Assembly (NCBI RefSeq): GCF_002305875.1
Contig: NZ_CP022098.1
Coordinates: 4,650,001 to 4,714,000 of the forward strand
DNA length: 64,000 nucleotides
Source: Cystobacter fuscus
Lineage (GTDB): Bacteria; Myxococcota; Myxococcia; Myxococcales; Myxococcaceae
Direction of reading: 5' to 3'
Below the pieces are notes generated by a model, which was not told the origin of the DNA, searched no databases, and saw only the letters and a list, made by a program, of their open reading frames with translations. Every line of letters starts with the position of its first letter. Positions within the stretch are counted from its first letter, which is position 1. The position numbers were made by a program, and so were the translations under genes. Positions 1 to 64,000 of the stretch are shown piece by piece.

Positions 1-118
1 GCAAGCTGCGGCTCTTCCGCCGTGATTGCAAGGGAGCAGGCGCGGTCCGGCCTGTCATGTCATCAAGGAATTACATGAGATATCCCCTGCTGGAAGGGGA
101 ATCACCCCGGCGTCCGGC

Positions 119-3061
119 CTAAAGCGCGATACCCACCAAATGGAGGTGACCGAGCCCGTCATCGAAGCGCCGGGCGTATTGGTAGAAAAGCGACACTGGG
201 ATGGACTGCCCGAAGCGGGTGCGCAGGAAGAGAGCGCCTCCCGCCGCCCGATGATCCGCGCGTCCGTCCGTGCGCGCCCAGGTGCCGAAGGCCTCCGCCT
301 CCAACTGGCTGATGAAGAAGGACGGCGCCAGCCAGAGGAAGGACGTCCAGCCGTGGTCGATGATGATGCGGTAGCGGTAGCGCGCGGTGGCGATGAGGAC
401 CTGCCGCGCACTGAGCGCGAAGTCCTCATAGCCGCGCAGGGTCTCCACGAAGCTCAGTCCGGGCTGCAGGCGCAGGGGCACGCTGCGGGTGTCTTCGGGG
501 CCCTGGCGCCGCTGGAGGGCGAAGGAGCTCAGGGGCACGCCCCCCACCTGGAGCAGCCCCTCGGGGGCCTGGGGCAGGACGCGGCCCACGAGTGACAGTT
601 GCAGGTTGTCGCGCCGCACGAAGGGCAGTCCGGGCAGGTAGGCGCTCAGCTCGGCGCGCACGTCCGCGAAGGGCCGGGTCTCGTCGAAGGCCAGGGGGTA
701 CACGCCCGCGCCCAGCGCCAGGCCGATTCCCCGCTGCGTGCCGCCGTAGGAGGTGCTCTCCCCGGCGAAGTAGGACACGCTGGCCGAGGGGCCGATGAGC
801 GAGGTGCGCACGCCCGGGCGCTTGGAGGTGGCGTACCAGTCGCGGCGCAGCCCGAGCAGGCTGAAGCTCACGGGCGTGGTCCAGAACGTGCGCGACAGGG
901 ACAGCGAGGCCTGGAGATCCCTGCGGCCCTCCTGGACGACGCGCGCTCCGGACAGCCGCAGGTACCAGGGGGCGGGCAGGGCGTTGCCGTAGTCGAACGT
1001 GATGCTGGGATCCCTCAGCCGCGTGTCGGCCTCCACCCCGAGCGCGTACTGGTGGAAGCCCAGCCTGTCCTGCCCCGCGAGCAACAGGCCCCCGTAGCCG
1101 ATGAACCGGCCGGGGGTGCTCGCGTCGGGCAGCACGTAGACATAGGGCGCGCGCAGCTCCGGCAGGAAGAATCGCTCCAGGGGGGAGTAGGGCTCGTCGG
1201 TGAGGATGTCGAGTGGGTGCTCCAAGGGAGGCGTGGAGGAGGGCACGGACTCGGGGGGCGGGGCCTCCTGGGCGGGCTCCAGGGCGGGCGCGGGCGCCTG
1301 GGCGAGGGCCTCGGGCGGGGCGGGCGCGACGAGGGGCGCGGCATCCAGCGAGAAGTCGAAGCCGTGGCGGTTGAGGAAGACCACCTCCGAGCCGCCGAGC
1401 GGCGCCACGTCCATGACGAGGTGGGGCGCATCGGTGATGCGCAGGGGCTCGCCGCCCGCGAGCTCGAGCACGTGCGCCTGCCACCTTCCCGCGTGCTCGC
1501 GCAGGAAGACGATCCGGCCCGCGTCCAGCCAGCGGGGCGAGTAGTTGAAGTGCGCGTCGTCGGTGAGCGGGCGCACGGAGCCATCGGCCTCGAGCAGCGC
1601 GAGGTTCCATCCCCGCGGGGTGAGGCGGGGGAAGACGACGCGCCCGTCGGCGGACACGGCCGGAGGCCCGAGCGACACCTGGCCCTCGAAGTGGGTGAGG
1701 GGGGAGCGCGCGCCGGTGGCGAGCTCCAGCCGGACGAGGTTGGCGGTGTCGCCCTGGACGTGGACGAAGACATACGCCTGGCCATCCGGCGTGACGCCGC
1801 CGCCCATGCCTTCGATTCCCTCCCACGTGCGCACCACCTCGCCGGTGCGCGCGTCCACCCGCCACACCCGCGACAGGTAGCTGCCCAGGGCGTCGACGTC
1901 CGCGGCCACGAGGAAGAGCGACTGGCCATCGGCGGAGAAGGACAGGCCGCTCATGTTGAGCGGGTGGGTGGAGATCCACCGGCGCCCGGGGAGGAACTGG
2001 GTGAGCGAGCGGCTGAAGCGCGGCGAGCCATCGCGCTCGCGCACGGTGAGGTGGGGCACCGCGTCACGGCCCACGTCCACGGTGGCCAGGGCGCCGTCGG
2101 TGGGCGAGGCCGCGAGCCGGGCGAAGTAGCCCACCTCGGGGGCGAGCACCCGCTGCGAGGGGGGACGCTCGCGCCGGGGGAGCTCCCGGGCGAGGCTCTC
2201 GGTGAACTCGCGGAAGAGCGTGCCGAGGGTGGAGCCGTACACGGCCTTGAAGCGCAGCGTCACCGCCACGGGGGGCACGAGGGTGGTGCCCTGCGCCTCC
2301 ACCAGCCGCCACAGCCGCTCCTCCCCGTAGGTGCGAGCGAGCCACTCCACGAAGTGGCTGCCGATGAGGTAGTTGCCCCCGAAGGGGTCCATCCGCCGGT
2401 GCTCGGGGGAGAGGTAGCCCGGGTGGAAGTCCCCGCCGAGCTCCTGGGCGGCGGCCTCGAAGAAGCCGCGCCACACCGGGCTGTGCGGCCGGCCCTGGTG
2501 CGTGCCCAGCCGTCCCTCGTAATGGACGGCCAGCCCCTCGAGGAACCAGGACTCGGTGAGGGTGTTGGGCTGGAACAGGCCCCCCGTCACGGTGTTGACC
2601 GCGCCCCACAGGCCGCCCGTCTGCTCCATCTGCACGTAGTGCACGGCCTCGTGACAGCCCACCGCGCCCAGCTCCGCGGGGCCGAAGCCCAGGAGGTTGA
2701 AGAGCTCCAGCGACATGTGCGCCGGCAACACCATCTGCTGGGGCCTGCTGGAGTAGTCCGGGGCGACGTACGCGTTGTTGAAGTCCTCGCCCGTCAGGTA
2801 GACGAGCACCCGGGAGCGCGAGCGGGCGGGGCGGGGCAGCAGGCGCAGCCGCTCGACGCAGTCCTCCACCCGCGCCGCGATGCGCAAGGCGCTGGGGCGC
2901 AGCCGGGCGGGGTAGTACAGCTCGAGCGTGCGCGTGGTCAGCTTGCGCATGTCTGCCCGGACGAAGTCCGTCTGGACGTTCTGCTCGAAGCGGGGTGTGA
3001 CGAAGGCGCACCCCGTGAGGGAGAGCAGGAGCACCAGGAGGGGGAGGAAGCGGCGCGGCAT
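119..3061 (-). CDS. Lipoprotein with gluzincin metallopeptidase, TolB-like propeller and C-terminal barrel-like region
   Basis: The product has 980 residues. A lipoprotein signal ends in the lipobox LTGC (Cys18), so it is probably exported and lipidated. Residues 137-141 read HEAVH and residues 171-176 read SWFLEG, which is the HExxH plus downstream Glu arrangement of gluzincin peptidases (peptidase MA-like). Residues about 340-600 contain repeated strands with DARTG/DADG/DAGR-type loops, as in TolB/WD40-like propellers. A Pro/Ala-rich linker at about 610-640 leads to about 330 residues rich in alternating hydrophobic positions and aromatic strand ends (YLRLSGARV, TRFGQSIPVSLFYQY), compatible with an outer-membrane beta-barrel. 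Zinc-peptidase activity and surface location are inferred; the substrate is unknown. It is divergent from the gene at 3170, so the 108 bp between them should hold both promoters. Confidence 0.8.
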   Translation of the reverse strand: MPRRFLPLLVLLLSLTGCAFVTPRFEQNVQTDFVRADMRKLTTRTLELYYPARLRPSALRIAARVEDCVERLRLLPRPARSRSRVLVYLTGEDFNNAYVAPDYSSRPQQMVLPAHMSLELFNLLGFGPAELGAVGCHEAVHYVQMEQTGGLWGAVNTVTGGLFQPNTLTESWFLEGLAVHYEGRLGTHQGRPHSPVWRGFFEAAAQELGGDFHPGYLSPEHRRMDPFGGNYLIGSHFVEWLARTYGEERLWRLVEAQGTTLVPPVAVTLRFKAVYGSTLGTLFREFTESLARELPRRERPPSQRVLAPEVGYFARLAASPTDGALATVDVGRDAVPHLTVRERDGSPRFSRSLTQFLPGRRWISTHPLNMSGLSFSADGQSLFLVAADVDALGSYLSRVWRVDARTGEVVRTWEGIEGMGGGVTPDGQAYVFVHVQGDTANLVRLELATGARSPLTHFEGQVSLGPPAVSADGRVVFPRLTPRGWNLALLEADGSVRPLTDDAHFNYSPRWLDAGRIVFLREHAGRWQAHVLELAGGEPLRITDAPHLVMDVAPLGGSEVVFLNRHGFDFSLDAAPLVAPAPPEALAQAPAPALEPAQEAPPPESVPSSTPPLEHPLDILTDEPYSPLERFFLPELRAPYVYVLPDASTPGRFIGYGGLLLAGQDRLGFHQYALGVEADTRLRDPSITFDYGNALPAPWYLRLSGARVVQEGRRDLQASLSLSRTFWTTPVSFSLLGLRRDWYATSKRPGVRTSLIGPSASVSYFAGESTSYGGTQRGIGLALGAGVYPLAFDETRPFADVRAELSAYLPGLPFVRRDNLQLSLVGRVLPQAPEGLLQVGGVPLSSFALQRRQGPEDTRSVPLRLQPGLSFVETLRGYEDFALSARQVLIATARYRYRIIIDHGWTSFLWLAPSFFISQLEAEAFGTWARTDGRADHRAAGGALFLRTRFGQSIPVSLFYQYARRFDDGLGHLHLVGIAL

Positions 3062-3169
3062 CGGACACCCATCCTAGGGGGGTGCGCAATTGATGGCGAT
3101 GAACTTGGATTTCGCGGTAAGGGGGCGTTCGTTTCGTTACGGTCGACTGTCCCGTAAGAGGAATCCTTC

Positions 3170-4453
3170 ATGGCTCATCCCGCCCCTCCGCATGTCCAAT
3201 CCGCCCAGGCCCAGGTCGCCGCTGCCCTCGAGCAGCTCGCGGGCAAGCCCGTGGATCTCCTGAAGACGCCCTGGCAGGAGGTGGAATCCGCCCTGCCGAA
3301 CCTGCTCGGCGGCGCCTTCGATCCGAACAACCAGAACCACCAGGTGCTCGCGCTGGGCATCGGCGGAGCGCTGGCCGAGCGTCTGGCGGGCGATCACGGC
3401 GCGTTCTGGTTCCTCAACCGCGAGTCCCCCGAGGGGGCGTCGCTGGGCTTCCCCGACGCGCTCATCGTGCTGTCGCCGTTTGGCGAGGTGATGAACTCGC
3501 TCATCGCCGGCAAGCTGTCGCGCCTGGAGGAGCTGTCCGCGAGCATCCGCGGCATGCTGGGCAAGGCGCGCTTTGGCGGCGCGGGCGGCGGGCAGAAGCT
3601 GGGCCCGGCGGACTACCAGCGGCTCATCGATCCGGGCTTCATGCAGTTCCTGGTGATGGATCCGGCCAAGACGGTCAAGGCGCTGGACTCCACGCCGGAC
3701 GCGCTGACGCGGGAGATCCGCGACGCGCTGGGCCGGGCGCAGATTCCCAAGGAAGTGCGCCAGCAGTTCGAGGGCCAGGTGCTCACGGCGCTGCAGCAGA
3801 TGCAGCCGGGCAAGAAGCTGTCGGAGCAGGTGGAAGTGGCGCCGCGCATCGTGGAGCTGATGGCGCACCTGTTCGGCACGCAGGCGAGCACGGGCGCGGC
3901 GCAGAACGAGTTCTGGGGCCACCTCATCCTGCCCATGCTCTTCATCGGCACGCCGCAGGACTTCCCGCCGGTGGACGAGGAGGAGCTCCAGGCGTTCACC
4001 CAGGGCGTGGCGCCCATGGAGCTGTTCGTGGACGTGGTGCCGCACTCGGTGCAGGCGCCGGACGAGGGGCTGCTCGGCGCGTTCGATCGCACCGAGGTGA
4101 CCCCGCTGCACGCGAGCTTCGAGCGCTCGCGGGCGCCCTTGCACCTGCTCAAGCTGAACATGGAGCGGCTCAAGCCGGTGCTGGCCAAGTTCGACCCGAA
4201 CCAGATGGTGGACACGGTGCGCCGCTTCACCAAGTACATGGAGGAGAAGGCCGGCAAGGGCGCGCCGCCCAACCCCCAGAACGAGGAGATGCTCAAGGCG
4301 GCCTCGGTGCTGCTGGGTGACCTCAAGAAGCTGGTGCTCGAGGGCAAGGGCGACGTGTGCCTGCGCCAGATGACCGAGGGCGACGCCATGTCCGAGCGCG
4401 ACCTGGCCGCGGTGCGCAACGCCCTGCAGGGGCCCCGCATCATCCTCAGCTAG
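3170..4453 (+). CDS. Conserved-looking protein of unknown function
   Basis: The product has 427 residues and I do not recognise a family. There is no signal peptide or membrane segment. The sequence is mostly helical in character, with many Lys/Glu-rich amphipathic stretches (for example residues 150-210 and 325-395), so it is probably cytoplasmic. The start is supported by an AGAGGAA ribosome-binding site six bases upstream of the ATG. The gene is monocistronic: it is divergent from the peptidase-like lipoprotein, and a strong hairpin follows the stop. Base composition matches the surrounding core genes. No function is proposed. Confidence 0.85.
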   Translation: MAHPAPPHVQSAQAQVAAALEQLAGKPVDLLKTPWQEVESALPNLLGGAFDPNNQNHQVLALGIGGALAERLAGDHGAFWFLNRESPEGASLGFPDALIVLSPFGEVMNSLIAGKLSRLEELSASIRGMLGKARFGGAGGGQKLGPADYQRLIDPGFMQFLVMDPAKTVKALDSTPDALTREIRDALGRAQIPKEVRQQFEGQVLTALQQMQPGKKLSEQVEVAPRIVELMAHLFGTQASTGAAQNEFWGHLILPMLFIGTPQDFPPVDEEELQAFTQGVAPMELFVDVVPHSVQAPDEGLLGAFDRTEVTPLHASFERSRAPLHLLKLNMERLKPVLAKFDPNQMVDTVRRFTKYMEEKAGKGAPPNPQNEEMLKAASVLLGDLKKLVLEGKGDVCLRQMTEGDAMSERDLAAVRNALQGPRIILS

Positions 4454-4515
4454 CTGAGCCCCAGGCCTCGCCGCGCGGCGCCAGGGAGCAGAGGCATCCC
4501 GAGCGCCGCGCGCCA

Positions 4516-4533
4516 GGGCGGGTCCTCCCGCCC
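4516..4533. terminator. Candidate bidirectional terminator hairpin
   Basis: The arms GGGCGGG and CCCGCCC (7 bp) enclose a TCCT loop between the convergent genes ending at 4453 and 4552. There is no clear T-run, as is common at high GC, so efficiency is uncertain. Confidence 0.5.
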
Positions 4534-4551
4534 CCGTGTGTCCCTTCTCGC

Positions 4552-5793
4552 TCAAGCGCTCGCGCGAGCGCTCCGCGCGGGCTCCGTGCGCAGCCGCAGG
4601 GACTTGAGGCCCCGGAGGGTGAAGTGCGCCACGTTCTCCAGGCGCTGGCCGGGGACCAGGGAGAGCTGGCGGTCCGGCGTGAGCAACTCCTCCAGCGCCA
4701 CCTTGGCCTCCAGCCGCGCCAGGGGTGCCCCGAGGCAGAAGTGGATGCCGTGGCCGAAGGCGACTTGTCCCGCGACGTTGCGTGTCACGTCGAAGTGATC
4801 CGGATCCTGGAACTTGCGCGGGTCGCGATTGGCGGAGCCGAAGAGCAACAGGACGCTCGCCCCCGCGGGGATACGCACGCCGGACACCTCCACCTCCTGC
4901 GTCGTCTTGCGGAAGAGCGCCTGCGCGGCCGAGTCGAAGCGAAGCATCTCCTCCACGGCGTTGGGGATCAGCGAGGGCTCGCGCGTGAGCCGCTCCAGTT
5001 GATCGGGATGGCCGAGCAGCGCGCGCATGCCGTTGCCGAGCAGGTTGGTGGTGGTCTCGTTGCCCGCCACGAGCAGCAGCCGGCAGAAGGCGGACGCGTC
5101 GTCCACGGAGAGCAGGCCCTCGCGCACGCCGTTGTCCAGCAGCGCCTGGATGAGATCCTCCCGAGGCTGCTGGCGGCGCGCTTCCAGGGCCCGCGCCATG
5201 TAGTCGGCCATTTCGCGGGAGCTGTGCTCGAGGCCGGACAGCTCCGCGCCCTTGACGAGCGCGAAGGAGATGGCGATGGCATCATCGGACCAGCGCTTGA
5301 AATCGTGCCGACGCTCCGGCTCCACGCCCAACATCTCCGCGATGACGATCATGGGCAGCGGCTCGGCCAGGTCCTTGATGAGATCGAACTCGCCCGAGCG
5401 GGGGAGCTGGGAGATGAGCTCGCGGGCGATCTGCCGGATGCGCGGCTCCATCTCGGCGATGCGCTTGGGGGTGAAGGCCCGGGTCACCAGGTTCCGGGTC
5501 TTCGTGTGGGTGGGGGGATCCTCGCCGATGAGGATGCCCCGGCGGAAGCTGCGCACGGAGATGGGGGCCACCTTCTCCGCCGCGTCGAGTTTCTCCGGCT
5601 GCACGATGGCGCGCGCGGAGGAGAAGACCGCCGGGTTCTTGGTGATGGCGACGACGTCCTCGTAGCGGCTGACGATGTACCAGCCGAGCTGCTCGTTGAA
5701 ATAGATGGGGGAGTGCTCCCGGAGCGCCGCGTAATAGGGGTAGGGATCGGCCTGCACCGTGGACGACAGGGGGTTGTAGTCACTGGCTTGCAT
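4552..5793 (-). CDS. Cytochrome P450
   Basis: The 413-residue product has the length of a soluble bacterial P450. The I-helix oxygen-activation motif AGNETT is at 243-248, the K-helix ExxR is within EEMLR (281-285), and the heme-binding loop FGHGIHFCLG is at 346-355 with Cys353 as the thiolate ligand. EDPPTHTKTR near 91-100 matches the C-helix region that contacts heme propionates. All catalytic elements are intact, so a heme-dependent monooxygenase is expected. The substrate cannot be told, and no ferredoxin or reductase gene is adjacent. It lies 49 bp downstream of and co-directional with the TetR gene, which suggests one transcription unit. Confidence 0.95.
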   Translation of the reverse strand: MQASDYNPLSSTVQADPYPYYAALREHSPIYFNEQLGWYIVSRYEDVVAITKNPAVFSSARAIVQPEKLDAAEKVAPISVRSFRRGILIGEDPPTHTKTRNLVTRAFTPKRIAEMEPRIRQIARELISQLPRSGEFDLIKDLAEPLPMIVIAEMLGVEPERRHDFKRWSDDAIAISFALVKGAELSGLEHSSREMADYMARALEARRQQPREDLIQALLDNGVREGLLSVDDASAFCRLLLVAGNETTTNLLGNGMRALLGHPDQLERLTREPSLIPNAVEEMLRFDSAAQALFRKTTQEVEVSGVRIPAGASVLLLFGSANRDPRKFQDPDHFDVTRNVAGQVAFGHGIHFCLGAPLARLEAKVALEELLTPDRQLSLVPGQRLENVAHFTLRGLKSLRLRTEPARSARASA

Positions 5794-5842
5794 GGGGGTA
5801 GGGGCTTTCTCGAGGGTCAGGGGGGCGACCGCGGGTTGAGAC

Positions 5843-6481
5843 TCAGCGCTTCTTCCCCGCCCCTTTCAGGAAGAAGTCGCGAAAGGGTTCCAGCAGCGCG
5901 ATGAGCGGGCCGGGTGAATCCGCGTACCGGTCATGGACGATGGCGGAGCGGAGCATGCCGAGCAGCAGTGCGGGATAGAGCGCCGCGAACTCGGGCTTGA
6001 GCACGCCCTCGGCCACGCCGCGCCGCACGAGCCGCTCCGCGCAGGCGTGGATGTCGTCGAGTCCCGAGCCGCTCGTCTTCTCCGTCGTGTGGCGAAGGGC
6101 GGTCACCTCGCCCTGGACGAGGAGGGAGAAGAAGCGCCGGTGCTGCTCCAGGAAGGTGAGCGTCGCGCGCAGGAAGGCGTCGAACTCCTCGTGCCAGGGC
6201 TTGCCGCGGGCCGCCTCGCTCACCTCGTCCAGCATCTTCACGAGCTCCGCGCGGCGGCGGGCCATGAGCGCGGCGAGCAGCTCCTCGCGGTCCTCGAAGT
6301 AGTTGTAGAGCGTGCCCACGGCCACGCCCGCCCGCTTCGAGATGTCCTCGATCCGCGTGCCGCCCACGCCCTGCTCGGCGAAGAGCTGCTCCGCCGCTTC
6401 GAGGAGGGTTTGTTCCGTCTCCTCGCGCAGTCGTTCCCGGAGTGTCTTCGTGCCCGGCTCGGAGGGTGAGCGTTTCCTCAT
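5843..6481 (-). CDS. TetR/AcrR family transcriptional regulator
   Basis: The 212-residue product has an N-terminal TetR helix-turn-helix at about residues 18-65, including GVGGTRIEDISKRAGVAVGT and LYNYFEDREELL. The C-terminal ligand-binding region is helical and not recognised. Residues 1-12 are basic. The gene precedes the P450 gene in the same direction. A perfect 7-bp inverted repeat lies directly against its start codon, which fits autorepression and possible co-regulation of the P450. The ligand is unknown; P450 substrates or products are natural candidates but this is inference. Confidence 0.93.
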   Translation of the reverse strand: MRKRSPSEPGTKTLRERLREETEQTLLEAAEQLFAEQGVGGTRIEDISKRAGVAVGTLYNYFEDREELLAALMARRRAELVKMLDEVSEAARGKPWHEEFDAFLRATLTFLEQHRRFFSLLVQGEVTALRHTTEKTSGSGLDDIHACAERLVRRGVAEGVLKPEFAALYPALLLGMLRSAIVHDRYADSPGPLIALLEPFRDFFLKGAGKKR

Positions 6482-6482
6482 G

Positions 6483-6502
6483 CGATGAAGATATATTCAT
6501 CG
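6483..6502. promoter_or_regulatory. Palindromic operator candidate for the adjacent TetR regulator
   Basis: CGATGAA and TTCATCG form perfect 7-bp arms around the AT-only-but-one centre GATATA, one base upstream of the TetR start codon at 6481. The AT-rich 20-bp palindrome stands out in a GC-rich background and has the size of TetR-family operators. Binding is inferred from position and symmetry. Confidence 0.55.
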
Positions 6503-6690
6503 AGAGGCCGGAACAAGCGGATGTGCAACGCCTGGGGCGGAGTGCGGGACGGGCGACCCCGGCTCTGTTGACAGCCCGTCATCCGGGCCATGGATCGGGT
6601 GCCTCGCCTGTTGTGAGGGAGGGCGATGGTTAGAGTGCGGCGCTCCACCGGAGGGAGAGCCTTCCTCCGGGTGGTGACGAGAGGAAAGCC

Positions 6691-7083
6691 ATGGCCCTGC
6701 AGAACGACTACAAGGACGTGCTCGACGTCGCGAAGAACGTGGGAGCGAAGGTCGAGTCCCGCGAGGAGAACGGCAAGCTCATCATCCAGGGGACGGTGGA
6801 GCATGCCTGGGATCGGGATCGCATGTGGGATCAGATCAAGGCGAAGCACGCCAACTGGCAGAACGAGATCGTGGTGATGCTGAACGTGACCCACGCGGAG
6901 CCCTACGGTGTGTACACCGTGAAGTCCGGGGACACGCTGAGCAAGCTCGCCAAGGACATTTATGGCGATGCGAAGCTCTACCCGCGCATCTTCGAGATCA
7001 ACAAGGACCAGCTCAAGAACCCGGATCAGATCAAGGTCGGCCAGGTGTTGAAGCTGCCGCCCAAGTCGATCGCCACCTCCTGA
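6691..7083 (+). CDS. Kbp/YgaU-like BON-LysM protein
   Basis: The 130-residue product has a BON-like domain at about residues 5-65, and after a short linker a LysM domain at about 75-125 ([19 protein letters not shown], then INKDQL and [10 protein letters not shown]). This order and length match E. coli YgaU/Kbp, a cytoplasmic potassium-binding protein of 149 residues. There is no signal peptide, which again fits Kbp rather than a cell-wall LysM protein. The start has an AGAGGAAA ribosome-binding site. Potassium binding is inferred from family resemblance only. Confidence 0.8.
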
Positions 7084-7194
7084 TGCGAAGAGCAGGGTGC
7101 TTCATCGGCCCCTGTCTCGGAAGTGCTCGGGCGGCAGCGGTGCCGTGCTGCCCTTTTCCGCAGCCTCCGCAGTCGGGCTATGTAGGATACGGCC

Positions 7195-7836
7195 ATGAGG
7201 ACCGGTACAACCCACCAGAAACTCATGGCTGTAGGCCTGTGCGCGTTGCTCGTCTCGTGTAGCGCCGCCCGCCATGTGCTCCCCCACGACGCGAGCGCAG
7301 CCAGTCCGTCCAGTTTCGTGCTCATCATCGAGGAACGTCCGGACGGGCAGATCACTCACTCGTGGCAATCCACCGACAGCGTCACTCGTTTTCCCTACCA
7401 ACGCCAACCAGACACAGGTGGACAAGCGGGGCGCCTCGTCCCAGTGGCGGCCAGGCAGAGGGATTGTGACGAAGAGAATCGAGCGTGCTACCAAGAGTGC
7501 ATGGCTCGTCCACTTCCTCGCGGATACGGGAGTTTTACCTCTCCGAGAAAGAGCGGCGGGAAATCGGAGTTCTGCCGAAGAAGCTGTCAGCAAGCCTATA
7601 ATGACTGCTTGGAGTTGGAAAAGCTTCGCCCCCAGGAATTCACTTCGATGGACAGCGCGGTCGACTGGCTGAAGCGCCACCGGATGGACGTCCTGGCCGG
7701 GAGCATCATCGTGATAGCGGGGGTGACTTTCGTCGTGGTTTCCGCCGGGGCGGCAGCCGTTGTGTTGGCACCCGTGGTCCTGATGATCTCCGCGGAAGCT
7801 TCATCGGGAACTCCGGGTGCGGAGGGGGCGCGATGA
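7195..7836 (+). CDS. Lipoprotein with mirrored Cys motif and C-terminal hydrophobic hairpin
   Basis: The 213-residue product has a lipoprotein signal ending in LLVSCSA. In the middle, C-x6-C-x3-C is followed about 24 residues later by C-x3-C-x6-C, a mirror-image arrangement that would suit a disulfide-stapled helical hairpin. Near the C-terminus WLKRHR precedes two hydrophobic segments (about 165-195) rich in Val/Ala/Gly. The layout resembles the N-terminal delivery portion of myxobacterial SitA-type lipoprotein toxins, but no toxin domain follows: the reading frame ends in ATGA, overlapping the next gene. It may be a toxin-module remnant, a SitB-like partner or an unrelated lipoprotein. Composition is slightly lower in GC than its neighbours. 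Confidence 0.8.
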   Translation: MRTGTTHQKLMAVGLCALLVSCSAARHVLPHDASAASPSSFVLIIEERPDGQITHSWQSTDSVTRFPYQRQPDTGGQAGRLVPVAARQRDCDEENRACYQECMARPLPRGYGSFTSPRKSGGKSEFCRRSCQQAYNDCLELEKLRPQEFTSMDSAVDWLKRHRMDVLAGSIIVIAGVTFVVVSAGAAAVVLAPVVLMISAEASSGTPGAEGAR

Positions 7837-8408
7837 ACACGCGCGAACTCCTCATCAAGGCCACGGATTTCCTCGCGGGGATGGGGATCACCCCTCAATC
7901 CCAGGAGCAGCAGGAGTTTCTGGACGTCATCTTCGATGCTCTTCTCTTCATCGAATCCACGGGTCAGACATACGTCTTCGAGGACTATCGCAAACACCTC
8001 GTGTCCGATGATCCTCCGCATGTGGTCGCGTCCTTCAACACGCGCGAGGAGGCGGACTCATGGCTGAATGAACTCCCGGACCCGCCTTCTTCTGCTTACG
8101 TCCTGGTGGCGGACCAGTATCATCATCTCATCTACATCCGAGAGAAGAAACACCGCCGCCTCTTTCCTCATCCTGTCTTTGAGTATTACCTCGGCACGCG
8201 GATGCGCGAGGGGCTACCTCCTCCCGTGGCAGCCTTCGCAACGAGGGAAGAGGCAGAGGCGTGGCTTCAGGGACAGGCCGCGCCGCCCAGACAAGCAGTC
8301 ATCCAAATCTCCGGCGAGCCCTACCTCGCCGTGTATCACCCCAATATCAATCACCGCTCGATATATTCCTTCTCCATCGCCGCCCGCGTGGATGAACCTG
8401 AAGGATAG
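7833..8408 (+). CDS. Two-repeat protein of unknown function, possible immunity protein
   Basis: The 191-residue product has no signal peptide. Residues 64-103 and 131-170 are two copies of one unit: a strand, then FNTREEADSWL or FATREEAEAWL, then strands ending in LIYIRE or LAVYHP. The N-terminal 60 residues are helical and unrelated. It is translationally coupled to the preceding lipoprotein by a 4-bp ATGA overlap, so the two products probably act together. A cytoplasmic partner coupled to a lipoprotein is the arrangement of Sit-type toxin/immunity loci, which is why immunity is suggested. No family was recognised. Confidence 0.8.
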   Translation: MNTRELLIKATDFLAGMGITPQSQEQQEFLDVIFDALLFIESTGQTYVFEDYRKHLVSDDPPHVVASFNTREEADSWLNELPDPPSSAYVLVADQYHHLIYIREKKHRRLFPHPVFEYYLGTRMREGLPPPVAAFATREEAEAWLQGQAAPPRQAVIQISGEPYLAVYHPNINHRSIYSFSIAARVDEPEG

Positions 8409-8471
8409 GACCGAGTCCGTCGGAGCACGCTTCGACACAGTCACCCGTTGCGGCCCAGGGGTTGACTGTCT

Positions 8472-9311
8472 TCAGTCGAGGATGGTCTTCAGCTTCGCCA
8501 GGGATTCGGCGGGGAGGCGGTGGCCGACGAGCGACAGCCCACGTCGGGACAGAGGCCGGTAGACCGCGGCCGCGTCCGGAGGGAGCGCCGAGAGGTGTGC
8601 CGCCACCACCTCCGCGTCTCCCCGGGCGATGGGGCCCGTGTAGCCCGCCGAGAGCCCCCGTGCCTCCACCCCGCGCAGCGCCGAGCGCGTGAGGGGCAAC
8701 AGCGCCGCGAGCGCTTCCTCCTCGGAAATGCCCGCCACGCGCAGGGCCTCCACGGCCGCGGACAGGGCCGCCACCACGCCCCCGGCGCTCAGCACCGCCC
8801 CGGCATGGTAGGCGGCCCGCTGTCGCTCCTTCACCCGGAGCACATGCAGTCCCACGTCCTTCGCCATCCGCTCCAACACCTCGCCCAGCCAGCGCGAGCG
8901 GGTGCTCAGGGCCACCGAGTTGCCCGCCAGCGAGTCTCGCGCGTCCGACACCGCGACGAGCGGGTGGAAGGAGCCCAGCACCCGTCCCCGGGGCGCACCG
9001 AGCGCCTCCAGCGACAGGGCACCCGCGCAGTGCACCAGGGCCGCGCCCCGCGCGAGCCGGGGCTTCCACTCCTCGGCCACCGGCGACACCGCCTTGTCCG
9101 GCACGCACAACAGGCACACGCGCGCACTCGCGATGTCCTTCTCCGTCGCGAGCCCGAGCCCCCAGTCCCGCACGCGGCGCCGCGCCTCCTCGGAGCGTAC
9201 CCACACTCGCACCGGCCAGCGCCTGGCCGCGAGTGACAGCGCGAGCGCGCCGCCCACCCGGCCCGCGCCCACCACCACCACCCTCGGGCGATTAGGACGC
9301 GCGGCGCTCAC
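8472..9311 (-). CDS. Rossmann-like/DUF2520 oxidoreductase-like protein
   Basis: The 279-residue product starts with a nucleotide-binding fold (RVVVVGAGRVGGALALSLA, residues about 10-28) similar to the NADP-binding domain of pyrroline-5-carboxylate and pantoate reductases. It continues into a helical C-terminal domain with AAYHAGAVLSAGGVVAALS, the signature region of DUF2520. Family members are annotated as putative dehydrogenases with unknown substrate. The start is GTG at 9311, four bases past the stop codon of the Clp-like gene, so the two are probably cotranscribed. Confidence 0.88.
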   Translation of the reverse strand: MSAARPNRPRVVVVGAGRVGGALALSLAARRWPVRVWVRSEEARRRVRDWGLGLATEKDIASARVCLLCVPDKAVSPVAEEWKPRLARGAALVHCAGALSLEALGAPRGRVLGSFHPLVAVSDARDSLAGNSVALSTRSRWLGEVLERMAKDVGLHVLRVKERQRAAYHAGAVLSAGGVVAALSAAVEALRVAGISEEEALAALLPLTRSALRGVEARGLSAGYTGPIARGDAEVVAAHLSALPPDAAAVYRPLSRRGLSLVGHRLPAESLAKLKTILD

Positions 9312-9315
9312 GGGC

Positions 9316-11943
9316 TCAACGCTCCTCGCGCTGGAACTGCAACTCCCCGGCCTGCACGCTCACCCGCACCCGATCGCCGGTCATGAACTCGCCCGCGAGG
9401 ATGCGCTCGGCCAGGGGGGCCTCCACCAGCCGCTGCACCACCTGGCGCATCGGCCGGGCGCCCAGCTTCGGATCGAACCCGCCCGACTTCATGAGCAGCT
9501 CCACCACGTCCGGCCCCGCCACGTACTCGATGCTCTTCTCCGTGGCGAGCCGCTTGCGGCTCTCGTCCAGCAGCAGGGTGGCGATGCGCGCCACGTCCGC
9601 CTCGCCCAGGGGGCGGAAGGGCAGCCGCTCGTCGATGCGGTTCCACAACTCCGGCGGCATCGCCTGGCGCGCGGCGTTGCTCGCCGCCTCCATGTCGCCC
9701 GCGGGCGTGGCGTTCTTGGCCAGCGGATTGCCGAAGCCGAGCAGCCGGCTCTTGCTGTGGAAGGCCTCCGCGCCCAGGTTCGTCGTGAGGACGATGACGG
9801 TATTGGAGAAGTCGATGTGCCTTCCCTTGCCATCCGTCAGCCGGCCCTCCTCCAGCACCTGGAGCAGCAAGAGCTGCACCTCGCGGTGGGCCTTCTCGAT
9901 CTCGTCCAGCACCACCACGCACGAGGGGCGGCGGCGCACGGGCTCCGTGAGCTGCCCGCCGTCCCCATAGCCCACGTAGCCCGCGGGCGAGCCGATGAGG
10001 CGCGACACGCCGTGGCTCTCGGACATCTCGCTCATGTCCAGGCGCACCAGCAGATCCTTGCTGCCGAAGAGCACCTCGGCCAGCGCGCGCGCCATCTCCG
10101 TCTTGCCCACGCCCGTGGGGCCGAGGAAGAGGAAGGAGCCCATGGGCCGGCGCGAGGCGAAGCCCGCGTAGTTGCGGCGGATGACGCGCGAGATGCGGGA
10201 GATGGCGTCCTCGTGGCCGATGACGCGCTCGCCCAGGTCCGCCTCCAGCCGCAACAGCCGCGCCGAGTCCGTCATCAGCAGGCGCTCCTCGGGGATGCCC
10301 GCGATCTTCGCCACCACGCGCGCCACGTCCCCCGCCTCCACCAGCTCCTTGCCCTCGCGCTTGCACCGCGAGCCGGCCAGGTCCACCACGGAGATGGCCT
10401 TGTCCGGCATGAACCTGTCCGTCACGTAGCGCGACGCCAGCGACGCGGCGGCCACCAGCGCCTCGGGCTCGTAGCGCAGGCCATGGTGGTCCTCGTAGCG
10501 GCCGATGATGCCCTGGAGGATCTCCACCGTCTCCGGCACCGACGGCTCGTGCACCACCACGGGGGTGAAGCGCCGCTCGAGCGCCGGATCCTGCGAGATG
10601 AACTTGCGGTACTCGTCGTGGGTGGTGGCGCCGATGCAGGGAAACTCCCCGCGCGCCATGGCCGTCTTCAGCTCGTTGGCGGCGTCCTGGGGACCCTCGC
10701 CCGTGGAGCCCGCGCCCACCAGCGTGTGGATTTCATCGATGAACACCACCACGCGACCGTCCGCCCGCCGCACCTCCTCCTTGAGGGCGTTGAGCTTCTC
10801 GGAGAAGGCGCCGCGCAGCTGGGTGCCCGCCACCAGCGTGGCCATGTCCAGCTCGATGAGGATCTTCTCCGCGAGGCTCCCGCGCAGCTCCAGCAGGCGC
10901 TGGGCCACGCCCTCCACCACCGCCGTCTTGCCCACGCCCGCCTCGCCCAGCAGGCACGGGTTGTTGGTGCGCCGCTTGCCGAGCACGTCGATGACTTCGT
11001 CGATCTCCTTGGCGCGGCCCACCACCGGATCCAACTTCCCCTCCTGGGCGAGCCGGCTCAGGTTGCGGCCCTGCGAGGTGAGCACCGGGAAGCGCTTCTC
11101 GTCGAGCACCAGGGGCGCGGCGGAGCGAGCCGGCGCCGCCGGACGGGACGCGGGCGGAGGGGTGGGCGAGGGGCGGGGGGTCGCCGGAGGGGTGGCCGGA
11201 GCGGCCACGGGGGCGGACGTCGTCGAGGGCGTGGCCGTCGGGGGAGCCGCCGTCGCGGGCGGGGGCGTCACGGGGGCGGGCGCCGCCGGAGGGGCAACGG
11301 GCGCGGGCGTGCGCGAGGGCGCGCGGGCCGCGGGCGGCGAGGGGGGCGCCACGTCCTCGTGCACCTCGTCGATGAGATCGCGCGGGGAGAGGGCGGGCCG
11401 AGAGGGCGCGCGCAGGGCGGGCAGGGGGCGCGACACGCTCGGGGCGAGGATGGAGGCGGGCGGGGCCGAGGGGGGCGAGCCTGGAGGCCGGGAGGGCCGG
11501 GGCATGGTCAGCGGCGTGTTCGCCCGGCCCGGCTGGTAGCGTCGGGGCGTGCTCCCGCTGACGCAGTAGGAGAGCGCCGTGTTGGCCAGGTTCATCAACG
11601 GCGAGCACGTCTTGGCCAGCAGATCCCTCGCGGTGCAGGGCACGCGCGTGAACGCCACCAGCAGGTGCAGGCAGTCCGCCTCGCGCGAGCCGATGCTCTG
11701 GGCGATCTCCCGCGCCCGCATGCACAGGGTGCGCACCAGACCGTCCTGCTCCGCGTCGTGCGCCGTCAGTTGCTCCAGGAGGTTGTCCTCGTTGACCCCT
11801 TTTTCCCGAAGGAGCAACTGGGCCCGGTTCTCCACCGTGAAGAGAGCCAGCAGCACGTGCGCCGAGGTGAGCTTGTGCTCAACGCTCTGGGCGATGTCCG
11901 AGGCTTCGTGGAGTACCTGAGCGAAATCCGAGCTGTCGACCAT
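9316..11943 (-). CDS. ClpA/ClpC-like AAA+ chaperone with long Pro/Ala linker
   Basis: The 875-residue product has a Clp N-terminal repeat domain (residues 1-140), a very Pro/Ala-rich stretch (about 145-275), a first AAA+ module (Walker A GEAGVGKT 333-340, Walker B FIDEIH 401-406, arginine finger LERRF 455-459) and a second (Walker A GPTGVGKT 608-615, VVLDEIEKAH 677-686) followed by a Clp small domain. The M-domain is short, as in ClpA rather than ClpB. All nucleotide-binding residues are intact, so ATP-driven protein unfolding is expected. No clpP or clpS gene is near. The roughly 130-residue linker between N-domain and first ATPase is much longer than in ClpA. Confidence 0.93.
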   Translation of the reverse strand: MVDSSDFAQVLHEASDIAQSVEHKLTSAHVLLALFTVENRAQLLLREKGVNEDNLLEQLTAHDAEQDGLVRTLCMRAREIAQSIGSREADCLHLLVAFTRVPCTARDLLAKTCSPLMNLANTALSYCVSGSTPRRYQPGRANTPLTMPRPSRPPGSPPSAPPASILAPSVSRPLPALRAPSRPALSPRDLIDEVHEDVAPPSPPAARAPSRTPAPVAPPAAPAPVTPPPATAAPPTATPSTTSAPVAAPATPPATPRPSPTPPPASRPAAPARSAAPLVLDEKRFPVLTSQGRNLSRLAQEGKLDPVVGRAKEIDEVIDVLGKRRTNNPCLLGEAGVGKTAVVEGVAQRLLELRGSLAEKILIELDMATLVAGTQLRGAFSEKLNALKEEVRRADGRVVVFIDEIHTLVGAGSTGEGPQDAANELKTAMARGEFPCIGATTHDEYRKFISQDPALERRFTPVVVHEPSVPETVEILQGIIGRYEDHHGLRYEPEALVAAASLASRYVTDRFMPDKAISVVDLAGSRCKREGKELVEAGDVARVVAKIAGIPEERLLMTDSARLLRLEADLGERVIGHEDAISRISRVIRRNYAGFASRRPMGSFLFLGPTGVGKTEMARALAEVLFGSKDLLVRLDMSEMSESHGVSRLIGSPAGYVGYGDGGQLTEPVRRRPSCVVVLDEIEKAHREVQLLLLQVLEEGRLTDGKGRHIDFSNTVIVLTTNLGAEAFHSKSRLLGFGNPLAKNATPAGDMEAASNAARQAMPPELWNRIDERLPFRPLGEADVARIATLLLDESRKRLATEKSIEYVAGPDVVELLMKSGGFDPKLGARPMRQVVQRLVEAPLAERILAGEFMTGDRVRVSVQAGELQFQREER

Positions 11944-12165
11944 TCAGACTCCAGAAGGCGAGCAGGCGAGCACATACACCCTTCGGATCCTCGCGGCAAA
12001 ATTTCCGTAACAGGCCGCTACACCTTGACTCCGCCCTGGGTGAAGATGTCCGGGAAGGGGTGGGCCGCCAGCCTGTTGGGGGTGACAGGGGTCAGGCGCA
12101 TTTGCAATGAAGTGCGTCCTCTCGCGTACATTCTCGCGCGGCTCCTGATCGCCTTCTCCTTGACT

Positions 12166-12882
12166 ATGATCTCACTTGCTCAACCTGCCCGGGTACTTCT
12201 CGATCCGCTCGACGCGACGCGCGCCGCGGTCGAGGCCCATCGCTGGGTGTGGCCCCTGCTTCTGCTCGTGCTGTGTGTGTCCGCCTCGGGCACGGCGTTC
12301 TCCCTGCGCTGGGACGCGAGGGCCTCGGTGGTGCAGCGGTTGCAGATGTCGGGCCAGCTCGAGCGGATGACGGAGAGCGAGCTGTCCGAGGAGATCCAGA
12401 GCGCCCCCCGCAAGGCGCTGATCGTGGGCCTCCTCAAGGGGGTGCTCCTCATGCCGCTGCAGACGCTGGTGCTGGCGGCGCTGCTGTGGGTGTGCGCGTG
12501 GCTGTTCGATCGGAGCGCGCCCTTTGGCCGGTTGCTGTCGGCGGCGGCGCTGGCGATGCTGCCCATCGCGCTCTACCACCTGGTCTTCACGGTCTGCGCG
12601 TTCGCCCAGCCCGCCCTGTCCGAGGCGCGTGTGCAGGATCTGGTGCCCTCGAGCCTGGCCGCGCTGGGGGGCCTGTCGCCCAAGATGGAGCGGGTGCTGC
12701 GCGGGGTGGACTTCTTCAACCTGTGGAGCGTGGTGCTGCTCGGGCTGGGCTTCTCCGCGGCCACGGGCATGAGCCGGACCCGGGCGGTGGCGCTCGGGTG
12801 CGTCCTCTATGTGATGTTCATCGGCGTGGTCTTCGTGGGCCTGCCCGGCATCGCGGCGGCCAAGGCGGGAGGTGCGGCATGA
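12166..12882 (+). CDS. YIP1-family multispanning membrane protein
   Basis: From the ATG at 12166 the product has 238 residues with about five hydrophobic segments (near 28-45, 85-110, 125-145, 180-200 and 210-232). The N-terminus SLAQPARVLLDPLDATRA is typical of bacterial YIP1-family proteins. An in-frame ATG at 12046 would add 40 residues; I prefer 12166 because the family motif begins there, although its ribosome-binding site is poor. The stop overlaps the TolC-like start (ATGA), which places it first in the export operon. Its role is unknown. Confidence 0.75.
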   Translation: MISLAQPARVLLDPLDATRAAVEAHRWVWPLLLLVLCVSASGTAFSLRWDARASVVQRLQMSGQLERMTESELSEEIQSAPRKALIVGLLKGVLLMPLQTLVLAALLWVCAWLFDRSAPFGRLLSAAALAMLPIALYHLVFTVCAFAQPALSEARVQDLVPSSLAALGGLSPKMERVLRGVDFFNLWSVVLLGLGFSAATGMSRTRAVALGCVLYVMFIGVVFVGLPGIAAAKAGGAA

Positions 12883-14207
12883 ACGCGGTCCTGCTCGCCG
12901 CGGTGCTCGCCGCCGCCCCCACGCCCATCCAGCTCGAGGAGGCGCGGGTCCGTAGCCGACAGAACACCCAGTCGCTCTCGGCCCTGCTCCAGGTGGCCTC
13001 CTCCGAACAGGATGTGCGCATCGCGCGCTCCTCGCTGCTGCCCCAGGTGGGCTTCCAGGTGGGGACCACCGGCGTGTACTCGGGCCCCTCGCGCGACTAC
13101 AACGTCGTGCCCTCGCCGGACGGGGGCTACGTGAACACCCCGGTGGATGTGCCGGCGGCGACCTTCGCGACTTTCGGCGCGAGCGTGTCCATCCGCCAGG
13201 TCATCTATGACCGGTCCATCTGGGCGCGGCTGGAGCAGAGCGGCGCCCAGCTCGAGTCGCAGCGGGGCCAGGCCCTGGAGGATCGCGACGCCAGCGAGCA
13301 GGAGGGCATCCAGCGCTTCTTCCTGCTCTACCGCACCCAGGCCACCATCCAGGTGCTCCAGGCCAACGTGAAGCGCAGCGAGGAGCAGCTCGAGCGCGCC
13401 CGGGCGCTGTTCGTGGCGGGCCGGGTGGGCAAGGCCGAGGAGTTGTCCGCGCAGGTGAACCTGGGCAATGACCGCATCGCCGTGGTGGCGCGGCAGTCCG
13501 AGCTCGTGGGCAACCAGGTGCAGCTCGCCACGTGGCTGGCGCTGCCGGGCGCCGAGGAGGTGACGGCGGTGGAGCCGGAGCTGCTGCGTCGCGCGCCCGA
13601 GCCCGTCCTGTCCCTGTCGCAAGCGCTCGAGGAGGCGCGGACCCGCCGGCCGCTGTTGGTGGCGCTGCGCGAGCGGCTGCGCGCCGCGGAGTTGCAGGAG
13701 CGCATCGCCCACTCGGGTTTCCTGCCGCGGCTGTCCCTCTCCGTGGATTTGGAGCGCGGGGGTCCTGACGCGGACATCGTCTTCCTCCAGCCTCGGCTGC
13801 AGAACTCGGTGCGCGGGGGCCTCTCGCTGTCGTGGGATCTCTTCAATGGCTGGGCCACGACGGCCCAGGAGAGCCAGGCCCGGACCCAGAGCCGGGTGGC
13901 CGAGCTGAACCTGCGGCAGGCGGAGCGGGATCTGGAAGGGCAGGTGCGTCAGGCGCATGCGACGCTGGAGGCGCAGATCATCGCCACCGAGCTGGCCGAG
14001 GCCAACCGCAAGGCGGCCGCCGACGCCCTGGCGCTCGCCAGCGAGCGCTTCAACGCGGGCGTCAGCTCGACGCTCGAGGTGCGCGACGCCCAGCTCAAGC
14101 TCACGCAGGCGGAGCTGACCCTGCTCGAGAACAGGATTGATGTGGAGGTCGCCCGTTTCGCGCTGATGCGCGCCATGGGAACGCTGAATCCGGGAGAAGC
14201 GAAATGA
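12879..14207 (+). CDS. TolC-family outer membrane efflux protein
   Basis: The 442-residue product has a short signal peptide followed by two repeats of long coiled-coil helices and strands, the TolC/OEP duplication. Recognisable stretches include IQLEEARVRSRQNTQ (opening), LSLSWDLFNGW (second strand pair) and ALASERFNAGVSSTLEVRDA (classic C-terminal OEP motif). It forms the outer-membrane channel of a tripartite exporter with the adaptor, ATPase and permeases encoded next, joined to both neighbours by 4-bp overlaps. Confidence 0.93.
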   Translation: MNAVLLAAVLAAAPTPIQLEEARVRSRQNTQSLSALLQVASSEQDVRIARSSLLPQVGFQVGTTGVYSGPSRDYNVVPSPDGGYVNTPVDVPAATFATFGASVSIRQVIYDRSIWARLEQSGAQLESQRGQALEDRDASEQEGIQRFFLLYRTQATIQVLQANVKRSEEQLERARALFVAGRVGKAEELSAQVNLGNDRIAVVARQSELVGNQVQLATWLALPGAEEVTAVEPELLRRAPEPVLSLSQALEEARTRRPLLVALRERLRAAELQERIAHSGFLPRLSLSVDLERGGPDADIVFLQPRLQNSVRGGLSLSWDLFNGWATTAQESQARTQSRVAELNLRQAERDLEGQVRQAHATLEAQIIATELAEANRKAAADALALASERFNAGVSSTLEVRDAQLKLTQAELTLLENRIDVEVARFALMRAMGTLNPGEAK

Positions 14208-15453
14208 AGTGGTGGAAGGCGATCATCGCGGGCGGTTTGTTCCTCGGGGCGGCGGCCATCACCGTGGGAGGGCTGAAGGACAGGCCTCCTCCCTCGGTGG
14301 AGGCCCAGTTGACGAAGGCCCGCAAGGGCGGAATCACCCGCACCATCACCGGCGCCGGCAAGGTCCAGGCGGCGACCACGGTGAAGATCTCCTCCAACCT
14401 CTCCGGAGACCTGGTGGAGCTGAAGGTGCGGGAGGGCGAGCGGGTGAGCAAGGGCCAGGTGCTCGGCCGCATCGATCCGCGCCGGTACGCGGCCGGGGCG
14501 AAGCAGGCCCAGGCGGCGCAGTCCGCGGCGCGCTCGGACGCGCAGGTCGTCCAGGTGGAGGTGGATCGCACCAACGCGGAGCTCGCGCGCGTGGAGGCGC
14601 TGGCGAACAAGCAGCTCGCCTCGGCGGCCGAGCTGGAAGTGGCCAAGTCCACGCGGGACGCGGCCGTGGTGCGGCTGGCGGCGGCGCAGCAGCGCCTGTC
14701 CCAGGCGTCCGCCGTGTACGAGGAGCAGAGCAACAACCTCGCCCAGACGACGCTCCTGTCGCCCATCGACGGCAACGTCATCGAGCTGTCGCGCGAGGTG
14801 GGTGAGCGCGTGCGCGGCTCGGACCTGTCCGAGGACGTGGTGATGACCATCGCCGCGCTCAACGTGATGGAGGTGAAGTTCGAGGTGGGCGAGCACGAGG
14901 TGGTGCACCTCAAGCCCGGCCAGCCGGCGGAGATCACCGTGGACGCGCTCGAGGGCGAGTCCTACGAGGGCGCGGTGGTGGACATCGCCCAGAAGGCGCT
15001 CATCAAGAACCCGGGTACCGAGTCGGAGGTGACGAGCTTCCCGGTGACGGTGGCGCTGAGCACGCGGCCGCCCCGGGTGTTGCCGGGCATGAGCGCCGAG
15101 GTGCGCATCTCCGCCGAGGTGCACAACGACACGGTGCTCGTGCCCATCCAGGCGGTGACGGTGCGGCCGGAGAAGAGCCTGCCGGACTACAAGCCGCCGG
15201 TGGAGGGTGGCCTGACGGCGCCCCACCGCGCGGAGTCGCTCGCCAAGGTGGTCTTCGTGGTGGACTCGGACAACAAGGCGCAGGCGCGCCGGGTGCGCAC
15301 GGGCATCGCCTCCGACACGGATCTGGAGATCCTCGAGGGCATCCAGGAGGGGGAGCGCGTGGTGGAGGGCCCCTACCGCACGCTGTCCAAGGATCTCAAG
15401 TCGGGAGACCTGGTGAACGAGCCGATGCTGGGTGGGCCGGGTGGTGGCAAGTC

Positions 15454-15457
<4 letters not shown>
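14204..15457 (+). CDS. MacA-like periplasmic adaptor (HlyD/RND membrane-fusion family)
   Basis: The 417-residue product has an N-terminal membrane anchor (residues 5-25), a split lipoyl domain ([21 protein letters not shown] and [20 protein letters not shown]), a helical hairpin with periodic Ala/Gln between them (about 95-185), and beta-barrel and membrane-proximal domains to the end. The order is that of MacA. It bridges the MacB-type transporter to the TolC-like channel. Starts by ATGA overlap with the upstream gene. Confidence 0.92.
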
Positions 15458-16208
<751 letters not shown>

Positions 16209-16212
<4 letters not shown>

Positions 16213-17441
16213 GCCGGGCGGTGAGGGTGGACCTGTTCGAGGGGGCGCGCATCGCGTTCTTCTCGCTGAGCGCCAACCGGATGCGCACGGTGCTCACCAC
16301 GGTGGGCATCGGCATCGGCGTGGCCACGCTGCTCGCCATCGTCGGCATCATCCAGGGGCTCAACAGCTCCTTCGACAAGCAGCTGGCCAGCATGGGCACC
16401 AACTCCCTCTACGTCTCCAAGTTCCCCTGGGTGATGACGGGGGACTGGTGGATGTACCGCAACCGCAAGAACTTCACCCTGCCGCAGTTGGAGCAGATCC
16501 GCGCGCAGTCCAGCTACATCTCCGGCATGTCGCCCGTGGTGAACCGCGTGGGCGACGTGGCCTTCAATGGCGAGCAGGTGTCCACCGTGGAGATCACCGG
16601 CGCCACGCACGAGTACCTGTCCGTCGCCGCCTATCAGCTCCAGTCCGGCCGGCCCCTCACCGAGGCGGATGACGCCGTGACGCGTCCGGTGGTGGTGCTC
16701 GGCTCCAGCGTGGTGGGCACGCTCTTCTCCGGGCTCAATCCCCTGGGCCGCACGGTGCGCATCGATGGCCACCCCTTCCAGGTGGTGGGCACGCTCGCGT
16801 CCAAGGGCAAGATGCTGGGCAATGATCAGGATCTCAAGGTGGTCATGCCCTTCAAGACGTTCTACTCCACCTTCGGCAAGGGCCGGGGCTTCAGCATCGC
16901 CATCTCCATCGAGCGCTCCGAGGACATGAAGAAGGCGGAGGATCAGCTGGTGGGCATCCTGCGGCGCGTGCGCGCCACGCCCCCGGGCGCCCCGGACGAC
17001 TTCTCCATCAACAAGCCGGAGATGATGGCCAAGACGTACGAGCAGCTCACCGGCGCGCTCTTCGGCGTGGCGGTGGGGGTGGGCTTCATCACCCTGCTGG
17101 TGGGCGGCATCGGCATCATGAACATCATGCTCGTGTCGGTGCGCGAGCGGACGCGGGAGATCGGCATCCGCCGGGCGCTCGGGGCACGCAAGCGCACCAT
17201 CGTGTTGCAGTTCCTCATGGAGGCCTCGGCCGTATCCGCGCTCGGGGGGCTGACGGGCACGATCGTGGGCCTGGGCACGGCGAAGATCCTCTCGCTGCTC
17301 ACCCCCCTGGCCGCGGACGTGCAGTGGATCACCGTGGTGGGCGGCGTGGCCTTCGCCGCGCTGGTGGGCCTGCTGTTCGGCATCTGGCCGGCGGCGCGCG
17401 CGGCCAACCTGGATCCCGTGGAAGCGCTCCGCTACGAATGA
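16209..17441 (+). CDS. ABC transporter permease, MacB/FtsX type (first)
   Basis: The 410-residue product has one N-terminal transmembrane helix (about 22-48), a large periplasmic domain of the MacB_PCD type (about 50-270), and three C-terminal helices with the FtsX motif [20 protein letters not shown] and the ending [17 protein letters not shown]. It should pair with the second permease as a heterodimer mechanotransmission transporter. ATGA overlaps link it to the ATPase gene and to the next permease. Confidence 0.93.
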
Positions 17442-18703
17442 GTCTCCCCATGCTCCGACGCTTCCGCGCTTCCTGGCTCGCGGCCACCGACAACCTGCGG
17501 CTCGCCGTGGGCACCTTCCTGGGCAACCCCCTGCGCTCGCTGCTCACGCTGCTGGGCATCGTCATCGGGGTCATGACGGTCATCACCATGATGGCGCTCA
17601 TCGAGGGGCTGCGCCTCAAGGTGAACAAGGATCTGTCCCAGCTGGGCGCCAACACCTTCCAGGTGAGCAAGTGGCCGGTGGGCTTCGGCCGGGTGAACTG
17701 GCGCAAGTACGCCATGCGCAAGAACATGACGCTCGAGGACGTGCGCGCCATCCTGGAGACGTGCCCCTCGGTGCTCCAGGTGTCCGCGTCGGACAGCGAG
17801 GGGGGGCAGAAGCTGTCCACCGCGAACCTGGAGACGCGGCCCTCGGTGGACGTCACCGGCGCCACCCCCGAGTACCTGGAGACGAGCGGCATCAACATCG
17901 CCTCGGGGCGCTTCTTCGGCCCGGTGGACGAGGTGGATGGGCGTCAGGTGGTGGTGTTGGGCATGGACGTGGTGGACGCGCTCTACCCGGGCATGAATCC
18001 CATCGGCCAGCAGCTGCGCATCAAGGGCCGGCCCTTCACCGTGGTGGGTGTCACCCAGCGGCGCGGCAGCTTCCTGGGCATGGTGAGCATGGACAACGAG
18101 GTCTTCATCCCCCTGCGCGTCTACAAGCTGCTCTATGGCGCGGGCGGCTCGCTGCAGCTGTCGGTGCAGGCCACCACGCCGGAGTTGTTGTCCAAGGCCC
18201 AGGAGGAGGTGACCAACCTGATGCGCCGCCGGCGCGAGGTGGCTCCGCTCGAGCCCAACGACTTCGAGGTCCACACCAACGAGTCGATGACCCAGACCTT
18301 CAACAGCCTCTCCCAGGTCATCACCATCGCCAGCTTCGGCGTGTGCCTGTTGTCGCTCGTGGTGGGCGGCATCGGCATCCTCAACATCATGCTGGTGTCG
18401 GTGACGGAGCGGACCAAGGAGATCGGCATCCGCAAGGCGCTGGGCGCGCGCAAGGCGCGCATCCTCGGCCAGTTCGCCACCGAGGCGGTGATGATGGCGC
18501 TCTTGGGCGGCGCCATCGGCGTGGGGCTGGGCTTCGGGCTGGCCTTCCTCGTGCGCTGGGTGCTGGGCTTCAACACCGTGGTGCCCGCCTGGGCCGTCGC
18601 CCTCTCGCTGGGGATGAGCTCCGGCGTGGGGCTCATCTTCGGCATCTACCCCGCGGCCCGCGCCGCGAGGCTGGATCCCGTCGAGGCCATGCGCAGCGAG
18701 TAG
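17438..18703 (+). CDS. ABC transporter permease, MacB/FtsX type (second)
   Basis: The 421-residue product has the same architecture as the preceding permease: N-terminal helix (about 30-58), MacB_PCD domain, then three helices with [20 protein letters not shown] and the ending [17 protein letters not shown]. The two are clear paralogues, with the greatest divergence in the periplasmic domain. It is the last gene of the six-gene chain. A second ATG 12 bases inside is possible, but the overlap with the previous stop favours 17438. Confidence 0.93.
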
Positions 18704-18713
18704 CACCGGGTCG

Positions 18714-19373
<660 letters not shown>

Positions 19374-19482
19374 GCCGCCGAGTCTAGCGCCCGGGGGGAG
19401 CGCGCGCCGCTCTTCCTGTTCTGTTGGCTCGTGGGCAGACGGGCACTTGAGGGAGCGCCGTCTGGGTTACAGTGAGGATCCG

Positions 19483-19770
19483 ATGCCGGCCTCCGATTCT
19501 TCTCCTCCTGACTCCTCCGAGCCGTCCGCCGCCGGCCGCCCCCGTCTGCTCATCAACGGGGAACTCGTGCGTCCGGAAGATCTGGGCCGGACCCTGCCCG
19601 TGACCGTGCAGCGACGCTTGAGCGTCGAGCTGGACCGCGTCGACCGGACCCCGGAGTACGTGCCCATCATCCGCAAGCGCCGTCCCCTCTGGCTGCTGGG
19701 CCTGATGGGCCTCGGGGCGGTCCTGGGAGTTGTCGCCCTGGGCCTGGCGCTGTGGCTCTGGTGGAAGTGA
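19483..19770 (+). CDS. Small tail-anchored membrane protein of unknown function
   Basis: The 95-residue product has a Ser/Pro-rich N-terminus, a middle part with RPRLLINGELVRPEDLGRTL and PVTVQRRLSVELDRVD, a basic IIRKRR stop signal and a single C-terminal hydrophobic helix (about 72-94) ending in LWLWWK. A tail-anchored topology is likely. The start at 19483 follows GTGAGGATCCG. It converges on the lipoprotein gene at 19778, seven bp away. No family recognised. Confidence 0.7.
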   Translation: MPASDSSPPDSSEPSAAGRPRLLINGELVRPEDLGRTLPVTVQRRLSVELDRVDRTPEYVPIIRKRRPLWLLGLMGLGAVLGVVALGLALWLWWK

Positions 19771-19777
19771 GTCCGCG

Positions 19778-20080
19778 CTAGGGCTCGGCCTCGCAGCCAC
19801 AGCCACAGCGGTCGCTGAAGTAGTTCGGCTTGACGGGGGGCGTGGAGTCCGCCGGATTCGGGCAGACGAACCGGATGCGAGCGCACTGCTCGGGCTCCCG
19901 CGAGACGTAGTACCGGTTCGGATCCTCGTAGTCGCAGCGCCCGTTCATCCCATCCTCGACCGGCCCGTTCTGCGCGTCCTCCTGCGACGCCATGCCGCTC
20001 TGGGCGCACCCCACCGTGCCCACCCCCAGCAACGCCGCTCCCACCGCCAGCCACCCCACCATCCTCGTGCCCATGCTCAT
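19778..20080 (-). CDS. Small Cys-rich lipoprotein
   Basis: The 100-residue product has a lipoprotein signal ending in VGTVGCAQ, so the mature protein is anchored by Cys25. The mature part is hydrophilic and has Cys at spaced positions ending in DRCGCGCEAEP. The start ATG at 20080 has a strong GGAGGGAG ribosome-binding site. No known family. Confidence 0.8.
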   Translation of the reverse strand: MSMGTRMVGWLAVGAALLGVGTVGCAQSGMASQEDAQNGPVEDGMNGRCDYEDPNRYYVSREPEQCARIRFVCPNPADSTPPVKPNYFSDRCGCGCEAEP

Positions 20081-20242
20081 GACTCCCTCCCTGGAGAGGG
20101 GAAGATCGGCCGCCGGGTGGAAATCGGGAAGGGGACGAGCGGGCAGACGAGGCCCGTGCCGGGTGCTCCATCCGTCCAGGAGGGAAGTCGCCAGAGGTGA
20201 ATTTTCCTCCCGGAGGGCTTCGGGGTAGAGGGGACTTCCCCC

Positions 20243-21154
20243 ATGAGCAGCCGGACCATCAAGCTGAAGCAGCAGGGCCCCCCGTCGGGTCGGACGAAGA
20301 CGAGCAAGACGTCCCCCGGGAGCAAGACCCCCAAGCCCTCCAAGGCGCCCAAGGCGGCCTCCTCCGGGGGCCTCCGGTGGCCGGGCCGGATCCTCGGCGT
20401 GCTGTTCCTGGGGCTCGTGGCGTTCGCGTCCTACGAGTACGCGCGCCTTCCGGACGCCGAGCCGCTGCTCAAGCAGAACCCGAAGACGACGGCCCTCATC
20501 GAGCAGCGCGCCGAGGAGGCGCGCGCGGCCAATCAGAAGCCCCGGCGCAGGCAGACCTGGGTGGGCCTGTCCAACGTGTCCAAGCACGCCATCGCCGCGG
20601 TGGTGCTCTCCGAGGACGCGAGCTTTTTCCTCCATGATGGTGTGGACACCAAGGAGTTGGAGAACGCCCTGGACGATGCGATCCGCCAGGGGAAGCTGGG
20701 GCGGGGGGCGTCCACCATCACCCAGCAACTGGCCAAGAACCTGTGGCTGTCCACGGACCGCAGCCTTCTGCGCAAGGCGAAGGAGCTGGTGCTCACGCGG
20801 AGGCTGGAGAAGGCGCTGCCCAAGCGCCGCATCCTCGCGCTCTACCTGAACGTGGTGGAGTGGGGGAATGGGGTGTACGGAATCGAGGCGGGAGCCCGGG
20901 AGCACTTCGGGGTCTCCGCCGCGGAGCTCAGCCCGGCGCAGGGCGCCCTGCTCGCGTCCATGCTGCCCGCGCCCCGGCGGCGCTCGCCGGCCTCGGGCTC
21001 GCCGGCCCTCAAGCGTCGGGCCCACTGGGTCATCGAGCAGATGCAGGGAGTGAAGCGGCTCGATGCGCAGCAGGCCGCCGCCGCGCACGCGGAGATCGAC
21101 GCGCTGATGGGCGGCAAGAAGGCGGACGCGGCCGGGGACGACGAGGAGACGTGA
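20243..21154 (+). CDS. Monofunctional GT51 peptidoglycan glycosyltransferase
   Basis: The 303-residue product has a Lys/Pro/Ser-rich cytoplasmic N-terminus, one transmembrane segment (about 50-70) and a GT51 domain. The catalytic segment is AVVLSEDASFFLHDGVD, and GRGASTITQQLAKNLWLS, KAKELVLTRRLE and ALYLNVVEWGNGVYGIE are the other GT51 motifs. There is no transpeptidase domain, so it is an MtgA-like enzyme polymerising lipid II. The Asp in SEDASFF replaces the His seen in many members (EDxxFxxHxG). Confidence 0.92.
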   Translation: MSSRTIKLKQQGPPSGRTKTSKTSPGSKTPKPSKAPKAASSGGLRWPGRILGVLFLGLVAFASYEYARLPDAEPLLKQNPKTTALIEQRAEEARAANQKPRRRQTWVGLSNVSKHAIAAVVLSEDASFFLHDGVDTKELENALDDAIRQGKLGRGASTITQQLAKNLWLSTDRSLLRKAKELVLTRRLEKALPKRRILALYLNVVEWGNGVYGIEAGAREHFGVSAAELSPAQGALLASMLPAPRRRSPASGSPALKRRAHWVIEQMQGVKRLDAQQAAAAHAEIDALMGGKKADAAGDDEET

Positions 21155-21235
21155 GCCCCGAGAAAAACAATCCGCCTTGAAGTACATGTGGCGCGCCGCT
21201 GGCGCTCTTCGTCCGCCGCGTCGCTTTCAGGAGCC

Positions 21236-21631
21236 ATGGATTCGCGTATGCAAGTCGTGCCTCAGACCAACAGCGTGGGGTTCCGGGAGATCCCGGGCAA
21301 GGGCCGTGGAGTGGTGGCGCTGCGTGGTTTCGCCCCGGGCGAGGCGGTGGAAGTGGTGCCGGCGATCATCATCCCCAAGAAGGACCTGCCCGTGCCGCTG
21401 GGTGGGACGGTCTTCGATCGTTACCTGCTGTACTGGAGCGACGAGCCCGGCCGGGAGTTCGCCATCGCGGGGGGGCTGCTCATGCTCTACAACCACTCGA
21501 CCCAGCCCAACGTCAAACTGAAGGACGGCCCGCACCCGAACACGTTCCTGGTGGAGGCCCTGCGGCGAATCGACCCTGGAGAAGAGCTGACGTTCGACTA
21601 CAATTGCGAACTGGGGTTCCAGCCGATCTGA
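21236..21631 (+). CDS. SET-domain protein
   Basis: The 131-residue product is a minimal SET domain: FREIPGKGRGVVALRGFAPG at the start, then YNHSTQPNV, matching the NHS motif that binds S-adenosylmethionine, and the ending ELTFDYN, the conserved SET tyrosine. It is probably a protein lysine methyltransferase; the target is unknown. The start at 21236 is preceded by AGGAG. It sits 30 bp before the A2M operon but need not belong to it. Confidence 0.88.
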   Translation: MDSRMQVVPQTNSVGFREIPGKGRGVVALRGFAPGEAVEVVPAIIIPKKDLPVPLGGTVFDRYLLYWSDEPGREFAIAGGLLMLYNHSTQPNVKLKDGPHPNTFLVEALRRIDPGEELTFDYNCELGFQPI

Positions 21632-21661
21632 CCCTCCTTCCCCTCCACTCACGAGCTCCCG

Positions 21662-22585
21662 ATGCTGTCCGTCCTCCTGGCCGTGCTGCTCACCCAGGCC
21701 CCGCCCGCGCCGCCGCGGCAGCAGGGCGTCCCCATCGGAAAGGGCAAGACGCCCCCCACGGTGCGCCTCACCGCTCCCGCGGGCGGGTGGACGGTGGACC
21801 GGATGCTGCTCGTGGAGGGCTCGGTGAGTGACACCACCATCGATCCGGTGGTGCTCTCCATCAACGGCGACCGCTACCTGATGCGCACCTTCGGGGGGCG
21901 CTTCCGGCGCAAGTTCCCCGCCGCCAGCGGCAAGAACGTCGTCACGGTGATGGCCACCAACCAGGGTGGCACCACGCGCGCCCAGGCCACCAGCTACGCG
22001 CAGATTCCCCCCGTGCCCCTCAAGGCCATCCTCACCAGTGACACCGAGGGCGTCTACACGGACCTGCACATCTACGAGCCCACCCAGGACAGCGTCACCC
22101 CGGGCAAGGACGGCAAGGGCGCGCAGTTGGACCTGCGCAAGATGGCGCACGTGTACTGGGCCAACACCGAGAGCCCCAGCGGAGGCACCTTCTTCCTCAA
22201 CGAGCAGGGTGAGTCGTCCTTCGACGATCCCGCCTACGGCCCCTACCTCTACGTGCACCGGGCCCCGCCCCAGGGCGTCTACCTCATCGCCACCAACTAC
22301 TGGCCCAGCGGCGACAAGGCCCACACCGTGGCCACGCTCAACGTGGCGCTCTACGAGGGCACGCCCCAGGAGGTGCGCCGCATGGTGCGCATCCCGCTCG
22401 CCACGCCCGGCTCCACGCGGGTGCTCGCGTGGGTGAACGTGCTGGGCGAGGGCAAGGCCGAGGTGTACGTGCCCGGACAGGGCCCGGTCCCCAAGTCCCC
22501 CGCGTGGCCCGTCAACCTGGAGGACGCCGTCAAGACGCTCACCCAGGGCGGCGGCCCGGATGAGGGCGGCGGCGAAGGCGAGTGA
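21662..22585 (+). CDS. yfaP: YfaP-like DUF2135 secreted protein
   Basis: The 307-residue product has a short signal peptide (MLSVLLAVLLTQA), a bacterial Ig-like segment (about 35-115) and a DUF2135-like part where the stretch TDLHIYEP...YWANT...GPYLYVHRAPPQGVYLI forms a C2-like strand pattern. YfaP is one of the five E. coli yfa products. The gene opens the operon with a 15-bp gap to the next gene. It should be periplasmic; its role is unknown. Confidence 0.78.
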   Translation: MLSVLLAVLLTQAPPAPPRQQGVPIGKGKTPPTVRLTAPAGGWTVDRMLLVEGSVSDTTIDPVVLSINGDRYLMRTFGGRFRRKFPAASGKNVVTVMATNQGGTTRAQATSYAQIPPVPLKAILTSDTEGVYTDLHIYEPTQDSVTPGKDGKGAQLDLRKMAHVYWANTESPSGGTFFLNEQGESSFDDPAYGPYLYVHRAPPQGVYLIATNYWPSGDKAHTVATLNVALYEGTPQEVRRMVRIPLATPGSTRVLAWVNVLGEGKAEVYVPGQGPVPKSPAWPVNLEDAVKTLTQGGGPDEGGGEGE

Positions 22586-22600
22586 GGGCCCTGGCCCGTC

Positions 22601-23173
22601 ATGCTCTCCCTGCTCCTGCTCCTGTCGCTCCACGCCGCGCCCGCCAGCGCCGATGAGGCCCCGCTGCGCCGCGAGGTGGCCCGCGTGGCGATCGCCCAGG
22701 TGCGCCAGATGGACCCCGCGTGGCACCCGGCGCAGCGCGATTGCGCGGGCCTGGTGCGCTTCGTCTTCCGGAGCGCCTACCGGCGCTGGCGCCCCGAGCG
22801 GCTCGCCACGCCCCTGTGGCGCGATGCCCGGGGAGCGCCTGGTGACTTCGCGGACGCCGAGACGCTGCTCGCCCAGAGCTTCACGCCGCTCGGCCGGGAC
22901 GAGGCCACGCGCGAGTCGCTGCGCACCGGGGACGTGGTGGCCTTCCGTCTGGAGCGCGACGCGGGCCCCGTCTTCCACCTGATGCTCGTGGTGCGCCCCG
23001 AGGACAAGGCGCATGCCCCCACGCGCGTCGTCTATCATCCGGGGGAGCCGGGCGCCGCGGTGCGCACCGGCGTCCTCCAGTCGCTCGTCACCGAGGCGCC
23101 CCTGGAGTGGCGTCCGGTATCCCAGAACACCGCCTTTCTCGGCTTCTTCCGCTTCAAGGAGTGGACACGATGA
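22601..23173 (+). CDS. yfaT: YfaT-like DUF1175 protein (NlpC/P60-like fold)
   Basis: The 190-residue product has a signal peptide ending at PASADEA. RDCAGLVRFVFRSAY resembles the catalytic Cys loop of NlpC/P60 peptidases, and GDVVAFRL...VFHLMLVVRP supplies a candidate His. E. coli YfaT is a DUF1175 protein from the alpha-2-macroglobulin locus. A periplasmic cysteine amidase or peptidase is possible but unproven. Its stop overlaps the next start (ATGA). Confidence 0.78.
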   Translation: MLSLLLLLSLHAAPASADEAPLRREVARVAIAQVRQMDPAWHPAQRDCAGLVRFVFRSAYRRWRPERLATPLWRDARGAPGDFADAETLLAQSFTPLGRDEATRESLRTGDVVAFRLERDAGPVFHLMLVVRPEDKAHAPTRVVYHPGEPGAAVRTGVLQSLVTEAPLEWRPVSQNTAFLGFFRFKEWTR

Positions 23174-24786
23174 ACCCTCCCTCATCCCCGCCGGGCGCTC
23201 CGCCGCCCCCCGCGCCTCCGGGCCGCAAGGGACCTCCCCGCGCGCTGCTCGTGGGGGCTGGCGTCGCCGTGCTCGCGGGCGTGTTCGCCGCCGCCTTCTT
23301 CCTCGGTCGGGGCAGTGCCCCCTCCCCGTCGTCCCCCGTCAACCCCGGCGCCCCCCCGTCTTCTGGCGATGCCTCGAGCGGCACGGGCATCCTGCAGGCG
23401 CTGCCGCCCGCGCCCGACAAACCCCGGAAGATGGACGTGCCCTCCGAGGCCGTGCGCCCCGCCTTCTGGGTGGACGTCTACACGCCGGGCGAGGTGCGCG
23501 AGGCGCTCACGGGCAACGCGTGGCTCCAGGAGCAGCTGCGCAAGCCGCTCGGCCAGGGCTTCGTGGGTGGCTGGGCCGCGATGCTCGGCACCCGGAGCGA
23601 GGAGCTCGGTCTGGGCTTCAAGGGCGCCGTGTTCGACCTGCTCGCCGGACAGCTCCTCTCGGCGCCCTTCCGCGTGGTGTGGTTCTCCGGTGACACCCGC
23701 ACCGGCACGCCCGCCATCCTCGTGCCCGAGCCGGGCAACACCGTCATGGCCGCCTTCGATGGGATGGCCGGGGCGGTGCGCCGCGACGTCCTCACGGCCG
23801 ACACGTGTCCGGGAGGGCAGGGCGAGGTGCCCGGCAAGGGCTTCACCCTGACGCGCTGGCTCGTGGCCGAGCAGTCCCTGTGGGCGGCGCGCACGGATGA
23901 CCGGATGGTGTTCGGCCGGACCCCGGCCGTCGTGCTGCAGGGCCTGTGCGAGCCCCACCTGGACCTGGAGCCACCCGAGGAGGTGGACCTGGAGCTGGGC
24001 TTCTCCCCCGAGGCGCTCGGCCGCGAGGCGCAGCTGCTCACGCACGTGATGGGCGTGTCCCAGGGCATCCGCCTCCAGTTCGCCGCCGAGGGCAACCGGC
24101 TGGTGGGCCGGGGCATCGCTGGCCCGGTGGCGGACGATCCCCGGCTGGACAGCGCCCCCCTGTCCGACGAGCTGCTCAAGCTCATCCCCGAGGAGACGCC
24201 CGTGCTGCTCACGCTCCAGCTCAAGCTGCCCGAGCTGCTCGACGCGGCCAGCCTCAAGGCCTTCTGGTCGGGAGGGAGCGCGGACATGGCGGTGCGCACG
24301 CGCCAGGTGGCGCTGGTGTGGACGCCCCGGGGGGATGCGGACCTGCCCAGCGAGGTGGCCCTGCTCTGGGGTCGGCCCGAGGACGCGGTGGCGCTCGACA
24401 CGCTCTTCTCCGGACCCAACCGGATGGAGCGCGAGACGCTGTGCGGCCACCACGTGCTGGCCTCCTCCCCCGCCGTGCTCGAGCGGCTGCGCAAGGCGTG
24501 TGGGGGGGAGGTGCCCAACCTGCTGCACGCGGCTCCCCCGGTGGTGGCGGGGCTGCGCGAGAAGGGCTCGGTGTCCTTCGGCGTGCGCACGGGCTCGTTG
24601 CTCGGCGGGTTGATGGTGGACGGCTACCTGTCGCAGCTGTCCTCCGGTGAAGGCGCGAAGCCGCCCGCGCGCAAGGTGCCCGCGGAGATCGAGGCCGCGC
24701 GCAAGGATCTCGAAACGCTTCCGTACATCGGCCTGCGCGGCACGGTGGATGGCAACCGGCTGGTGCCGGGAGGGTTTGGTTCATGA
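23170..24786 (+). CDS. yfaA: YfaA-like DUF2138 membrane-anchored protein
   Basis: The 538-residue product begins with a Pro-rich cytoplasmic stretch, then one transmembrane helix (about 29-48) and a large periplasmic region. The middle and end (GFVGGWAAMLGTRSEELGL, FSPEALGREAQLLTHVMG, ALVWTPRGDADLP) follow the DUF2138/YfaA pattern. It is joined by ATGA overlaps to the genes for YfaT and the alpha-2-macroglobulin. Probably anchors the complex at the inner membrane (inference). Confidence 0.78.
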   Translation: MNPPSSPPGAPPPPAPPGRKGPPRALLVGAGVAVLAGVFAAAFFLGRGSAPSPSSPVNPGAPPSSGDASSGTGILQALPPAPDKPRKMDVPSEAVRPAFWVDVYTPGEVREALTGNAWLQEQLRKPLGQGFVGGWAAMLGTRSEELGLGFKGAVFDLLAGQLLSAPFRVVWFSGDTRTGTPAILVPEPGNTVMAAFDGMAGAVRRDVLTADTCPGGQGEVPGKGFTLTRWLVAEQSLWAARTDDRMVFGRTPAVVLQGLCEPHLDLEPPEEVDLELGFSPEALGREAQLLTHVMGVSQGIRLQFAAEGNRLVGRGIAGPVADDPRLDSAPLSDELLKLIPEETPVLLTLQLKLPELLDAASLKAFWSGGSADMAVRTRQVALVWTPRGDADLPSEVALLWGRPEDAVALDTLFSGPNRMERETLCGHHVLASSPAVLERLRKACGGEVPNLLHAAPPVVAGLREKGSVSFGVRTGSLLGGLMVDGYLSQLSSGEGAKPPARKVPAEIEAARKDLETLPYIGLRGTVDGNRLVPGGFGS

Positions 24787-27700
24787 AGTCCATCGCTCGC
24801 ATCGCGGCCCTGGCCGCGCTGGTGTCCGCCGGAGTGGCCGCGGCCAAGCCCCTCTACATCACCGTCCCCCGGGCCTACGGCAGCCACGAGCCGGTCGCCG
24901 TGGACGTGGCCTTCGAGAGCAAGGGGCCCGTGGAGCTGCGGGTGCTCAAGCCCGACAACCTCCAGGCCTTCATCCGCGCGCAGGGCGACATCCGCCGCGC
25001 GTACGAGACGCCGCCCACGCTCGCCAATCCGGGCAACGCGCTCAGCCGTGGCCTCAACGCCACGCGCTCTCCGGGCACCTTCCTGCTCAACGCGCTCGGC
25101 ACCGACTTCCGCGAGGCGGTGGCGCCGCGTCTGCCCGCGCGGCCTCCTCCGCCTCCGGGCCAGCCGCTGGCCCGCGTGGCCGAGGGCGCGCGCAAGCTCG
25201 TGGGCGTGCCCGCCGGCTTCACCGCGGTGCGCAGCCAGTGGTTGAACCTGGACCTGGGCGGCACGGATCGCGAGTTCAGCGTGCCGGGCTTCGACACCTC
25301 GTTCTACGACAGCGGCTTCCAGGAGCGCCGCGTGACGCTCGCGCCCCTGCCGACCGGCACCTACCTGCTCCAGCTCGTCCAGGGCCGTGTGGAGGGGCAG
25401 GTGGTGCTCGTCGTCACGGATCTCACCGTGCAGCTCAAGCAGACGGATGGCCAGGTGCTGGTGCGCGTGGCGGGGAGGGATCAGCGGCCCCGCGTGGGCG
25501 CCCAGGTGCAGGTGTACCTGCCCAACGGCAAGGGCCCCACGGGCACCACGGACGCGCAGGGCGAGGTGCGGCTGCCCGTGCAGGAGCCGCGCATCATCGC
25601 CACCGCCACGGCCGACGGGGACACGGCGCTCGTGGACACGGACTTCTATTCGTCGCTCGCGGTGGCGCCCGACGTGTTCATCTACAGCGACCGGCCCATC
25701 TACAAGCCGGGTGACGAGGTGCGCTTCCGCGGGCTCGTGCGCCAGCCGGACAGCTACCTCGCGCGCCTGTTCACGCCCCGCCGCCGCGACGTGGCGGTGA
25801 AGCTCGTGTCGGCCGAGGGCCGCGAGGTGAAGACGCAGGCCCGGGTGGACGAGTTCGGCGCCTTCAACGGCGGCGTGAAGGTGCCCGAGGACCTGGGCAC
25901 CGGCGTGCTGCGCGTCACGGCCGAGCTGGACAGCCAGCCGCACCAGGGCGAGGCGCGCGTGCAGGACTACGTGAAGCCCACCTTCTACCTGGAGCTGCGG
26001 CCGGAGTCGGAGAAGGTGGTGCCGGGCCAGTCCATCAAGGCCACGGTGCAGGCGCGCCGGTACGACGGGGCCGTGCCTCCGCAGACGCGCTACGAGGTGT
26101 TCCTCTACCGCACGCTGCTGGACGCGCCGGCCTGGGTGGATGACGCGGGCATGGGCGGGCAGGGCAGCGCGGTGACGTACGGCAGCGCTTCCACCACGGA
26201 GGGCAGGCTGAGCGTGCCCGAGCGCCTGTACTCCACGGTGGCCCAGCGCGAGGTGGAGGAGGACCCGTGGGCGAGCGCCGCGACGTTCGACGCCGAGGGC
26301 AACGCGGTGATTGAAATCCCCGTGCCCGCCCTCAAGCCGGGCGAGGAGCGCCTGCCCTACCGCTACACCCTCACGGTGCGCGCGCGGGATGACCAGCAGA
26401 CGTTCGCCAACGCGAGCGCCGCCTTCTTCCTGTCCAAGGTGGAGGTGCTGGGAAGCGCGCGCTACTCGGCGGCGGTGGTGAAGAAGGGCGGCGAGGCGGT
26501 GCTGAGCGTGCGCGCCACCACGCTGTCCGGCAAGCCCTACGGCACCACGCCGGGCGAGGTGGAGTTCGTGCTGCGCCGCGCGGATGGCGAGGAGAAGAGC
26601 CTGGGCAAGCGGAGCTTCACCACGGGGCCGGACGGCACGGCACGTGAGAAGGTGCCCACCCCGGACGCGGGCGCGGTGCTGGCGCGCGTCACGGTGAAGG
26701 ACAAGGGCGGCGAGACGTGGACGGGCGAGGAGCAACTGCTCGTCATCGGCGCGGAGAGCGAGCCGGTGGCGCAGGTGCCCACGCTGACCCTGGCGGCGCT
26801 CGCGAGCACGCTGTCGCCGGGCGACACGGCGCAGCTCGTGGGCCTGTTGCCCCAGGGCTGGGGCCCCAACGGCACGGATGGCGGCCCGGTGTGGGTGACG
26901 CTCACGGGCGCGGGGGTGTACGGCACGAAGCTCGTCGAGCTGAAGGGCCGCACGCTCGTGTACGAATTCGAGGTGGAGAAGCGCTTTGGCAGCGCGGTGT
27001 ACGCGTCGGTGGCGTACCCCACGGCGGCGGGCGGCTGGGAGGAGCGCACGGTGGGCTTCCGCATCGTCCCCGCCGAGCGCACGCTGCGCGTGTCGTTGCA
27101 GCCCCGGCGCGCCGAGGCCACGCCCCTCACCGAGCAGATCATCGACCTCCGGGTGACGAACCACGAGGGCGAGGGCGTGGTGTCGCAGGTGTCCGTGGGC
27201 GTGGTGGACAAGGCTGTCTACGCCATCCAGAGCGAGTTCCGTCCCCAGGTGCTCGACTTCTTCTACCCGCCGGGCCGCGACAACGTGGCCACCTTCGTGT
27301 CGGCCGAGTTCCAGGGCTACGGCTACGGCGAGGCCATCGCCCGCAAGCTCTCGGGGCTGCCGGACCATGCCTTCGCTTCCATCAAGCCGCCCACGCGACA
27401 GGCCAAGGACCTGGAGCGCGACACGGCCTTCTGGAGCCCCTCGGTCGTCACGGACCGGGACGGGCGGGCCACGGTACGCTTCAAGCTGCCCTCCAACCAG
27501 ACGCTCTGGGTGGTGACGGGCGTGGCGGCGGACACCTCGGGCCGCTTCGGCGAGGGCACGGCGGAGTTCGCCACGCGCGGCGGGCTCGCCCTGTACGCGG
27601 CGCTGCCCCAGTTCCTCCGCCAGGGAGACGAGGCGCGCGCGTCGGTGCGCCTGTCGGCGGGGGAGAAGTCCCCGGACAGCCAGCAGTTGAACGTGCGGCT

Positions 27701-29492
27701 CGTGGCCTCGGGCGTGCTCGATGCCGCCGAGGACCAGCGCAAGGTGCAGCTCGCCAAGGGGGGCGAGCAGGTGCTGCCCCTCCAGCTCAAGACGAAGGGC
27801 GCGGGCCTGGCGCAGCTCGCGGTGGAGGTGACGGGGGGCAAGGAGCCGCTGAGGGACAAGCACGTGCTGGACGTGCGCCCGGCGGTGTTCGAGGAGCCGG
27901 TGAAGGTGTCGAAGTGGGGCGGCGGCGAGCTGTCCCTGCCCGCGGCGCCGAGCGCGAAGGTGGAGGGCGTGGAGCTGGTGTTGCAGCCCTCGCTCGTGGA
28001 CGCGGCGCTCGCCAACGTGCGCGAGCTGCTCACCTACCCGTATGGGTGCCTGGAGCAGCTCGTGTCCACCACGGTGCCCAACGTGGCGCTGTACCAGACG
28101 CTCAAGAAGGCGGGCGCGCTGGAGTCGCTCGACACGGACAGCCAGGGGCTGCTCGCCGAGGCGCGCAGCCGCGCGGTGCAGGGCACGGCGCGCATCCTGG
28201 ACATGGGCGTCAAGGGCGGCGGCTTCACCTGGTTCAGCGGCTACAACCAGGCGGACCTGCCCATGACGCTCATCGCGCTGGACGGGCTCGCGTACGCGGT
28301 GGACGCGGGGCTCGTGGATCGCAACGAGCCGCGCATCACCGAGAGCCTGCGCTGGCTGGAGGCGCAGGAGGGGCTGCCCTTCGAGTGGGACGCCACGCGG
28401 GCGTGGGTGCTGGCGCGCATGGACGGCGAGCGGCAGGCGGCCCGGGTGCGCGCGCTGGTGGAGGCCGCGCCGCCGGGAGACCTCTATCCGCTGGCGCTGG
28501 CGGTGCTGGCGGCGGAGAAGGCGGGAGTGATGAAGGAGCCCGCGCTCAAGGGCCGCATCGACGCGCTGGTGGCCCAGAGCAACGAGGGCTTCGTCACGCT
28601 GGCGAAGCTGCCCGCGCCGAGCGAGGCCATGTGGCGCTATCCGCTGCGCCGGGTGGGCCTCACGGCGATCCTCGCCCACGCGGCGTCCTTCGGGAACCTG
28701 GACGTGGCCAAGGCGCGCCGGCGGCTGCTGGAGGCGCTGTCGGAGCCGGGGCTGTCCACCTTCGATAGAAGCACGGCGCTGCTGCACTCGCTGTGGCTCG
28801 TCGAGCGGGACGCGAAGGAGTTCCGCAAGCTGCCGCCGCCCGAGGTGAAGGGGACGAAGAGCCCGGTGAGCTTCAGCCCGCGGGGCATGGGGCTGGTGGC
28901 GGTGCTGGAGCCGGGCACGCGCGGCGTGCAGGTGGCGGACTTCCAGGGCGTGGCGAGCCTGCGGGGCACGGCGGCCACGCCGCTCACGGACGTGAAGCCC
29001 ATGGCCGAGGGCATGAGCCTCACGCGCGCCTATTACGTCCTGCGCGAGAGCGGCAAGGTGCGGCTCGAGCCGGGGGCCTCGCTCAACCAGGGCGAGGTGG
29101 TGTACGTGGAGCTGACGCTGGACGCGCGTGGGGACAACCGCAACCGCTCGGCGTACTACGTGGTGGAGGACGCGGTGCCGGCGGGCTTCGTGCCGCTCGT
29201 CGAGGACAAGGAGTACCGGGCGGCTCCGCACGAGCTGCCCCTGGCCCCCGAGGCGCTCAAGCGCCGCTCGCTCAGCCCCCAGCGCGCCACGTTCTTCTTC
29301 GAGGAGCCGGCGTGGTGGAGCGACAGTCCGCGCACGGTGGGCTACGTGATGCGGGCGCAGTTCGTGGGCTCCTTCTCCGCGCCGCCCGCCGTCATCGAGG
29401 ACATGTACGTCACGAGCATCCGCGGCCGCACGGGCACGGACGTGCTGAAGGTGGCGGCCTCGCAGACGGACGTGGGGCCGGGCGGAGGGTGA
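24783..29492 (+). CDS. yfaS: Bacterial alpha-2-macroglobulin, YfaS type
   Basis: The 1569-residue product has a Sec signal peptide without lipobox, so it is soluble in the periplasm rather than lipid-anchored like YfhM/A2M type 1. Macroglobulin-like domains fill residues 25-900 (YSDRPIYKPGDEVRFRGLVR marks the MG2 domain; VTDRDGRATVRFKLP and TLWVVTG precede the thioester domain). YGCLEQ holds the thioester Cys1089-Gln1092, followed by the alpha/alpha-barrel thioester domain (about 1080-1390). A protease cleaving the bait region would activate the thioester and be covalently trapped. It is ATGA-linked to yfaA and followed five bp later by yfaQ. Confidence 0.95.
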   Translation: MKSIARIAALAALVSAGVAAAKPLYITVPRAYGSHEPVAVDVAFESKGPVELRVLKPDNLQAFIRAQGDIRRAYETPPTLANPGNALSRGLNATRSPGTFLLNALGTDFREAVAPRLPARPPPPPGQPLARVAEGARKLVGVPAGFTAVRSQWLNLDLGGTDREFSVPGFDTSFYDSGFQERRVTLAPLPTGTYLLQLVQGRVEGQVVLVVTDLTVQLKQTDGQVLVRVAGRDQRPRVGAQVQVYLPNGKGPTGTTDAQGEVRLPVQEPRIIATATADGDTALVDTDFYSSLAVAPDVFIYSDRPIYKPGDEVRFRGLVRQPDSYLARLFTPRRRDVAVKLVSAEGREVKTQARVDEFGAFNGGVKVPEDLGTGVLRVTAELDSQPHQGEARVQDYVKPTFYLELRPESEKVVPGQSIKATVQARRYDGAVPPQTRYEVFLYRTLLDAPAWVDDAGMGGQGSAVTYGSASTTEGRLSVPERLYSTVAQREVEEDPWASAATFDAEGNAVIEIPVPALKPGEERLPYRYTLTVRARDDQQTFANASAAFFLSKVEVLGSARYSAAVVKKGGEAVLSVRATTLSGKPYGTTPGEVEFVLRRADGEEKSLGKRSFTTGPDGTAREKVPTPDAGAVLARVTVKDKGGETWTGEEQLLVIGAESEPVAQVPTLTLAALASTLSPGDTAQLVGLLPQGWGPNGTDGGPVWVTLTGAGVYGTKLVELKGRTLVYEFEVEKRFGSAVYASVAYPTAAGGWEERTVGFRIVPAERTLRVSLQPRRAEATPLTEQIIDLRVTNHEGEGVVSQVSVGVVDKAVYAIQSEFRPQVLDFFYPPGRDNVATFVSAEFQGYGYGEAIARKLSGLPDHAFASIKPPTRQAKDLERDTAFWSPSVVTDRDGRATVRFKLPSNQTLWVVTGVAADTSGRFGEGTAEFATRGGLALYAALPQFLRQGDEARASVRLSAGEKSPDSQQLNVRLVASGVLDAAEDQRKVQLAKGGEQVLPLQLKTKGAGLAQLAVEVTGGKEPLRDKHVLDVRPAVFEEPVKVSKWGGGELSLPAAPSAKVEGVELVLQPSLVDAALANVRELLTYPYGCLEQLVSTTVPNVALYQTLKKAGALESLDTDSQGLLAEARSRAVQGTARILDMGVKGGGFTWFSGYNQADLPMTLIALDGLAYAVDAGLVDRNEPRITESLRWLEAQEGLPFEWDATRAWVLARMDGERQAARVRALVEAAPPGDLYPLALAVLAAEKAGVMKEPALKGRIDALVAQSNEGFVTLAKLPAPSEAMWRYPLRRVGLTAILAHAASFGNLDVAKARRRLLEALSEPGLSTFDRSTALLHSLWLVERDAKEFRKLPPPEVKGTKSPVSFSPRGMGLVAVLEPGTRGVQVADFQGVASLRGTAATPLTDVKPMAEGMSLTRAYYVLRESGKVRLEPGASLNQGEVVYVELTLDARGDNRNRSAYYVVEDAVPAGFVPLVEDKEYRAAPHELPLAPEALKRRSLSPQRATFFFEEPAWWSDSPRTVGYVMRAQFVGSFSAPPAVIEDMYVTSIRGRTGTDVLKVAASQTDVGPGGG

Positions 29493-29496
29493 GGCG

Positions 29497-31716
29497 GTGA
29501 TGGGGTGGGCCGCGGTCACGGCCGTCGTGCTGGCGGCCACCCCCGTCTTCGTCACCCGCGGAGACGTGACTCCCGAGGCGGCGCTGCGCACCGAGGCGGA
29601 GGCCACCTGGCGGGCGCTGGAGGCGCGCTACGTGGCCGAGGCGGGAGGCGCACCCGCCCGGGCACCGGCCACCGTGCTGCTCAAGCGCGGGGAGACGCTG
29701 TTACCCTCGCGCAACGGGCAGGGCCGGCCGGGGGTGGTGGAGCTGCGGCAGGACAGCGCCGGGGTGCTGGACGTGCGGCTGCGCGTGGCGCTCCGGCACG
29801 AGCTGGCGCACCAGCTCCTCTGGTGGGCCTGTCCGGCGTCGGCGGAGGATCGGCTGTTCCACGAGGCCTTCGCGCTGGCGGTGAGCGGCGAGCTGGCCGA
29901 GTGGCGCGAGGCACCCTACCAGTCGCTGGCGAGCGCCTCGGTGGAGCTGGCGCGGAGCCCGGACGTGGACACGCCGCGGGCGCGCCGGGCGCTGGCGCGC
30001 GTGCTGAACGAGGACGCGGGCTTTCCGAGGGCGCTGACGCGGAGGCTGCGGCGGTGCCAGGAGGGGACGCGCTGGACGGTGCCGTTGTCGGTGGGAGAGC
30101 TGGCCGGACACGCGGAGCGGAGCGTCGCCCAGGCCACGGTGGTGCTCAGCCGGCACTCGGGCGAGGTGCTCTTCTCCGAGGGGGCGTTCCGCACGGCCAT
30201 GCCCTATGGCTCGACGCTCAAGCCCTTCGTGGTGGCGGGGAGCACGGCGGCGCCTCCGGTGCTCGCGCCCCGGGCGGAGGTGGCGGAGTGGATGTGCGGC
30301 GAGCGGATGCCGGAGCGGATGGACGTGAGGACGGCGCTGTTGCGCTCGTGCAACGGCTACTTCCTGGACTGGGAGGGGAAGGGGAGCGCGCCGAGGGCCT
30401 TCGGGGCCTGGGGGGCGGTGCTGTCGGCGGTGGGCCTGTCGAGCGAGCCGCTGGACATGGCGGACGCCATCGGCTTGCGCGCGACGCTGAGCCTGTCTCC
30501 GTGGGGGCTGGCGCAGGCGTACCGGTTGCTGGCGGAGGCGCGGCCGGACGTGCTGACGTGGCTCGCGGACAACGCGGCGCGAGGGACGCTGTCGGAGCTG
30601 CCCGCGTCGAGGGACTACGCGGGCGTGGCGACGAAGACGGGGACGGTGCGGGACGAGGAGAGCCGGCCGGTGCTCGGGTGGATTGTCGCGGTGGACGCGG
30701 ACCTGGTGGCGGTGGTGGCGAGGCCGGGGAAGATGCCGCGGGCCTTCGCGGACGAGGTGCCCCGACTGCTGGCGCGGGTGAGGAGCCAGCACGCGGGGCT
30801 GGAGGCGGCGCGGGTGCAGGTGCTGGGGCTGGTGTCCCCGGACTCTGTCGAGGCGCGGTGCCTGGGGGCGGGCTTCGTGCTGGAGGACGGCACGCCGCGG
30901 GCGGTGTCGGGAGACTTCACGAAGCTGGAGCCGTGGGTGAAGAAGGGCGGAGCGGTGTGCCTGGGCAGCCCCTGGCGGGTGCGCTTTCCCGAGCTGCCCG
31001 CGGGCCGTGATTACGCGGGGGTGCTCACCTGGTCGCCGCCGCCGCCCTACGCGCCTCCGGCGGGAGTGCCCACGAGCCCCACGGCGCTCAAGGCGAGGAA
31101 GGGCTCGGCGTATGTCTTCCGCACCACGCGGCTGCAATACACGGCCGGAGTGGTGACGGCGGAGGACGCGGCGTTGAAGGGGGAGGCGAGGGTGGCGCTG
31201 GCGCGGGTGGTGGCGCACAACGAGCGGCACGCGGACGAGCGCCATCCGGGCCGGCCCCTCTGCGATACGACGCATTGCCAGTCCTTCCAGGGCACCGTGC
31301 GCATCGCGCCCGAGGACGCGCGGGCCCTGCGGTTGCCGGCGCTGCGCTGGCGCGAGTGGCTGACCTTCTCCAAGGGAGGACAGGAGCCCTGGACGCAGAC
31401 GCGTCCGCGCGCGCAGGTGGAGTCGCTGTTGGGCCGGGGCGTGACGGCGGTGCGCTTCGCCGAGGGGCGCGTGCACTACCTGCGCACGAGGAACGAGGGC
31501 GGAGCGGTGTTCGACGCGCCCGAATCCCTGCCCTGTGAGGTGCTGCGCTCCACGCTGAAATTGCCCGCGTGCCCCCGGAGCGCCGCCTTCGAGGACGCGC
31601 GCGTCACCTTCCAGGGACAGGGCCAGGGACATGGCGAGGGGCTCGACGTCGAGGCCGCGAAGGCGAGCGGGGCCCCACAGGAACAACTCCTGGAGGCCGC
31701 GTACGGCGCCCGGTGA
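29497..31716 (+). CDS. yfaQ: YfaQ-like DUF2300 protein with PBP motifs and SpoIID-like tail
   Basis: The 739-residue product starts at GTG 29497 or ATG 29500. An N-terminal region has HELAH (101-105) with FHEAFA 17 residues later, a gluzincin-like pair. It then shows a complete penicillin-binding set: STLK (239-242) in PYGSTLKPF, SCN (284-286) and KTGT (380-383). The last 300 residues (DUF2300) end in GQGHGEGLDVEAA, resembling the SpoIID glycan-cleaving family. A periplasmic peptidoglycan role is inferred. The last gene of the yfa set; the T6SS cassette begins 24 bp after its stop on the other strand. Confidence 0.85.
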   Translation: MMGWAAVTAVVLAATPVFVTRGDVTPEAALRTEAEATWRALEARYVAEAGGAPARAPATVLLKRGETLLPSRNGQGRPGVVELRQDSAGVLDVRLRVALRHELAHQLLWWACPASAEDRLFHEAFALAVSGELAEWREAPYQSLASASVELARSPDVDTPRARRALARVLNEDAGFPRALTRRLRRCQEGTRWTVPLSVGELAGHAERSVAQATVVLSRHSGEVLFSEGAFRTAMPYGSTLKPFVVAGSTAAPPVLAPRAEVAEWMCGERMPERMDVRTALLRSCNGYFLDWEGKGSAPRAFGAWGAVLSAVGLSSEPLDMADAIGLRATLSLSPWGLAQAYRLLAEARPDVLTWLADNAARGTLSELPASRDYAGVATKTGTVRDEESRPVLGWIVAVDADLVAVVARPGKMPRAFADEVPRLLARVRSQHAGLEAARVQVLGLVSPDSVEARCLGAGFVLEDGTPRAVSGDFTKLEPWVKKGGAVCLGSPWRVRFPELPAGRDYAGVLTWSPPPPYAPPAGVPTSPTALKARKGSAYVFRTTRLQYTAGVVTAEDAALKGEARVALARVVAHNERHADERHPGRPLCDTTHCQSFQGTVRIAPEDARALRLPALRWREWLTFSKGGQEPWTQTRPRAQVESLLGRGVTAVRFAEGRVHYLRTRNEGGAVFDAPESLPCEVLRSTLKLPACPRSAAFEDARVTFQGQGQGHGEGLDVEAAKASGAPQEQLLEAAYGAR

Positions 31717-31740
31717 GGGGATGGCCGCCACCATCTGCCC

Positions 31741-33006
31741 CTATTCAAACATTTTCTGCCAATGGTTCAGAGCCTGCTGCTGGCGGAGCACTGGCCAATC
31801 GGGCTCGAAGTCAATGGATTGGCGAGTGTGCAAGGCGAGTTCTCTGGCTGCGCGCGTGCGTACTCTCAGCGGGCTGAGGGGCTCCTTGAGTTCGGCAAGA
31901 CAGGCGACCACACTAAACGGCTGGCCCCGGCGCCAGCGAGGCGCTTGGCCGAAGCGTGCACGATTATCCTCCCACCAACGCCGCCAGGCTTTGGGCTCGG
32001 TGACAGGAGTCTCCACCCATGTTGAGCGGTTCTCGCCCTCATCGAGTTCTCTGTGCAGGTGTAGCTGGTGCGGCAAGCGCGCCCCTGTCATGAGGCTCAA
32101 GGCTTCATCTGCCGCTAGACGTGTTTTCGTCTCCGCTGCCTCCAACTGCTCAAGCAGCATGGGTACAGTGGCTGGGACGCCGAGTACGCCCATTGCATGG
32201 AGGGCTGAGATGGCGAGGCCGGGATTCACGACACAACGTTGAATCCGCGCCACATCGCACTCATCCCCCGCGAGTGCTAGTAGATGAAGTAGAGCGGGGG
32301 GCGGGTTGTCGGCGACACAAAGGCGACGCACCTGCTGTAGTGCGTCCGAGGAGCCCATGAGAAGGGCAGCAGGCAACAAATCTACCGCCTCGCCAGGGGG
32401 CACCCTGCGTGACTGGGTCTCAATGGTTTTCAATGCATGCTGGTAGCGTAATCGCGCCAGCGCGAGTGCGGTGGCGGAGCGTACGACAGGTTGAGGATCC
32501 TCCAGTAAGGGCAACAGGCACTCTGCTTCTCCTTCGCGTCTCCAACCCAGCCAGTGGGCGGCGGAGGCGCGTACCTGCGAACGGGACGAACTCAGTAGGC
32601 GACAGAGGCCGGGCGCGACTTCAGTGTGGGAAACCAGGGCCAGGGCTTCAAACCAAGCAGGGAGTAGCTCCTCGGGAGCCTTGTCCATGGCTTGAAAGAC
32701 CTCGTCCATGTCTTCAGTTCCGTGCAGGGTCAAGGTATAGGCGGAGGCGCGTACTCGGTTCGCATCATCCTCGGTAAGTAGCGCTCGCGTCTGAGCCAGC
32801 CCCGTTTTGCTGGCGGCATGCAGGGCTTCGGCATGAGCCAGAGCACGTGCTTCCAATTGTCCTAAACGAGACCAGGGCACCTCCGGGTCGTGCAGGTAGC
32901 GGAGCCGCTGCGCCAGCAGGAACTCCAGTTCTGAGAGATGGTTCTCTCCCAAGCCGCGCTGAAATGCTTCGGCTTCTGGGTGGTCAAGCAGAGAGTGCGA
33001 GCGCAT
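31741..33006 (-). CDS. TIGR02270-type HEAT-repeat protein
   Basis: The 421-residue product is built of helical HEAT repeats between about residues 70 and 330 (RASAAHWLGWRREGEAECLL; VVRSATALALARLRYQHAL). The C-terminal segment WWEDNRARFGQAPRWRRGQPF and ARELAL match TIGR02270, a family found in type VI secretion effector loci. It is the last gene of the five-gene cassette, 24 bp after the SUKH gene. It may be a scaffold or accessory loading factor; its biochemical role is not known. GC is visibly lower than in yfaQ next door. Confidence 0.8.
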   Translation of the reverse strand: MRSHSLLDHPEAEAFQRGLGENHLSELEFLLAQRLRYLHDPEVPWSRLGQLEARALAHAEALHAASKTGLAQTRALLTEDDANRVRASAYTLTLHGTEDMDEVFQAMDKAPEELLPAWFEALALVSHTEVAPGLCRLLSSSRSQVRASAAHWLGWRREGEAECLLPLLEDPQPVVRSATALALARLRYQHALKTIETQSRRVPPGEAVDLLPAALLMGSSDALQQVRRLCVADNPPPALLHLLALAGDECDVARIQRCVVNPGLAISALHAMGVLGVPATVPMLLEQLEAAETKTRLAADEALSLMTGARLPHQLHLHRELDEGENRSTWVETPVTEPKAWRRWWEDNRARFGQAPRWRRGQPFSVVACLAELKEPLSPLRVRTRAARELALHTRQSIDFEPDWPVLRQQQALNHWQKMFE

Positions 33007-33030
33007 TGGATAGCTCCTTTGAATGTCCGA

Positions 33031-33771
33031 TCAAATCAATACAACAGGTAGGCGACTGCGTAGTTCCTTGCCCACTTTCGATATCCACTCTTCGTGGTCC
33101 GAGGCGGCAATGAGCTGAAGCCCTTCTCCCTTGAGCCATCGTACTTCGATGACCCCTTCATCGGATTCATAGCCCTGGACCCAGGGCCCAGAGAGGGGAT
33201 GTCGTATCAGACCTAGTTCTGTCAGTACTTGCTCGGCACGTTCCTTGGGCGGATTCTCCCCTCTTACATCAGAGTGCAGAGACATATGTTGCATGGGCTC
33301 CACTCGCAGATCATGGTAGGCCTCACGAAAAAGCATTTCCGCCAAGCTTGTTGCGTCTGGATGTATTCTCTCGCTCTCTGGTTCTAGTTTGTCCTCGAGG
33401 TTGATGACAGGCACGCGGACGGCTGGAGGCCCATTGCCGGAATCCACGCCCAGGTCGAGAAAATATTCTAGCTCCGACTCAGTCAAATCTCTCCCAACAA
33501 GAATGTACCTCCGGGGCACTAAGCTCAAACGCCGGGAGCGTGTCACGAATCGTTCGATTGCACTTGGTCTGAAGTCGATGTGCTCCCAGGCCAGGCCGTC
33601 ACTCCCGTGGCCAACATGCGTCAGGAAAGTCTTGTAGGCCTCTGGCAGTGTGCGTCCTTGAACCTCTTCCAATCGATGGATTTCATCCTTTGATGCCCCG
33701 CGCAGCGGTGTTCGAGAGGCGGGCCATCGCTCAAGAATGAACTGCACAACTCCCTGGATTCCGCTGGTCAT
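33031..33771 (-). CDS. SMI1/KNR4 (SUKH) family immunity protein
   Basis: The 246-residue product carries the SUKH opening, with EIHRLEEVQGRTLPEAYKTFL and a following G-containing strand, at about residues 27-60. It is cytoplasmic. Its start overlaps the stop of the PAAR-effector gene (ATGA), the normal arrangement for a toxin and its antidote. It is predicted to neutralise that effector. The C-terminal 90 residues (from about 155) lie outside the core domain. Confidence 0.85.
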   Translation of the reverse strand: MTSGIQGVVQFILERWPASRTPLRGASKDEIHRLEEVQGRTLPEAYKTFLTHVGHGSDGLAWEHIDFRPSAIERFVTRSRRLSLVPRRYILVGRDLTESELEYFLDLGVDSGNGPPAVRVPVINLEDKLEPESERIHPDATSLAEMLFREAYHDLRVEPMQHMSLHSDVRGENPPKERAEQVLTELGLIRHPLSGPWVQGYESDEGVIEVRWLKGEGLQLIAASDHEEWISKVGKELRSRLPVVLI

Positions 33772-34814
33772 GATGGCTCCATCTCATTGGCTGGCCACGT
33801 TCTCGGTTCAATCGGCTCGCTCTTCGCTCTCTGTCTGGCCTCGCACAAGAGCACGGGCAGTAAGTTTCGGCAGGTCTGACATGGTTCGTAATTCTGGCCA
33901 TGCTCTTTGTCGCCCTTGGGCGGTCCAAACCACTGCTCGACCATTTCGAGAGGTTCCCATCCCTGCTCCATGGCGTAAAGCAATAGCTTGGGAGCGGCAC
34001 AGCCACCTGGTTCGTTGGAGCTGGAGTCTTTGCCTTTTAGTCGATCCATTCGGATTGGGTTGTTTCTTTTGTTGGCGAGACGATCAGCCTGCTTCTTCAG
34101 TATTTGATTCAGCTTGGCTCCATCCATTCCGTTTCCCACGGGGAAGTTCCTGGGCACGGAGTTAATTGCGCCCGACATGGAGTTGATGGTTATCGTTTTC
34201 CCGTTTTTGGTCCTGCATTTCAGTACCCCCAGCATAAAGCCGTACCCCTCCCTCTCCTCGACCTCTTGTTTGAACTCTCCATGATGTCTTCTGACAAGGA
34301 GCCTCATTTCTTTCTGAACATCCTCTGTTGCAGGGAGCCCTGGCTCATGCTGTGAGAATGGCTGGCCACATGCTTGGCATATCAGTTCTTCGGCTTTGCC
34401 CTCCACGCGCTGAGGATCCCCATACACAGTTCCCACCGTGTTTGGGGTGTTGGCATTCGCTAAAAATGTATCCAGGAAGCGTACAACCCCCTGTCCTTCC
34501 ACCAACACGTCCAGGCTCGCTGTGAGGAAGATGATTTTCCCCTGTGTTTTCGATGAAATCAGCCCTCCGCCTGCCGTCCCAGCCTCGTCTCCAGAACTGG
34601 TGCTTAAGTATGAGCCCTTGAGTGCTACCGGGTACCCATTTACCTCTACACTCGTGCTTCCCTCAGCCAAATCACTGTCCTTGGCAATATTCGGGTAAGG
34701 CACTGGCACTGGCCCACCAGGCGAGGGGGTTTTACACACATCCGGTGCCGCCGCCGTCTGCTGATTACCATCGCCCTGATGCAGCACCGAACGTCCGTTC
34801 ACATACGTCTTCAT
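33768..34814 (-). CDS. PAAR-like (DUF4150) type VI effector with deaminase-like C-terminus
   Basis: The 348-residue product starts at 34814 by ATGA overlap with the upstream gene. Residues 1-125 are a DUF4150 PAAR-like tip domain (MKTYVNGRSVLHQGDGNQQT, PVPVPYPNIA). CQAC (146-149) with a nearby His may bind zinc. The C-terminal 150 residues contain CAAPK (272-276) and PCQTC (311-315), the spacing of YwqJ-like and related nucleic-acid deaminases. Those normally read C/H-A-E, but here the catalytic Glu position is Ala. The toxin could be inactive, use another acid, or belong to a related metal-binding fold. Loaded by DUF2169 and antagonised by SUKH (inference). Confidence 0.8.
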   Translation of the reverse strand: MKTYVNGRSVLHQGDGNQQTAAAPDVCKTPSPGGPVPVPYPNIAKDSDLAEGSTSVEVNGYPVALKGSYLSTSSGDEAGTAGGGLISSKTQGKIIFLTASLDVLVEGQGVVRFLDTFLANANTPNTVGTVYGDPQRVEGKAEELICQACGQPFSQHEPGLPATEDVQKEMRLLVRRHHGEFKQEVEEREGYGFMLGVLKCRTKNGKTITINSMSGAINSVPRNFPVGNGMDGAKLNQILKKQADRLANKRNNPIRMDRLKGKDSSSNEPGGCAAPKLLLYAMEQGWEPLEMVEQWFGPPKGDKEHGQNYEPCQTCRNLLPVLLCEARQRAKSEPIEPRTWPANEMEPS

Positions 34815-35851
34815 GGCTGCACCGCCAGCACGCATGCCCCCACGCATCCTCCATCTGAGCTGCCGTACACCAGTGCCCTCCGGCCACCCAGTTTTCTCAG
34901 CACATACAACCCATATCCCACCTGGAGCGCCCCAGCTGCCGCCCCCACTTCACCCAGCCCCTGGGCCACATCCTCAATCATCAATGGTTCGGGGAATAGC
35001 TCGGCATTGCGCAAGTACGCCAGTGCGAACTCTTTTGCCCAGTAACTTTCCCCTGTTTGGCATGAAAGCACACGATCTACCCGTTGGCCTCTTACCAGTG
35101 GATGATACCTCAGCTGATGAAAAACTGCTGTCAACCCGTCTGACTGGTTGGGTTCTCCCTGCCGGAAGTGCCGCTCTTCTCGCGCACTGGACTCCGCTAC
35201 GATCCAGCCCTTTACTACGAGCCGTTGTTGCCTGACCGTCTCCGCGTTCGCCAGCAGTACAAAACCAGCCCCCTCGCCTGGCAGCACTCCTGCGCGCCGC
35301 TCCTCCGTCAAACATCGCCCCGACTCCACCAACCGCCGCAGCGATGCCCGATCACTGAGGCAGTCAACTCCTCCCACCAGCACCCAGGGCGATCGCTGTC
35401 GTCTCAGAAGTTCTCTTGCTCGCGCCAACGCTGGGAAGAGGCCCGCTCGGCCCTCTCGCCACTCTCCGGGCTCCCACTCCAACCGCACCGCCGCCATTTG
35501 CTGCTCCAGCGCCTCCTTCAATTCCTCTTGCTCCCAGGGGGCCCCATGCATTTGCTCCGGCAGCCCGAGTATGAGTGGCAACCGTTGCACACCCCATTGT
35601 TTTACCTCGGCCAAGCACTCCTCAAGCGCCGTTACCCCCAATGCCACCATGCGTTGCGTGCGTGTCCTGTCTTCCTTGAGCAGAGGCAAGCGGCTCGCTC
35701 GTATTCGCCCACGTCTGTCATCCCTCACCTCCGTACAAACGAAGCCCGTTGTGCCCGCGGCCCGCTCCGCATGGGTCACCTGTGCTGTCAGCCCTATTGG
35801 CGTGCATGCCCCGAGTGCGACTACGGCCACTGCATCCCGGTAGTCCCTCAC
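34811..35851 (-). CDS. Thiolase-fold (ketosynthase-like) protein without catalytic Cys
   Basis: The 346-residue product starts at GTG 35851 (GTGA overlap with the DUF2169 stop; AGGAA upstream). VAVVALGACTPIGLTAQ matches the ketosynthase opening and VLVGGVDCLSDRASL plus VLPGEGAGFVLL match the region after the active site. The expected catalytic stretch (ACASS-type) reads GRAGLFPAL, so the Cys is missing, and the two usual His motifs are not seen. Such proteins occur beside DUF2169 and DUF4150 genes in type VI effector loci, where a structural or chaperone function is more likely than condensation chemistry. Confidence 0.78.
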   Translation of the reverse strand: MRDYRDAVAVVALGACTPIGLTAQVTHAERAAGTTGFVCTEVRDDRRGRIRASRLPLLKEDRTRTQRMVALGVTALEECLAEVKQWGVQRLPLILGLPEQMHGAPWEQEELKEALEQQMAAVRLEWEPGEWREGRAGLFPALARARELLRRQRSPWVLVGGVDCLSDRASLRRLVESGRCLTEERRAGVLPGEGAGFVLLANAETVRQQRLVVKGWIVAESSAREERHFRQGEPNQSDGLTAVFHQLRYHPLVRGQRVDRVLSCQTGESYWAKEFALAYLRNAELFPEPLMIEDVAQGLGEVGAAAGALQVGYGLYVLRKLGGRRALVYGSSDGGCVGACVLAVQP

Positions 35852-36861
35852 TGCAATTCCTTTCTCGGAAATGCCTCTTGAATGACGCTCTCGCTGTACG
35901 CCGCTAGTTCCCCATGCAAGAGAATCGTTGCTCGCCACAGCAGCGTCACCGCCGCCTCGTCCGGCTCTAGATGCACGCCATCCAGTACGAACTCTCGCCG
36001 TACGATCCGTCTCCCCAATCGGTTCTCCAGCGCCAACTGCGAGTATGGCAGCAAAAATTCCAGTCGCCCGTCCGGGGAGAATCCCTCCAGTACCACCTCC
36101 TCGCCCCCCTTCAGCCCACTCGCCACATTCAATCCCGGAGCAGCCGCCTGGAAGAACCGCTCGTCGAAGTCCTTGGGCCACAACGGTGCGCGCCGCTCCA
36201 CCCATTGTACGTCATACGTGCCTGCATACCCGCGCCGTGGCTCCCAGTGCCGGGCCACCGGGCCGAAGCCCACTGGCGCCAACTTTTGCGTGGGGCTTTC
36301 TAGCAATCGCTCCACGTCCTCCACGTTGGGCAGTGGCCTATCCACGGCTTCCTTCGCCGATGCATACAAGCCACACCCCACAGGGTTGCGCGGCTCACTT
36401 GCTCCTCCCACGCTCCTCTCCCAGCGCAAGGGCATTCGCTCATAGGCTTGCGGCGCGGAGGGCTTCACCCCCAGAAGCCCCTGCTGCCACACCCGCGGGC
36501 CGAACACACGGGCCACTTTGCGACAGGATCCCACTCTCAATCCAACCACGCCCTCCTTTGTTGGCTTCCCCTGTGGAGCCCAGGCGTGCCCAGTGACGTA
36601 CATGTCCGTTCCTGGTCGCGCGTATACCAATTGCCCCTCTTGGCGCAGACTTGATAGATGAGGCTCACCCCAGTACTCATCCACTTGAGGTGGCGGGTAC
36701 TGATCCTCGCTCAGTCTCAGTGGCTCGATGGTTGGGTGTCCCGGAGGTGGCAAGACGAATCGCCCCGCCACACACACTACCAGCAACTCGCGTCCTTCCT
36801 TGTCCAATAGCAGTGCGTCGGTTGCGGCAAATCGACTTTGGTTCCGTAGATGCTGAGTCAT
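35848..36861 (-). CDS. DUF2169 type VI effector adaptor/chaperone
   Basis: From ATG 36861 (GGGGGG six bases upstream) the product has 337 residues; a TTG at 36900 would add 13. The DUF2169 pattern is clear: LRNQSRFAATDALLLDKEGRE at the start, VCVAGRFVLPPPG, DMYVTGHAWAP and the closing FVLDGVHLEPDEAAVTLLWR. In other bacteria DUF2169 proteins bind PAAR-like effectors and mount them on VgrG. First gene of the cassette. No tss or vgrG genes are in the window, so the secretion machine must be elsewhere. Confidence 0.85.
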   Translation of the reverse strand: MTQHLRNQSRFAATDALLLDKEGRELLVVCVAGRFVLPPPGHPTIEPLRLSEDQYPPPQVDEYWGEPHLSSLRQEGQLVYARPGTDMYVTGHAWAPQGKPTKEGVVGLRVGSCRKVARVFGPRVWQQGLLGVKPSAPQAYERMPLRWERSVGGASEPRNPVGCGLYASAKEAVDRPLPNVEDVERLLESPTQKLAPVGFGPVARHWEPRRGYAGTYDVQWVERRAPLWPKDFDERFFQAAAPGLNVASGLKGGEEVVLEGFSPDGRLEFLLPYSQLALENRLGRRIVRREFVLDGVHLEPDEAAVTLLWRATILLHGELAAYSESVIQEAFPRKELQ

Positions 36862-36935
36862 CAATCGCCCCCCATATGGATGCACCGAGACCACATTCAA
36901 GGCTCGTTTCTACATCAAAACAGGGACCTGGGCGA

Positions 36936-37683
36936 CTCGTGCAACGGCTACTTCCTGGACTGGGAGGGGAAGGCTGGGGCTGGTGTCCCCGGACTCTGTC
37001 GAGGCGCGGTGTCCGGGGGCGGGCTTCGTGCTGGAGGACGGCACGCCGCGGGCGGTGTCGGGAGACTTCACGAAGCTGGAGCCGTGGGTGAAGAAGGGCG
37101 GAGCGGTGTGCCTGGGCAGCCCCTGGCGGGTGCGCTTTCCCGAGCTGCCCGCGGGCCGTGATTACGCGGGGGTGCTCACCTGGTCGCCGCCGCCGCCCTA
37201 CGCGCCTCCGGCGGGAGTGCCCACGAGCCCCACGGCGCTCAAGGCGAGGAAGGGCTCGGCGTATGTCTTCCGCACCACGCGGTTGCAATACACGGCCGGG
37301 GTGGTGACGGCGGAGGACGCGGCGTTGAAGGGGGAGGCGAGGGTGGCGCTGGCGCGGGTGGTGGCGCACAACGAGCGGCGCGCCCACGCGCGCAGGTGGA
37401 GTCGCTGTTGGGCCGGGGCGTGACGGCGGTGCGCTTCGCCGAGGGACGCGTGCACTACCTGCGCACGAGGAGCGAGGGGGGAGCGGTGTTCGACGCGCCC
37501 GGGTCCCTGCCCTGCGAGGTATTGCGCTCCACGCTGAAGTTGCCCGCGTGTCCCCGGAGCGCTGCCTTCGAGGACGCGCGCGTCACCTTCCAGGGACATG
37601 GCGAGGGGCTCGACGTCGAGGCCGCGAAGGCGAGCGGGGCCCCCCAGGAACAACTCCTGGAGGCCGCCTACGGCGCCCGGTGA
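36936..37683 (+). pseudogene. Decayed second copy of the yfaQ 3' half
   Basis: The segment repeats yfaQ almost base for base. Positions from 36936 match 30345-30382, then jump to 30822-31228, then to about 31408-31716, ending at the same stop. Two internal deletions of about 440 and 180 bp and a 12-bp loss (GQGQGQGHGEG becomes GHGEG-type) separate it from the source, and the deletions shift the frame. It keeps the SCN motif but not STLK or KTGT, so it cannot make a functional product. It lies on the far side of the T6SS cassette from intact yfaQ. Confidence 0.92.
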
Positions 37684-37717
37684 GCGGGAGAGCGCACCGG
37701 GCCTTCTTCCCAGGACA

Positions 37718-38320
37718 TCACCTTCCCGCCGGTTCACCCCGTGCGTTCGGGCCCCGTGGCCACCAGAGGGCACCCAGCCTCACCGCGAGCGCGTCGAACG
37801 GCTCCGCGAAAACGTCCTGGTCGCCCGTGTGACGGGCGATGAGCCGCCAGCCCCGAGCCCGTCGACGGTGGATCTCCAGGGTCCGGGTGGGCGGATCCAC
37901 CAGCCAGACATGTCCCACGCCCTCGCGGTGATAGAGCGGAAGCTTGCGCTCCCGGTCAGTGCTCACCGACGCGGGGGAGAGGATCTCGCAGATCCAGTCC
38001 GGAGCGACCGTGGCGAAGGGCGCGTCCTTGAAAGAGGGAACTGGCACCCGCTCGCGGCGCCACCCGGCAAGATCCGGGACGAGGACGTTTCCGCCCAGGT
38101 GAAGCTCCGGCTCGTAGAGGAGCCACCAGCCGCCACGCGTCTCGGGCTGTCCCAGATCGAAGGCCATGCCCAACAGGGCACTGAGCGCCAGGCCCACTCG
38201 CGCGTGGGGCAGGGCGGGCCTCGGTGAGGCCACCAGCTCGTCCTCCAGGATTTCCCCCACCCATCCGACCGGCAGCGCCTCGATGTCCTCATAGGTCGCC
38301 GCGCGCCTGCTCTTCTTCAT
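37718..38320 (-). CDS. Uma2-family (DUF820) endonuclease-like protein
   Basis: The 200-residue product has the Uma2 layout: VPDLAGWR (Asp83), APDWICEILSPAS (Asp108, Glu112), then DRERKLPLYHREGVGHVWLVDP, the PD-(D/E)xK-type core. These proteins are abundant in cyanobacteria and myxobacteria and have no settled function. There is no signal peptide. A 10-bp hairpin and the ~84-bp repeat lie upstream of its start. Confidence 0.9.
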   Translation of the reverse strand: MKKSRRAATYEDIEALPVGWVGEILEDELVASPRPALPHARVGLALSALLGMAFDLGQPETRGGWWLLYEPELHLGGNVLVPDLAGWRRERVPVPSFKDAPFATVAPDWICEILSPASVSTDRERKLPLYHREGVGHVWLVDPPTRTLEIHRRRARGWRLIARHTGDQDVFAEPFDALAVRLGALWWPRGPNARGEPAGR

Positions 38321-38337
38321 GTCCGACCCCCGCTCCT

Positions 38338-38371
38338 GGTGAGCCCGTGGCTTGCCCGAAGCGGGCTCACC
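38338..38371. repeat. 10-bp inverted repeat in the Uma2 leader
   Basis: GGTGAGCCCG (38338-38347) and CGGGCTCACC (38362-38371) form a perfect 10-bp stem with a 14-base loop, 18 bases upstream of the Uma2 start. It could be a leader structure or an operator. Confidence 0.5.
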
Positions 38372-38373
38372 AT

Positions 38374-38458
38374 GTGACTTCTCCCATTCTACGCCGGGGT
38401 CTGACTTCTAAAGGAGGGGAACGCCGTCACGGCGTGCCCCATCGGACAGGTGTGCCCC
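38374..38458 (-). repeat. ~84-bp repeated element, copy 1 (upstream of Uma2 gene)
   Basis: It matches 43226-43308 in the same orientation over its full length with scattered changes. On the minus strand it reads CACCTGTCC, then a hairpin with GGGG/CCCC outer and ACGCCG/CGGCGT inner arms, then CCCGGCGTAGAATGGGA. TAGAAT is five of six bases of a sigma-70 -10 box. It lies between the last Cys-peptide gene and the Uma2 gene. Confidence 0.7.
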
Positions 38459-38514
38459 ACGCCGAGCTTCCGCATGGGCCGGTACGTCAGCAAATGCGGA
38501 CGAACGGGGCATGG

Positions 38515-38769
38515 TCAGCAAGTGCGATTGCAGCTCTGCTCGCAAATGTTGCGCTGCAAATGGCATGTGGTGAGCTTCACCATGTCGGAGCCGGCGCTGT
38601 TGAAGCACCCCTGGAACTGCGGGTTGCAGTACGAGCAACAGCCAATCTGCTGGGCCGGTGTGGCCGGTGTGCCCGTGCTCTGCGCCGCGGCTTCATGCGC
38701 GGGGAAGGCCACGGCGCCCAGCGCGCCCAGGGCAAGTCCGAAAAACCCCATCTTCAATGTCTTCATCAT
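38515..38769 (-). CDS. Secreted Cys-patterned peptide, paralogue 1
   Basis: The 84-residue product has the shared signal peptide MMKTLKMGFFGLALGA, with cleavage expected after the AAAQ region. The mature peptide carries eight cysteines spaced CC-x2-C-x6-C-x13-C-x6-C-x3-C-x3-C. The start is the first of two ATG codons at 38769, after GGAAT. It is the promoter-distal member of four tandem genes. No known family; a disulfide-stabilised secreted peptide is expected. Confidence 0.82.
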   Translation of the reverse strand: MMKTLKMGFFGLALGALGAVAFPAHEAAAQSTGTPATPAQQIGCCSYCNPQFQGCFNSAGSDMVKLTTCHLQRNICEQSCNRTC

Positions 38770-38812
38770 GGTCCAATTCCTTGTCGAGGTGTGGGGATGT
38801 CCAGACGGGGAC

Positions 38813-39043
38813 TCAGCAGGTGCGGAGACAGACGCTCTCGCAATAGCTGCGGTCCCGCACACAGGAAGAGATTGCCGACGAGTTGTTGCCAGCGCTGTTC
38901 AGGCAGGCCTGGTATCTGGGGTTGCACAGCGAGCAGCAGACGGTATTCGGTGTCTGGGCCTCGGCCTCTTGCGTGGGAAAGGCCACGGCACCCAACGCGC
39001 CCAGGGCCAGCCCGAGAAGTCCCACTTTCAATGCCTTCATCAT
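38813..39043 (-). CDS. Secreted Cys-patterned peptide, paralogue 2
   Basis: The 76-residue product has the signal MMKALKVGLLGLALGA and a mature part with the same eight-Cys spacing (x13 in the centre): CCSLC at the start and CESVCLRTC at the end. Between the signal and the first Cys there are only a few residues (TPNTV), against 12-13 in paralogues 1 and 4. Separate gene with its own ribosome-binding site. Confidence 0.82.
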   Translation of the reverse strand: MMKALKVGLLGLALGALGAVAFPTQEAEAQTPNTVCCSLCNPRYQACLNSAGNNSSAISSCVRDRSYCESVCLRTC

Positions 39044-39147
39044 GACTCATCTCCTTGTTGATTTCTTGGGACAGTGGATCCTGTCCGCGAAGACAAACAT
39101 TGGTGTGAGGTCCGCTTACCTGCCTCTGCCTCTGACTGCGACGCGCG

Positions 39148-39387
39148 TCAGCAACCCGGCTTGCAGGTGCTCTCGCAAGAACTGCGCTGCATCAAACAGA
39201 CGGTGTCACCGAGCATGCCGGTGGACCTGGCCATGCAGCTCACATAGTTGGGGTTGCAATACGAGCAGCAGGTGAGTGGCGGCTGCGCCGGGGTCGTCTG
39301 CGCCTCGGCCACTTGCGTGGGAAGCGCCACGGCGCCGATCGCGCCCATCGCCAATCCGAAAAGTCCCGCCTTCAATGCCTTCATCAT
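39148..39387 (-). CDS. Secreted Cys-patterned peptide, paralogue 3
   Basis: The 79-residue product has the signal MMKALKAGLFGLAMGA and the eight-Cys pattern with a central spacing of x12 instead of x13 (CCSYC start, CESTCKPGC end). The signal peptide is more conserved than the mature loop between Cys4 and Cys5, which is what is expected of diversifying secreted peptides. Confidence 0.82.
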   Translation of the reverse strand: MMKALKAGLFGLAMGAIGAVALPTQVAEAQTTPAQPPLTCCSYCNPNYVSCMARSTGMLGDTVCLMQRSSCESTCKPGC

Positions 39388-39455
39388 GTTGAATCTCCTG
39401 GGAAGCGATTCTCTTCAGGTCTTGCTGAATGGTTTGCCTGGAGCCGGGAACGCGA

Positions 39456-39710
39456 TCAGCAGGTACGGTTACAGGTGCTCTCGCAAGAGGTGCGAGTCAC
39501 CCCACAGGCGGCGATCATCATCGGGCTGGTGCCCGCGCTGTTCAAGCATCGCTGAAACGCCGGGTTGCAGTACGAGCAGCAGCCATACTGCTGGGCCGGT
39601 GTGGCCGGTGTGCCCGCACTCTGCGCCGCGGCTTCCTGCGCGGGAAGGGCCACGGCACCGAGCGCGCCCATCGCCAGTCCGAAAAGCCCCGCCTTCAATG
39701 CCTTCATCAT
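39456..39710 (-). CDS. Secreted Cys-patterned peptide, paralogue 4 (promoter-proximal)
   Basis: The 84-residue product has the signal MMKALKAGLFGLAMGA, a linker SAGTPATPAQQ nearly identical to paralogue 1, and the eight-Cys pattern with x13. CESTCNRTC ends the peptide. It is the first gene of the array, about 140 bases downstream of a good sigma-70-like promoter. Confidence 0.82.
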   Translation of the reverse strand: MMKALKAGLFGLAMGALGAVALPAQEAAAQSAGTPATPAQQYGCCSYCNPAFQRCLNSAGTSPMMIAACGVTRTSCESTCNRTC

Positions 39711-39848
39711 GGTTCAACTCCTTTTCCTGGTTGTGTTTGGCAGGGAGAAACCCGACCCCACTCGGACCGTCAGGAATGGAAGGTGCTGTCTTCCTCCTGT
39801 CCAAGATTTCTTGGATGTCGGGAATCTTCAGCGCTTCACGTATTCAAC

Positions 39849-39877
39849 TTTATGACGGGAACGTTGCGACTTGTCAA
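39849..39877 (-). promoter_or_regulatory. Sigma-70-like promoter for the Cys-peptide array
   Basis: On the minus strand TTGACA (39877-39872) and CATAAA (39854-39849) are 17 bases apart, in an AT-rich patch of the 322-bp gap 39711-40032. The plus strand of the same patch offers TTGCGA/TATACA (39864-39891, 16-base spacer) toward ridA. The gap also holds a small CTGGAG/CTCCAG inverted repeat near 39930; nothing else was seen in it. Confidence 0.5.
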
Positions 39878-40032
39878 ACTGGATTTATACACCCAGGCTG
39901 TTCGTGATTTCTCATTATCTGGAGTCCATACTCCAGTTTCCGATAAAGTACGCATCGTCCCGGGTGCTTCTCCCCGCGCGAGTGTGCCGTGCGAGTCTGT
40001 CTCCCGGTACCGCCAATCCGAGGAGGAGTCCC

Positions 40033-40425
40033 ATGACGTCACCGAAGCACCAACCCATCGTTTCCCCAAACCTGCCCAAGCCCGCCGGTCCCTATTCCCC
40101 CGGCATGCAATTGGACCGGCTGCTCTTCATCTCCGGGCAGGGCGCCACCGAGCCAGCCACCGGCCAGCAGGCCGCGGGTATCGAGGCGCAGACGGAGCAG
40201 GTGCTGCGCAACCTGGAGCGCATTCTCGTGGCGGGAGGCTCCTCCCTACAGCACGTCCTGCGCTGCGGCGTCTTCCTCGTGGACATGAAGGAGTTCCCCC
40301 GGATGAACGCCGTCTACGAGCGTGTCTTCGCCGGGCATCGGCCCGCGCGCACTACCGTGCAGGTGTCTGCTCTGCCCGAGCCGGGCCTGCACGTGGAGAT
40401 TGACTGCATCGCGTACGTGCCCTGA
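40033..40425 (+). CDS. RidA/YjgF-family protein
   Basis: The 130-residue product starts with a strong AGGAGGAG site. PKPAGPYSPGM, LLFISGQG, ARTTVQVSALPEPGLHVEIDCIAYV match the RidA family, including the Arg (in PARTTV) and the Glu (in HVEID) that contact the enamine/imine intermediates. It probably deaminates reactive enamines or imines. It is the only plus-strand gene of the island. A promoter patch in the upstream gap is shared with the peptide array. Confidence 0.92.
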   Translation: MTSPKHQPIVSPNLPKPAGPYSPGMQLDRLLFISGQGATEPATGQQAAGIEAQTEQVLRNLERILVAGGSSLQHVLRCGVFLVDMKEFPRMNAVYERVFAGHRPARTTVQVSALPEPGLHVEIDCIAYVP

Positions 40426-40528
40426 GCTCTGGCCCGCGGGCCCGCGCCAGAGCCCCGAATCGCCCGCGCGGATGTGAGGGCGGCTCGCCGCCCATGGCGT
40501 CTGGTGAATGTGCTTCCGGAGGTGCGAG

Positions 40529-41785
40529 CTAAACCACCGCGCGCCGCCTGGCGCGTGAGACATGTTCCTCCCCGGTTCGCGCGAAGCGCCGCGCCAGTTC
40601 GTCCAGGCCCTCCGCGCCCTGCTTCGACACGTATTCCAGTTCCGCGGGCAGCAGGGCCTTGACGGTGACGAGCCGCACGTCGCCGAAGGGGGTGGGAAAC
40701 AGTCTGGGCAGTGAGCGCGACTCCTGGCCAAGCAGCACACCCACGCGACCCCCCGAGGAAACGAGGGTCGCGGGCATGTCTGTCCCCGCCACCTCCAGCG
40801 CGAGGAGGCCCGCCTTGGCCCTCTCACGCACGTGCTCGTGGGCCACCACCTCCCTGGAGACTCGCTCCAGCAGGATGTAGGGCCAGCTCTGCTCAATGGC
40901 GTCGAGGGGCAGCTCGGTCGGCTCCGTCTCCAGGGCGAGCTCCAAGCCAAAGCCAACGGAGGGCTCCAGGCGGGAGATGAAGGGGTCCGAGAGGCCCTCG
41001 GAGACGAGGAGCAGGCGCCCTGCCTCCCGATGGATGATGCCCCAATCCTGCCGGTGTCCTGGCCATTCGTAGCAAATGGCCCCGGGAGCAACGGCCAGTT
41101 CATCAAGTGCGCCGAGCGACTTCCAGGCTGCGCGTCGGGCGGCAGGAGGGGGCTCCAGAAGCTCACGGCACCTCCGTTTGTAAGCACGCTCCTCGTCGCT
41201 GATGGGACTGGGCCCGGTGACTTCCGTGAACTTCAGCCCCGTGGCGCCGGTGCGCTCGAGGGCGTCCTTCACTTCCTCGGCAACGAGAAGAGCGGCTGGA
41301 TAGCCCCAGGGCCGGAAGATCCTGGCATCGCCCACTTTGGACGAGTCAATCCGCATGCCGTAAACGGACAGATAATATCCAAGCGCGTCGGGCAAGTTGT
41401 CTTCGGGTTCCCCGTAGCGCACTTCCTCTGAGGCGGCCTCATCGATGCACCTCACCATGCGCGCGACATTGACGAGGAAATACGGCTCTGGCCGCGTGTC
41501 CACATCGGCGGTGTAGAACTGGACGTCGCCAGGAGCCAATTCGGCCAGAGTGCTGGCGACCTTTTCGGTGACCACGGGAAAATCCCCAGCGTCCGCCAAC
41601 GAGTAATCCAATGGGCTGCCTGGGTGGAGGATGGGAACTCGCAGGTGACCGTCGAAACGAATGGGGGTCTCGTTGAGGTACAGCCGCGGTCCCACCTTCT
41701 TCCCGTGGGCATCCAAGGTGTCGTGGAGCACCCAACGCTCCGGGCTGCTCATGTCTTCGTCCAGCGCGAAATACCTCTTCGACAT
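40529..41785 (-). CDS. Imm11-like plus suppressor-of-fused (SUFU) domain fusion, putative immunity protein
   Basis: The 418-residue product has an N-terminal half of the Imm11 type (residues 1-190: YFALDEDMSSPERWVLHD, VQFYTADVD, YFLVNVARMVRCIDEA, then ARIFRPWGYPAALLVAEEVKDAL). The C-terminal half (about 220-415: AICYEWPGHRQDWGIIHR, LLVSEGLSDPF, VGFGLELALETE) matches SUFU, another immunity-associated domain. It lies 15 bp downstream of the toxin gene. A fusion of two immunity domains could neutralise more than one toxin; this is inference. Confidence 0.82.
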   Translation of the reverse strand: MSKRYFALDEDMSSPERWVLHDTLDAHGKKVGPRLYLNETPIRFDGHLRVPILHPGSPLDYSLADAGDFPVVTEKVASTLAELAPGDVQFYTADVDTRPEPYFLVNVARMVRCIDEAASEEVRYGEPEDNLPDALGYYLSVYGMRIDSSKVGDARIFRPWGYPAALLVAEEVKDALERTGATGLKFTEVTGPSPISDEERAYKRRCRELLEPPPAARRAAWKSLGALDELAVAPGAICYEWPGHRQDWGIIHREAGRLLLVSEGLSDPFISRLEPSVGFGLELALETEPTELPLDAIEQSWPYILLERVSREVVAHEHVRERAKAGLLALEVAGTDMPATLVSSGGRVGVLLGQESRSLPRLFPTPFGDVRLVTVKALLPAELEYVSKQGAEGLDELARRFARTGEEHVSRARRRAVV

Positions 41786-41800
41786 ACGGCTCTCCTAACC

Positions 41801-43144
41801 TCAATCGGTTCGGGTGACGAGCTTGTTGAGCTTGGAACCTGCCTCCTTGAGTTCCGTAGCCAGCCGCTTCAATTCCCGGGTGAGAGCCGTCCGACACTGA
41901 TCCGTAGTCTCGCAGCGCTTGACTGCCTTCCCAAGCCGTTGAAAGACCTCCTGATGGTACTCCTCGGGATGAGGGCCCTTGTGTCCCGGGATGGGGATCT
42001 TGTTGGCCGGGTCTTCCATGGACATGCCGGCCTTGTCGAAGAATTCCTTGAGCTTCGGCGTCCAAGGCCCGCCACGCGCGGGAGACTTCTCGTTCTCCAC
42101 GGTAGCGATGTGGTGAACGGGGCCCTCCTCCTCCTGCATGAAGAGGATGGCACCCGAGCCCGCGGGGAGCGTGAGCACGAGCTTGCCTTCCGCCACCGAC
42201 ACCGACGTTGCATCGGAAGCCGCCACGGGCAGGCGGATGCGGCCCGCCGTGGCCGTGTTCTGCACGGCCAGGGGGAAACCCGGCAGCCCACTCCCTGTCA
42301 TGGCCTCCTTCCCCTTGGCGCCTGCCTTCCAGGTCGTCAGGATGATGAGGACACGCAGGGTGTTGGGTCCGAGCACCTGGGCATACCGCTCGCTCGCGTC
42401 GCGCAGCTCGTGGAACGAGCGAGCGACCTCCACCTCTTCCCAGAGGTCCTTCGTGGCGGAAATCAATCCCCAGAGCTCGCTACCCAGGTAGCCCCAGAGG
42501 AACAGGGTCATCGCCAGGGCGAGGCCCTTGGAGATGGGTTCCGGCGCCATGAGTGTCACGAGATAGAGGGACAGGCCGGTGAGCAGCGTCGTCATGGCCG
42601 TTGCGGAGAAGTCCCGCAGGACACCCGAGGCGGCCTCCACCGCAGGGGTGAGGGAGAGGCCGAGGGCCAGCGCGAACCTGTCCCGGTGGCTGAGGGTGGT
42701 GTCGTGGGGGCCCTCCCCCAGCAGCCAGAAGCAGTCCCCCGGAGATCCACGCCGTTCGCACAGGCGGGCATAGCCACCTTCGACACTGGAGTCCCCCGCG
42801 CCATTGGGTGGCCAGGAGGCCAGCACCAGGCGGCCCGCCAACGCCTTGGTGGGGCGGGGGGCCACCCGCAGGGGAACCTCCAGAACGAGCTGGGTGAAGG
42901 CCTGGTGAAACTGCGCGTCCGAAACCTGGACGGACGCGAAGTCGCTGCTCGGCGTGAGGGTGACGTCCTGCTTGGGGGCTGGCGGGGGCGTGAGCGGATG
43001 GGAGCGGTAGCCCACGAGGAGGCCGCCACGTGGGGAACCCGTGGCGCAGGCGGACTGGAGAAAGAGAGCGAGGAGAAGCCAGCCGGCTAGCAAGGGGCGC
43101 AGCCATGCGCCAGATGGGCGCGAGCCAGCAAGACGGATGGACAC
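41801..43144 (-). CDS. SitA-like lipoprotein polymorphic toxin with AHH-type nuclease C-terminus
   Basis: The 447-residue product starts at GTG 43144 with a strong GGAGG site. A lipoprotein-like signal ends at LFLQSACATG. Two hydrophobic helices lie near 190-235. The C-terminal 70 residues (DPANKIPIPGHKGPHPEEYH, with His388, His392 and His397) carry the signature of AHH/endonuclease-VII-like HNH toxins. A myxobacterial lipoprotein with a variable nuclease end is the plan of SitA toxins, delivered between siblings by TraA-dependent outer-membrane exchange. Delivery is inferred. The neighbouring Imm11-SUFU protein is the likely antidote. Confidence 0.78.
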   Translation of the reverse strand: MSIRLAGSRPSGAWLRPLLAGWLLLALFLQSACATGSPRGGLLVGYRSHPLTPPPAPKQDVTLTPSSDFASVQVSDAQFHQAFTQLVLEVPLRVAPRPTKALAGRLVLASWPPNGAGDSSVEGGYARLCERRGSPGDCFWLLGEGPHDTTLSHRDRFALALGLSLTPAVEAASGVLRDFSATAMTTLLTGLSLYLVTLMAPEPISKGLALAMTLFLWGYLGSELWGLISATKDLWEEVEVARSFHELRDASERYAQVLGPNTLRVLIILTTWKAGAKGKEAMTGSGLPGFPLAVQNTATAGRIRLPVAASDATSVSVAEGKLVLTLPAGSGAILFMQEEEGPVHHIATVENEKSPARGGPWTPKLKEFFDKAGMSMEDPANKIPIPGHKGPHPEEYHQEVFQRLGKAVKRCETTDQCRTALTRELKRLATELKEAGSKLNKLVTRTD

Positions 43145-43225
43145 TGCGCACCTCCGGAGGCAACGTGGCCAAACGCCGTCGCTCCGGAACTACAGCGCCA
43201 GCATGCCCGTCGCGAGCAACCCTCG

Positions 43226-43308
43226 TGACGTGTCCCATTCTACGCCGGGATCTTGCTTCACCAGGAGGGGAGCGCCTTCCGGCGTTCCCCATTGGACAGG
43301 TGCCCCCA
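43226..43308 (-). repeat. ~84-bp repeated element, copy 2 (upstream of toxin gene)
   Basis: It matches 38374-38458. Its minus-strand hairpin has GGGG/CCCC outer and CGCC/GGCG inner arms with a GGAA loop, where copy 1 has different bases that still pair. TAGAAT (43243-43238) is in the same place as in copy 1. It lies 82 bases upstream of the toxin start in the 370-bp gap 43145-43514; apart from this and the terminator at 43469 nothing else was seen there. Confidence 0.7.
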
Positions 43309-43468
43309 ATAGCAGAGGGCACCGGCCCGCGCGCTCATGACGGACAACGAGCCGCGCGAGGTGTTGCGCTCCGCGTTTTGGCGCGCGGCTCGTGGAGGGT
43401 CGTCACGTCTGGATTGTGATTGCCGGTGACAAAACAGCCCGCGCCCGAGCGGCACTCCAGGCCGGGCT

Positions 43469-43500
43469 TCCCGAGCGGGATGAACTCAACCCGCTCGGGA
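43469..43500 (-). terminator. Terminator hairpin after the fifth Cys-peptide gene
   Basis: TCCCGAGCGGG and CCCGCTCGGGA form a perfect 11-bp stem with a 10-base loop, 14 bases after the stop of the gene ending at 43515. No U-run follows. Confidence 0.6.
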
Positions 43501-43514
43501 GCTGGAATTCAGCC

Positions 43515-43730
43515 TTAATTGCAGAGCGCGTACTGCACCTGGCACGCGGCGATCACTGCCGCGTTGCCATTCGCGCCAGCAAGGCAAGCCGTGTAGCGTG
43601 CTATGCAGATAGGGCTTTTCCCGTCTGAACTCAAATCACTCTGGGCATGGGCGTTTTGAGCAGGAAATGCCACGGCGCCGATCACGCTCATCGCCAGCCC
43701 GAAAAGGCCCACCTTCACTGACTTCATCAT
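43515..43730 (-). CDS. Secreted peptide, reduced paralogue 5
   Basis: The 71-residue product has the family signal MMKSVKVGLFGLAMSV and AHAQ cleavage region. The mature part keeps only the central four cysteines, C-x6-C-x13-C-x6-C, and ends one residue after the last. The CCxxC start and the CxxxCxxxC tail of the other four paralogues are gone. It lies 4 kb from the array. Confidence 0.78.
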   Translation of the reverse strand: MMKSVKVGLFGLAMSVIGAVAFPAQNAHAQSDLSSDGKSPICIARYTACLAGANGNAAVIAACQVQYALCN

Positions 43731-44063
43731 GTCGAATCTCCTGATTGTTGGTTTTGTACGGTAAGTCCGTGTTCGTACTTTGGACCTGAAATCCATGAGT
43801 CGTCAAGGAGAGGGAATCGCTCGTCCTGTTGTTTTTTCTCATCATTTGGAGTTCACGTTCTCGGGAAATGAATCCTTTCTCGAAAGTTGAGATGATGACC
43901 GGCCCATCCGCGCCGGGTCACGCTGTTGTCATGTACCCTCTCTCCCGCTGTCATCTTGCAGTCACGCATCTCCTGCTAGAGCGGGAATCGAAGTGAAGCC
44001 GGTAATCTGTTCCTGATCGCGTGAATGGCCCTTCCCCCGAGTGGCCCCGAAAGGATGCTCCCC
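43731..44063. other. 333-bp intergenic region between divergent genes
   Basis: It separates the fifth peptide gene (minus) and the beta-helix lipoprotein (plus). It is AT-richer than the flanks. On the minus strand a TTGACG near 43810 lacks a convincing -10 box at the right distance. No ORF, RNA or repeat was recognised. Confidence 0.4.
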
Positions 44064-46307
44064 ATGAAGAGAACCGCCGCGCTGGTGTTCCTCGCCAGCA
44101 CCTTGTCCGCTTGCGATCCCTCCACTTCCGCGCCGGTGGGCACGCCGGCCAGCCCAGACACCTCCGAGCAATTTCGAGCCCTCGCCGAGAGCGAGACCTT
44201 CTACAAGGCGATCAACTTCGCGGGGAGCGCGGTCACCATCGAGGGCCGGCCATTCCTCTCCTTCGCCGAGGCGAAGGCCCAGGGCCTGAGCATTCCCTCT
44301 GGCTATTCGGAAGCCCAGTCGAGTCTGAGCCCGAGCCCGGCGACGGACGCCACGACGGGCGTGATGCTCAACAGCGCCATCTGGCAGGGCGGCACCCTGA
44401 AGATCGCCCAGACCGTGCCCTCGGCCAGCTACGGTGTCTATCTCTACATCCTCGAGAACCATCAGACGAACTACCGCTCGCTCGACGTCTCCCTGGAAGG
44501 ACAGACGGTGGCTCAGGGCGTGGGCACCCTGGCGAAGGGGGAGTGGAAGAAATACGGTCCCTACACGGTGCAGGTGTCCGACGGCACGCTCAATCTGGAT
44601 TTGAGCGCCCGGTCGGGGGATCCGCACCTGATGGGCCTGGCTCTCTTCACGCTGGGAACCAGCACTCCGCCCCCGTCGTCGGGCGGCCGCGTCTACTACG
44701 TGGCCCTGAATGGCAATGACTCGACGGGCGATGGCACCCAGGCCAAACCCTATCGGACCATCGCCAGGGCCGCGGACGTGGCGCCCGCCAACGCGGGCCA
44801 CACCATCCAGGTGGGCGCGGGCACGTTCGACGAGACGCGGCAGATCCAACTCAAGGAGAAGGTCAACCTCATCGGCGCGGGCGCGGACGCCACCCTCATC
44901 CGTGGCGGTCAGTTCGATTGGAATGGTCACGGCCTCATCCAGCTGGAGTCCAAGGTGCTGGATCCCTCGGGGGAGAAGATTCCCGCCTTCGTTCACGAGG
45001 GCGCGACGTACGGACCGTTCGACCGCTACCTCCCGGTCGACTCCTCCCAGGAACTCTCCGGGTTCTCCATGGATGGCCAGAACCTGGGCTCCTCGGGCAT
45101 CAAGATCATCAACCGCAACGGCGTGAACATCCACCACGTGAAGATCAAGAACTACTCGTGGGCGGGCATCTACAGCTCGAGCGAGGGCTACGCGGGGGTG
45201 AAGAACCTGCGCATCTCCGACTTCGAGATCGCCGAGTCCTCGCTCGAGAACACGAGCGCGTCCTGGGGCAACATCACCCTGCGCGGCACCCATGAAGGGG
45301 CCCTCATCCAGAACGGCCGGATCGAGCATTACACCACCGCATCGAGGCCCGAGACCTACCACACGGGCTCGGGTTATGCCTTCAAGGCCATGCGCTCCTG
45401 GGAGGACACCGCGCGAAAGCAGGATGAGATCCGTGGCTCCAAGTTGTTGAACATCATCCAGCGCGGCAAGGACAGCGCGCCCTGGGACAACTACCGGGCC
45501 GCCAACATCGGCTTCGAGTTCTGGAACATCGGCGCCGACGGGGTGGAGATCGCCCACTGTGATTTCAACGCCGCGATGTCGCTCGAGTTCAACGCCCCCA
45601 TCGACCAGTCTCCCTACAGCTTCCACGTCCACCACAACCGCTTCAAGGTGGCCAAGGCGGGCTTCGTGGAGCTGGCCAACAGCAACATCATCCTCGAGCA
45701 CAACTACTTCGACATGACGGGCAATACCAACCCCTGGAACACGATGGGCGAGTACAACGAGGGCAAGGCCTCGACCCAGGGCACCGTCCTCAAGAACATC
45801 CGGGTGAACCACAACGTGTTCAACCTGGCGTCGGCCGGCCCCTCCATGTTCGTCTTCACCACCGCAGTCAACGACTTCAAGTTCTACAACAACACGGTGA
45901 TCAGCACGGCCACGCCGGCGTTGTTCGAGTTCCGTCGGCCCAGCTCCCAGGGCAGCGGTGCCATCGAGATCCGTGACAACATCTTCGAGACCAGTGGCGC
46001 GATGAAGATGTTCGTGTACACGGAGGGGAACAACGCGACGGCGCCCACGAGCGTGGCCTTCTCGCACAACCTGTCGAGGAACGCGCCCACGGCCCTGCCC
46101 ACCAGCACCTCCCAGGCGGGCAATCTCGTGGGGATCGCTCAGCTCGTGCGCTCGGGGGCCATGCCCTTTCCCTACTTCGATGCCGCGAGCGCGAGCGCGA
46201 ACGTGGTGGACCGTGGCTTGAACGTGGGGCTGCCTTTCTTTGGCTCCGCGCCGGACATGGGGGCCAGTGAGTACGGGCTGTCCACGGGCACCATCGGCCT
46301 GAAGTAG
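44064..46307 (+). CDS. Lipoprotein with malectin-like and right-handed beta-helix domains
   Basis: From ATG 44064 (AAAGGA nine bases upstream) the product has 747 residues; a second ATG lies nine bases before. A lipoprotein signal ends in STLSACDP. Residues about 45-195 look like a carbohydrate-binding jelly roll. VYYVALNGNDSTGDGTQAKPY followed by YRTIARA and TIQVGAGTFDE opens a DUF1565/pectate-lyase-like beta-helix (about 210-740) with repeated NxxI/HHNxF coils. It is likely a surface polysaccharide-binding or -cleaving protein; no catalytic residues are assigned. Confidence 0.85.
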   Translation: MKRTAALVFLASTLSACDPSTSAPVGTPASPDTSEQFRALAESETFYKAINFAGSAVTIEGRPFLSFAEAKAQGLSIPSGYSEAQSSLSPSPATDATTGVMLNSAIWQGGTLKIAQTVPSASYGVYLYILENHQTNYRSLDVSLEGQTVAQGVGTLAKGEWKKYGPYTVQVSDGTLNLDLSARSGDPHLMGLALFTLGTSTPPPSSGGRVYYVALNGNDSTGDGTQAKPYRTIARAADVAPANAGHTIQVGAGTFDETRQIQLKEKVNLIGAGADATLIRGGQFDWNGHGLIQLESKVLDPSGEKIPAFVHEGATYGPFDRYLPVDSSQELSGFSMDGQNLGSSGIKIINRNGVNIHHVKIKNYSWAGIYSSSEGYAGVKNLRISDFEIAESSLENTSASWGNITLRGTHEGALIQNGRIEHYTTASRPETYHTGSGYAFKAMRSWEDTARKQDEIRGSKLLNIIQRGKDSAPWDNYRAANIGFEFWNIGADGVEIAHCDFNAAMSLEFNAPIDQSPYSFHVHHNRFKVAKAGFVELANSNIILEHNYFDMTGNTNPWNTMGEYNEGKASTQGTVLKNIRVNHNVFNLASAGPSMFVFTTAVNDFKFYNNTVISTATPALFEFRRPSSQGSGAIEIRDNIFETSGAMKMFVYTEGNNATAPTSVAFSHNLSRNAPTALPTSTSQAGNLVGIAQLVRSGAMPFPYFDAASASANVVDRGLNVGLPFFGSAPDMGASEYGLSTGTIGLK

Positions 46308-46433
46308 AAGAGTCCACGTACGACAGATGCCGCGACCTCCGGGGTCCGTCCCGAAGCAGGGCGGGCCCCGGTGTGTCGATCGGCCACGGGAAGGCTGTGA
46401 CTTGCCAGGGGCGCGCGTCTACACTCGCGCCGC

Positions 46434-48245
46434 TTGGGCGAGACGCGTATCGAGCTTCTGGGTGGTGCCCGGATTCTGGAGGAGCGCCACAAATCGAGGC
46501 CGCTGGAGCGGAAGACCGCGGCATTCCTGGCCTACCTGGCGCTGGAGGGAGAGACGGCGCGGGGGACGCTCGCGGGTCTGCTCTGGCCGGAGTCACGCGA
46601 GGCCACCGCGCGCAACAACCTGTCCCAATTGTTGCGTCGCCTGGGCGAGCTGCTGGGTGAAGCCGGTGTGGAGGGCCGCAAGACGGTGCGGCTGCGCGAT
46701 GATCTCCGGGTGGACGTGCGCGAGCTCGTGCGTGGCCAGCTCTCGTGGCTCGAGAGTCCGGGAGACGAGCTGCTCGCGGGTTTGAATTACGACGACTGCG
46801 AGGCGCTGGAGGATTGGCTGCGTGCCACCCGCCCGCGGGTGACGGGTCTGCAACGCAAGGCCTTGGAAGAGCAGCTGTGGCTGGAGGAGCGGGAAGGGCG
46901 GCTGAACCTGGCCCTGGAAGCCGCCCAGCGGATGCTCGCGTTGGAGCCCACCTCCGAGGAGACGTTCCGCCACCTCATGCGGCTGCATCATCGAATGGGC
47001 AACCGCGACGCCGCGCTGCGCGTCTGGCGCCAGTGCGAGGAGGTGCTGGCGCGCGAGCTGGGCATCCGGCCCTCGGCGGAGACGAGCCGGCTGGCGGGCG
47101 AGCTGGAGCGACAGCCCTCGGAGCAACCCTCGGTGGGCTCGGAGCGCAAGGTGCTTCCGCTCACCGTGGTGCATCCCCCCGTGCTGGCGGGCCGAGAGCG
47201 AGAGTGGGCGAAGCTGGAGGCGGCCCATGCGGCGCGCCGGCCCACCTTCGTCCTGGGCCCCGCGGGCGTGGGCAAGTCCCGGCTCATCGGGGACTTCGCC
47301 CGCTCGCGGGGCCGCTCGCTGCTGCTGACGTCGCGCCCGGGTGACATCAACGTGCCCTTCTCCACGCATGCCCGGGGGGTGCGCACCCTCCTGCGGCACA
47401 ACCCGGGGCTGGTGCTGGAGCCCTGGGTCCGTCGTGAGCTGTCTCGCCTGGTGCCAGAGCTGGGTCCCGAGCCCCTGCCCCCGCCGGGTACTCCGGAGGA
47501 GACGGCCCGCTTGTTCGCCGCCGTGCTCCACATGGCGCGCCAGGCGCTCAGGGAACTGGACGTCCTCGTCTTCGACGATGCCCAGTACTCCGACAGCGGC
47601 AGCAGTGAGCTCAGCTTCTATCTCCTCGCCCAGCTCGAGGAGGACATGCTGGCCCGGCGCTTTCCGTGGATCCTCCTCGGCGAGCGCACGGACGAGACCC
47701 TCTGGAAGGGCGAGCGGATCCACATGCAGGTGGAGGCGGGACTCGCGGAGCTCATCCAGCTCGAGCCCCTGGCGCTGCCGGAGGTGCGCACCCTGCTGCG
47801 TGGCATGAACGAGCCCCGGTTGGAGCAGATGGCCGAGGACATCTCCCGCTACACCGGTGGCAATCCCCTGTTCATCGTGGAAACGGCCCGCCATCTCATC
47901 GAGTCCAACAGCCTCGGGGGACGGTTTCCCGAGGGACTGCCGCCTCCGGGCCGGGCCCGCTACATCATCCAGACGCGTCTGGAGGGTCTGTCCTCCGAGG
48001 CACTCCGGCTGGCGCAGGTGTTGGCGGTGGCCCGCGCCGATGTCGGCCTCGAGCTGGCGGCCGAGGTGTTGGAGGTGCCCGTGGCGCGGCTGGTGGAGGC
48101 CTGGCGGGAGCTGGAGGAGGCGGCCCTGGTGCGCGGCGCGTGGTTCAGCCACAACCTGGTGGGCGAGGCGGTGCTGAGCGGGCTGCCCGCCTCCGTGCAC
48201 ACGCTGCTCGCCACGCGCCTGGGTCGCGCCGGGCCAGTCCCATGA
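46434..48245 (+). CDS. BTAD/SARP-like regulator with AAA domain, short form
   Basis: The 603-residue product starts at a TTG, with IELLGGARILEERHKSRPLE matching the usual winged-helix opening of AfsR/SARP regulators (residues 5-95). The BTAD follows (about 100-225: YDDCEALEDWL, ALRVWRQCEEVLARELGIRPS), then an AAA/STAND-like ATPase with Walker A GPAGVGKS (275-282) and LDVLVFDDAQ as Walker B. Family members often carry a long TPR region after this, but the product ends soon after WFSHNLVGEAVLSGL. The target genes are unknown; the beta-helix lipoprotein lies 126 bp upstream. Confidence 0.85.
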   Translation: MGETRIELLGGARILEERHKSRPLERKTAAFLAYLALEGETARGTLAGLLWPESREATARNNLSQLLRRLGELLGEAGVEGRKTVRLRDDLRVDVRELVRGQLSWLESPGDELLAGLNYDDCEALEDWLRATRPRVTGLQRKALEEQLWLEEREGRLNLALEAAQRMLALEPTSEETFRHLMRLHHRMGNRDAALRVWRQCEEVLARELGIRPSAETSRLAGELERQPSEQPSVGSERKVLPLTVVHPPVLAGREREWAKLEAAHAARRPTFVLGPAGVGKSRLIGDFARSRGRSLLLTSRPGDINVPFSTHARGVRTLLRHNPGLVLEPWVRRELSRLVPELGPEPLPPPGTPEETARLFAAVLHMARQALRELDVLVFDDAQYSDSGSSELSFYLLAQLEEDMLARRFPWILLGERTDETLWKGERIHMQVEAGLAELIQLEPLALPEVRTLLRGMNEPRLEQMAEDISRYTGGNPLFIVETARHLIESNSLGGRFPEGLPPPGRARYIIQTRLEGLSSEALRLAQVLAVARADVGLELAAEVLEVPVARLVEAWRELEEAALVRGAWFSHNLVGEAVLSGLPASVHTLLATRLGRAGPVP

Positions 48246-48247
48246 AG

Positions 48248-48285
48248 AAGGGGAGCCCTCCCGGTCCACGCGGAAGGCTCCCCTT
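48248..48285. terminator. Bidirectional terminator
   Basis: AAGGGGAGCC and GGCTCCCCTT are perfect 10-bp arms around an 18-base loop, directly after the stop at 48245 and 26 bases beyond the stop of the convergent gene. The A/T ends provide short T-runs on both strands. Confidence 0.7.
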
Positions 48286-48311
48286 CGAGACCCGGACGGG
48301 CCGGGGACGCA

Positions 48312-49619
48312 CTAGCCGCCGAGGGCGCCGTTGATGAGCGGCGCGAGCACCGACATGCCCGGGTCGTCGGCGTTGTAGCCGTTGGCGGGCTCGTAGATGC
48401 GCACGCGCTGGTTGTCATTGATGAAGCGCTGGAGGAAGGTGGTCATGGACACCATCTCGCTGTTGCACTTGTAGTCCTGCCACGGCTCGTTGACGTACTC
48501 GTACCACTTCTTCTTCTCCATCCGCTGGCAGGCGTGCGCGCCCACGAAGGTGATGATCGTGCTGCAGTGGCTCGCGTTGATCTGCCGCTCGTAGGGGATG
48601 AAGTAGCTGTAGTTGTTGTAGAGGCTCAGCTCGGCGACGAGCTTGTCCTGGTCCGCCTTCCAGCGGGTGAGCACCGCCTCCTGATCGTTGGGCGTGTAGA
48701 AGCGCTCGTAGGAGAAGCGCGAGTAGTTGTAGTCCCGCGAGTAGCCCGTGTAGGCGAGCTGATCATTCGGGAACTCCATGGCCAGCATGCGGTTGATGGT
48801 GCCCAGGTTGTTGCGATCGAAGGACGCGGGGAACTGGTTGAACACCGAGTCCAGGTTCCACGACTGGCGGATCTTGTCGTGCAGGGGGCGCGAGTTGTCG
48901 TTGACGTTGGGCGCCAGGTAGATGGGGCCGGAGTCGTTCAGGAAGTAGCCCCGGGCCGGATTGATGATGCGGCGCACGAAGTAGTACGAGGCCGAGGTGG
49001 CGGTGCCGCCCGCGCTGAACCCGGTGACGAGCAGCTTCTGCACCTGGGGGAACTGGGTCTTGGCGTAGTTGATGGCCGCGAGCGAGTTGGTGTAGCCGGA
49101 GTGGTGCCAGGAGAGCGGCGGCTGCGCTCCCGTCTGGTCGGCGTAGGTGGCGACGTTGTTGCCCACGTGAACATCGCCCGTGCAGTAGGGCAGGTAGACG
49201 ATGTTCCAGTCCTTGGTCGCGATGTCCGTGCGGCTGCGGAAGGGCAGGCCCGGATCGGCGCCGTTGACGATGGGCGAGACGTACTTCGCCGTGAACTGCG
49301 TCATGTAGTCGTCGGTGATGCCGTTGGGATTGGCCGCGCCAATGACACCCGCGCGCCCGCTACACGTGTCGTAGTCCCAGCACGCGCCGCCACCTTCGAA
49401 GAAGAACATCAGGTTCTGCGAGCCCGTGGTGCTGCGATGGACGAAGAACTTGTACTGCGAGCCGTTGCCGCACTGGGTTCCCGGCAGCTCCACCTTGCTC
49501 CAGTCGTAGGTGTTGCCGCCGTCCACCAGCACGTCGACGATGCCAGAGACCAGCACCTCGGCGCTCGCGACGCCAGGTGCAGCGGCCAGGAGAAGGCCCA
49601 TCAGCCATTGCTTTTTCAT
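48312..49619 (-). CDS. Secreted pectin-acetylesterase-family hydrolase
   Basis: From ATG 49619 the product has 435 residues with a Sec signal peptide ([20 protein letters not shown]). Family motifs are [15 protein letters not shown] (oxyanion region), [13 protein letters not shown] and [10 protein letters not shown], with the nucleophile Ser in the last. All are intact, and several Cys suggest disulfides. It should be a secreted serine esterase; the name reflects family similarity to plant PAE/Notum proteins, not a tested substrate. Confidence 0.88.
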
Positions 49620-49753
49620 GTGAGTATTCCTGTGGGGGCTTGGGGTAAGGCTATGCGATTCAGTTCTCGACCATCCGGAAAGCACGGAGAACCGGGGCGC
49701 ACTTTATCGCGCGGGGTTGCGAAGCGCGAGTGGCGCGAGGTATCTGGACCGGT

Positions 49754-50449
49754 ATGGGTGTCACTTCGCGGTCGAAGGCTTTGCCATGGCTCGGCGCGTC
49801 AATCATTGTGGTGCTGATGGCTATCCTGTGGTGGATGCCACGCGAGGACAACCCGTCTTCCGAGGCACCCGGACGCGAGGAGCGGAGCCGGCCCCCGCCT
49901 CCGGCGGTGGTCCCCGTGGCGCCCACGCCATCCCGCCCTGTTGCTCCCCAGGCAACTGTCGCGGGCGAGCCCGATGCCGGGTCCTCCGCACCCGCGCCCG
50001 AGCCCGAACAGGTCCCCGCGCTCGAGGCGGCGCGCGAGCATCCCGTGAACCTGGAGAAACTTCGCGAGCAGATGCCCGATAATCTTTATTGGGAGCTGGG
50101 TGCCCCGACGAAGGATCCGGAGATCCTCCACAGGCGCGAGGAGCAGGCGCGGCGCTGGAACGCGTTGCTGGGAAAGGTGCAGTCGAATACGGCCACGGAG
50201 GAGGAGATCCACCAGTATTATGATCACCGCCGCGCGGTGTCCGAGGACTTCATCGCGTTCGCCAGCCGGGTGCTCCAGGAGCATGGCGCTCAACTGTCGG
50301 AGCAGGAGCGCGGCTTGTATGCGCTGAGCATCCAGATGCACCGCACCCGCCTGGATGAGATTCCGAGGCAGGTGGAGGACGCGCTCGCGCGCAAGGCGAC
50401 CCAGGATCAGCGCCGGGAGGAGTGGCAGCGCGGCAAGAAGGGCCCATGA
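49754..50449 (+). CDS. Membrane-anchored protein of unknown function
   Basis: From ATG 49754 the product has 231 residues; a GTG at 49730 would add eight. A single N-terminal transmembrane helix (about 10-28) is followed by a Pro/Ala/Glu-rich linker (30-95) and a helical, charged domain (100-230). A periplasmic domain is likely. No recognised family. Confidence 0.72.
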   Translation: MGVTSRSKALPWLGASIIVVLMAILWWMPREDNPSSEAPGREERSRPPPPAVVPVAPTPSRPVAPQATVAGEPDAGSSAPAPEPEQVPALEAAREHPVNLEKLREQMPDNLYWELGAPTKDPEILHRREEQARRWNALLGKVQSNTATEEEIHQYYDHRRAVSEDFIAFASRVLQEHGAQLSEQERGLYALSIQMHRTRLDEIPRQVEDALARKATQDQRREEWQRGKKGP

Positions 50450-50459
50450 GGCGGGCCCT
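50439..50459. terminator. Candidate bidirectional terminator hairpin
   Basis: AGGGCCC and GGGCCCT (7 bp) with a 7-base loop overlap the stop codon at 50449, between convergent genes. No T-run. Confidence 0.4.
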
Positions 50460-50473
50460 GGGGCAGGGGGGGT

Positions 50474-50908
50474 TCACTCCTCCATGGGCAGCTTGAGCTT
50501 GAAGGTTCCCGGAGGGGACTTCGCGGCCTGCTGCACCGCCTGCTCGAACTCCTTGCGCTGGGTGAACGTGGGAATGCCGCCCAGCTTGATGCTGGCCAGC
50601 GACACGCCCATGAGCACCACCTTGGAGCCGAACAGGACGCTCAGGGTGTTGATGTTCGGGGCGAGGGGCACGGCCCGCTCCGTCATCAGGGTCCGTGCCG
50701 GGGTGGCGTACAGCTCCATGTCTTCCCAGTCATGGAAGATGTCCACCCGGGGCTCGGAGGCGACGATGTCCTCGATGGCGCGCATGGCGAGGTTCGCCAG
50801 GTGCGCGTCGTACATCGTTCCCTTGAACTTCGTGACGATGACATGGGGGGCGGGCCGCCACAGCCGCATCTCCCCATTCGACGTGGTCCATGTCTTGGTG
50901 TCATGCAT
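50474..50908 (-). CDS. Small cytoplasmic protein of unknown function (STAS-like pattern)
   Basis: From ATG 50908 the product has 144 residues; upstream in-frame starts at 50926 and TTG 50962 are possible. The stretch VIVTKFKGTMYDAHLANLAMRAIEDIVASE, then VDIFHDWEDM, resembles the alternating beta/alpha layout of myxobacterial STAS-like proteins. No functional residue is assigned. No ribosome-binding site supports any of the starts clearly. Confidence 0.65.
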   Translation of the reverse strand: MHDTKTWTTSNGEMRLWRPAPHVIVTKFKGTMYDAHLANLAMRAIEDIVASEPRVDIFHDWEDMELYATPARTLMTERAVPLAPNINTLSVLFGSKVVLMGVSLASIKLGGIPTFTQRKEFEQAVQQAAKSPPGTFKLKLPMEE

Positions 50909-51070
50909 GACAGGAGGAGGGCGCATGGCGGCCGAGTTACGGTACTGCACGTTCGGACGCAAGAGGTGTCCCTGGATCCGGGTGCACCGGCCAACCCCGT
51001 GCCCGGGGATTCCAGTACTCGTGCCCTTGAACGGGGAGAATGAAACGGGCTCGCGTTAGGGTGGGTACCC

Positions 51071-52717
51071 ATGAGCGACGCGAAGGCATCCGCCTGGAAC
51101 CTGCCCTGGAGGGGCCTGGGCTTGAGCAGCAACCTCGACGCGGCGGACGCACCGCACCCCTACCGCCTGCTCGCCGAGGCGCCGGGCCTCTTCGACTTCG
51201 TGGAGTACAGCGCGCCGCTGTCGCTCGAGGAGACGCGGGCCGCGGCCTCGCTCTTCCCGGAGATGTGGGAGCGCCGGGGAGAGGTGCCGGTGCTCTTCCA
51301 TCCGGTGCACCTCAACCTCTATGGCCCCGAACTGGAGCCGGAGCGGGCGCTCGCCGCCCTGGACACGCACGCGCGGGCGGTGGGCAGCGCGTGGGTGGGC
51401 AACGACGTGGGGTGGTGGCACTCGGGGGGGCAGCCCTTTCCGGGCTACCTCTACTTCACGCCCCCCCTCACCGAGGCGGGCCTGCGCGACTGCGCCGCGC
51501 ACGTGCTCCACGTCCAGTCCCACCTGTCCATGCCGCTCGCGCTGGAAAATCCCGCTGTCTTCGCCCGGCGGGGTGAGCTGCACGTGCTGGACTTCATGGC
51601 CCGCCTGCACGCGCGCACCGGGCTGCCGCTGCTGCTCGACCTGGGGCACCTGCTCAGCTACCAGCTCGCCGCCGGGCTGCCCCTGGACGCGGGGCTCGCG
51701 GACTTCCCGTTGGATCAGGTCATCGAGCTGCACCTCGCGGGGGGCGTCGTCACCCGGAGGGGCGGCCGGAGCCACTACGTGGATGACCACACCCAACCGG
51801 TGCGCGAGGAGCTCTTCGGCCTGCTGGAGCTGCTCCTGCCGCGCTGCCCCTCGTTGCGCGCCGTCACCTTCGAGGGAGATGGACACCCGCTCGACGTGGC
51901 GCTCCTCACGCTGCGCCGCCTGCGCCAGCTCGTGCCCCGTGCGCCGCGGCCCGCGCTGTCCCTCACCCCGGTGGAGCGGCCCGCGCCGCCTCTTGTCCGG
52001 GAGAGCGCGCCCTGGACGCTCTTCGAGTCCGGGTATGGCGTGACGCCGGAGCCGGGCGGCGACGAGGAGGGAGCCCGGGCGGAGCAGGACTTCCGGTTCG
52101 CGGTGGTGGCCGAGGTGCTCGATCGCGACTGGCCCCTGTCGCGGTTGCTGCTCGCGGGCACGCGTGAGCGCCTGGGGGCGTTCTGCGCGTCGCGCGAGTT
52201 CCGCGAGCTCTTCGAGGGTTCGGGGCGCTCGCCCGGGCATGCGTTCGCGGCCTGGACGCGGCGGCGTTTGCGCGAGCATCCGGACGAGGGGGTCGCGGCG
52301 GCGGTCTCCTTCGAGACGTTCCTTCCCCACGCCGCGCGCATCAGGCCCCGCGCCGCGCCGGGACCGGGCGAGGTGGGGCTGGCCGAGGACGTGGGCCTGG
52401 GCGGCTTCCCGGTGGATCTCACCGAGCTGGTCTTCGCCGCCCGGGCCCTGCGCCGTCACCTGACGGGGCGGGCCTGGGCGAGCGAGGCCCTGGAGGTGAG
52501 CGGGCTGGACGCGCTCGCGCAGGTGGCACGGCGTCCGGCGCCCGGTCCGTGGCGCTTCATCGTGCGGCGCAAGGGCCGGGGGCTGGAGGTGCTGACGGCG
52601 GCGACCTTGGTGCTCGATGAGCTGGCCGCGCTGGAGCGGGCGCCTCGGCCCGCGCGCGAGGTGCCCATCCAACGGCTCGCCGACGCGGGGGTGCTCGGCC
52701 TGCTGCGCTGGGGATGA
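51071..52717 (+). CDS. DUF692 (MNIO) family protein with extra C-terminal domain
   Basis: The 548-residue product has a DUF692/MbnB-like TIM-barrel (residues 1-290) with the metal-ligand pattern of the multinuclear nonheme iron oxidases: HPVH (77-80), Asn111-Asp112, LEN (158-160), DLGH (190-193), ELHLAG (219-224), DDH (238-240) and Glu268. About 250 further residues follow, mainly helical, with no recognised fold. Known MNIO enzymes modify ribosomal peptides, usually at Cys, Asp or Asn, with a partner protein. The extra domain could be a fused partner (inference). No precursor gene was recognised nearby. Confidence 0.85.
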   Translation: MSDAKASAWNLPWRGLGLSSNLDAADAPHPYRLLAEAPGLFDFVEYSAPLSLEETRAAASLFPEMWERRGEVPVLFHPVHLNLYGPELEPERALAALDTHARAVGSAWVGNDVGWWHSGGQPFPGYLYFTPPLTEAGLRDCAAHVLHVQSHLSMPLALENPAVFARRGELHVLDFMARLHARTGLPLLLDLGHLLSYQLAAGLPLDAGLADFPLDQVIELHLAGGVVTRRGGRSHYVDDHTQPVREELFGLLELLLPRCPSLRAVTFEGDGHPLDVALLTLRRLRQLVPRAPRPALSLTPVERPAPPLVRESAPWTLFESGYGVTPEPGGDEEGARAEQDFRFAVVAEVLDRDWPLSRLLLAGTRERLGAFCASREFRELFEGSGRSPGHAFAAWTRRRLREHPDEGVAAAVSFETFLPHAARIRPRAAPGPGEVGLAEDVGLGGFPVDLTELVFAARALRRHLTGRAWASEALEVSGLDALAQVARRPAPGPWRFIVRRKGRGLEVLTAATLVLDELAALERAPRPAREVPIQRLADAGVLGLLRWG

Positions 52718-52723
52718 AGGGGC

Positions 52724-53683
52724 TCAGGGGCAGCGGCCACAGTCCGACGCGCAGTTGTCGTAGTCATTCTTGGTGCCGCACTTCTCGCTCACCTGACAGA
52801 CGCCGTCTCCACACGTGTAGATGTCCTGCTTGCGCAGACGCGTGGTGAGGGCCGGGTAGGTGATGCCATTGTAGGTGCAGGACGTGTAGATGCCGCTCGC
52901 GGCGTCCTGGGTGCAGATCTCCGAGCAGTCCGGATCGACCCGGATGATGGGCGGGCACTCCGGAGGTCCGGACTTCTTGATGGAGAGGGCGCAGGCGCGC
53001 GGCGTGCTCTCCTTGTGGTTGAGCGCCTTGCGGTTGTTGCCGGCGTAGATGCCCTCGTTGTTGAAGAGGTTGCCGAAGAAGCAGCCCTCGCGCTCCGGAT
53101 AGTCCTCGAGCTCGCCGGGATCGGTGGGGACGGTCGTGCCCGCGGCGCCTTGCCCCTGGACGGACAAGGGAATCTGCAAGCCGAACTTGTTGGTGTGGGC
53201 GGCCAGACACGCGGAGACGAGGCGCTGCTCGGTGAGCGTGGCGGGCGTGCCCTGGGCCCAGTCCGGTGCGAGGCCCAGGCCTCCCGTCCAGCTCCAGGTG
53301 CTCCCCGTGAGGGCGGACGTATAGGTGCGCGTGACTCCCGCCGGCACGGCGCACAGCACCACGTACCGCATCACCGAGTCGTTGAGTGTGGGATTGGTCT
53401 GAAACCAGAGATCGAACTGGCTGGTGGACAGGCCATTGAGCGACAGGCCATTGAGCGACAGTCCGTTGAGTGACAAGCCATTGAGCGACAGGCCATTGAG
53501 CGACAGGCCATTGATGGAGCCCACGGTCCAGATCTGGACGGACCGATCCTGCTGCTCACTCCCTTCCCCGACGGGGTGACAACCACCTGCCACTCCCGCC
53601 AGCCACAGCGACATCGCCGCTCGGAAACACAGCCCGTGGATAGAGGACAGACGACGAGACGTCTCGTTCGGTACGTTTTGCAT
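52724..53683 (-). CDS. Lipoprotein with NGLSL repeats and Cys-rich C-terminus
   Basis: From ATG 53683 (GGGGGGAT upstream) the product has 319 residues. An atypical signal contains WLAGVAGGCHPVG, a lipobox-like Cys. Six tandem NGLSL units follow at about residues 59-88. The middle part (about 95-230) is not recognised. The end, with CGDGVCQVSEKC and DCGRCP, is of the Cys-patterned C-terminal type common in myxobacterial secreted proteins. It converges on the DUF692 gene with a gap of six bp. Confidence 0.82.
   Translation of the reverse strand: MQNVPNETSRRLSSIHGLCFRAAMSLWLAGVAGGCHPVGEGSEQQDRSVQIWTVGSINGLSLNGLSLNGLSLNGLSLNGLSLNGLSTSQFDLWFQTNPTLNDSVMRYVVLCAVPAGVTRTYTSALTGSTWSWTGGLGLAPDWAQGTPATLTEQRLVSACLAAHTNKFGLQIPLSVQGQGAAGTTVPTDPGELEDYPEREGCFFGNLFNNEGIYAGNNRKALNHKESTPRACALSIKKSGPPECPPIIRVDPDCSEICTQDAASGIYTSCTYNGITYPALTTRLRKQDIYTCGDGVCQVSEKCGTKNDYDNCASDCGRCP
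53431..53520. repeat. 15-bp coding tandem repeat (NGLSL)
   Basis: The unit GGCCATTGAGCGACA occurs five times head to tail from 53431 to 53505, with variation in the third and fourth copies, and a sixth partial unit follows. Each encodes Asn-Gly-Leu-Ser-Leu on the minus strand. Near-identical units could change in number by slippage without shifting the frame. Confidence 0.85.
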
Positions 53684-53955
53684 GTCATCCCCCCGGCGGC
53701 TAGGGACAGCACCGGTCTGCAACGAGCACTGGACCGCGTCCATGGAGTGAAGCCACGCTCATGGCTCCACGCCTGGGTTATACGCCTAATCAGACAAACT
53801 TGAAATACCAGCCAGTCTGGCGAACCTGGAGTGGCGTCGGTTTGAACAGGGAGTCCGTGGACTACAGGACTGTGAGGTGCCCCGGAGGGAGGGGGAAAGG
53901 TGGAGTTCTGGACACAGCCTTGCGCCCGTCCGTCCACTGCGGTAGTTCGCGCCCC

Positions 53956-54591
53956 ATGCCGTCACCCCTCGTCGTAGGCATCGCCGGTGGTACCGCTTCC
54001 GGCAAGACGACGGTCGCCCGGAAGGTTCGCGAGGCGCTCGCCGACTGCCGTGTGGCCTTCATCGATCAGGATTCGTATTACCGGGACCTGTCGGACCTGC
54101 CGATGGCCGAGCGCCGCGAGGTCAACTTCGACCATCCGGATGCCTTCGACACGGAACTGCTCGTGGCGCACCTGGCGGAGCTCAAGGCGGGCCGCGCCAT
54201 CCAGAAGCCCGTGTACGACTTCGTCACCTGCACGCGGCAGCCGCAGACGGTGCGCGTGGAGCCTGGGGACATGATCCTCCTGGAGGGCATCCTCGTGCTG
54301 CACATGAAGCCGCTGCGCGACGAGATGAGCGTGCGCATCTACGTGGACACGGATGACGACCTGCGCATCCTGCGCCGGCTCGAGCGCGACATCCACGAGC
54401 GCGGCCAGGACTTCGATCACGTGGTCAGCCAGTACCTGCGCCACGTGCGGCCCATGCACATGGGCTTCGTCGAGCCCTCCAAGCACCACGCGCACATCAT
54501 CGTGCCGCAGGGGGGCAACAACGACATCGCCATCGGGATGATCGTCGGCGCGCTGCGCGCCCGGCTGATGAACCCCGCCGCGCCGCGCTGA
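53956..54591 (+). CDS. udk: Uridine kinase
   Basis: The 211-residue product has the P-loop GIAGGTASGKTT, DQDSYYRDL, NFDHPDAFD, the Y-containing YDFVTCTR and the lid segment RRLERDIHERGQDFD, all characteristic of uridine/cytidine kinase. It phosphorylates uridine to UMP in pyrimidine salvage. The length matches the E. coli enzyme (213 residues). The stop is eight bp before that of the convergent MetX-fold gene. Confidence 0.95.
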   Translation: MPSPLVVGIAGGTASGKTTVARKVREALADCRVAFIDQDSYYRDLSDLPMAERREVNFDHPDAFDTELLVAHLAELKAGRAIQKPVYDFVTCTRQPQTVRVEPGDMILLEGILVLHMKPLRDEMSVRIYVDTDDDLRILRRLERDIHERGQDFDHVVSQYLRHVRPMHMGFVEPSKHHAHIIVPQGGNNDIAIGMIVGALRARLMNPAAPR

Positions 54592-54598
54592 GCGCGCT

Positions 54599-55615
54599 TC
54601 AGCCGCGGCGGCGCACGAAGTCGCGCAGGGGGCCGTGCAGCCGCCGGGAGCCGGCGAGCAGGCCCTGGTGCGAGCAGGGCTCGGGCAGCTCGTGGTAGTG
54701 CGCCCGGATGCCCGCCGCGCTGAGCAGGTGGTACGTGTCGCGCACGCGCGCGGGAGGGGCCAGCAAGTCGTTCGCGGCCGCCGCGAGCAGCACCGGGGCG
54801 CGCACCTCGGCCAGGCACTCGGAGAGGTCCGCGCCCGCGTAGGCCGTGCACAGCAATGCCCAGGCGTTCGCGTCGAAGGTATCCGCGAGGGCCTGGGCCT
54901 CGGCCTCCAGCGCCTGGGTGGCGTCCGGGGCCTCTCCGCCGGGTCCATGGACGAGCCGCAGGTACTCCAGGGCCTGCTTGCGCAGCGTGCGCCGGGGCCC
55001 GGCTCCCGGGGCGTAGTGCCCGTCATGGAAGTCGGGATCCAGGCGCAACAGGTGGCGGGTGAGGCCCAGGCGCTCGCGCAGGGACTCGGGCAGGGTGCGC
55101 GCCGCGCCGAGCACCGCCACGCCCCCCACCCGCTCGGCGAAGAGCGCCGCGAGCCGCAGTGCCACCAGCCCGCCGAGCCCCACGCCCACCACCGCGCGCA
55201 CGCGCTCCACCTTCATCGAGCGCAAGAGCGCCGCCACCGCGCGCGCCATGTCCAGCACCGTCACCGTGGGCAGCGCGGCGCCATAGGGCCGGCGCGCGTG
55301 AGGATCCACCGCCACCGGCGACGTGGAGCCGAACGGACTGCCGAGCAGGTTGGGCACCACCACGTGCAGCGCCGCCGTGTCCAGGGGTCGCCCCTCGCCG
55401 AGTAGCTCCGAGCCCCACCCGGAGTACGGGACGGCGTCCTGCCCCGCGGGGCGAAGCGCGTGGTGGGAGTGCGGCAGATCGTGCAACAGCACCACAACAT
55501 TGTCCTCGGAGCGCTCGCCGTAGGCACACCAGGCGATCCGGGCTGCGCCCAGCAGGCCGCCTTCCTCCAGGGGAAGTGCAACCGGAGACACGTAGGATCC
55601 GTGGGTCTGGTACAC
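54599..55615 (-). CDS. MetX-like alpha/beta-hydrolase-fold protein lacking the nucleophile Ser
   Basis: The 338-residue product starts at GTG 55615. It follows the homoserine O-acetyltransferase pattern: LLHDLPHSHHA (oxyanion region), VVPNLLGSPFGSTSP, TVLDMARAVAALL, and the closing ANDLLAPP and CSHQGLL that supply Asp and His. The nucleophile elbow should read GGSMGG or similar but reads GVGLGG (144-149), with Gly146 in place of Ser. Acyl transfer by the usual mechanism is therefore unlikely. It may be a pseudoenzyme with a binding or regulatory role. Confidence 0.82.
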   Translation of the reverse strand: MYQTHGSYVSPVALPLEEGGLLGAARIAWCAYGERSEDNVVVLLHDLPHSHHALRPAGQDAVPYSGWGSELLGEGRPLDTAALHVVVPNLLGSPFGSTSPVAVDPHARRPYGAALPTVTVLDMARAVAALLRSMKVERVRAVVGVGLGGLVALRLAALFAERVGGVAVLGAARTLPESLRERLGLTRHLLRLDPDFHDGHYAPGAGPRRTLRKQALEYLRLVHGPGGEAPDATQALEAEAQALADTFDANAWALLCTAYAGADLSECLAEVRAPVLLAAAANDLLAPPARVRDTYHLLSAAGIRAHYHELPEPCSHQGLLAGSRRLHGPLRDFVRRRG

Positions 55616-55671
55616 GAGAGCCAGGCTTCATATCACTACGGCCGTTTTTCCCGATCCCAGGAGTTGCTCGC

Positions 55672-56577
55672 GTGAAGCGTTATTTCGGAGTCATCGTGCT
55701 CATCGTCGGCATCATCCTCGCCGCGGTGGTGACGACCCGTGCCTCGAGTGCCCGGGCGCTCGAGGCCCAGCGGGATGCGGACTTCGCCCGGGTGCAGAAG
55801 GACTATCTGGAGCGCGTGGGCTGGCTGCGCGTCAACCCGGACGAGAAGGCCTACCGGCAGGAGGTGTCGTCCTTCTTCAAGGCGTACTTCACGCAGGTGG
55901 ACGCGCACCACGATCGCTACAAGCTGGGCAAGACATACGACGCGTACCTCGCCGAGCTGGAGAAGCGCGGCGACAAGGATGACCGCGTCCAGGATCGCAA
56001 GGCCTTCTACGAGTACACGCGCCAGGTGTTCGATCAGATGCGCGAGGGCAAGTACGAGCCGCTGTGGACGGCGACGGACAAGGGCATGCGCCTGGACGTG
56101 GTGTCCGCGGACGTGGTGAAGGTGCTCGACAAGCCGCAGGTGCGCTTGCGGCTGGCGCTCTGGGGCGCCCAGCGCGAGGAGCGCTCGGACGGCAAGGTGA
56201 AGAAGATGGTGACGAGCGCCTCGTTCAAGACGCAGTGGAAGCTCACGGACGAGCGCGGCAGGTTGCAGGGCGAGATGAGCGCGGAGGACCCCTCGATGAA
56301 GGTGGACTTCCCCGAGCGCTTCATCGCCGAGTTCCCGCCGCAGATGGTGCTGGGCCACTACGACATGGACCTGGTGCCCAACGAGGTGAAGAAGATGGAG
56401 ATCTCCTTCCAGGTGAGCTCGCGCGCGGCGTCGGGCGGGGACGCCACGGCCTCCTACGTGTGGAAGCTGGAGGTGCCCTCGGAGTGGCGGCTCGGCGCGG
56501 GCGAGAAGTGGGAGGGCGCCGAGGTCACCGAGCGCCCCGAGGAGGAGATCGATCCGGCCAAGGCGGCGCGCAAGTAG
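55672..56577 (+). CDS. Membrane-anchored protein of unknown function
   Basis: From GTG 55672 (AGGAG eight bases upstream) the product has 301 residues. An N-terminal helix (5-25) anchors it, a helical stretch (25-130) follows, and then a mostly beta domain (135-285) rich in alternating charged and hydrophobic residues. It is divergent from the MetX-like gene across 56 bp. No family recognised. Confidence 0.78.
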   Translation: MKRYFGVIVLIVGIILAAVVTTRASSARALEAQRDADFARVQKDYLERVGWLRVNPDEKAYRQEVSSFFKAYFTQVDAHHDRYKLGKTYDAYLAELEKRGDKDDRVQDRKAFYEYTRQVFDQMREGKYEPLWTATDKGMRLDVVSADVVKVLDKPQVRLRLALWGAQREERSDGKVKKMVTSASFKTQWKLTDERGRLQGEMSAEDPSMKVDFPERFIAEFPPQMVLGHYDMDLVPNEVKKMEISFQVSSRAASGGDATASYVWKLEVPSEWRLGAGEKWEGAEVTERPEEEIDPAKAARK

Positions 56578-56580
56578 GCG

Positions 56581-58767
56581 CTAGCCGCCCACCACCGTGA
56601 AGTGCGAGCCCAACCGGTACGCCGACAGCGTGCCGAGCTCGTCCAGGAAGTAGAGGTTGAGCTGGGCGTCGGCCTGGAGCGCCATGAGTCCCGCGCCGGC
56701 GCGCACCTCCGCGAGCACGTCGCCGCGGAGGGGATCCACCGCGCGCACGCGCTCGCCCGGCACCAGGGCGACGCCGCGCGAGACGATGGGCCGCAGGGGA
56801 CGGGTGAGCTGCTCGCCCGAGGCGCCCACGCGCCAGTCCACCTCGCCCGAGTCGCTCACCCGCGCCGCCGCGCCCAGGGCGGAGGTCACCAGCACCGCGC
56901 CCGGCAGGCGCGCGAGCGCGAAGGGCCCCGGTCCCAGGTGCAGCGCGCGCTGCCAGCGCGACTGTCCCGCCGCGTCCACGCACAAGAGCACGCCCTCTCC
57001 CTCCAGCTCTCCGGCGATGTACACGCGCTTGCCGCTGGGCAGCGGCGTGGAGGGCAGGGCGAGTGACATCTCGTACGTCCACACCGCCTCGCCGGTGTGC
57101 GCGTCCGCGAGCAGCAGCGCCGAGTTGGAGCCCTGGCCGAGCAGCGCCACGAAGCGCCGCGCCCAGGGCACCGGCGCGCCCAGGAAGGGCAGGGACGCGC
57201 TCATGCGGAAGCGCACCTGGCCATCCCCGAGCCCCAGCCCGTAGAGGTAGCCCGAGTCCGTCGCCAGCAGGGCGCGGTGGGCATGGATGGACAGGTAGCC
57301 CCGGCGCGTGCGCGCGGGGGTCAGCCGCCACGCCTCGCGGCCCGTCACCTCGTTGAGCGCGAGCACCACCCGCTCATCCGCCAGGGTGTAGAGCATGCCG
57401 TACTGCCGCAGGAGCAACGGGCCCACGTGCAACCCGTCGTGCACGCGCAACCAGTCCGCTCCCGAGCCCTTGCCGGGAAAGCCGCACAGGCGCACCGCGC
57501 TCGCCGCCAGGCTGTAGCCGTCCTCCGAGGCCGCCACGCCATGGCTCGCCGCCCGCCGCCACACCTGCTTGCCCGTCTTGCGATCGAAGGCGCAGGCCAT
57601 GTCCGGCGACGAGTACACCAGCCCCTGGCGCCCCATCATCAGCCGCCCCATGTCCGCGTCCACCAGCTTGCGCTGCTCCCACAGGCTCTCGAAGCGCAGC
57701 CGGCGCAGCCGTCCCGGCACCTTCAGCGGGCGGGAGCCTCCGGAGGCTGTCGCCACCCGGGCCGGCGCGGCCCCCGCCTCCTCGGGGGGCCGGACGGCGC
57801 CGCGCAGGTGGGACAGCCCCTCGCGGCTGCGCTCGGTCAGCTCCTGCAGGTACGGGTTGTTCGCGAGCGAGCGCTCGCGCTCGGACATGGCCAGGGCCAG
57901 CGCCTGGCCCAGGTGGAACATGGCCGCGAGCAGCTCCTCGGCGCGCAGGGCGATGGGAGGGCCGCCCAGGCGCGCCTCTCCCGCCTTCAAATCCAACGTC
58001 AGCTCGGGCCGCACGCCCGCGGGCTCGAAGGAGAAGCGCGGCTCGCCCACCTCCATGGCGCGAGCCAGGTCCGCCGCCTGCCGCGTGAGCTCCAACGCCG
58101 TGAGGAAGGGCGGCCCCGGCGCGCGCCACGCCACCGGCCGCTGCGGCAGCGCCAGCCACACCTCGCCCGGACACAGCAGGGACGCCAGCGCCGGGCCCTT
58201 CTCGCGCGCCGCCCGCCGCAGCACGTCATCCCCGTCGTCCAGCACGAAGCCGAAGCCGGGCAGGGTGGGGGCCGTGGCGCGGAACGTGAAGGGCTCGGGG
58301 CGCAGCTCGCGGGGATGGGGCGCGGACTCCTCCAGCTCCTTCAGGGCCTGCTTCAGCGCCTGGCCCTGCTCGTCCCGCAGCCGCTCCGGCGCCACCTGCT
58401 TCAGGTCCTCCAGGAAGCCGTGGCCACATGCCCGCGCCGCCTCCACCAGCTCCTCCGCGTCCAGCCGCAACGCCGGCCGCAGCAGCCGCGCCGGACGCGA
58501 CAGGCTCGCCACCTGCACCTCGATGTCCGCTCCTGAACGTCTCAGCACCAGCTCCAGGTGCGCTTCCGTGAGCGACACCTGCGCGAGCCTCTGCCCTCCC
58601 GCGTGCAGCGCGGCCAGGGCTGCGAGCAGCGCGGGCACCACGTCCACCAGCGGCTCCTCCACCGCGCCGGGCAGCAGATTCACCCCGTCCAATTCCAGCG
58701 ACACGGAATCATGCGGCGCCTCCGCGGGTTCGCGCTTCCATCGATGTCCGATGCGAAAGCGGATCAT
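56581..58767 (-). CDS. PQQ-type beta-propeller protein
   Basis: From ATG 58767 the product has 728 residues; a TTG at 58788 would add seven. The N-terminal half (1-330) is Leu/Ala-rich, helical and not recognised. From about 345 to the end, repeats such as CAFDRKTGKQVWR, LALNEVTGREAWR, LLADAHTGEAVWTYEM and VDPLRGDVLAEVRAG are typical PQQ-like propeller blades. There is no signal peptide, so it is probably cytoplasmic, unlike most quinoprotein propellers. It may be a protein-binding platform. Confidence 0.82.
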   Translation of the reverse strand: MIRFRIGHRWKREPAEAPHDSVSLELDGVNLLPGAVEEPLVDVVPALLAALAALHAGGQRLAQVSLTEAHLELVLRRSGADIEVQVASLSRPARLLRPALRLDAEELVEAARACGHGFLEDLKQVAPERLRDEQGQALKQALKELEESAPHPRELRPEPFTFRATAPTLPGFGFVLDDGDDVLRRAAREKGPALASLLCPGEVWLALPQRPVAWRAPGPPFLTALELTRQAADLARAMEVGEPRFSFEPAGVRPELTLDLKAGEARLGGPPIALRAEELLAAMFHLGQALALAMSERERSLANNPYLQELTERSREGLSHLRGAVRPPEEAGAAPARVATASGGSRPLKVPGRLRRLRFESLWEQRKLVDADMGRLMMGRQGLVYSSPDMACAFDRKTGKQVWRRAASHGVAASEDGYSLAASAVRLCGFPGKGSGADWLRVHDGLHVGPLLLRQYGMLYTLADERVVLALNEVTGREAWRLTPARTRRGYLSIHAHRALLATDSGYLYGLGLGDGQVRFRMSASLPFLGAPVPWARRFVALLGQGSNSALLLADAHTGEAVWTYEMSLALPSTPLPSGKRVYIAGELEGEGVLLCVDAAGQSRWQRALHLGPGPFALARLPGAVLVTSALGAAARVSDSGEVDWRVGASGEQLTRPLRPIVSRGVALVPGERVRAVDPLRGDVLAEVRAGAGLMALQADAQLNLYFLDELGTLSAYRLGSHFTVVGG

Positions 58768-58781
58768 CCCTTCCCCATTCG

Positions 58782-58811
58782 TTGACAAGCCAGAATAGCG
58801 ATGGCTAGCAT
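58782..58811 (+). promoter_or_regulatory. Sigma-70-like promoter of the HARE-HTH gene
   Basis: TTGACA (58782-58787, six of six) and TAGCAT (58806-58811, four of six) are 18 bases apart. The region to the start codon is AT-rich, and GGGGAA precedes the ATG at 58869. Confidence 0.6.
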
Positions 58812-58868
58812 CCGCCGCCCAACGGACCTACATTTTTGTAACCGTTTGAATTTATTGGGGAATCGTCG

Positions 58869-61016
58869 ATGACTTTTTATGAGGCCGCTCTCCGCGTGCT
58901 CGAGAGCGAAGGCCGTCCCCTCCACTTCCTCGAGATCACCGAGAGATCGATCGCCCAGAATCTGCTGTCCCACGTGGGCAAGACGCCCGAGCTGACGATG
59001 CTGTCGCGGCTCGCGGCGATGGCCCGCCGGACGCGCGATCGCAAGGTGATCGTCACCGCCAAGGACACCTTCGCCCTGACGGACTGGTCGCTGCCGGAGG
59101 ACCTGGAGGCGCTGGCGCACACGGGCGTGCTGGAGGCGCATCCCGAGGAGGGGCTGCCTCCTCTGCGGCCCACCGAGCGGCACCCGGATCCCCGCGTGGA
59201 CAACGTGCGCGTGGCGGGCCGGGGCAGCGAGCGCAAGCAGCGCCGCCAGGACGAGGAGGAGGGCCGGGGTGGTCGCCGGCGCCGCTTCCCGCCGATGCCG
59301 GAGGTGGTGTTCGAGATCCTCAGCGAGGCGGACCAATCGCTGCGTCCGGAGCAACTGCTCGAGCAGGCGCGCGCGAAGGAGCTGGCGGCCGAGGACGCCA
59401 CGGTGGAGGCGCTGCTCACCGCGCTCCTGGAGGACAACCAGCGGCGCATCGACGCGGGCCGCCGTCCCCAGTTCTCGTTCTCCACGGAGACGGGCGCGGT
59501 GACGCTGGAGCGCGCGGGCTCGCCGAGCGAGGCGCCGCCCCTGGAGCTGCAGGCCGCGTTCGCCGCCGCGCTGGGCATTCCGCTCGAGGACGGGCGTCCG
59601 GTGCTCAACCGCCCGAGTGCCACCGCCGCCGCCCCCGAGGCCCTGGCGGATGCCGCGCTGCTGACGGCGGCGCGCTCCGCGGTGAAGGACGCGCGCAAGG
59701 CCGTGGCGCGCTCGCTGCGCAAGCGCCTGGGCGAGCTGGACGTGGGCACCTTCGAGAAGTCCGTCGTGAAGATGATGCACGCGCTGGGCTTCCGCGAGCT
59801 CAAGGTGGCCAAGCGCTCCAAGGAAGGCCCGTTGCTCACCGCCCGCAAGCGCGAGGGCAGCGTGGACCTGCGCTTCGCCATCCGCATGCTCAAGGGCGCG
59901 CCCGCGTTGGATCGCAAGGCGGTGCAGGAGCTGCGCAAGGACCTCGGCCACTACTCGGCACAGGTGGGTCTGCTCGCGTGCGCCGGTGAGGCCCGGGGCG
60001 ATGCGCGCACCGAGGCCCAGGCCAGTGGCTCGCTGGTGATGCTGTGGTGCGGCGACGCGCTGGGCGAGAAGTTCCTCGAGGCGAAGGCCGCGGTGAGCGT
60101 CACCACGGTGGAGCTGTACGACGTGGACGAGCGCTTCTTCGAGGTGGCGAAGCTGGAGGCCGAGGAGGCCCAGAAGCGCCGCGAGGAGCGCCAGCGCGAG
60201 AAGCTGGCCCGCGCCGACGAGGGCGAGGAGGCGGGCGGGGAAGGGGAGTCGCGCGGGGCCGTGTCCGTCGAGGCCACGGACGACAGCCAGAAGCGCCGGG
60301 AGGAGCGGCGCGAGGAGCGTCAGCGCGAGCGGGATGCGCGCCGGGAAGAGCGCCGCCAGGCGCGCAAGGCCGCACAGGAGGAGCCGGGCACCGAGTCCGC
60401 GCCCGCCGCGGCCGCGCCCGAGGCGGCACCCACCGCGCCCGCCGGCCTGTCCGAGGAGGAGGAGGGCGACGAGGAGGGCGAGGACGAGGATCTCGAGGCC
60501 GCGAGCGCCTTCGTGGCGGGTGGGGCGGGAGAGGCGGGGAGCCCGGAAGAGGCCGCGGCGTCGGGTGAGCGCAAGCGCCGCCGCCGCCGTCGCCGGGGCC
60601 GTCGCGGCCGGGGCGGTCGTGGGCCGGAGGGCGCTCCGGGTGAGCCGGGCGCCGCGGCTGCCGTCGAGGGAGCCGCCGCCGTCGCCGTGACCACCGAGGC
60701 CCCGGTGTCCACCACGACGGTGGAGACCACGACGGGGCAGCTCACCACCCAGCAGGAGAGCGCCCTGGTCGTCGTCACGGCAGTGGAGGCGGGGCCCGTG
60801 GAGGGCGTTTCCGCTCCTCCGGTCGAGGCCCAGGGGTCGCTCCCCCTGGACGTGCCGCCCGCCGCGCCCGCCGTGGCCGTCGAGGTGTCACCCGCCCCCG
60901 AGGCGGCTCCAGCCGCTCCGGAGGCCGCTCCGGCCACCCCCGAGGAGCCCAAGCCCCAAGGGGAGCCCGGGCCGTCCTCATCGAACGGTGGCTCGCCGGA
61001 AGGCGGAACGGCCTGA
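58869..61016 (+). CDS. HARE-HTH, Mrr-like nuclease-fold and low-complexity tail fusion
   Basis: The 715-residue product has an N-terminal HARE-HTH winged helix (MTFYEAALRVLESEGRPLHF, then TFALTDW, about 1-75), a basic linker, a second helical segment (about 138-180) that repeats the PLHFLEI-type pattern loosely (VFEILSEADQSLRPEQLLEQ), and a restriction-endonuclease-like region (about 295-425) with FEKSVVKMMHALGFRELKV and DLRFAIRMLKG. A long charged tail follows with RKRRRRRRRGRRGRGGRG (about 570-590) and an acidic/Ala/Pro end. It should bind DNA or RNA polymerase; whether the nuclease fold is active is not known. Confidence 0.8.
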   Translation: MTFYEAALRVLESEGRPLHFLEITERSIAQNLLSHVGKTPELTMLSRLAAMARRTRDRKVIVTAKDTFALTDWSLPEDLEALAHTGVLEAHPEEGLPPLRPTERHPDPRVDNVRVAGRGSERKQRRQDEEEGRGGRRRRFPPMPEVVFEILSEADQSLRPEQLLEQARAKELAAEDATVEALLTALLEDNQRRIDAGRRPQFSFSTETGAVTLERAGSPSEAPPLELQAAFAAALGIPLEDGRPVLNRPSATAAAPEALADAALLTAARSAVKDARKAVARSLRKRLGELDVGTFEKSVVKMMHALGFRELKVAKRSKEGPLLTARKREGSVDLRFAIRMLKGAPALDRKAVQELRKDLGHYSAQVGLLACAGEARGDARTEAQASGSLVMLWCGDALGEKFLEAKAAVSVTTVELYDVDERFFEVAKLEAEEAQKRREERQREKLARADEGEEAGGEGESRGAVSVEATDDSQKRREERREERQRERDARREERRQARKAAQEEPGTESAPAAAAPEAAPTAPAGLSEEEEGDEEGEDEDLEAASAFVAGGAGEAGSPEEAAASGERKRRRRRRRGRRGRGGRGPEGAPGEPGAAAAVEGAAAVAVTTEAPVSTTTVETTTGQLTTQQESALVVVTAVEAGPVEGVSAPPVEAQGSLPLDVPPAAPAVAVEVSPAPEAAPAAPEAAPATPEEPKPQGEPGPSSSNGGSPEGGTA

Positions 61017-61071
61017 CGTCCACGTGCTCCGGGCGTGAGGGGCGCGCGGGACTGGGTTAGGGTAGGCCGGT

Positions 61072-61995
61072 ATGAAGTCCGGCCTGCTCCCCTTCCTCGT
61101 GGCGCTGTTGCTGCTCGGCGCCTGCCGCTCGCGCGAGCCGCGCTTCCCGGTGGAGCACGTCTCGCTCAAGGGCGCGACGGTGATCGACAACGGTCTGCTC
61201 GGATGGTCCGCGTCGGACATCCAGGCGCTCTTCACGGACGTGCTGCGCGACAGCCGCCGCTTCGAGCTGCTCTCGGAGGAGGCTCCCGAGCGGAGTGAGC
61301 CGGGCCCCTGGTCCTTCACGCTCGAGCTGCCCTTCACCCGCGAGGCGCTCAAGGACGGTGGCACGTACTCCTTCGCCGAGGTGGGCGTCACGCTGGTGAT
61401 GGAGCGGCGCTCGGGCGAGGGCACCCAGCGCTACCAGGTGGTGGGGCTGGGCGAGGTGCGCGTGGAGTCCAAGGGCGCCGAGGCCCGGCGCAAGGCGCTG
61501 CGCGAGGCCCTGCGGCGCGGACTCGTCCAGGTGGTCGACGCGGCCAGACTCCAACTGGCGGCGGTGGGGCGCCCGGACGGGGCGTTGGTGATGGATCTCC
61601 AGTCCCCGGACGAGCGGGTGCGTGATTTCGCCTTGCGCGTGCTCGCCGAGCGGCGCAACCCCGCGGCGGCCCCGATGCTCCTCCGCCAGTTGCAGGACGA
61701 GGATCTCCAGGTGGCGCGCCAGGCGATGGGCGCGCTGGTGGAGATGAAGGAGAGCAGCGCCGTGCCCGCGCTCATCGAGCTGGTGAAGGAGCGGGACGTG
61801 GGCTTCATGCAGGAGGTCGTCTTCGCCATCGGAGAGATCGGCGGAGCCGAGGCCGAGGCGTATCTCTTCACCGTGGCGCAGGGGCATGATCAGCCCGATG
61901 TCCAGGCCGCGGCCCAGCAGGCGCTCGATACACTCTACGCGGCTCACAAGCTCGCCACCCCGGAGGCGCGCGGCACGGACCGCGCGGAACACTGA
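61072..61995 (+). CDS. HEAT-repeat lipoprotein
   Basis: The 307-residue product has a lipoprotein signal ending in LLLLGACRS. After an N-terminal beta-rich domain (about 25-165) come HEAT/PBS-lyase-like repeats (about 180-290: RDFALRVLAERRNPAAAPML; ARQAMGALVEMKESSAVPAL; EVVFAIGEIGGAEAEAYL). It is likely an envelope scaffold. Its stop is three bases before the next lipoprotein gene, which suggests cotranscription through to the homoserine dehydrogenase. Confidence 0.82.
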   Translation: MKSGLLPFLVALLLLGACRSREPRFPVEHVSLKGATVIDNGLLGWSASDIQALFTDVLRDSRRFELLSEEAPERSEPGPWSFTLELPFTREALKDGGTYSFAEVGVTLVMERRSGEGTQRYQVVGLGEVRVESKGAEARRKALREALRRGLVQVVDAARLQLAAVGRPDGALVMDLQSPDERVRDFALRVLAERRNPAAAPMLLRQLQDEDLQVARQAMGALVEMKESSAVPALIELVKERDVGFMQEVVFAIGEIGGAEAEAYLFTVAQGHDQPDVQAAAQQALDTLYAAHKLATPEARGTDRAEH

Positions 61996-61998
61996 GAC

Positions 61999-62640
61999 AT
62001 GAAGCTCTCGTCTGTCGTCGTACGAATGGCCCTTGGGGCCGCGTGGGTACTGGGGGCTGGCGCGTGCGCGGGCCGGCAGCCGGTGGCCGACTCCGCGTCC
62101 GGCTCCTCCTCGCGCGCCACCGAGTCGCTGTCCGCGTACTACCCGCTGGCCGTGGGCAACCGCTGGACGTACCGGGTGAATGGCCGCGAGGACAAGCCGG
62201 TGACGGTGGAGGTGCTCAAGGAGGAGGACGGCTACTTCCACGACAGCCAGGGCGGACAGCTCACCGTGGACGCCTTCGGGGTGCGTGATCGCAAGCGCTA
62301 CCTCTTGCGCGGGCCGCTCACCGAGGGCAGCCAGTGGACGAACGTGGTGTCCGTGGCGTCCACCGAGCGCTACCGCATCCTCCAGGCGGACGTGCCGTGC
62401 GAGACGCGCGCGGGGGCCTTCCCGGCGTGTGTCCGGGTGGAGGCGAGCAACCGCGTGGACGCGAACACCACGCTCATCAACGCGCTCACCTTCGCGCGGG
62501 GCGTGGGCCTGGTGCGCATGGAGCTGTTCGTCCAGAAGAGCAACGGCGAGCGCATGCCGCAGACGTCGCTGGAGCTGGAGTCCTATCAACTCAACCCTGG
62601 GGCGCCGACCGCGCGAGGCCAGGCGGAGGAAGCGCCATGA
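61999..62640 (+). CDS. Lipoprotein of unknown function
   Basis: The 213-residue product has a lipoprotein signal ending in LGAGACAGRQ. The mature part has YYPLAVGNRWTYRVNG and a beta-rich pattern with an internal Cys pair. No function recognised. It is coupled to the homoserine dehydrogenase gene by ATGA. Confidence 0.8.
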   Translation: MKLSSVVVRMALGAAWVLGAGACAGRQPVADSASGSSSRATESLSAYYPLAVGNRWTYRVNGREDKPVTVEVLKEEDGYFHDSQGGQLTVDAFGVRDRKRYLLRGPLTEGSQWTNVVSVASTERYRILQADVPCETRAGAFPACVRVEASNRVDANTTLINALTFARGVGLVRMELFVQKSNGERMPQTSLELESYQLNPGAPTARGQAEEAP

Positions 62641-63962
62641 AGGAGATTGGAATCGCCCTGTTGGGGCTGGGCAACGTGGGACTGGGGACGTACCGCATCC
62701 TCACGCAGCACGCGAAGGACATCGAGCGGCGGCTGGGCGCTCGGGTGCGCGTGCATCACGTGCTGGTGCGCGAGCCGGGCCGCTCGCGTCCCGAGGACGT
62801 GCCCTCGGCGCTCCTCACCCATGACATGAAGACGATCCTCGCCAACCCCGAGGTGTCGGTGGTGGTGGAGCTCATGGGGGGGTTGAGCCCCGCGCGCGAG
62901 TACGTGGAGCAGGCCATCGCCTCGGGCCGCCATGTGGTGACGGCCAACAAGGCGCTCCTGTCCGCGCATGGCGAGGCGATCTTCTCGAGCGCCATCGCCC
63001 GGGGCGTGGACGTGCACTTCGAGGCGGCCGTCTGTGGCGGCATCCCCATCATCCGCACGCTGCGCGAGGCGCTCGCCTCGGACCGGGTGGAGTCGCTCAC
63101 GGGCATCGTGAATGGCACCACCAACTTCATCCTCTCGGCCATGGCGGACGAGGGCGCCACGTACGCGGACGCGCTGCGGCGCGCGCAGGAGCTGGGCTAC
63201 GCCGAGGCGGACCCCACGCTGGACGTGAGCGGCATGGACGCGGCGCAGAAGCTGTGCCTGCTCGCCTCGCTGGCCTTCTCCGCGCGCGTGTCCCCCGAGT
63301 CCGTCCTCGTCGAGGGCATCTCCACGCTCACCCCCGCGGACATCGCCCACGGGCGCGAGGCGGGCTTCGTGCTCAAGCTGCTCGCGCGGGCGAGCCGGGC
63401 GCCGGACGGGCTGGACGTGCGCGTGCACCCGGCCTTCATCCCCGCCGCCAGCCCCCTGGCCGACGTGAAGGGTGGCTTCAACGCGGTGCTGCTCCAGTCC
63501 GCGGCCCTGGGCGCCTCGCTCTTCTCGGGCCTGGGCGCCGGTGCCCTGCCCACGGGCAGTGCGGTGGTGTCCGACATCATCGACACCTGCCGGGGCCTGC
63601 TGGCGGGCGTGTCGGGCCGTCTGCCCCTGCCGTGCGCGCCCAACGTGCAGGACGTACCCCTGTTGCCCCCGGGGGAGCGCCGCGGGCCCACCTACCTGCG
63701 CTTCTCCGTCAGCGACGAGCCCGGCGTCCTGGGCCGCATCGCCAGCGTGCTCGGCGAGAAGGGGGTGAGCATCAACTCGGTGCTCCAGCGTCCGCCGCGC
63801 CCCGAGGACACGCACGCCACCATCGTCGTCTTCACCCACGACACGCGCGAGGCGGACGTCATCGCCGCCGTGCAGTGGATCGACTCGCTGCGCAGCACCC
63901 GGGCGCCCACCCAGGTCATCCGCATCGAGGAAGGCCCCGGGCTGCTGCTCTCCGGCCGCTAG
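62637..63962 (+). CDS. hom: Homoserine dehydrogenase with ACT domain
   Basis: The 441-residue product starts with the NAD(P)-binding IGIALLGLGNVGLGTYRIL and has VVTANKALLS, GIVNGTTNFIL, AEADPTLDVSGMDAAQKL, the homoserine dehydrogenase signature, and a C-terminal ACT domain (about 350-430: YLRFSVSDEPGVLGRIASVL). It reduces aspartate semialdehyde to homoserine for threonine and methionine synthesis; the ACT domain implies feedback by an amino acid. ATGA overlap with the upstream lipoprotein gene. The last 38 bases of the window hold no feature. Confidence 0.95.
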   Translation: MKEIGIALLGLGNVGLGTYRILTQHAKDIERRLGARVRVHHVLVREPGRSRPEDVPSALLTHDMKTILANPEVSVVVELMGGLSPAREYVEQAIASGRHVVTANKALLSAHGEAIFSSAIARGVDVHFEAAVCGGIPIIRTLREALASDRVESLTGIVNGTTNFILSAMADEGATYADALRRAQELGYAEADPTLDVSGMDAAQKLCLLASLAFSARVSPESVLVEGISTLTPADIAHGREAGFVLKLLARASRAPDGLDVRVHPAFIPAASPLADVKGGFNAVLLQSAALGASLFSGLGAGALPTGSAVVSDIIDTCRGLLAGVSGRLPLPCAPNVQDVPLLPPGERRGPTYLRFSVSDEPGVLGRIASVLGEKGVSINSVLQRPPRPEDTHATIVVFTHDTREADVIAAVQWIDSLRSTRAPTQVIRIEEGPGLLLSGR

Positions 63963-64000
63963 CTGGCCGCCGGGAGGGCGGGCGAGCGGCCTGATCGACA

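Follow-up and report, generated by a model that had tools for sequence, protein, structure and literature searches.

What does the gene that directly follows an alpha-2-macroglobulin (A2M) gene in Cystobacter fuscus contribute to the cell envelope? In the window, the whole 64,000-nucleotide stretch of DNA analyzed here, this open reading frame (29497 to 31716, forward strand) runs from GTG 29497 to a stop codon at 31714 to 31716 and encodes 739 amino acids, a fusion of metallopeptidase-like, PBP-like, and SpoIID-like parts. ATG 29500 is the likelier start judging from the aligned genes, since an ATG at the equivalent position starts 19 of the 21 relatives in alignment A1, and the preceding GTG is present in only L001 and L002; residues are counted here from GTG 29497, and a start at ATG 29500 would shift each number by one. 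The N terminus appears hydrophobic by eye, and on this basis the protein is probably exported. The position of the reading frame and the five motifs picked out by the initial annotation (HELAH at residues 101 to 105, STLK at 239 to 242, SCN at 284 to 286, KTGT at 380 to 383, and GHGEG at 711 to 715) were all confirmed.

The gene stands last in a row of five genes on the forward strand. It is preceded by genes encoding a DUF2135 protein, the YfaP counterpart (21662 to 22585; Pfam DUF2135, 9e-7); a DUF1175 protein, the YfaT counterpart, which is weakly NlpC/P60-like (22601 to 23173; Pfam DUF1175, 1.4e-27; NLPC_P60, 0.033, below the cut-off); a membrane protein at the YfaA/MagB position, with a single transmembrane segment by eye (23170 to 24786; listed as an ORF from 23107); and an A2M with the thioester motif YGCLEQ (24783 to 29492; Pfam bMG10, MG2, A2M, A2M_BRD, and TED above the cut-off). 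The membrane protein is similar in size to YfaA (DUF2138) and has one hydrophobic N-terminal segment; Pfam returned no match for it, and its profile comparison with E. coli YfaA was not significant. The full five-gene order was found in 29 of 44 loci, and CxEQ is present in the A2M of 34 of the 38 loci scanned, the other four (L068 to L071) lacking either coverage of the site or the A2M itself. A GT51 transglycosylase gene upstream (20243 to 21154) was considered as a member of the row and rejected; of the 16 stretches inspected upstream, 2 contain it, and both belong to the window's genus.

Conservation was read from two alignments. A1 holds 21 of 24 loci, with L020 and L021 kept although cut by contig ends, and L013 and L017 (running off their contigs) and L023 (frame-broken) dropped. 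A2 holds 15 proteins, namely, the window protein, 4 of the 21 in A1, and 10 of 20 further loci; it leaves out L068 (without the SpoIID part), L069 (starting inside the gene and lacking the SpoIID core), L070 and L071 (covering the SpoIID part alone), L073 (a fragment), L074 and L076 (SpoIID genes from PBP1C rows), L075 (a plain SpoIID), L077 (a doubtful match), and L078 (broken, on a contig equal in size to that of L023). Overall identity in A2 falls to 42%, with HExxH plus E123, SxxK, SxN, and K-[TS]-G-T kept in all 15 proteins. Matches over essentially the whole profile were found in 75 of 195 Myxococcota genomes; relatives of the window protein were not found in plasmids, and viral contigs gave no relatives for either YfaQ or profile A2. 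The C. fuscus genome also carries a broken copy of the gene, matched by the PBP-module and SpoIID-module profiles.

The motifs sit in three separate regions, each recovered by fold or profile searches, which define modules at about residues 20 to 196, 211 to 435, and 438 to 739. As a single sequence, the window protein gave no phmmer match in the PDB and nothing above the cut-off in NCBIfam. Its full-length AlphaFold2 model is poor (pLDDT 50.9), so weak beyond the PBP domain that the other modules cannot be assessed from it; across much of the PBP domain the pLDDT is about 70, with lower values in the loops.

Sequence and predicted fold together identify the middle module (residues 211 to 435; 30127 to 30801) as an SxxK domain of the PBP type whose catalytic motifs are complete. 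SxxK, SxN, and K[TS]G, the signature of SxxK penicillin-recognizing enzymes, follow in that order in all 15 proteins. They correspond to STLK (30211 to 30222; Ser and Lys in 15/15), which aligns with GSAIK of PBP2; SCN (30346 to 30354; 15/15); and KTGT (30634 to 30645; Lys, Gly, and Thr in 15/15, with T381 replaced by Ser in one), which in the profile alignment pairs with KTGT of PBP2 only inside a segment scoring about zero alone. The module has a PBP/beta-lactamase fold, with VIA-align Z scores of about 14 to PBP2 and PBP3, and the match to Neisseria gonorrhoeae PBP2 (6xqv) covers 210 residues (Z 14.1, rmsd 3.6); OXA-57, at Z 13.8, is level with the PBPs, and in Foldseek (best E value, 3.9e-6) the top match is a class D beta-lactamase. 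The initial annotation had staked its reading on the clustering of Ser239, Lys242, Ser284, and Lys380; judged by the fold match, which runs end to end, and by the alignment of SxxK with that of PBP2, this prediction was not refuted. In a profile search of the PDB, the four best matches are PBP2 (best E value, 0.04) and a beta-lactamase comes fifth (0.13). Pfam Transpeptidase (PF00905) matches 5 of the 15 members (best E value, 0.002) and gave no match in the window protein. Searched against its own genome at E values up to 10, the module profile retrieved only the gene itself and the broken copy and no ordinary PBP, which, together with the best PDB E value of 0.04, places the module far from ordinary PBPs by sequence.

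The C-terminal module (residues 438 to 739; 30808 to 31713) is likewise identified, by sequence and by matches to known folds, as a SpoIID-like domain with the catalytic glutamate and zinc-site residues. Profile A8 has four PDB matches at E values up to 10, three of them to SpoIID structures (best, 7.6e-4); every match below 0.1 is of this kind. Pfam SpoIID (PF08486) matches 13 of the 15 members (best E value, 0.0024), and the window protein scores below the cut-off (14.2 versus 23 bits). Among the 150 of 190 candidates scored in its own genome, the module profile matched the gene, the broken copy, and one further site, which lies in the SpoIID-family gene of the same genome. E101 is described as the catalytic glutamate of Clostridioides difficile SpoIID, and the zinc-ligand roles are assigned in the same source (PMC6221140). 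The catalytic glutamate and the H-C-HC zinc site align residue by residue with the window protein, which is one residue shorter between the Cys and the His-Cys: E556 (31162 to 31164) pairs with E101, and H583, C589, H593, and C594 (31243 to 31278) pair with H134, C140, H145, and C146. All five residues are invariant in the window protein and its 14 relatives. The GHGxG motif of SpoIID (GHGEG; 31627 to 31641) occurs in 14 of the 14 rows reaching the site, so that the catalytic Glu, GHGxG, and the C. difficile type of zinc site are all present. The initial annotation had noted GHGEG and overlooked E556 and the four putative ligands, the best evidence for SpoIID. Unlike C. difficile SpoIID, the domain is fused to two others and lies in a non-sporulation gene context. 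C. difficile SpoIID alone is reported to be inactive unless an amidase acts first (PMC6221140); a Pfam scan of the five-gene row found no amidase.

The N-terminal module (residues 20 to 196; 29554 to 30084) is assigned less surely, as a gluzincin-like domain, from its motifs and a predicted fold. HExxH with a downstream Glu, the gluzincin signature of clan MA(E), is formed by H101, E102, H105, and E123 in all 15 proteins; HELAH (29797 to 29811) would supply zinc ligands, and H122-E123 (29860 to 29865; 15/15) the candidate third one. Folded alone with AlphaFold2, the module gave a best model with pLDDT 71.9 and pTM 0.75, the other four models having pLDDT values of 42 to 65. The structural match is weak, with a best VIA-align Z of 7.6 in the range (below 8) where chance arrangements occur, and a best Foldseek E value of 0.21; all 50 VIA-align matches listed are to metallopeptidases of the M1, M4, M9, or M61 type. 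Pfam SprT-like and BSP each match the module in 2 of 15 members, and 6 of the 13 Pfam families listed for it are non-metallopeptidases. The module profile gave chance matches only in the PDB and, with 150 of 351 candidates scored, two weak matches in its own genome (E values, 0.08 and 0.17), which were taken as chance. HELAH belongs to a third, gluzincin-like domain, beyond the two activities read by the initial annotation.

The label YfaQ homologue given in that annotation is borne out by gene position and by the PBP module and is not backed by Pfam DUF2300 (PF10062), which matched neither the window protein nor any of the 195 Myxococcota genomes (E. coli matched among 14 controls). E. coli YfaQ is described as bipartite, with an N-terminal transpeptidase-like and a C-terminal SpoIID-like part, and its deletion as widening the cells and as correlating with genes of the peptidoglycan and the envelope (mSystems 2025, PMC12282094). 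The statement in the initial annotation that no description of such a combination was known to it therefore fails for the two-module form; its reading of PBP-type and SpoIID-like domains as parts of a single protein, encoded immediately 3' of an A2M gene, is supported by the structural and PDB profile matches. Both proteins have the PBP-like part first and the SpoIID-like part second; yfaQ, too, comes after an A2M gene and shares its row with genes for DUF1175 and DUF2135 proteins, although the order within the row differs. Compared directly, the PBP modules align at an hhalign E value of 1.2e-5 for the one comparison (probability, 81), a score reached by none of 1,000 shuffles, and the SpoIID-like parts only weakly (E value, 0.02; 27 of 1,000 shuffles). 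YfaQ relatives in plasmids comprised six E. coli records and one from Citrobacter, the latter being used for comparison. The E. coli and Citrobacter proteins have SCG and KTW (the latter placed by eye) instead of SxN and KTG, so not every relative has retained catalysis. The HExxH of E. coli YfaQ (HEYLH) lies near the C terminus, whereas HELAH lies near the N terminus. Since both proteins have HExxH, a circular permutation was considered; it is not claimed, because the N-terminal module profile scored no better than shuffles against the YfaQ C terminus (247 of 1,000 reach the score; hhalign E value, 0.1), and on full-length YfaQ its best local match lies elsewhere than the HEYLH part.

In the mag operon of Pseudomonas aeruginosa (MagA to MagF), magE directly follows the A2M gene magD (PMC5764988), and MagE is likened to the window protein by gene position. 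The same source describes P. aeruginosa A2M as working with small partner proteins and places MagE in the cytoplasm, without stable binding to the Mag complex. MagD has no CXEQ, whereas the myxobacterial A2M has CxEQ. According to PMC12663445, magD protects P. aeruginosa from certain peptidoglycan-targeting T6SS effectors, by a molecular mechanism described there as still to be elucidated. Among the open-license papers listed, we found no description of the metallopeptidase-like module, of the complete active sites, or of a thioester A2M in a mag-type row.

A comparable set of functions occurs as separate genes. The PBP1C-A2M pair (pbpC-yfhM) likewise places a transpeptidase module beside a thioester A2M, and in Myxococcota a SpoIID gene comes next, with A2M, PBP1C, and SpoIID adjoining in 7 of the 9 loci examined. 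PBP1C lies directly 5' of the SpoIID gene in 21 of the 22 best loci, 13 of which belong to one genus. These rows consist of three genes rather than a fusion, PBP1C carries a GT51 domain, and their A2M has diverged from that of the window row (27 to 30% identity, in pieces). A defense-and-repair hypothesis for A2M and PBP1c has been published, in a source that sets the mag-type operon clearly apart from the PBP1c type (PMC5764988). The separate A2M-PBP1C-SpoIID rows of other myxobacteria were not found described among the open-license papers listed, and none of those listed for PBP1C-type systems has SpoIID together with the macroglobulin.

We put at about an even chance the reading that the gene is the positional YfaQ/MagE counterpart and encodes a probably exported, three-module peptidoglycan enzyme in an envelope damage-repair and defense unit with A2M. 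Where the wall is damaged, the SpoIID domain would cut peptide-stripped glycan, and the SxxK domain would act on D-Ala-D-Ala stems, re-linking or trimming them; the metallopeptidase-like domain might process a partner protein or clear protein debris, and A2M would meanwhile trap intruding proteases, the modules and A2M together forming the unit. The yfaQ deletion phenotype, the protection by magD, and the published A2M and PBP1c hypothesis favor this reading; weighing against it are the Pfam results for the window protein itself, the distance of the PBP module from ordinary PBPs, the weak gluzincin match, SCG and KTW in the E. coli and Citrobacter proteins, the reported cytoplasmic location of MagE, and the dependence of C. 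difficile SpoIID on an amidase. Alternatively, the HExxH domain could cut or activate the adjoining A2M as a maturation factor, the other two domains mainly serving as anchors to peptidoglycan. Deletion of magE is reported to affect the amount of MagD strongly, with higher-mass, apparently unprocessed forms remaining, and its authors propose a role for MagE in signal-peptide processing or as a chaperone (PMC5764988). The conservation of HExxH and E123 agrees with this, but the PBP-like and SpoIID-like catalytic residues are equally invariant. The E. coli strains of the yfaQ deletion study reportedly derive from K-12. The annotation of E. coli MG1655 marks yfaS as a pseudogene, yet yfaQ deletion alters cell width (PMC12282094), and we regard the maturation role as unlikely.

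The shortness of domain 211 to 435, its top Foldseek match, and the tie of OXA-57 with the PBPs would suit a penicillin sensor or a class D-like beta-lactamase module, binding or hydrolyzing beta-lactams rather than acting as a D,D-peptidase. However, SxV is the signature of class D enzymes, and all 15 proteins have SxN; the Pfam Transpeptidase matches of some relatives and the precedence of PBP2 in the PDB profile search also make this improbable. To a similarly low degree we credit a binding scaffold without catalytic activity, a state that the E. coli version may partly share and that SCG and KTW in the E. coli and Citrobacter proteins would suit: in the myxobacterial proteins, the active-site residues of all three modules persist in 15/15 at identities down to 42%. 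Short motifs are common, but their chance occurrence in this G+C-rich reading frame is refuted by the fold match, the profile matches, and the invariance, and its probability is negligible.

The wall-repair reading has a more far-reaching form, which we regard as a rather long shot: one exported protein would be a complete wall excise-and-repair unit whose metallopeptidase clips the adjoining A2M or is itself set free by A2M, coupling the onset of protease trapping to that of wall repair. If true, the mag/yfa-type and PBP1C-type A2M systems would be versions of a common plan that combines A2M with a D,D-transpeptidase and SpoIID, once fused and once as separate genes. The presence of PBP-type and SpoIID-like domains in a mag-type row, and of a SpoIID gene in the myxobacterial PBP1C-type row, suggests a shared wall-repair logic, and the active sites, complete here and altered in E. 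coli YfaQ, provide named residues for a direct test. Complete active sites and the matching separate-gene arrangement make a wall-repair role testable.

The intact gene at 29497-31716 (+ strand) encodes a protein of 739 aa from its GTG codon; an ATG at 29500, the codon after GTG, is an alternative start giving 738 aa and is the one used by 19 of the 21 near relatives. These 21 come from the 24 myxobacterial loci found in a close-relative search and were aligned with the window protein. In a profile search, 85 of 195 Myxococcota genomes had matches, which by our own count from the list of places cover essentially the whole profile in 75 of them; in the remaining 10 the match is split or incomplete, covers the SpoIID half alone, or is to a plain SpoIID. 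The initial annotation had placed PBP motifs, an HExxH motif, and a SpoIID-like tail in this one protein; every motif was located at the residues assigned to it, and the observation as a whole is confirmed. In a second alignment of the window protein and 14 relatives (42 to 79% identity to it), identical residues in all 15 members include H101, E102, H105, and E123 in the metallopeptidase-like module, S239, K242, S284, N286, K380, G382, and T383 in the PBP module, and E556, H583, C589, H593, and C594 in the SpoIID-like module, and GHGxG is present in all 14 proteins extending that far.

The full-length AlphaFold2 model is weak (mean pLDDT, 50.9; only 22 similar sequences), with pLDDT values of about 70 to 80 over much of residues 211 to 435. 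In Foldseek this PBP module matched PBPs as well as a beta-lactamase of class D (E = 3.9e-6), and VIA-align gave a Z score of 14.1 with Neisseria gonorrhoeae PBP2, with PBP3 and OXA enzymes tied. By profile comparison, the module is remote in sequence from ordinary PBPs: its best PDB matches are PBP2 (E = 0.04), with SxxK aligned on SxxK and the KTG-on-KTG pairing falling only in a segment scoring about zero; no ordinary PBP in its own genome was matched at E values up to 10; and Pfam Transpeptidase matches 5 of the 15 aligned members and has no match in the window protein itself. On the strength of the modeled fold match and the motifs together, residues 211 to 435 are placed among the penicillin-recognizing enzymes, whose fold and motifs they carry, as a putative transpeptidase, carboxypeptidase, or beta-lactamase.

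Residues 20 to 196, folded separately, gave a best model with a pLDDT of 71.9 and a pTM of 0.75 (the other four models, 42 to 65), in which one helix holds HELAH and the next holds a conserved HE. All 50 VIA-align matches listed for this region are metallopeptidases (best Z, 7.6), which we take to be of the M1, M4, M9, or M61 kind. Foldseek E values for the model are poor, and a Pfam search of the 15 members at E up to 10 listed 13 families, seven metallopeptidase and six other, the best metallopeptidase matches being BSP (0.0018) and SprT-like (0.0029). The modeled region is likely, but not proved, to be a gluzincin-like domain.

Searched against the PDB to E = 10, the SpoIID-like module profile matched four entries, and the three with the lowest E values (7.6e-4, 9.5e-4, and 0.022) are SpoIID structures. 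The profile alignment pairs E101, H134, C140, H145, and C146 of Clostridioides difficile SpoIID with E556, H583, C589, H593, and C594; these are the catalytic Glu and zinc ligands tested in PMC6221140. The single match in its own genome besides the gene and a broken copy is the genome's SpoIID-family gene (150 of 190 candidates scored). Two genomes carry the SpoIID half alone with active-site residues kept (L070, 7296-8783; L071, 7836-8873); the module can stand alone, and no A2M of the mag/yfa-row kind was found within the stretch examined at either locus.

The broken partial copy, at 36936-37687, consists of three pieces of 38, 421, and 321 bp that are 100, 98, and 91% identical to 30345-30382, 30822-31242, and 31400-31720, respectively; the profile match carries it out to about 36829. 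Between gene and copy (31741-36900) lies T6SS-like cargo: a HEAT protein, a Tox-PAAR-like protein, a DUF2169 protein, and, below cut-off, a SUKH-like protein (just below) and a ketoacyl-synthase-like protein. In Archangium lansinium (L002), DNA 3′ of the gene matches the window from 50497 onward, so about 18.8 kb (about 31741-50497), including copy and cargo, was not found at that position in it. One genome carries, elsewhere, a second, degenerate 3′ gene piece (L073, 5007-5412; ~69% DNA identity over 270 bp).

The gene closes a five-gene row (DUF2135, DUF1175, single-TM protein, A2M, window protein gene) whose ends touch or overlap. All five occur in the same order at 29 of 44 loci scanned, and the part within contig reach was seen at seven more (L010, L013, L020, L023, L060, L068, and L078); at L069 the sequence starts inside the gene, and the row is absent at seven loci (L070, L071, and L073 to L077) that represent SpoIID-only genes, a fragment, and doubtful matches. 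Of 38 loci scanned for the CxEQ thioester motif, 34 have it and four either do not cover the site or have no A2M, whereas the mag-type A2M is described in PMC5764988 as lacking it. Just upstream of the row in the window, a stand-alone GT51 transglycosylase gene (20243-21154) was considered and set aside: two of 16 loci have it upstream, and these belong to the same genus as the window.

In Escherichia coli the corresponding row is yfaA, yfaT, yfaS, yfaQ, and yfaP. The likeness of E. coli and Citrobacter YfaQ to the window protein is clear for the PBP module (by hhalign, E = 1.2e-5 with a probability of 81; 0/1,000 shuffles reach the score), weak for the SpoIID module (E = 0.02; 27/1,000 shuffles), and not measurable for the HExxH part (E = 0.1; 247/1,000 shuffles). 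Both have SCG at the SxN position and KTW at the KTG position, the latter placed by eye.

Weak extra profile matches in two genomes of family f3 (G034 and G047) proved to be SpoIID genes after A2M and PBP1C genes. With one such SpoIID as the query against the 195 genomes, PBP1C lies directly upstream at 21 of the best 22 loci (13 from one genus), the lone exception ending at a contig edge, and at none of the next 8. The whole A2M-PBP1C-SpoIID row is present at seven of nine loci examined (L074, L076, L126, L127, L129, L130, and L132; the mag-type stretch L133 is outside this count), L128 having PBP1C-SpoIID with no A2M detected and L131 being cut; the thioester motif is present in the A2M of each of the seven complete rows. 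A PBP-type domain and a SpoIID thus accompany the A2M in two A2M lineages, as a single fused protein in the mag-type row and as individual genes in these rows; no paper stating this was found.

The proposal that one periplasmic protein may join peptide cross-link chemistry and glycan cleavage beside a protease trap, in a combination then thought undescribed, is partly supported: it stands as to the motifs and as to the PBP-type and SpoIID-like modules, and falls as to novelty for these two modules, since a bipartite YfaQ was published in 2025 (PMC12282094). None of the following turned up in our search of print: a third module in the protein, its full set of active-site residues, a partner A2M with a thioester motif, or the parallel A2M-PBP1C-SpoIID row. 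The main rival reading, in which the window protein matures the A2M, draws on a magE deletion phenotype in Pseudomonas aeruginosa that suggests such a role, but the same paper holds MagE to be cytoplasmic (PMC5764988). Wall repair is suggested by three published lines: yfaQ deletion makes E. coli cells consistently wider, with correlations to genes for peptidoglycan and the envelope (PMC12282094), despite annotation of yfaS as a pseudogene in MG1655; the mag operon guards P. aeruginosa against certain wall-cutting T6SS effectors (PMC12663445); and joint defense and repair by A2M with PBP1c has been proposed (PMC5764988). From these, the predicted enzyme would remove and re-link damaged wall, adjoining an A2M that traps proteases.
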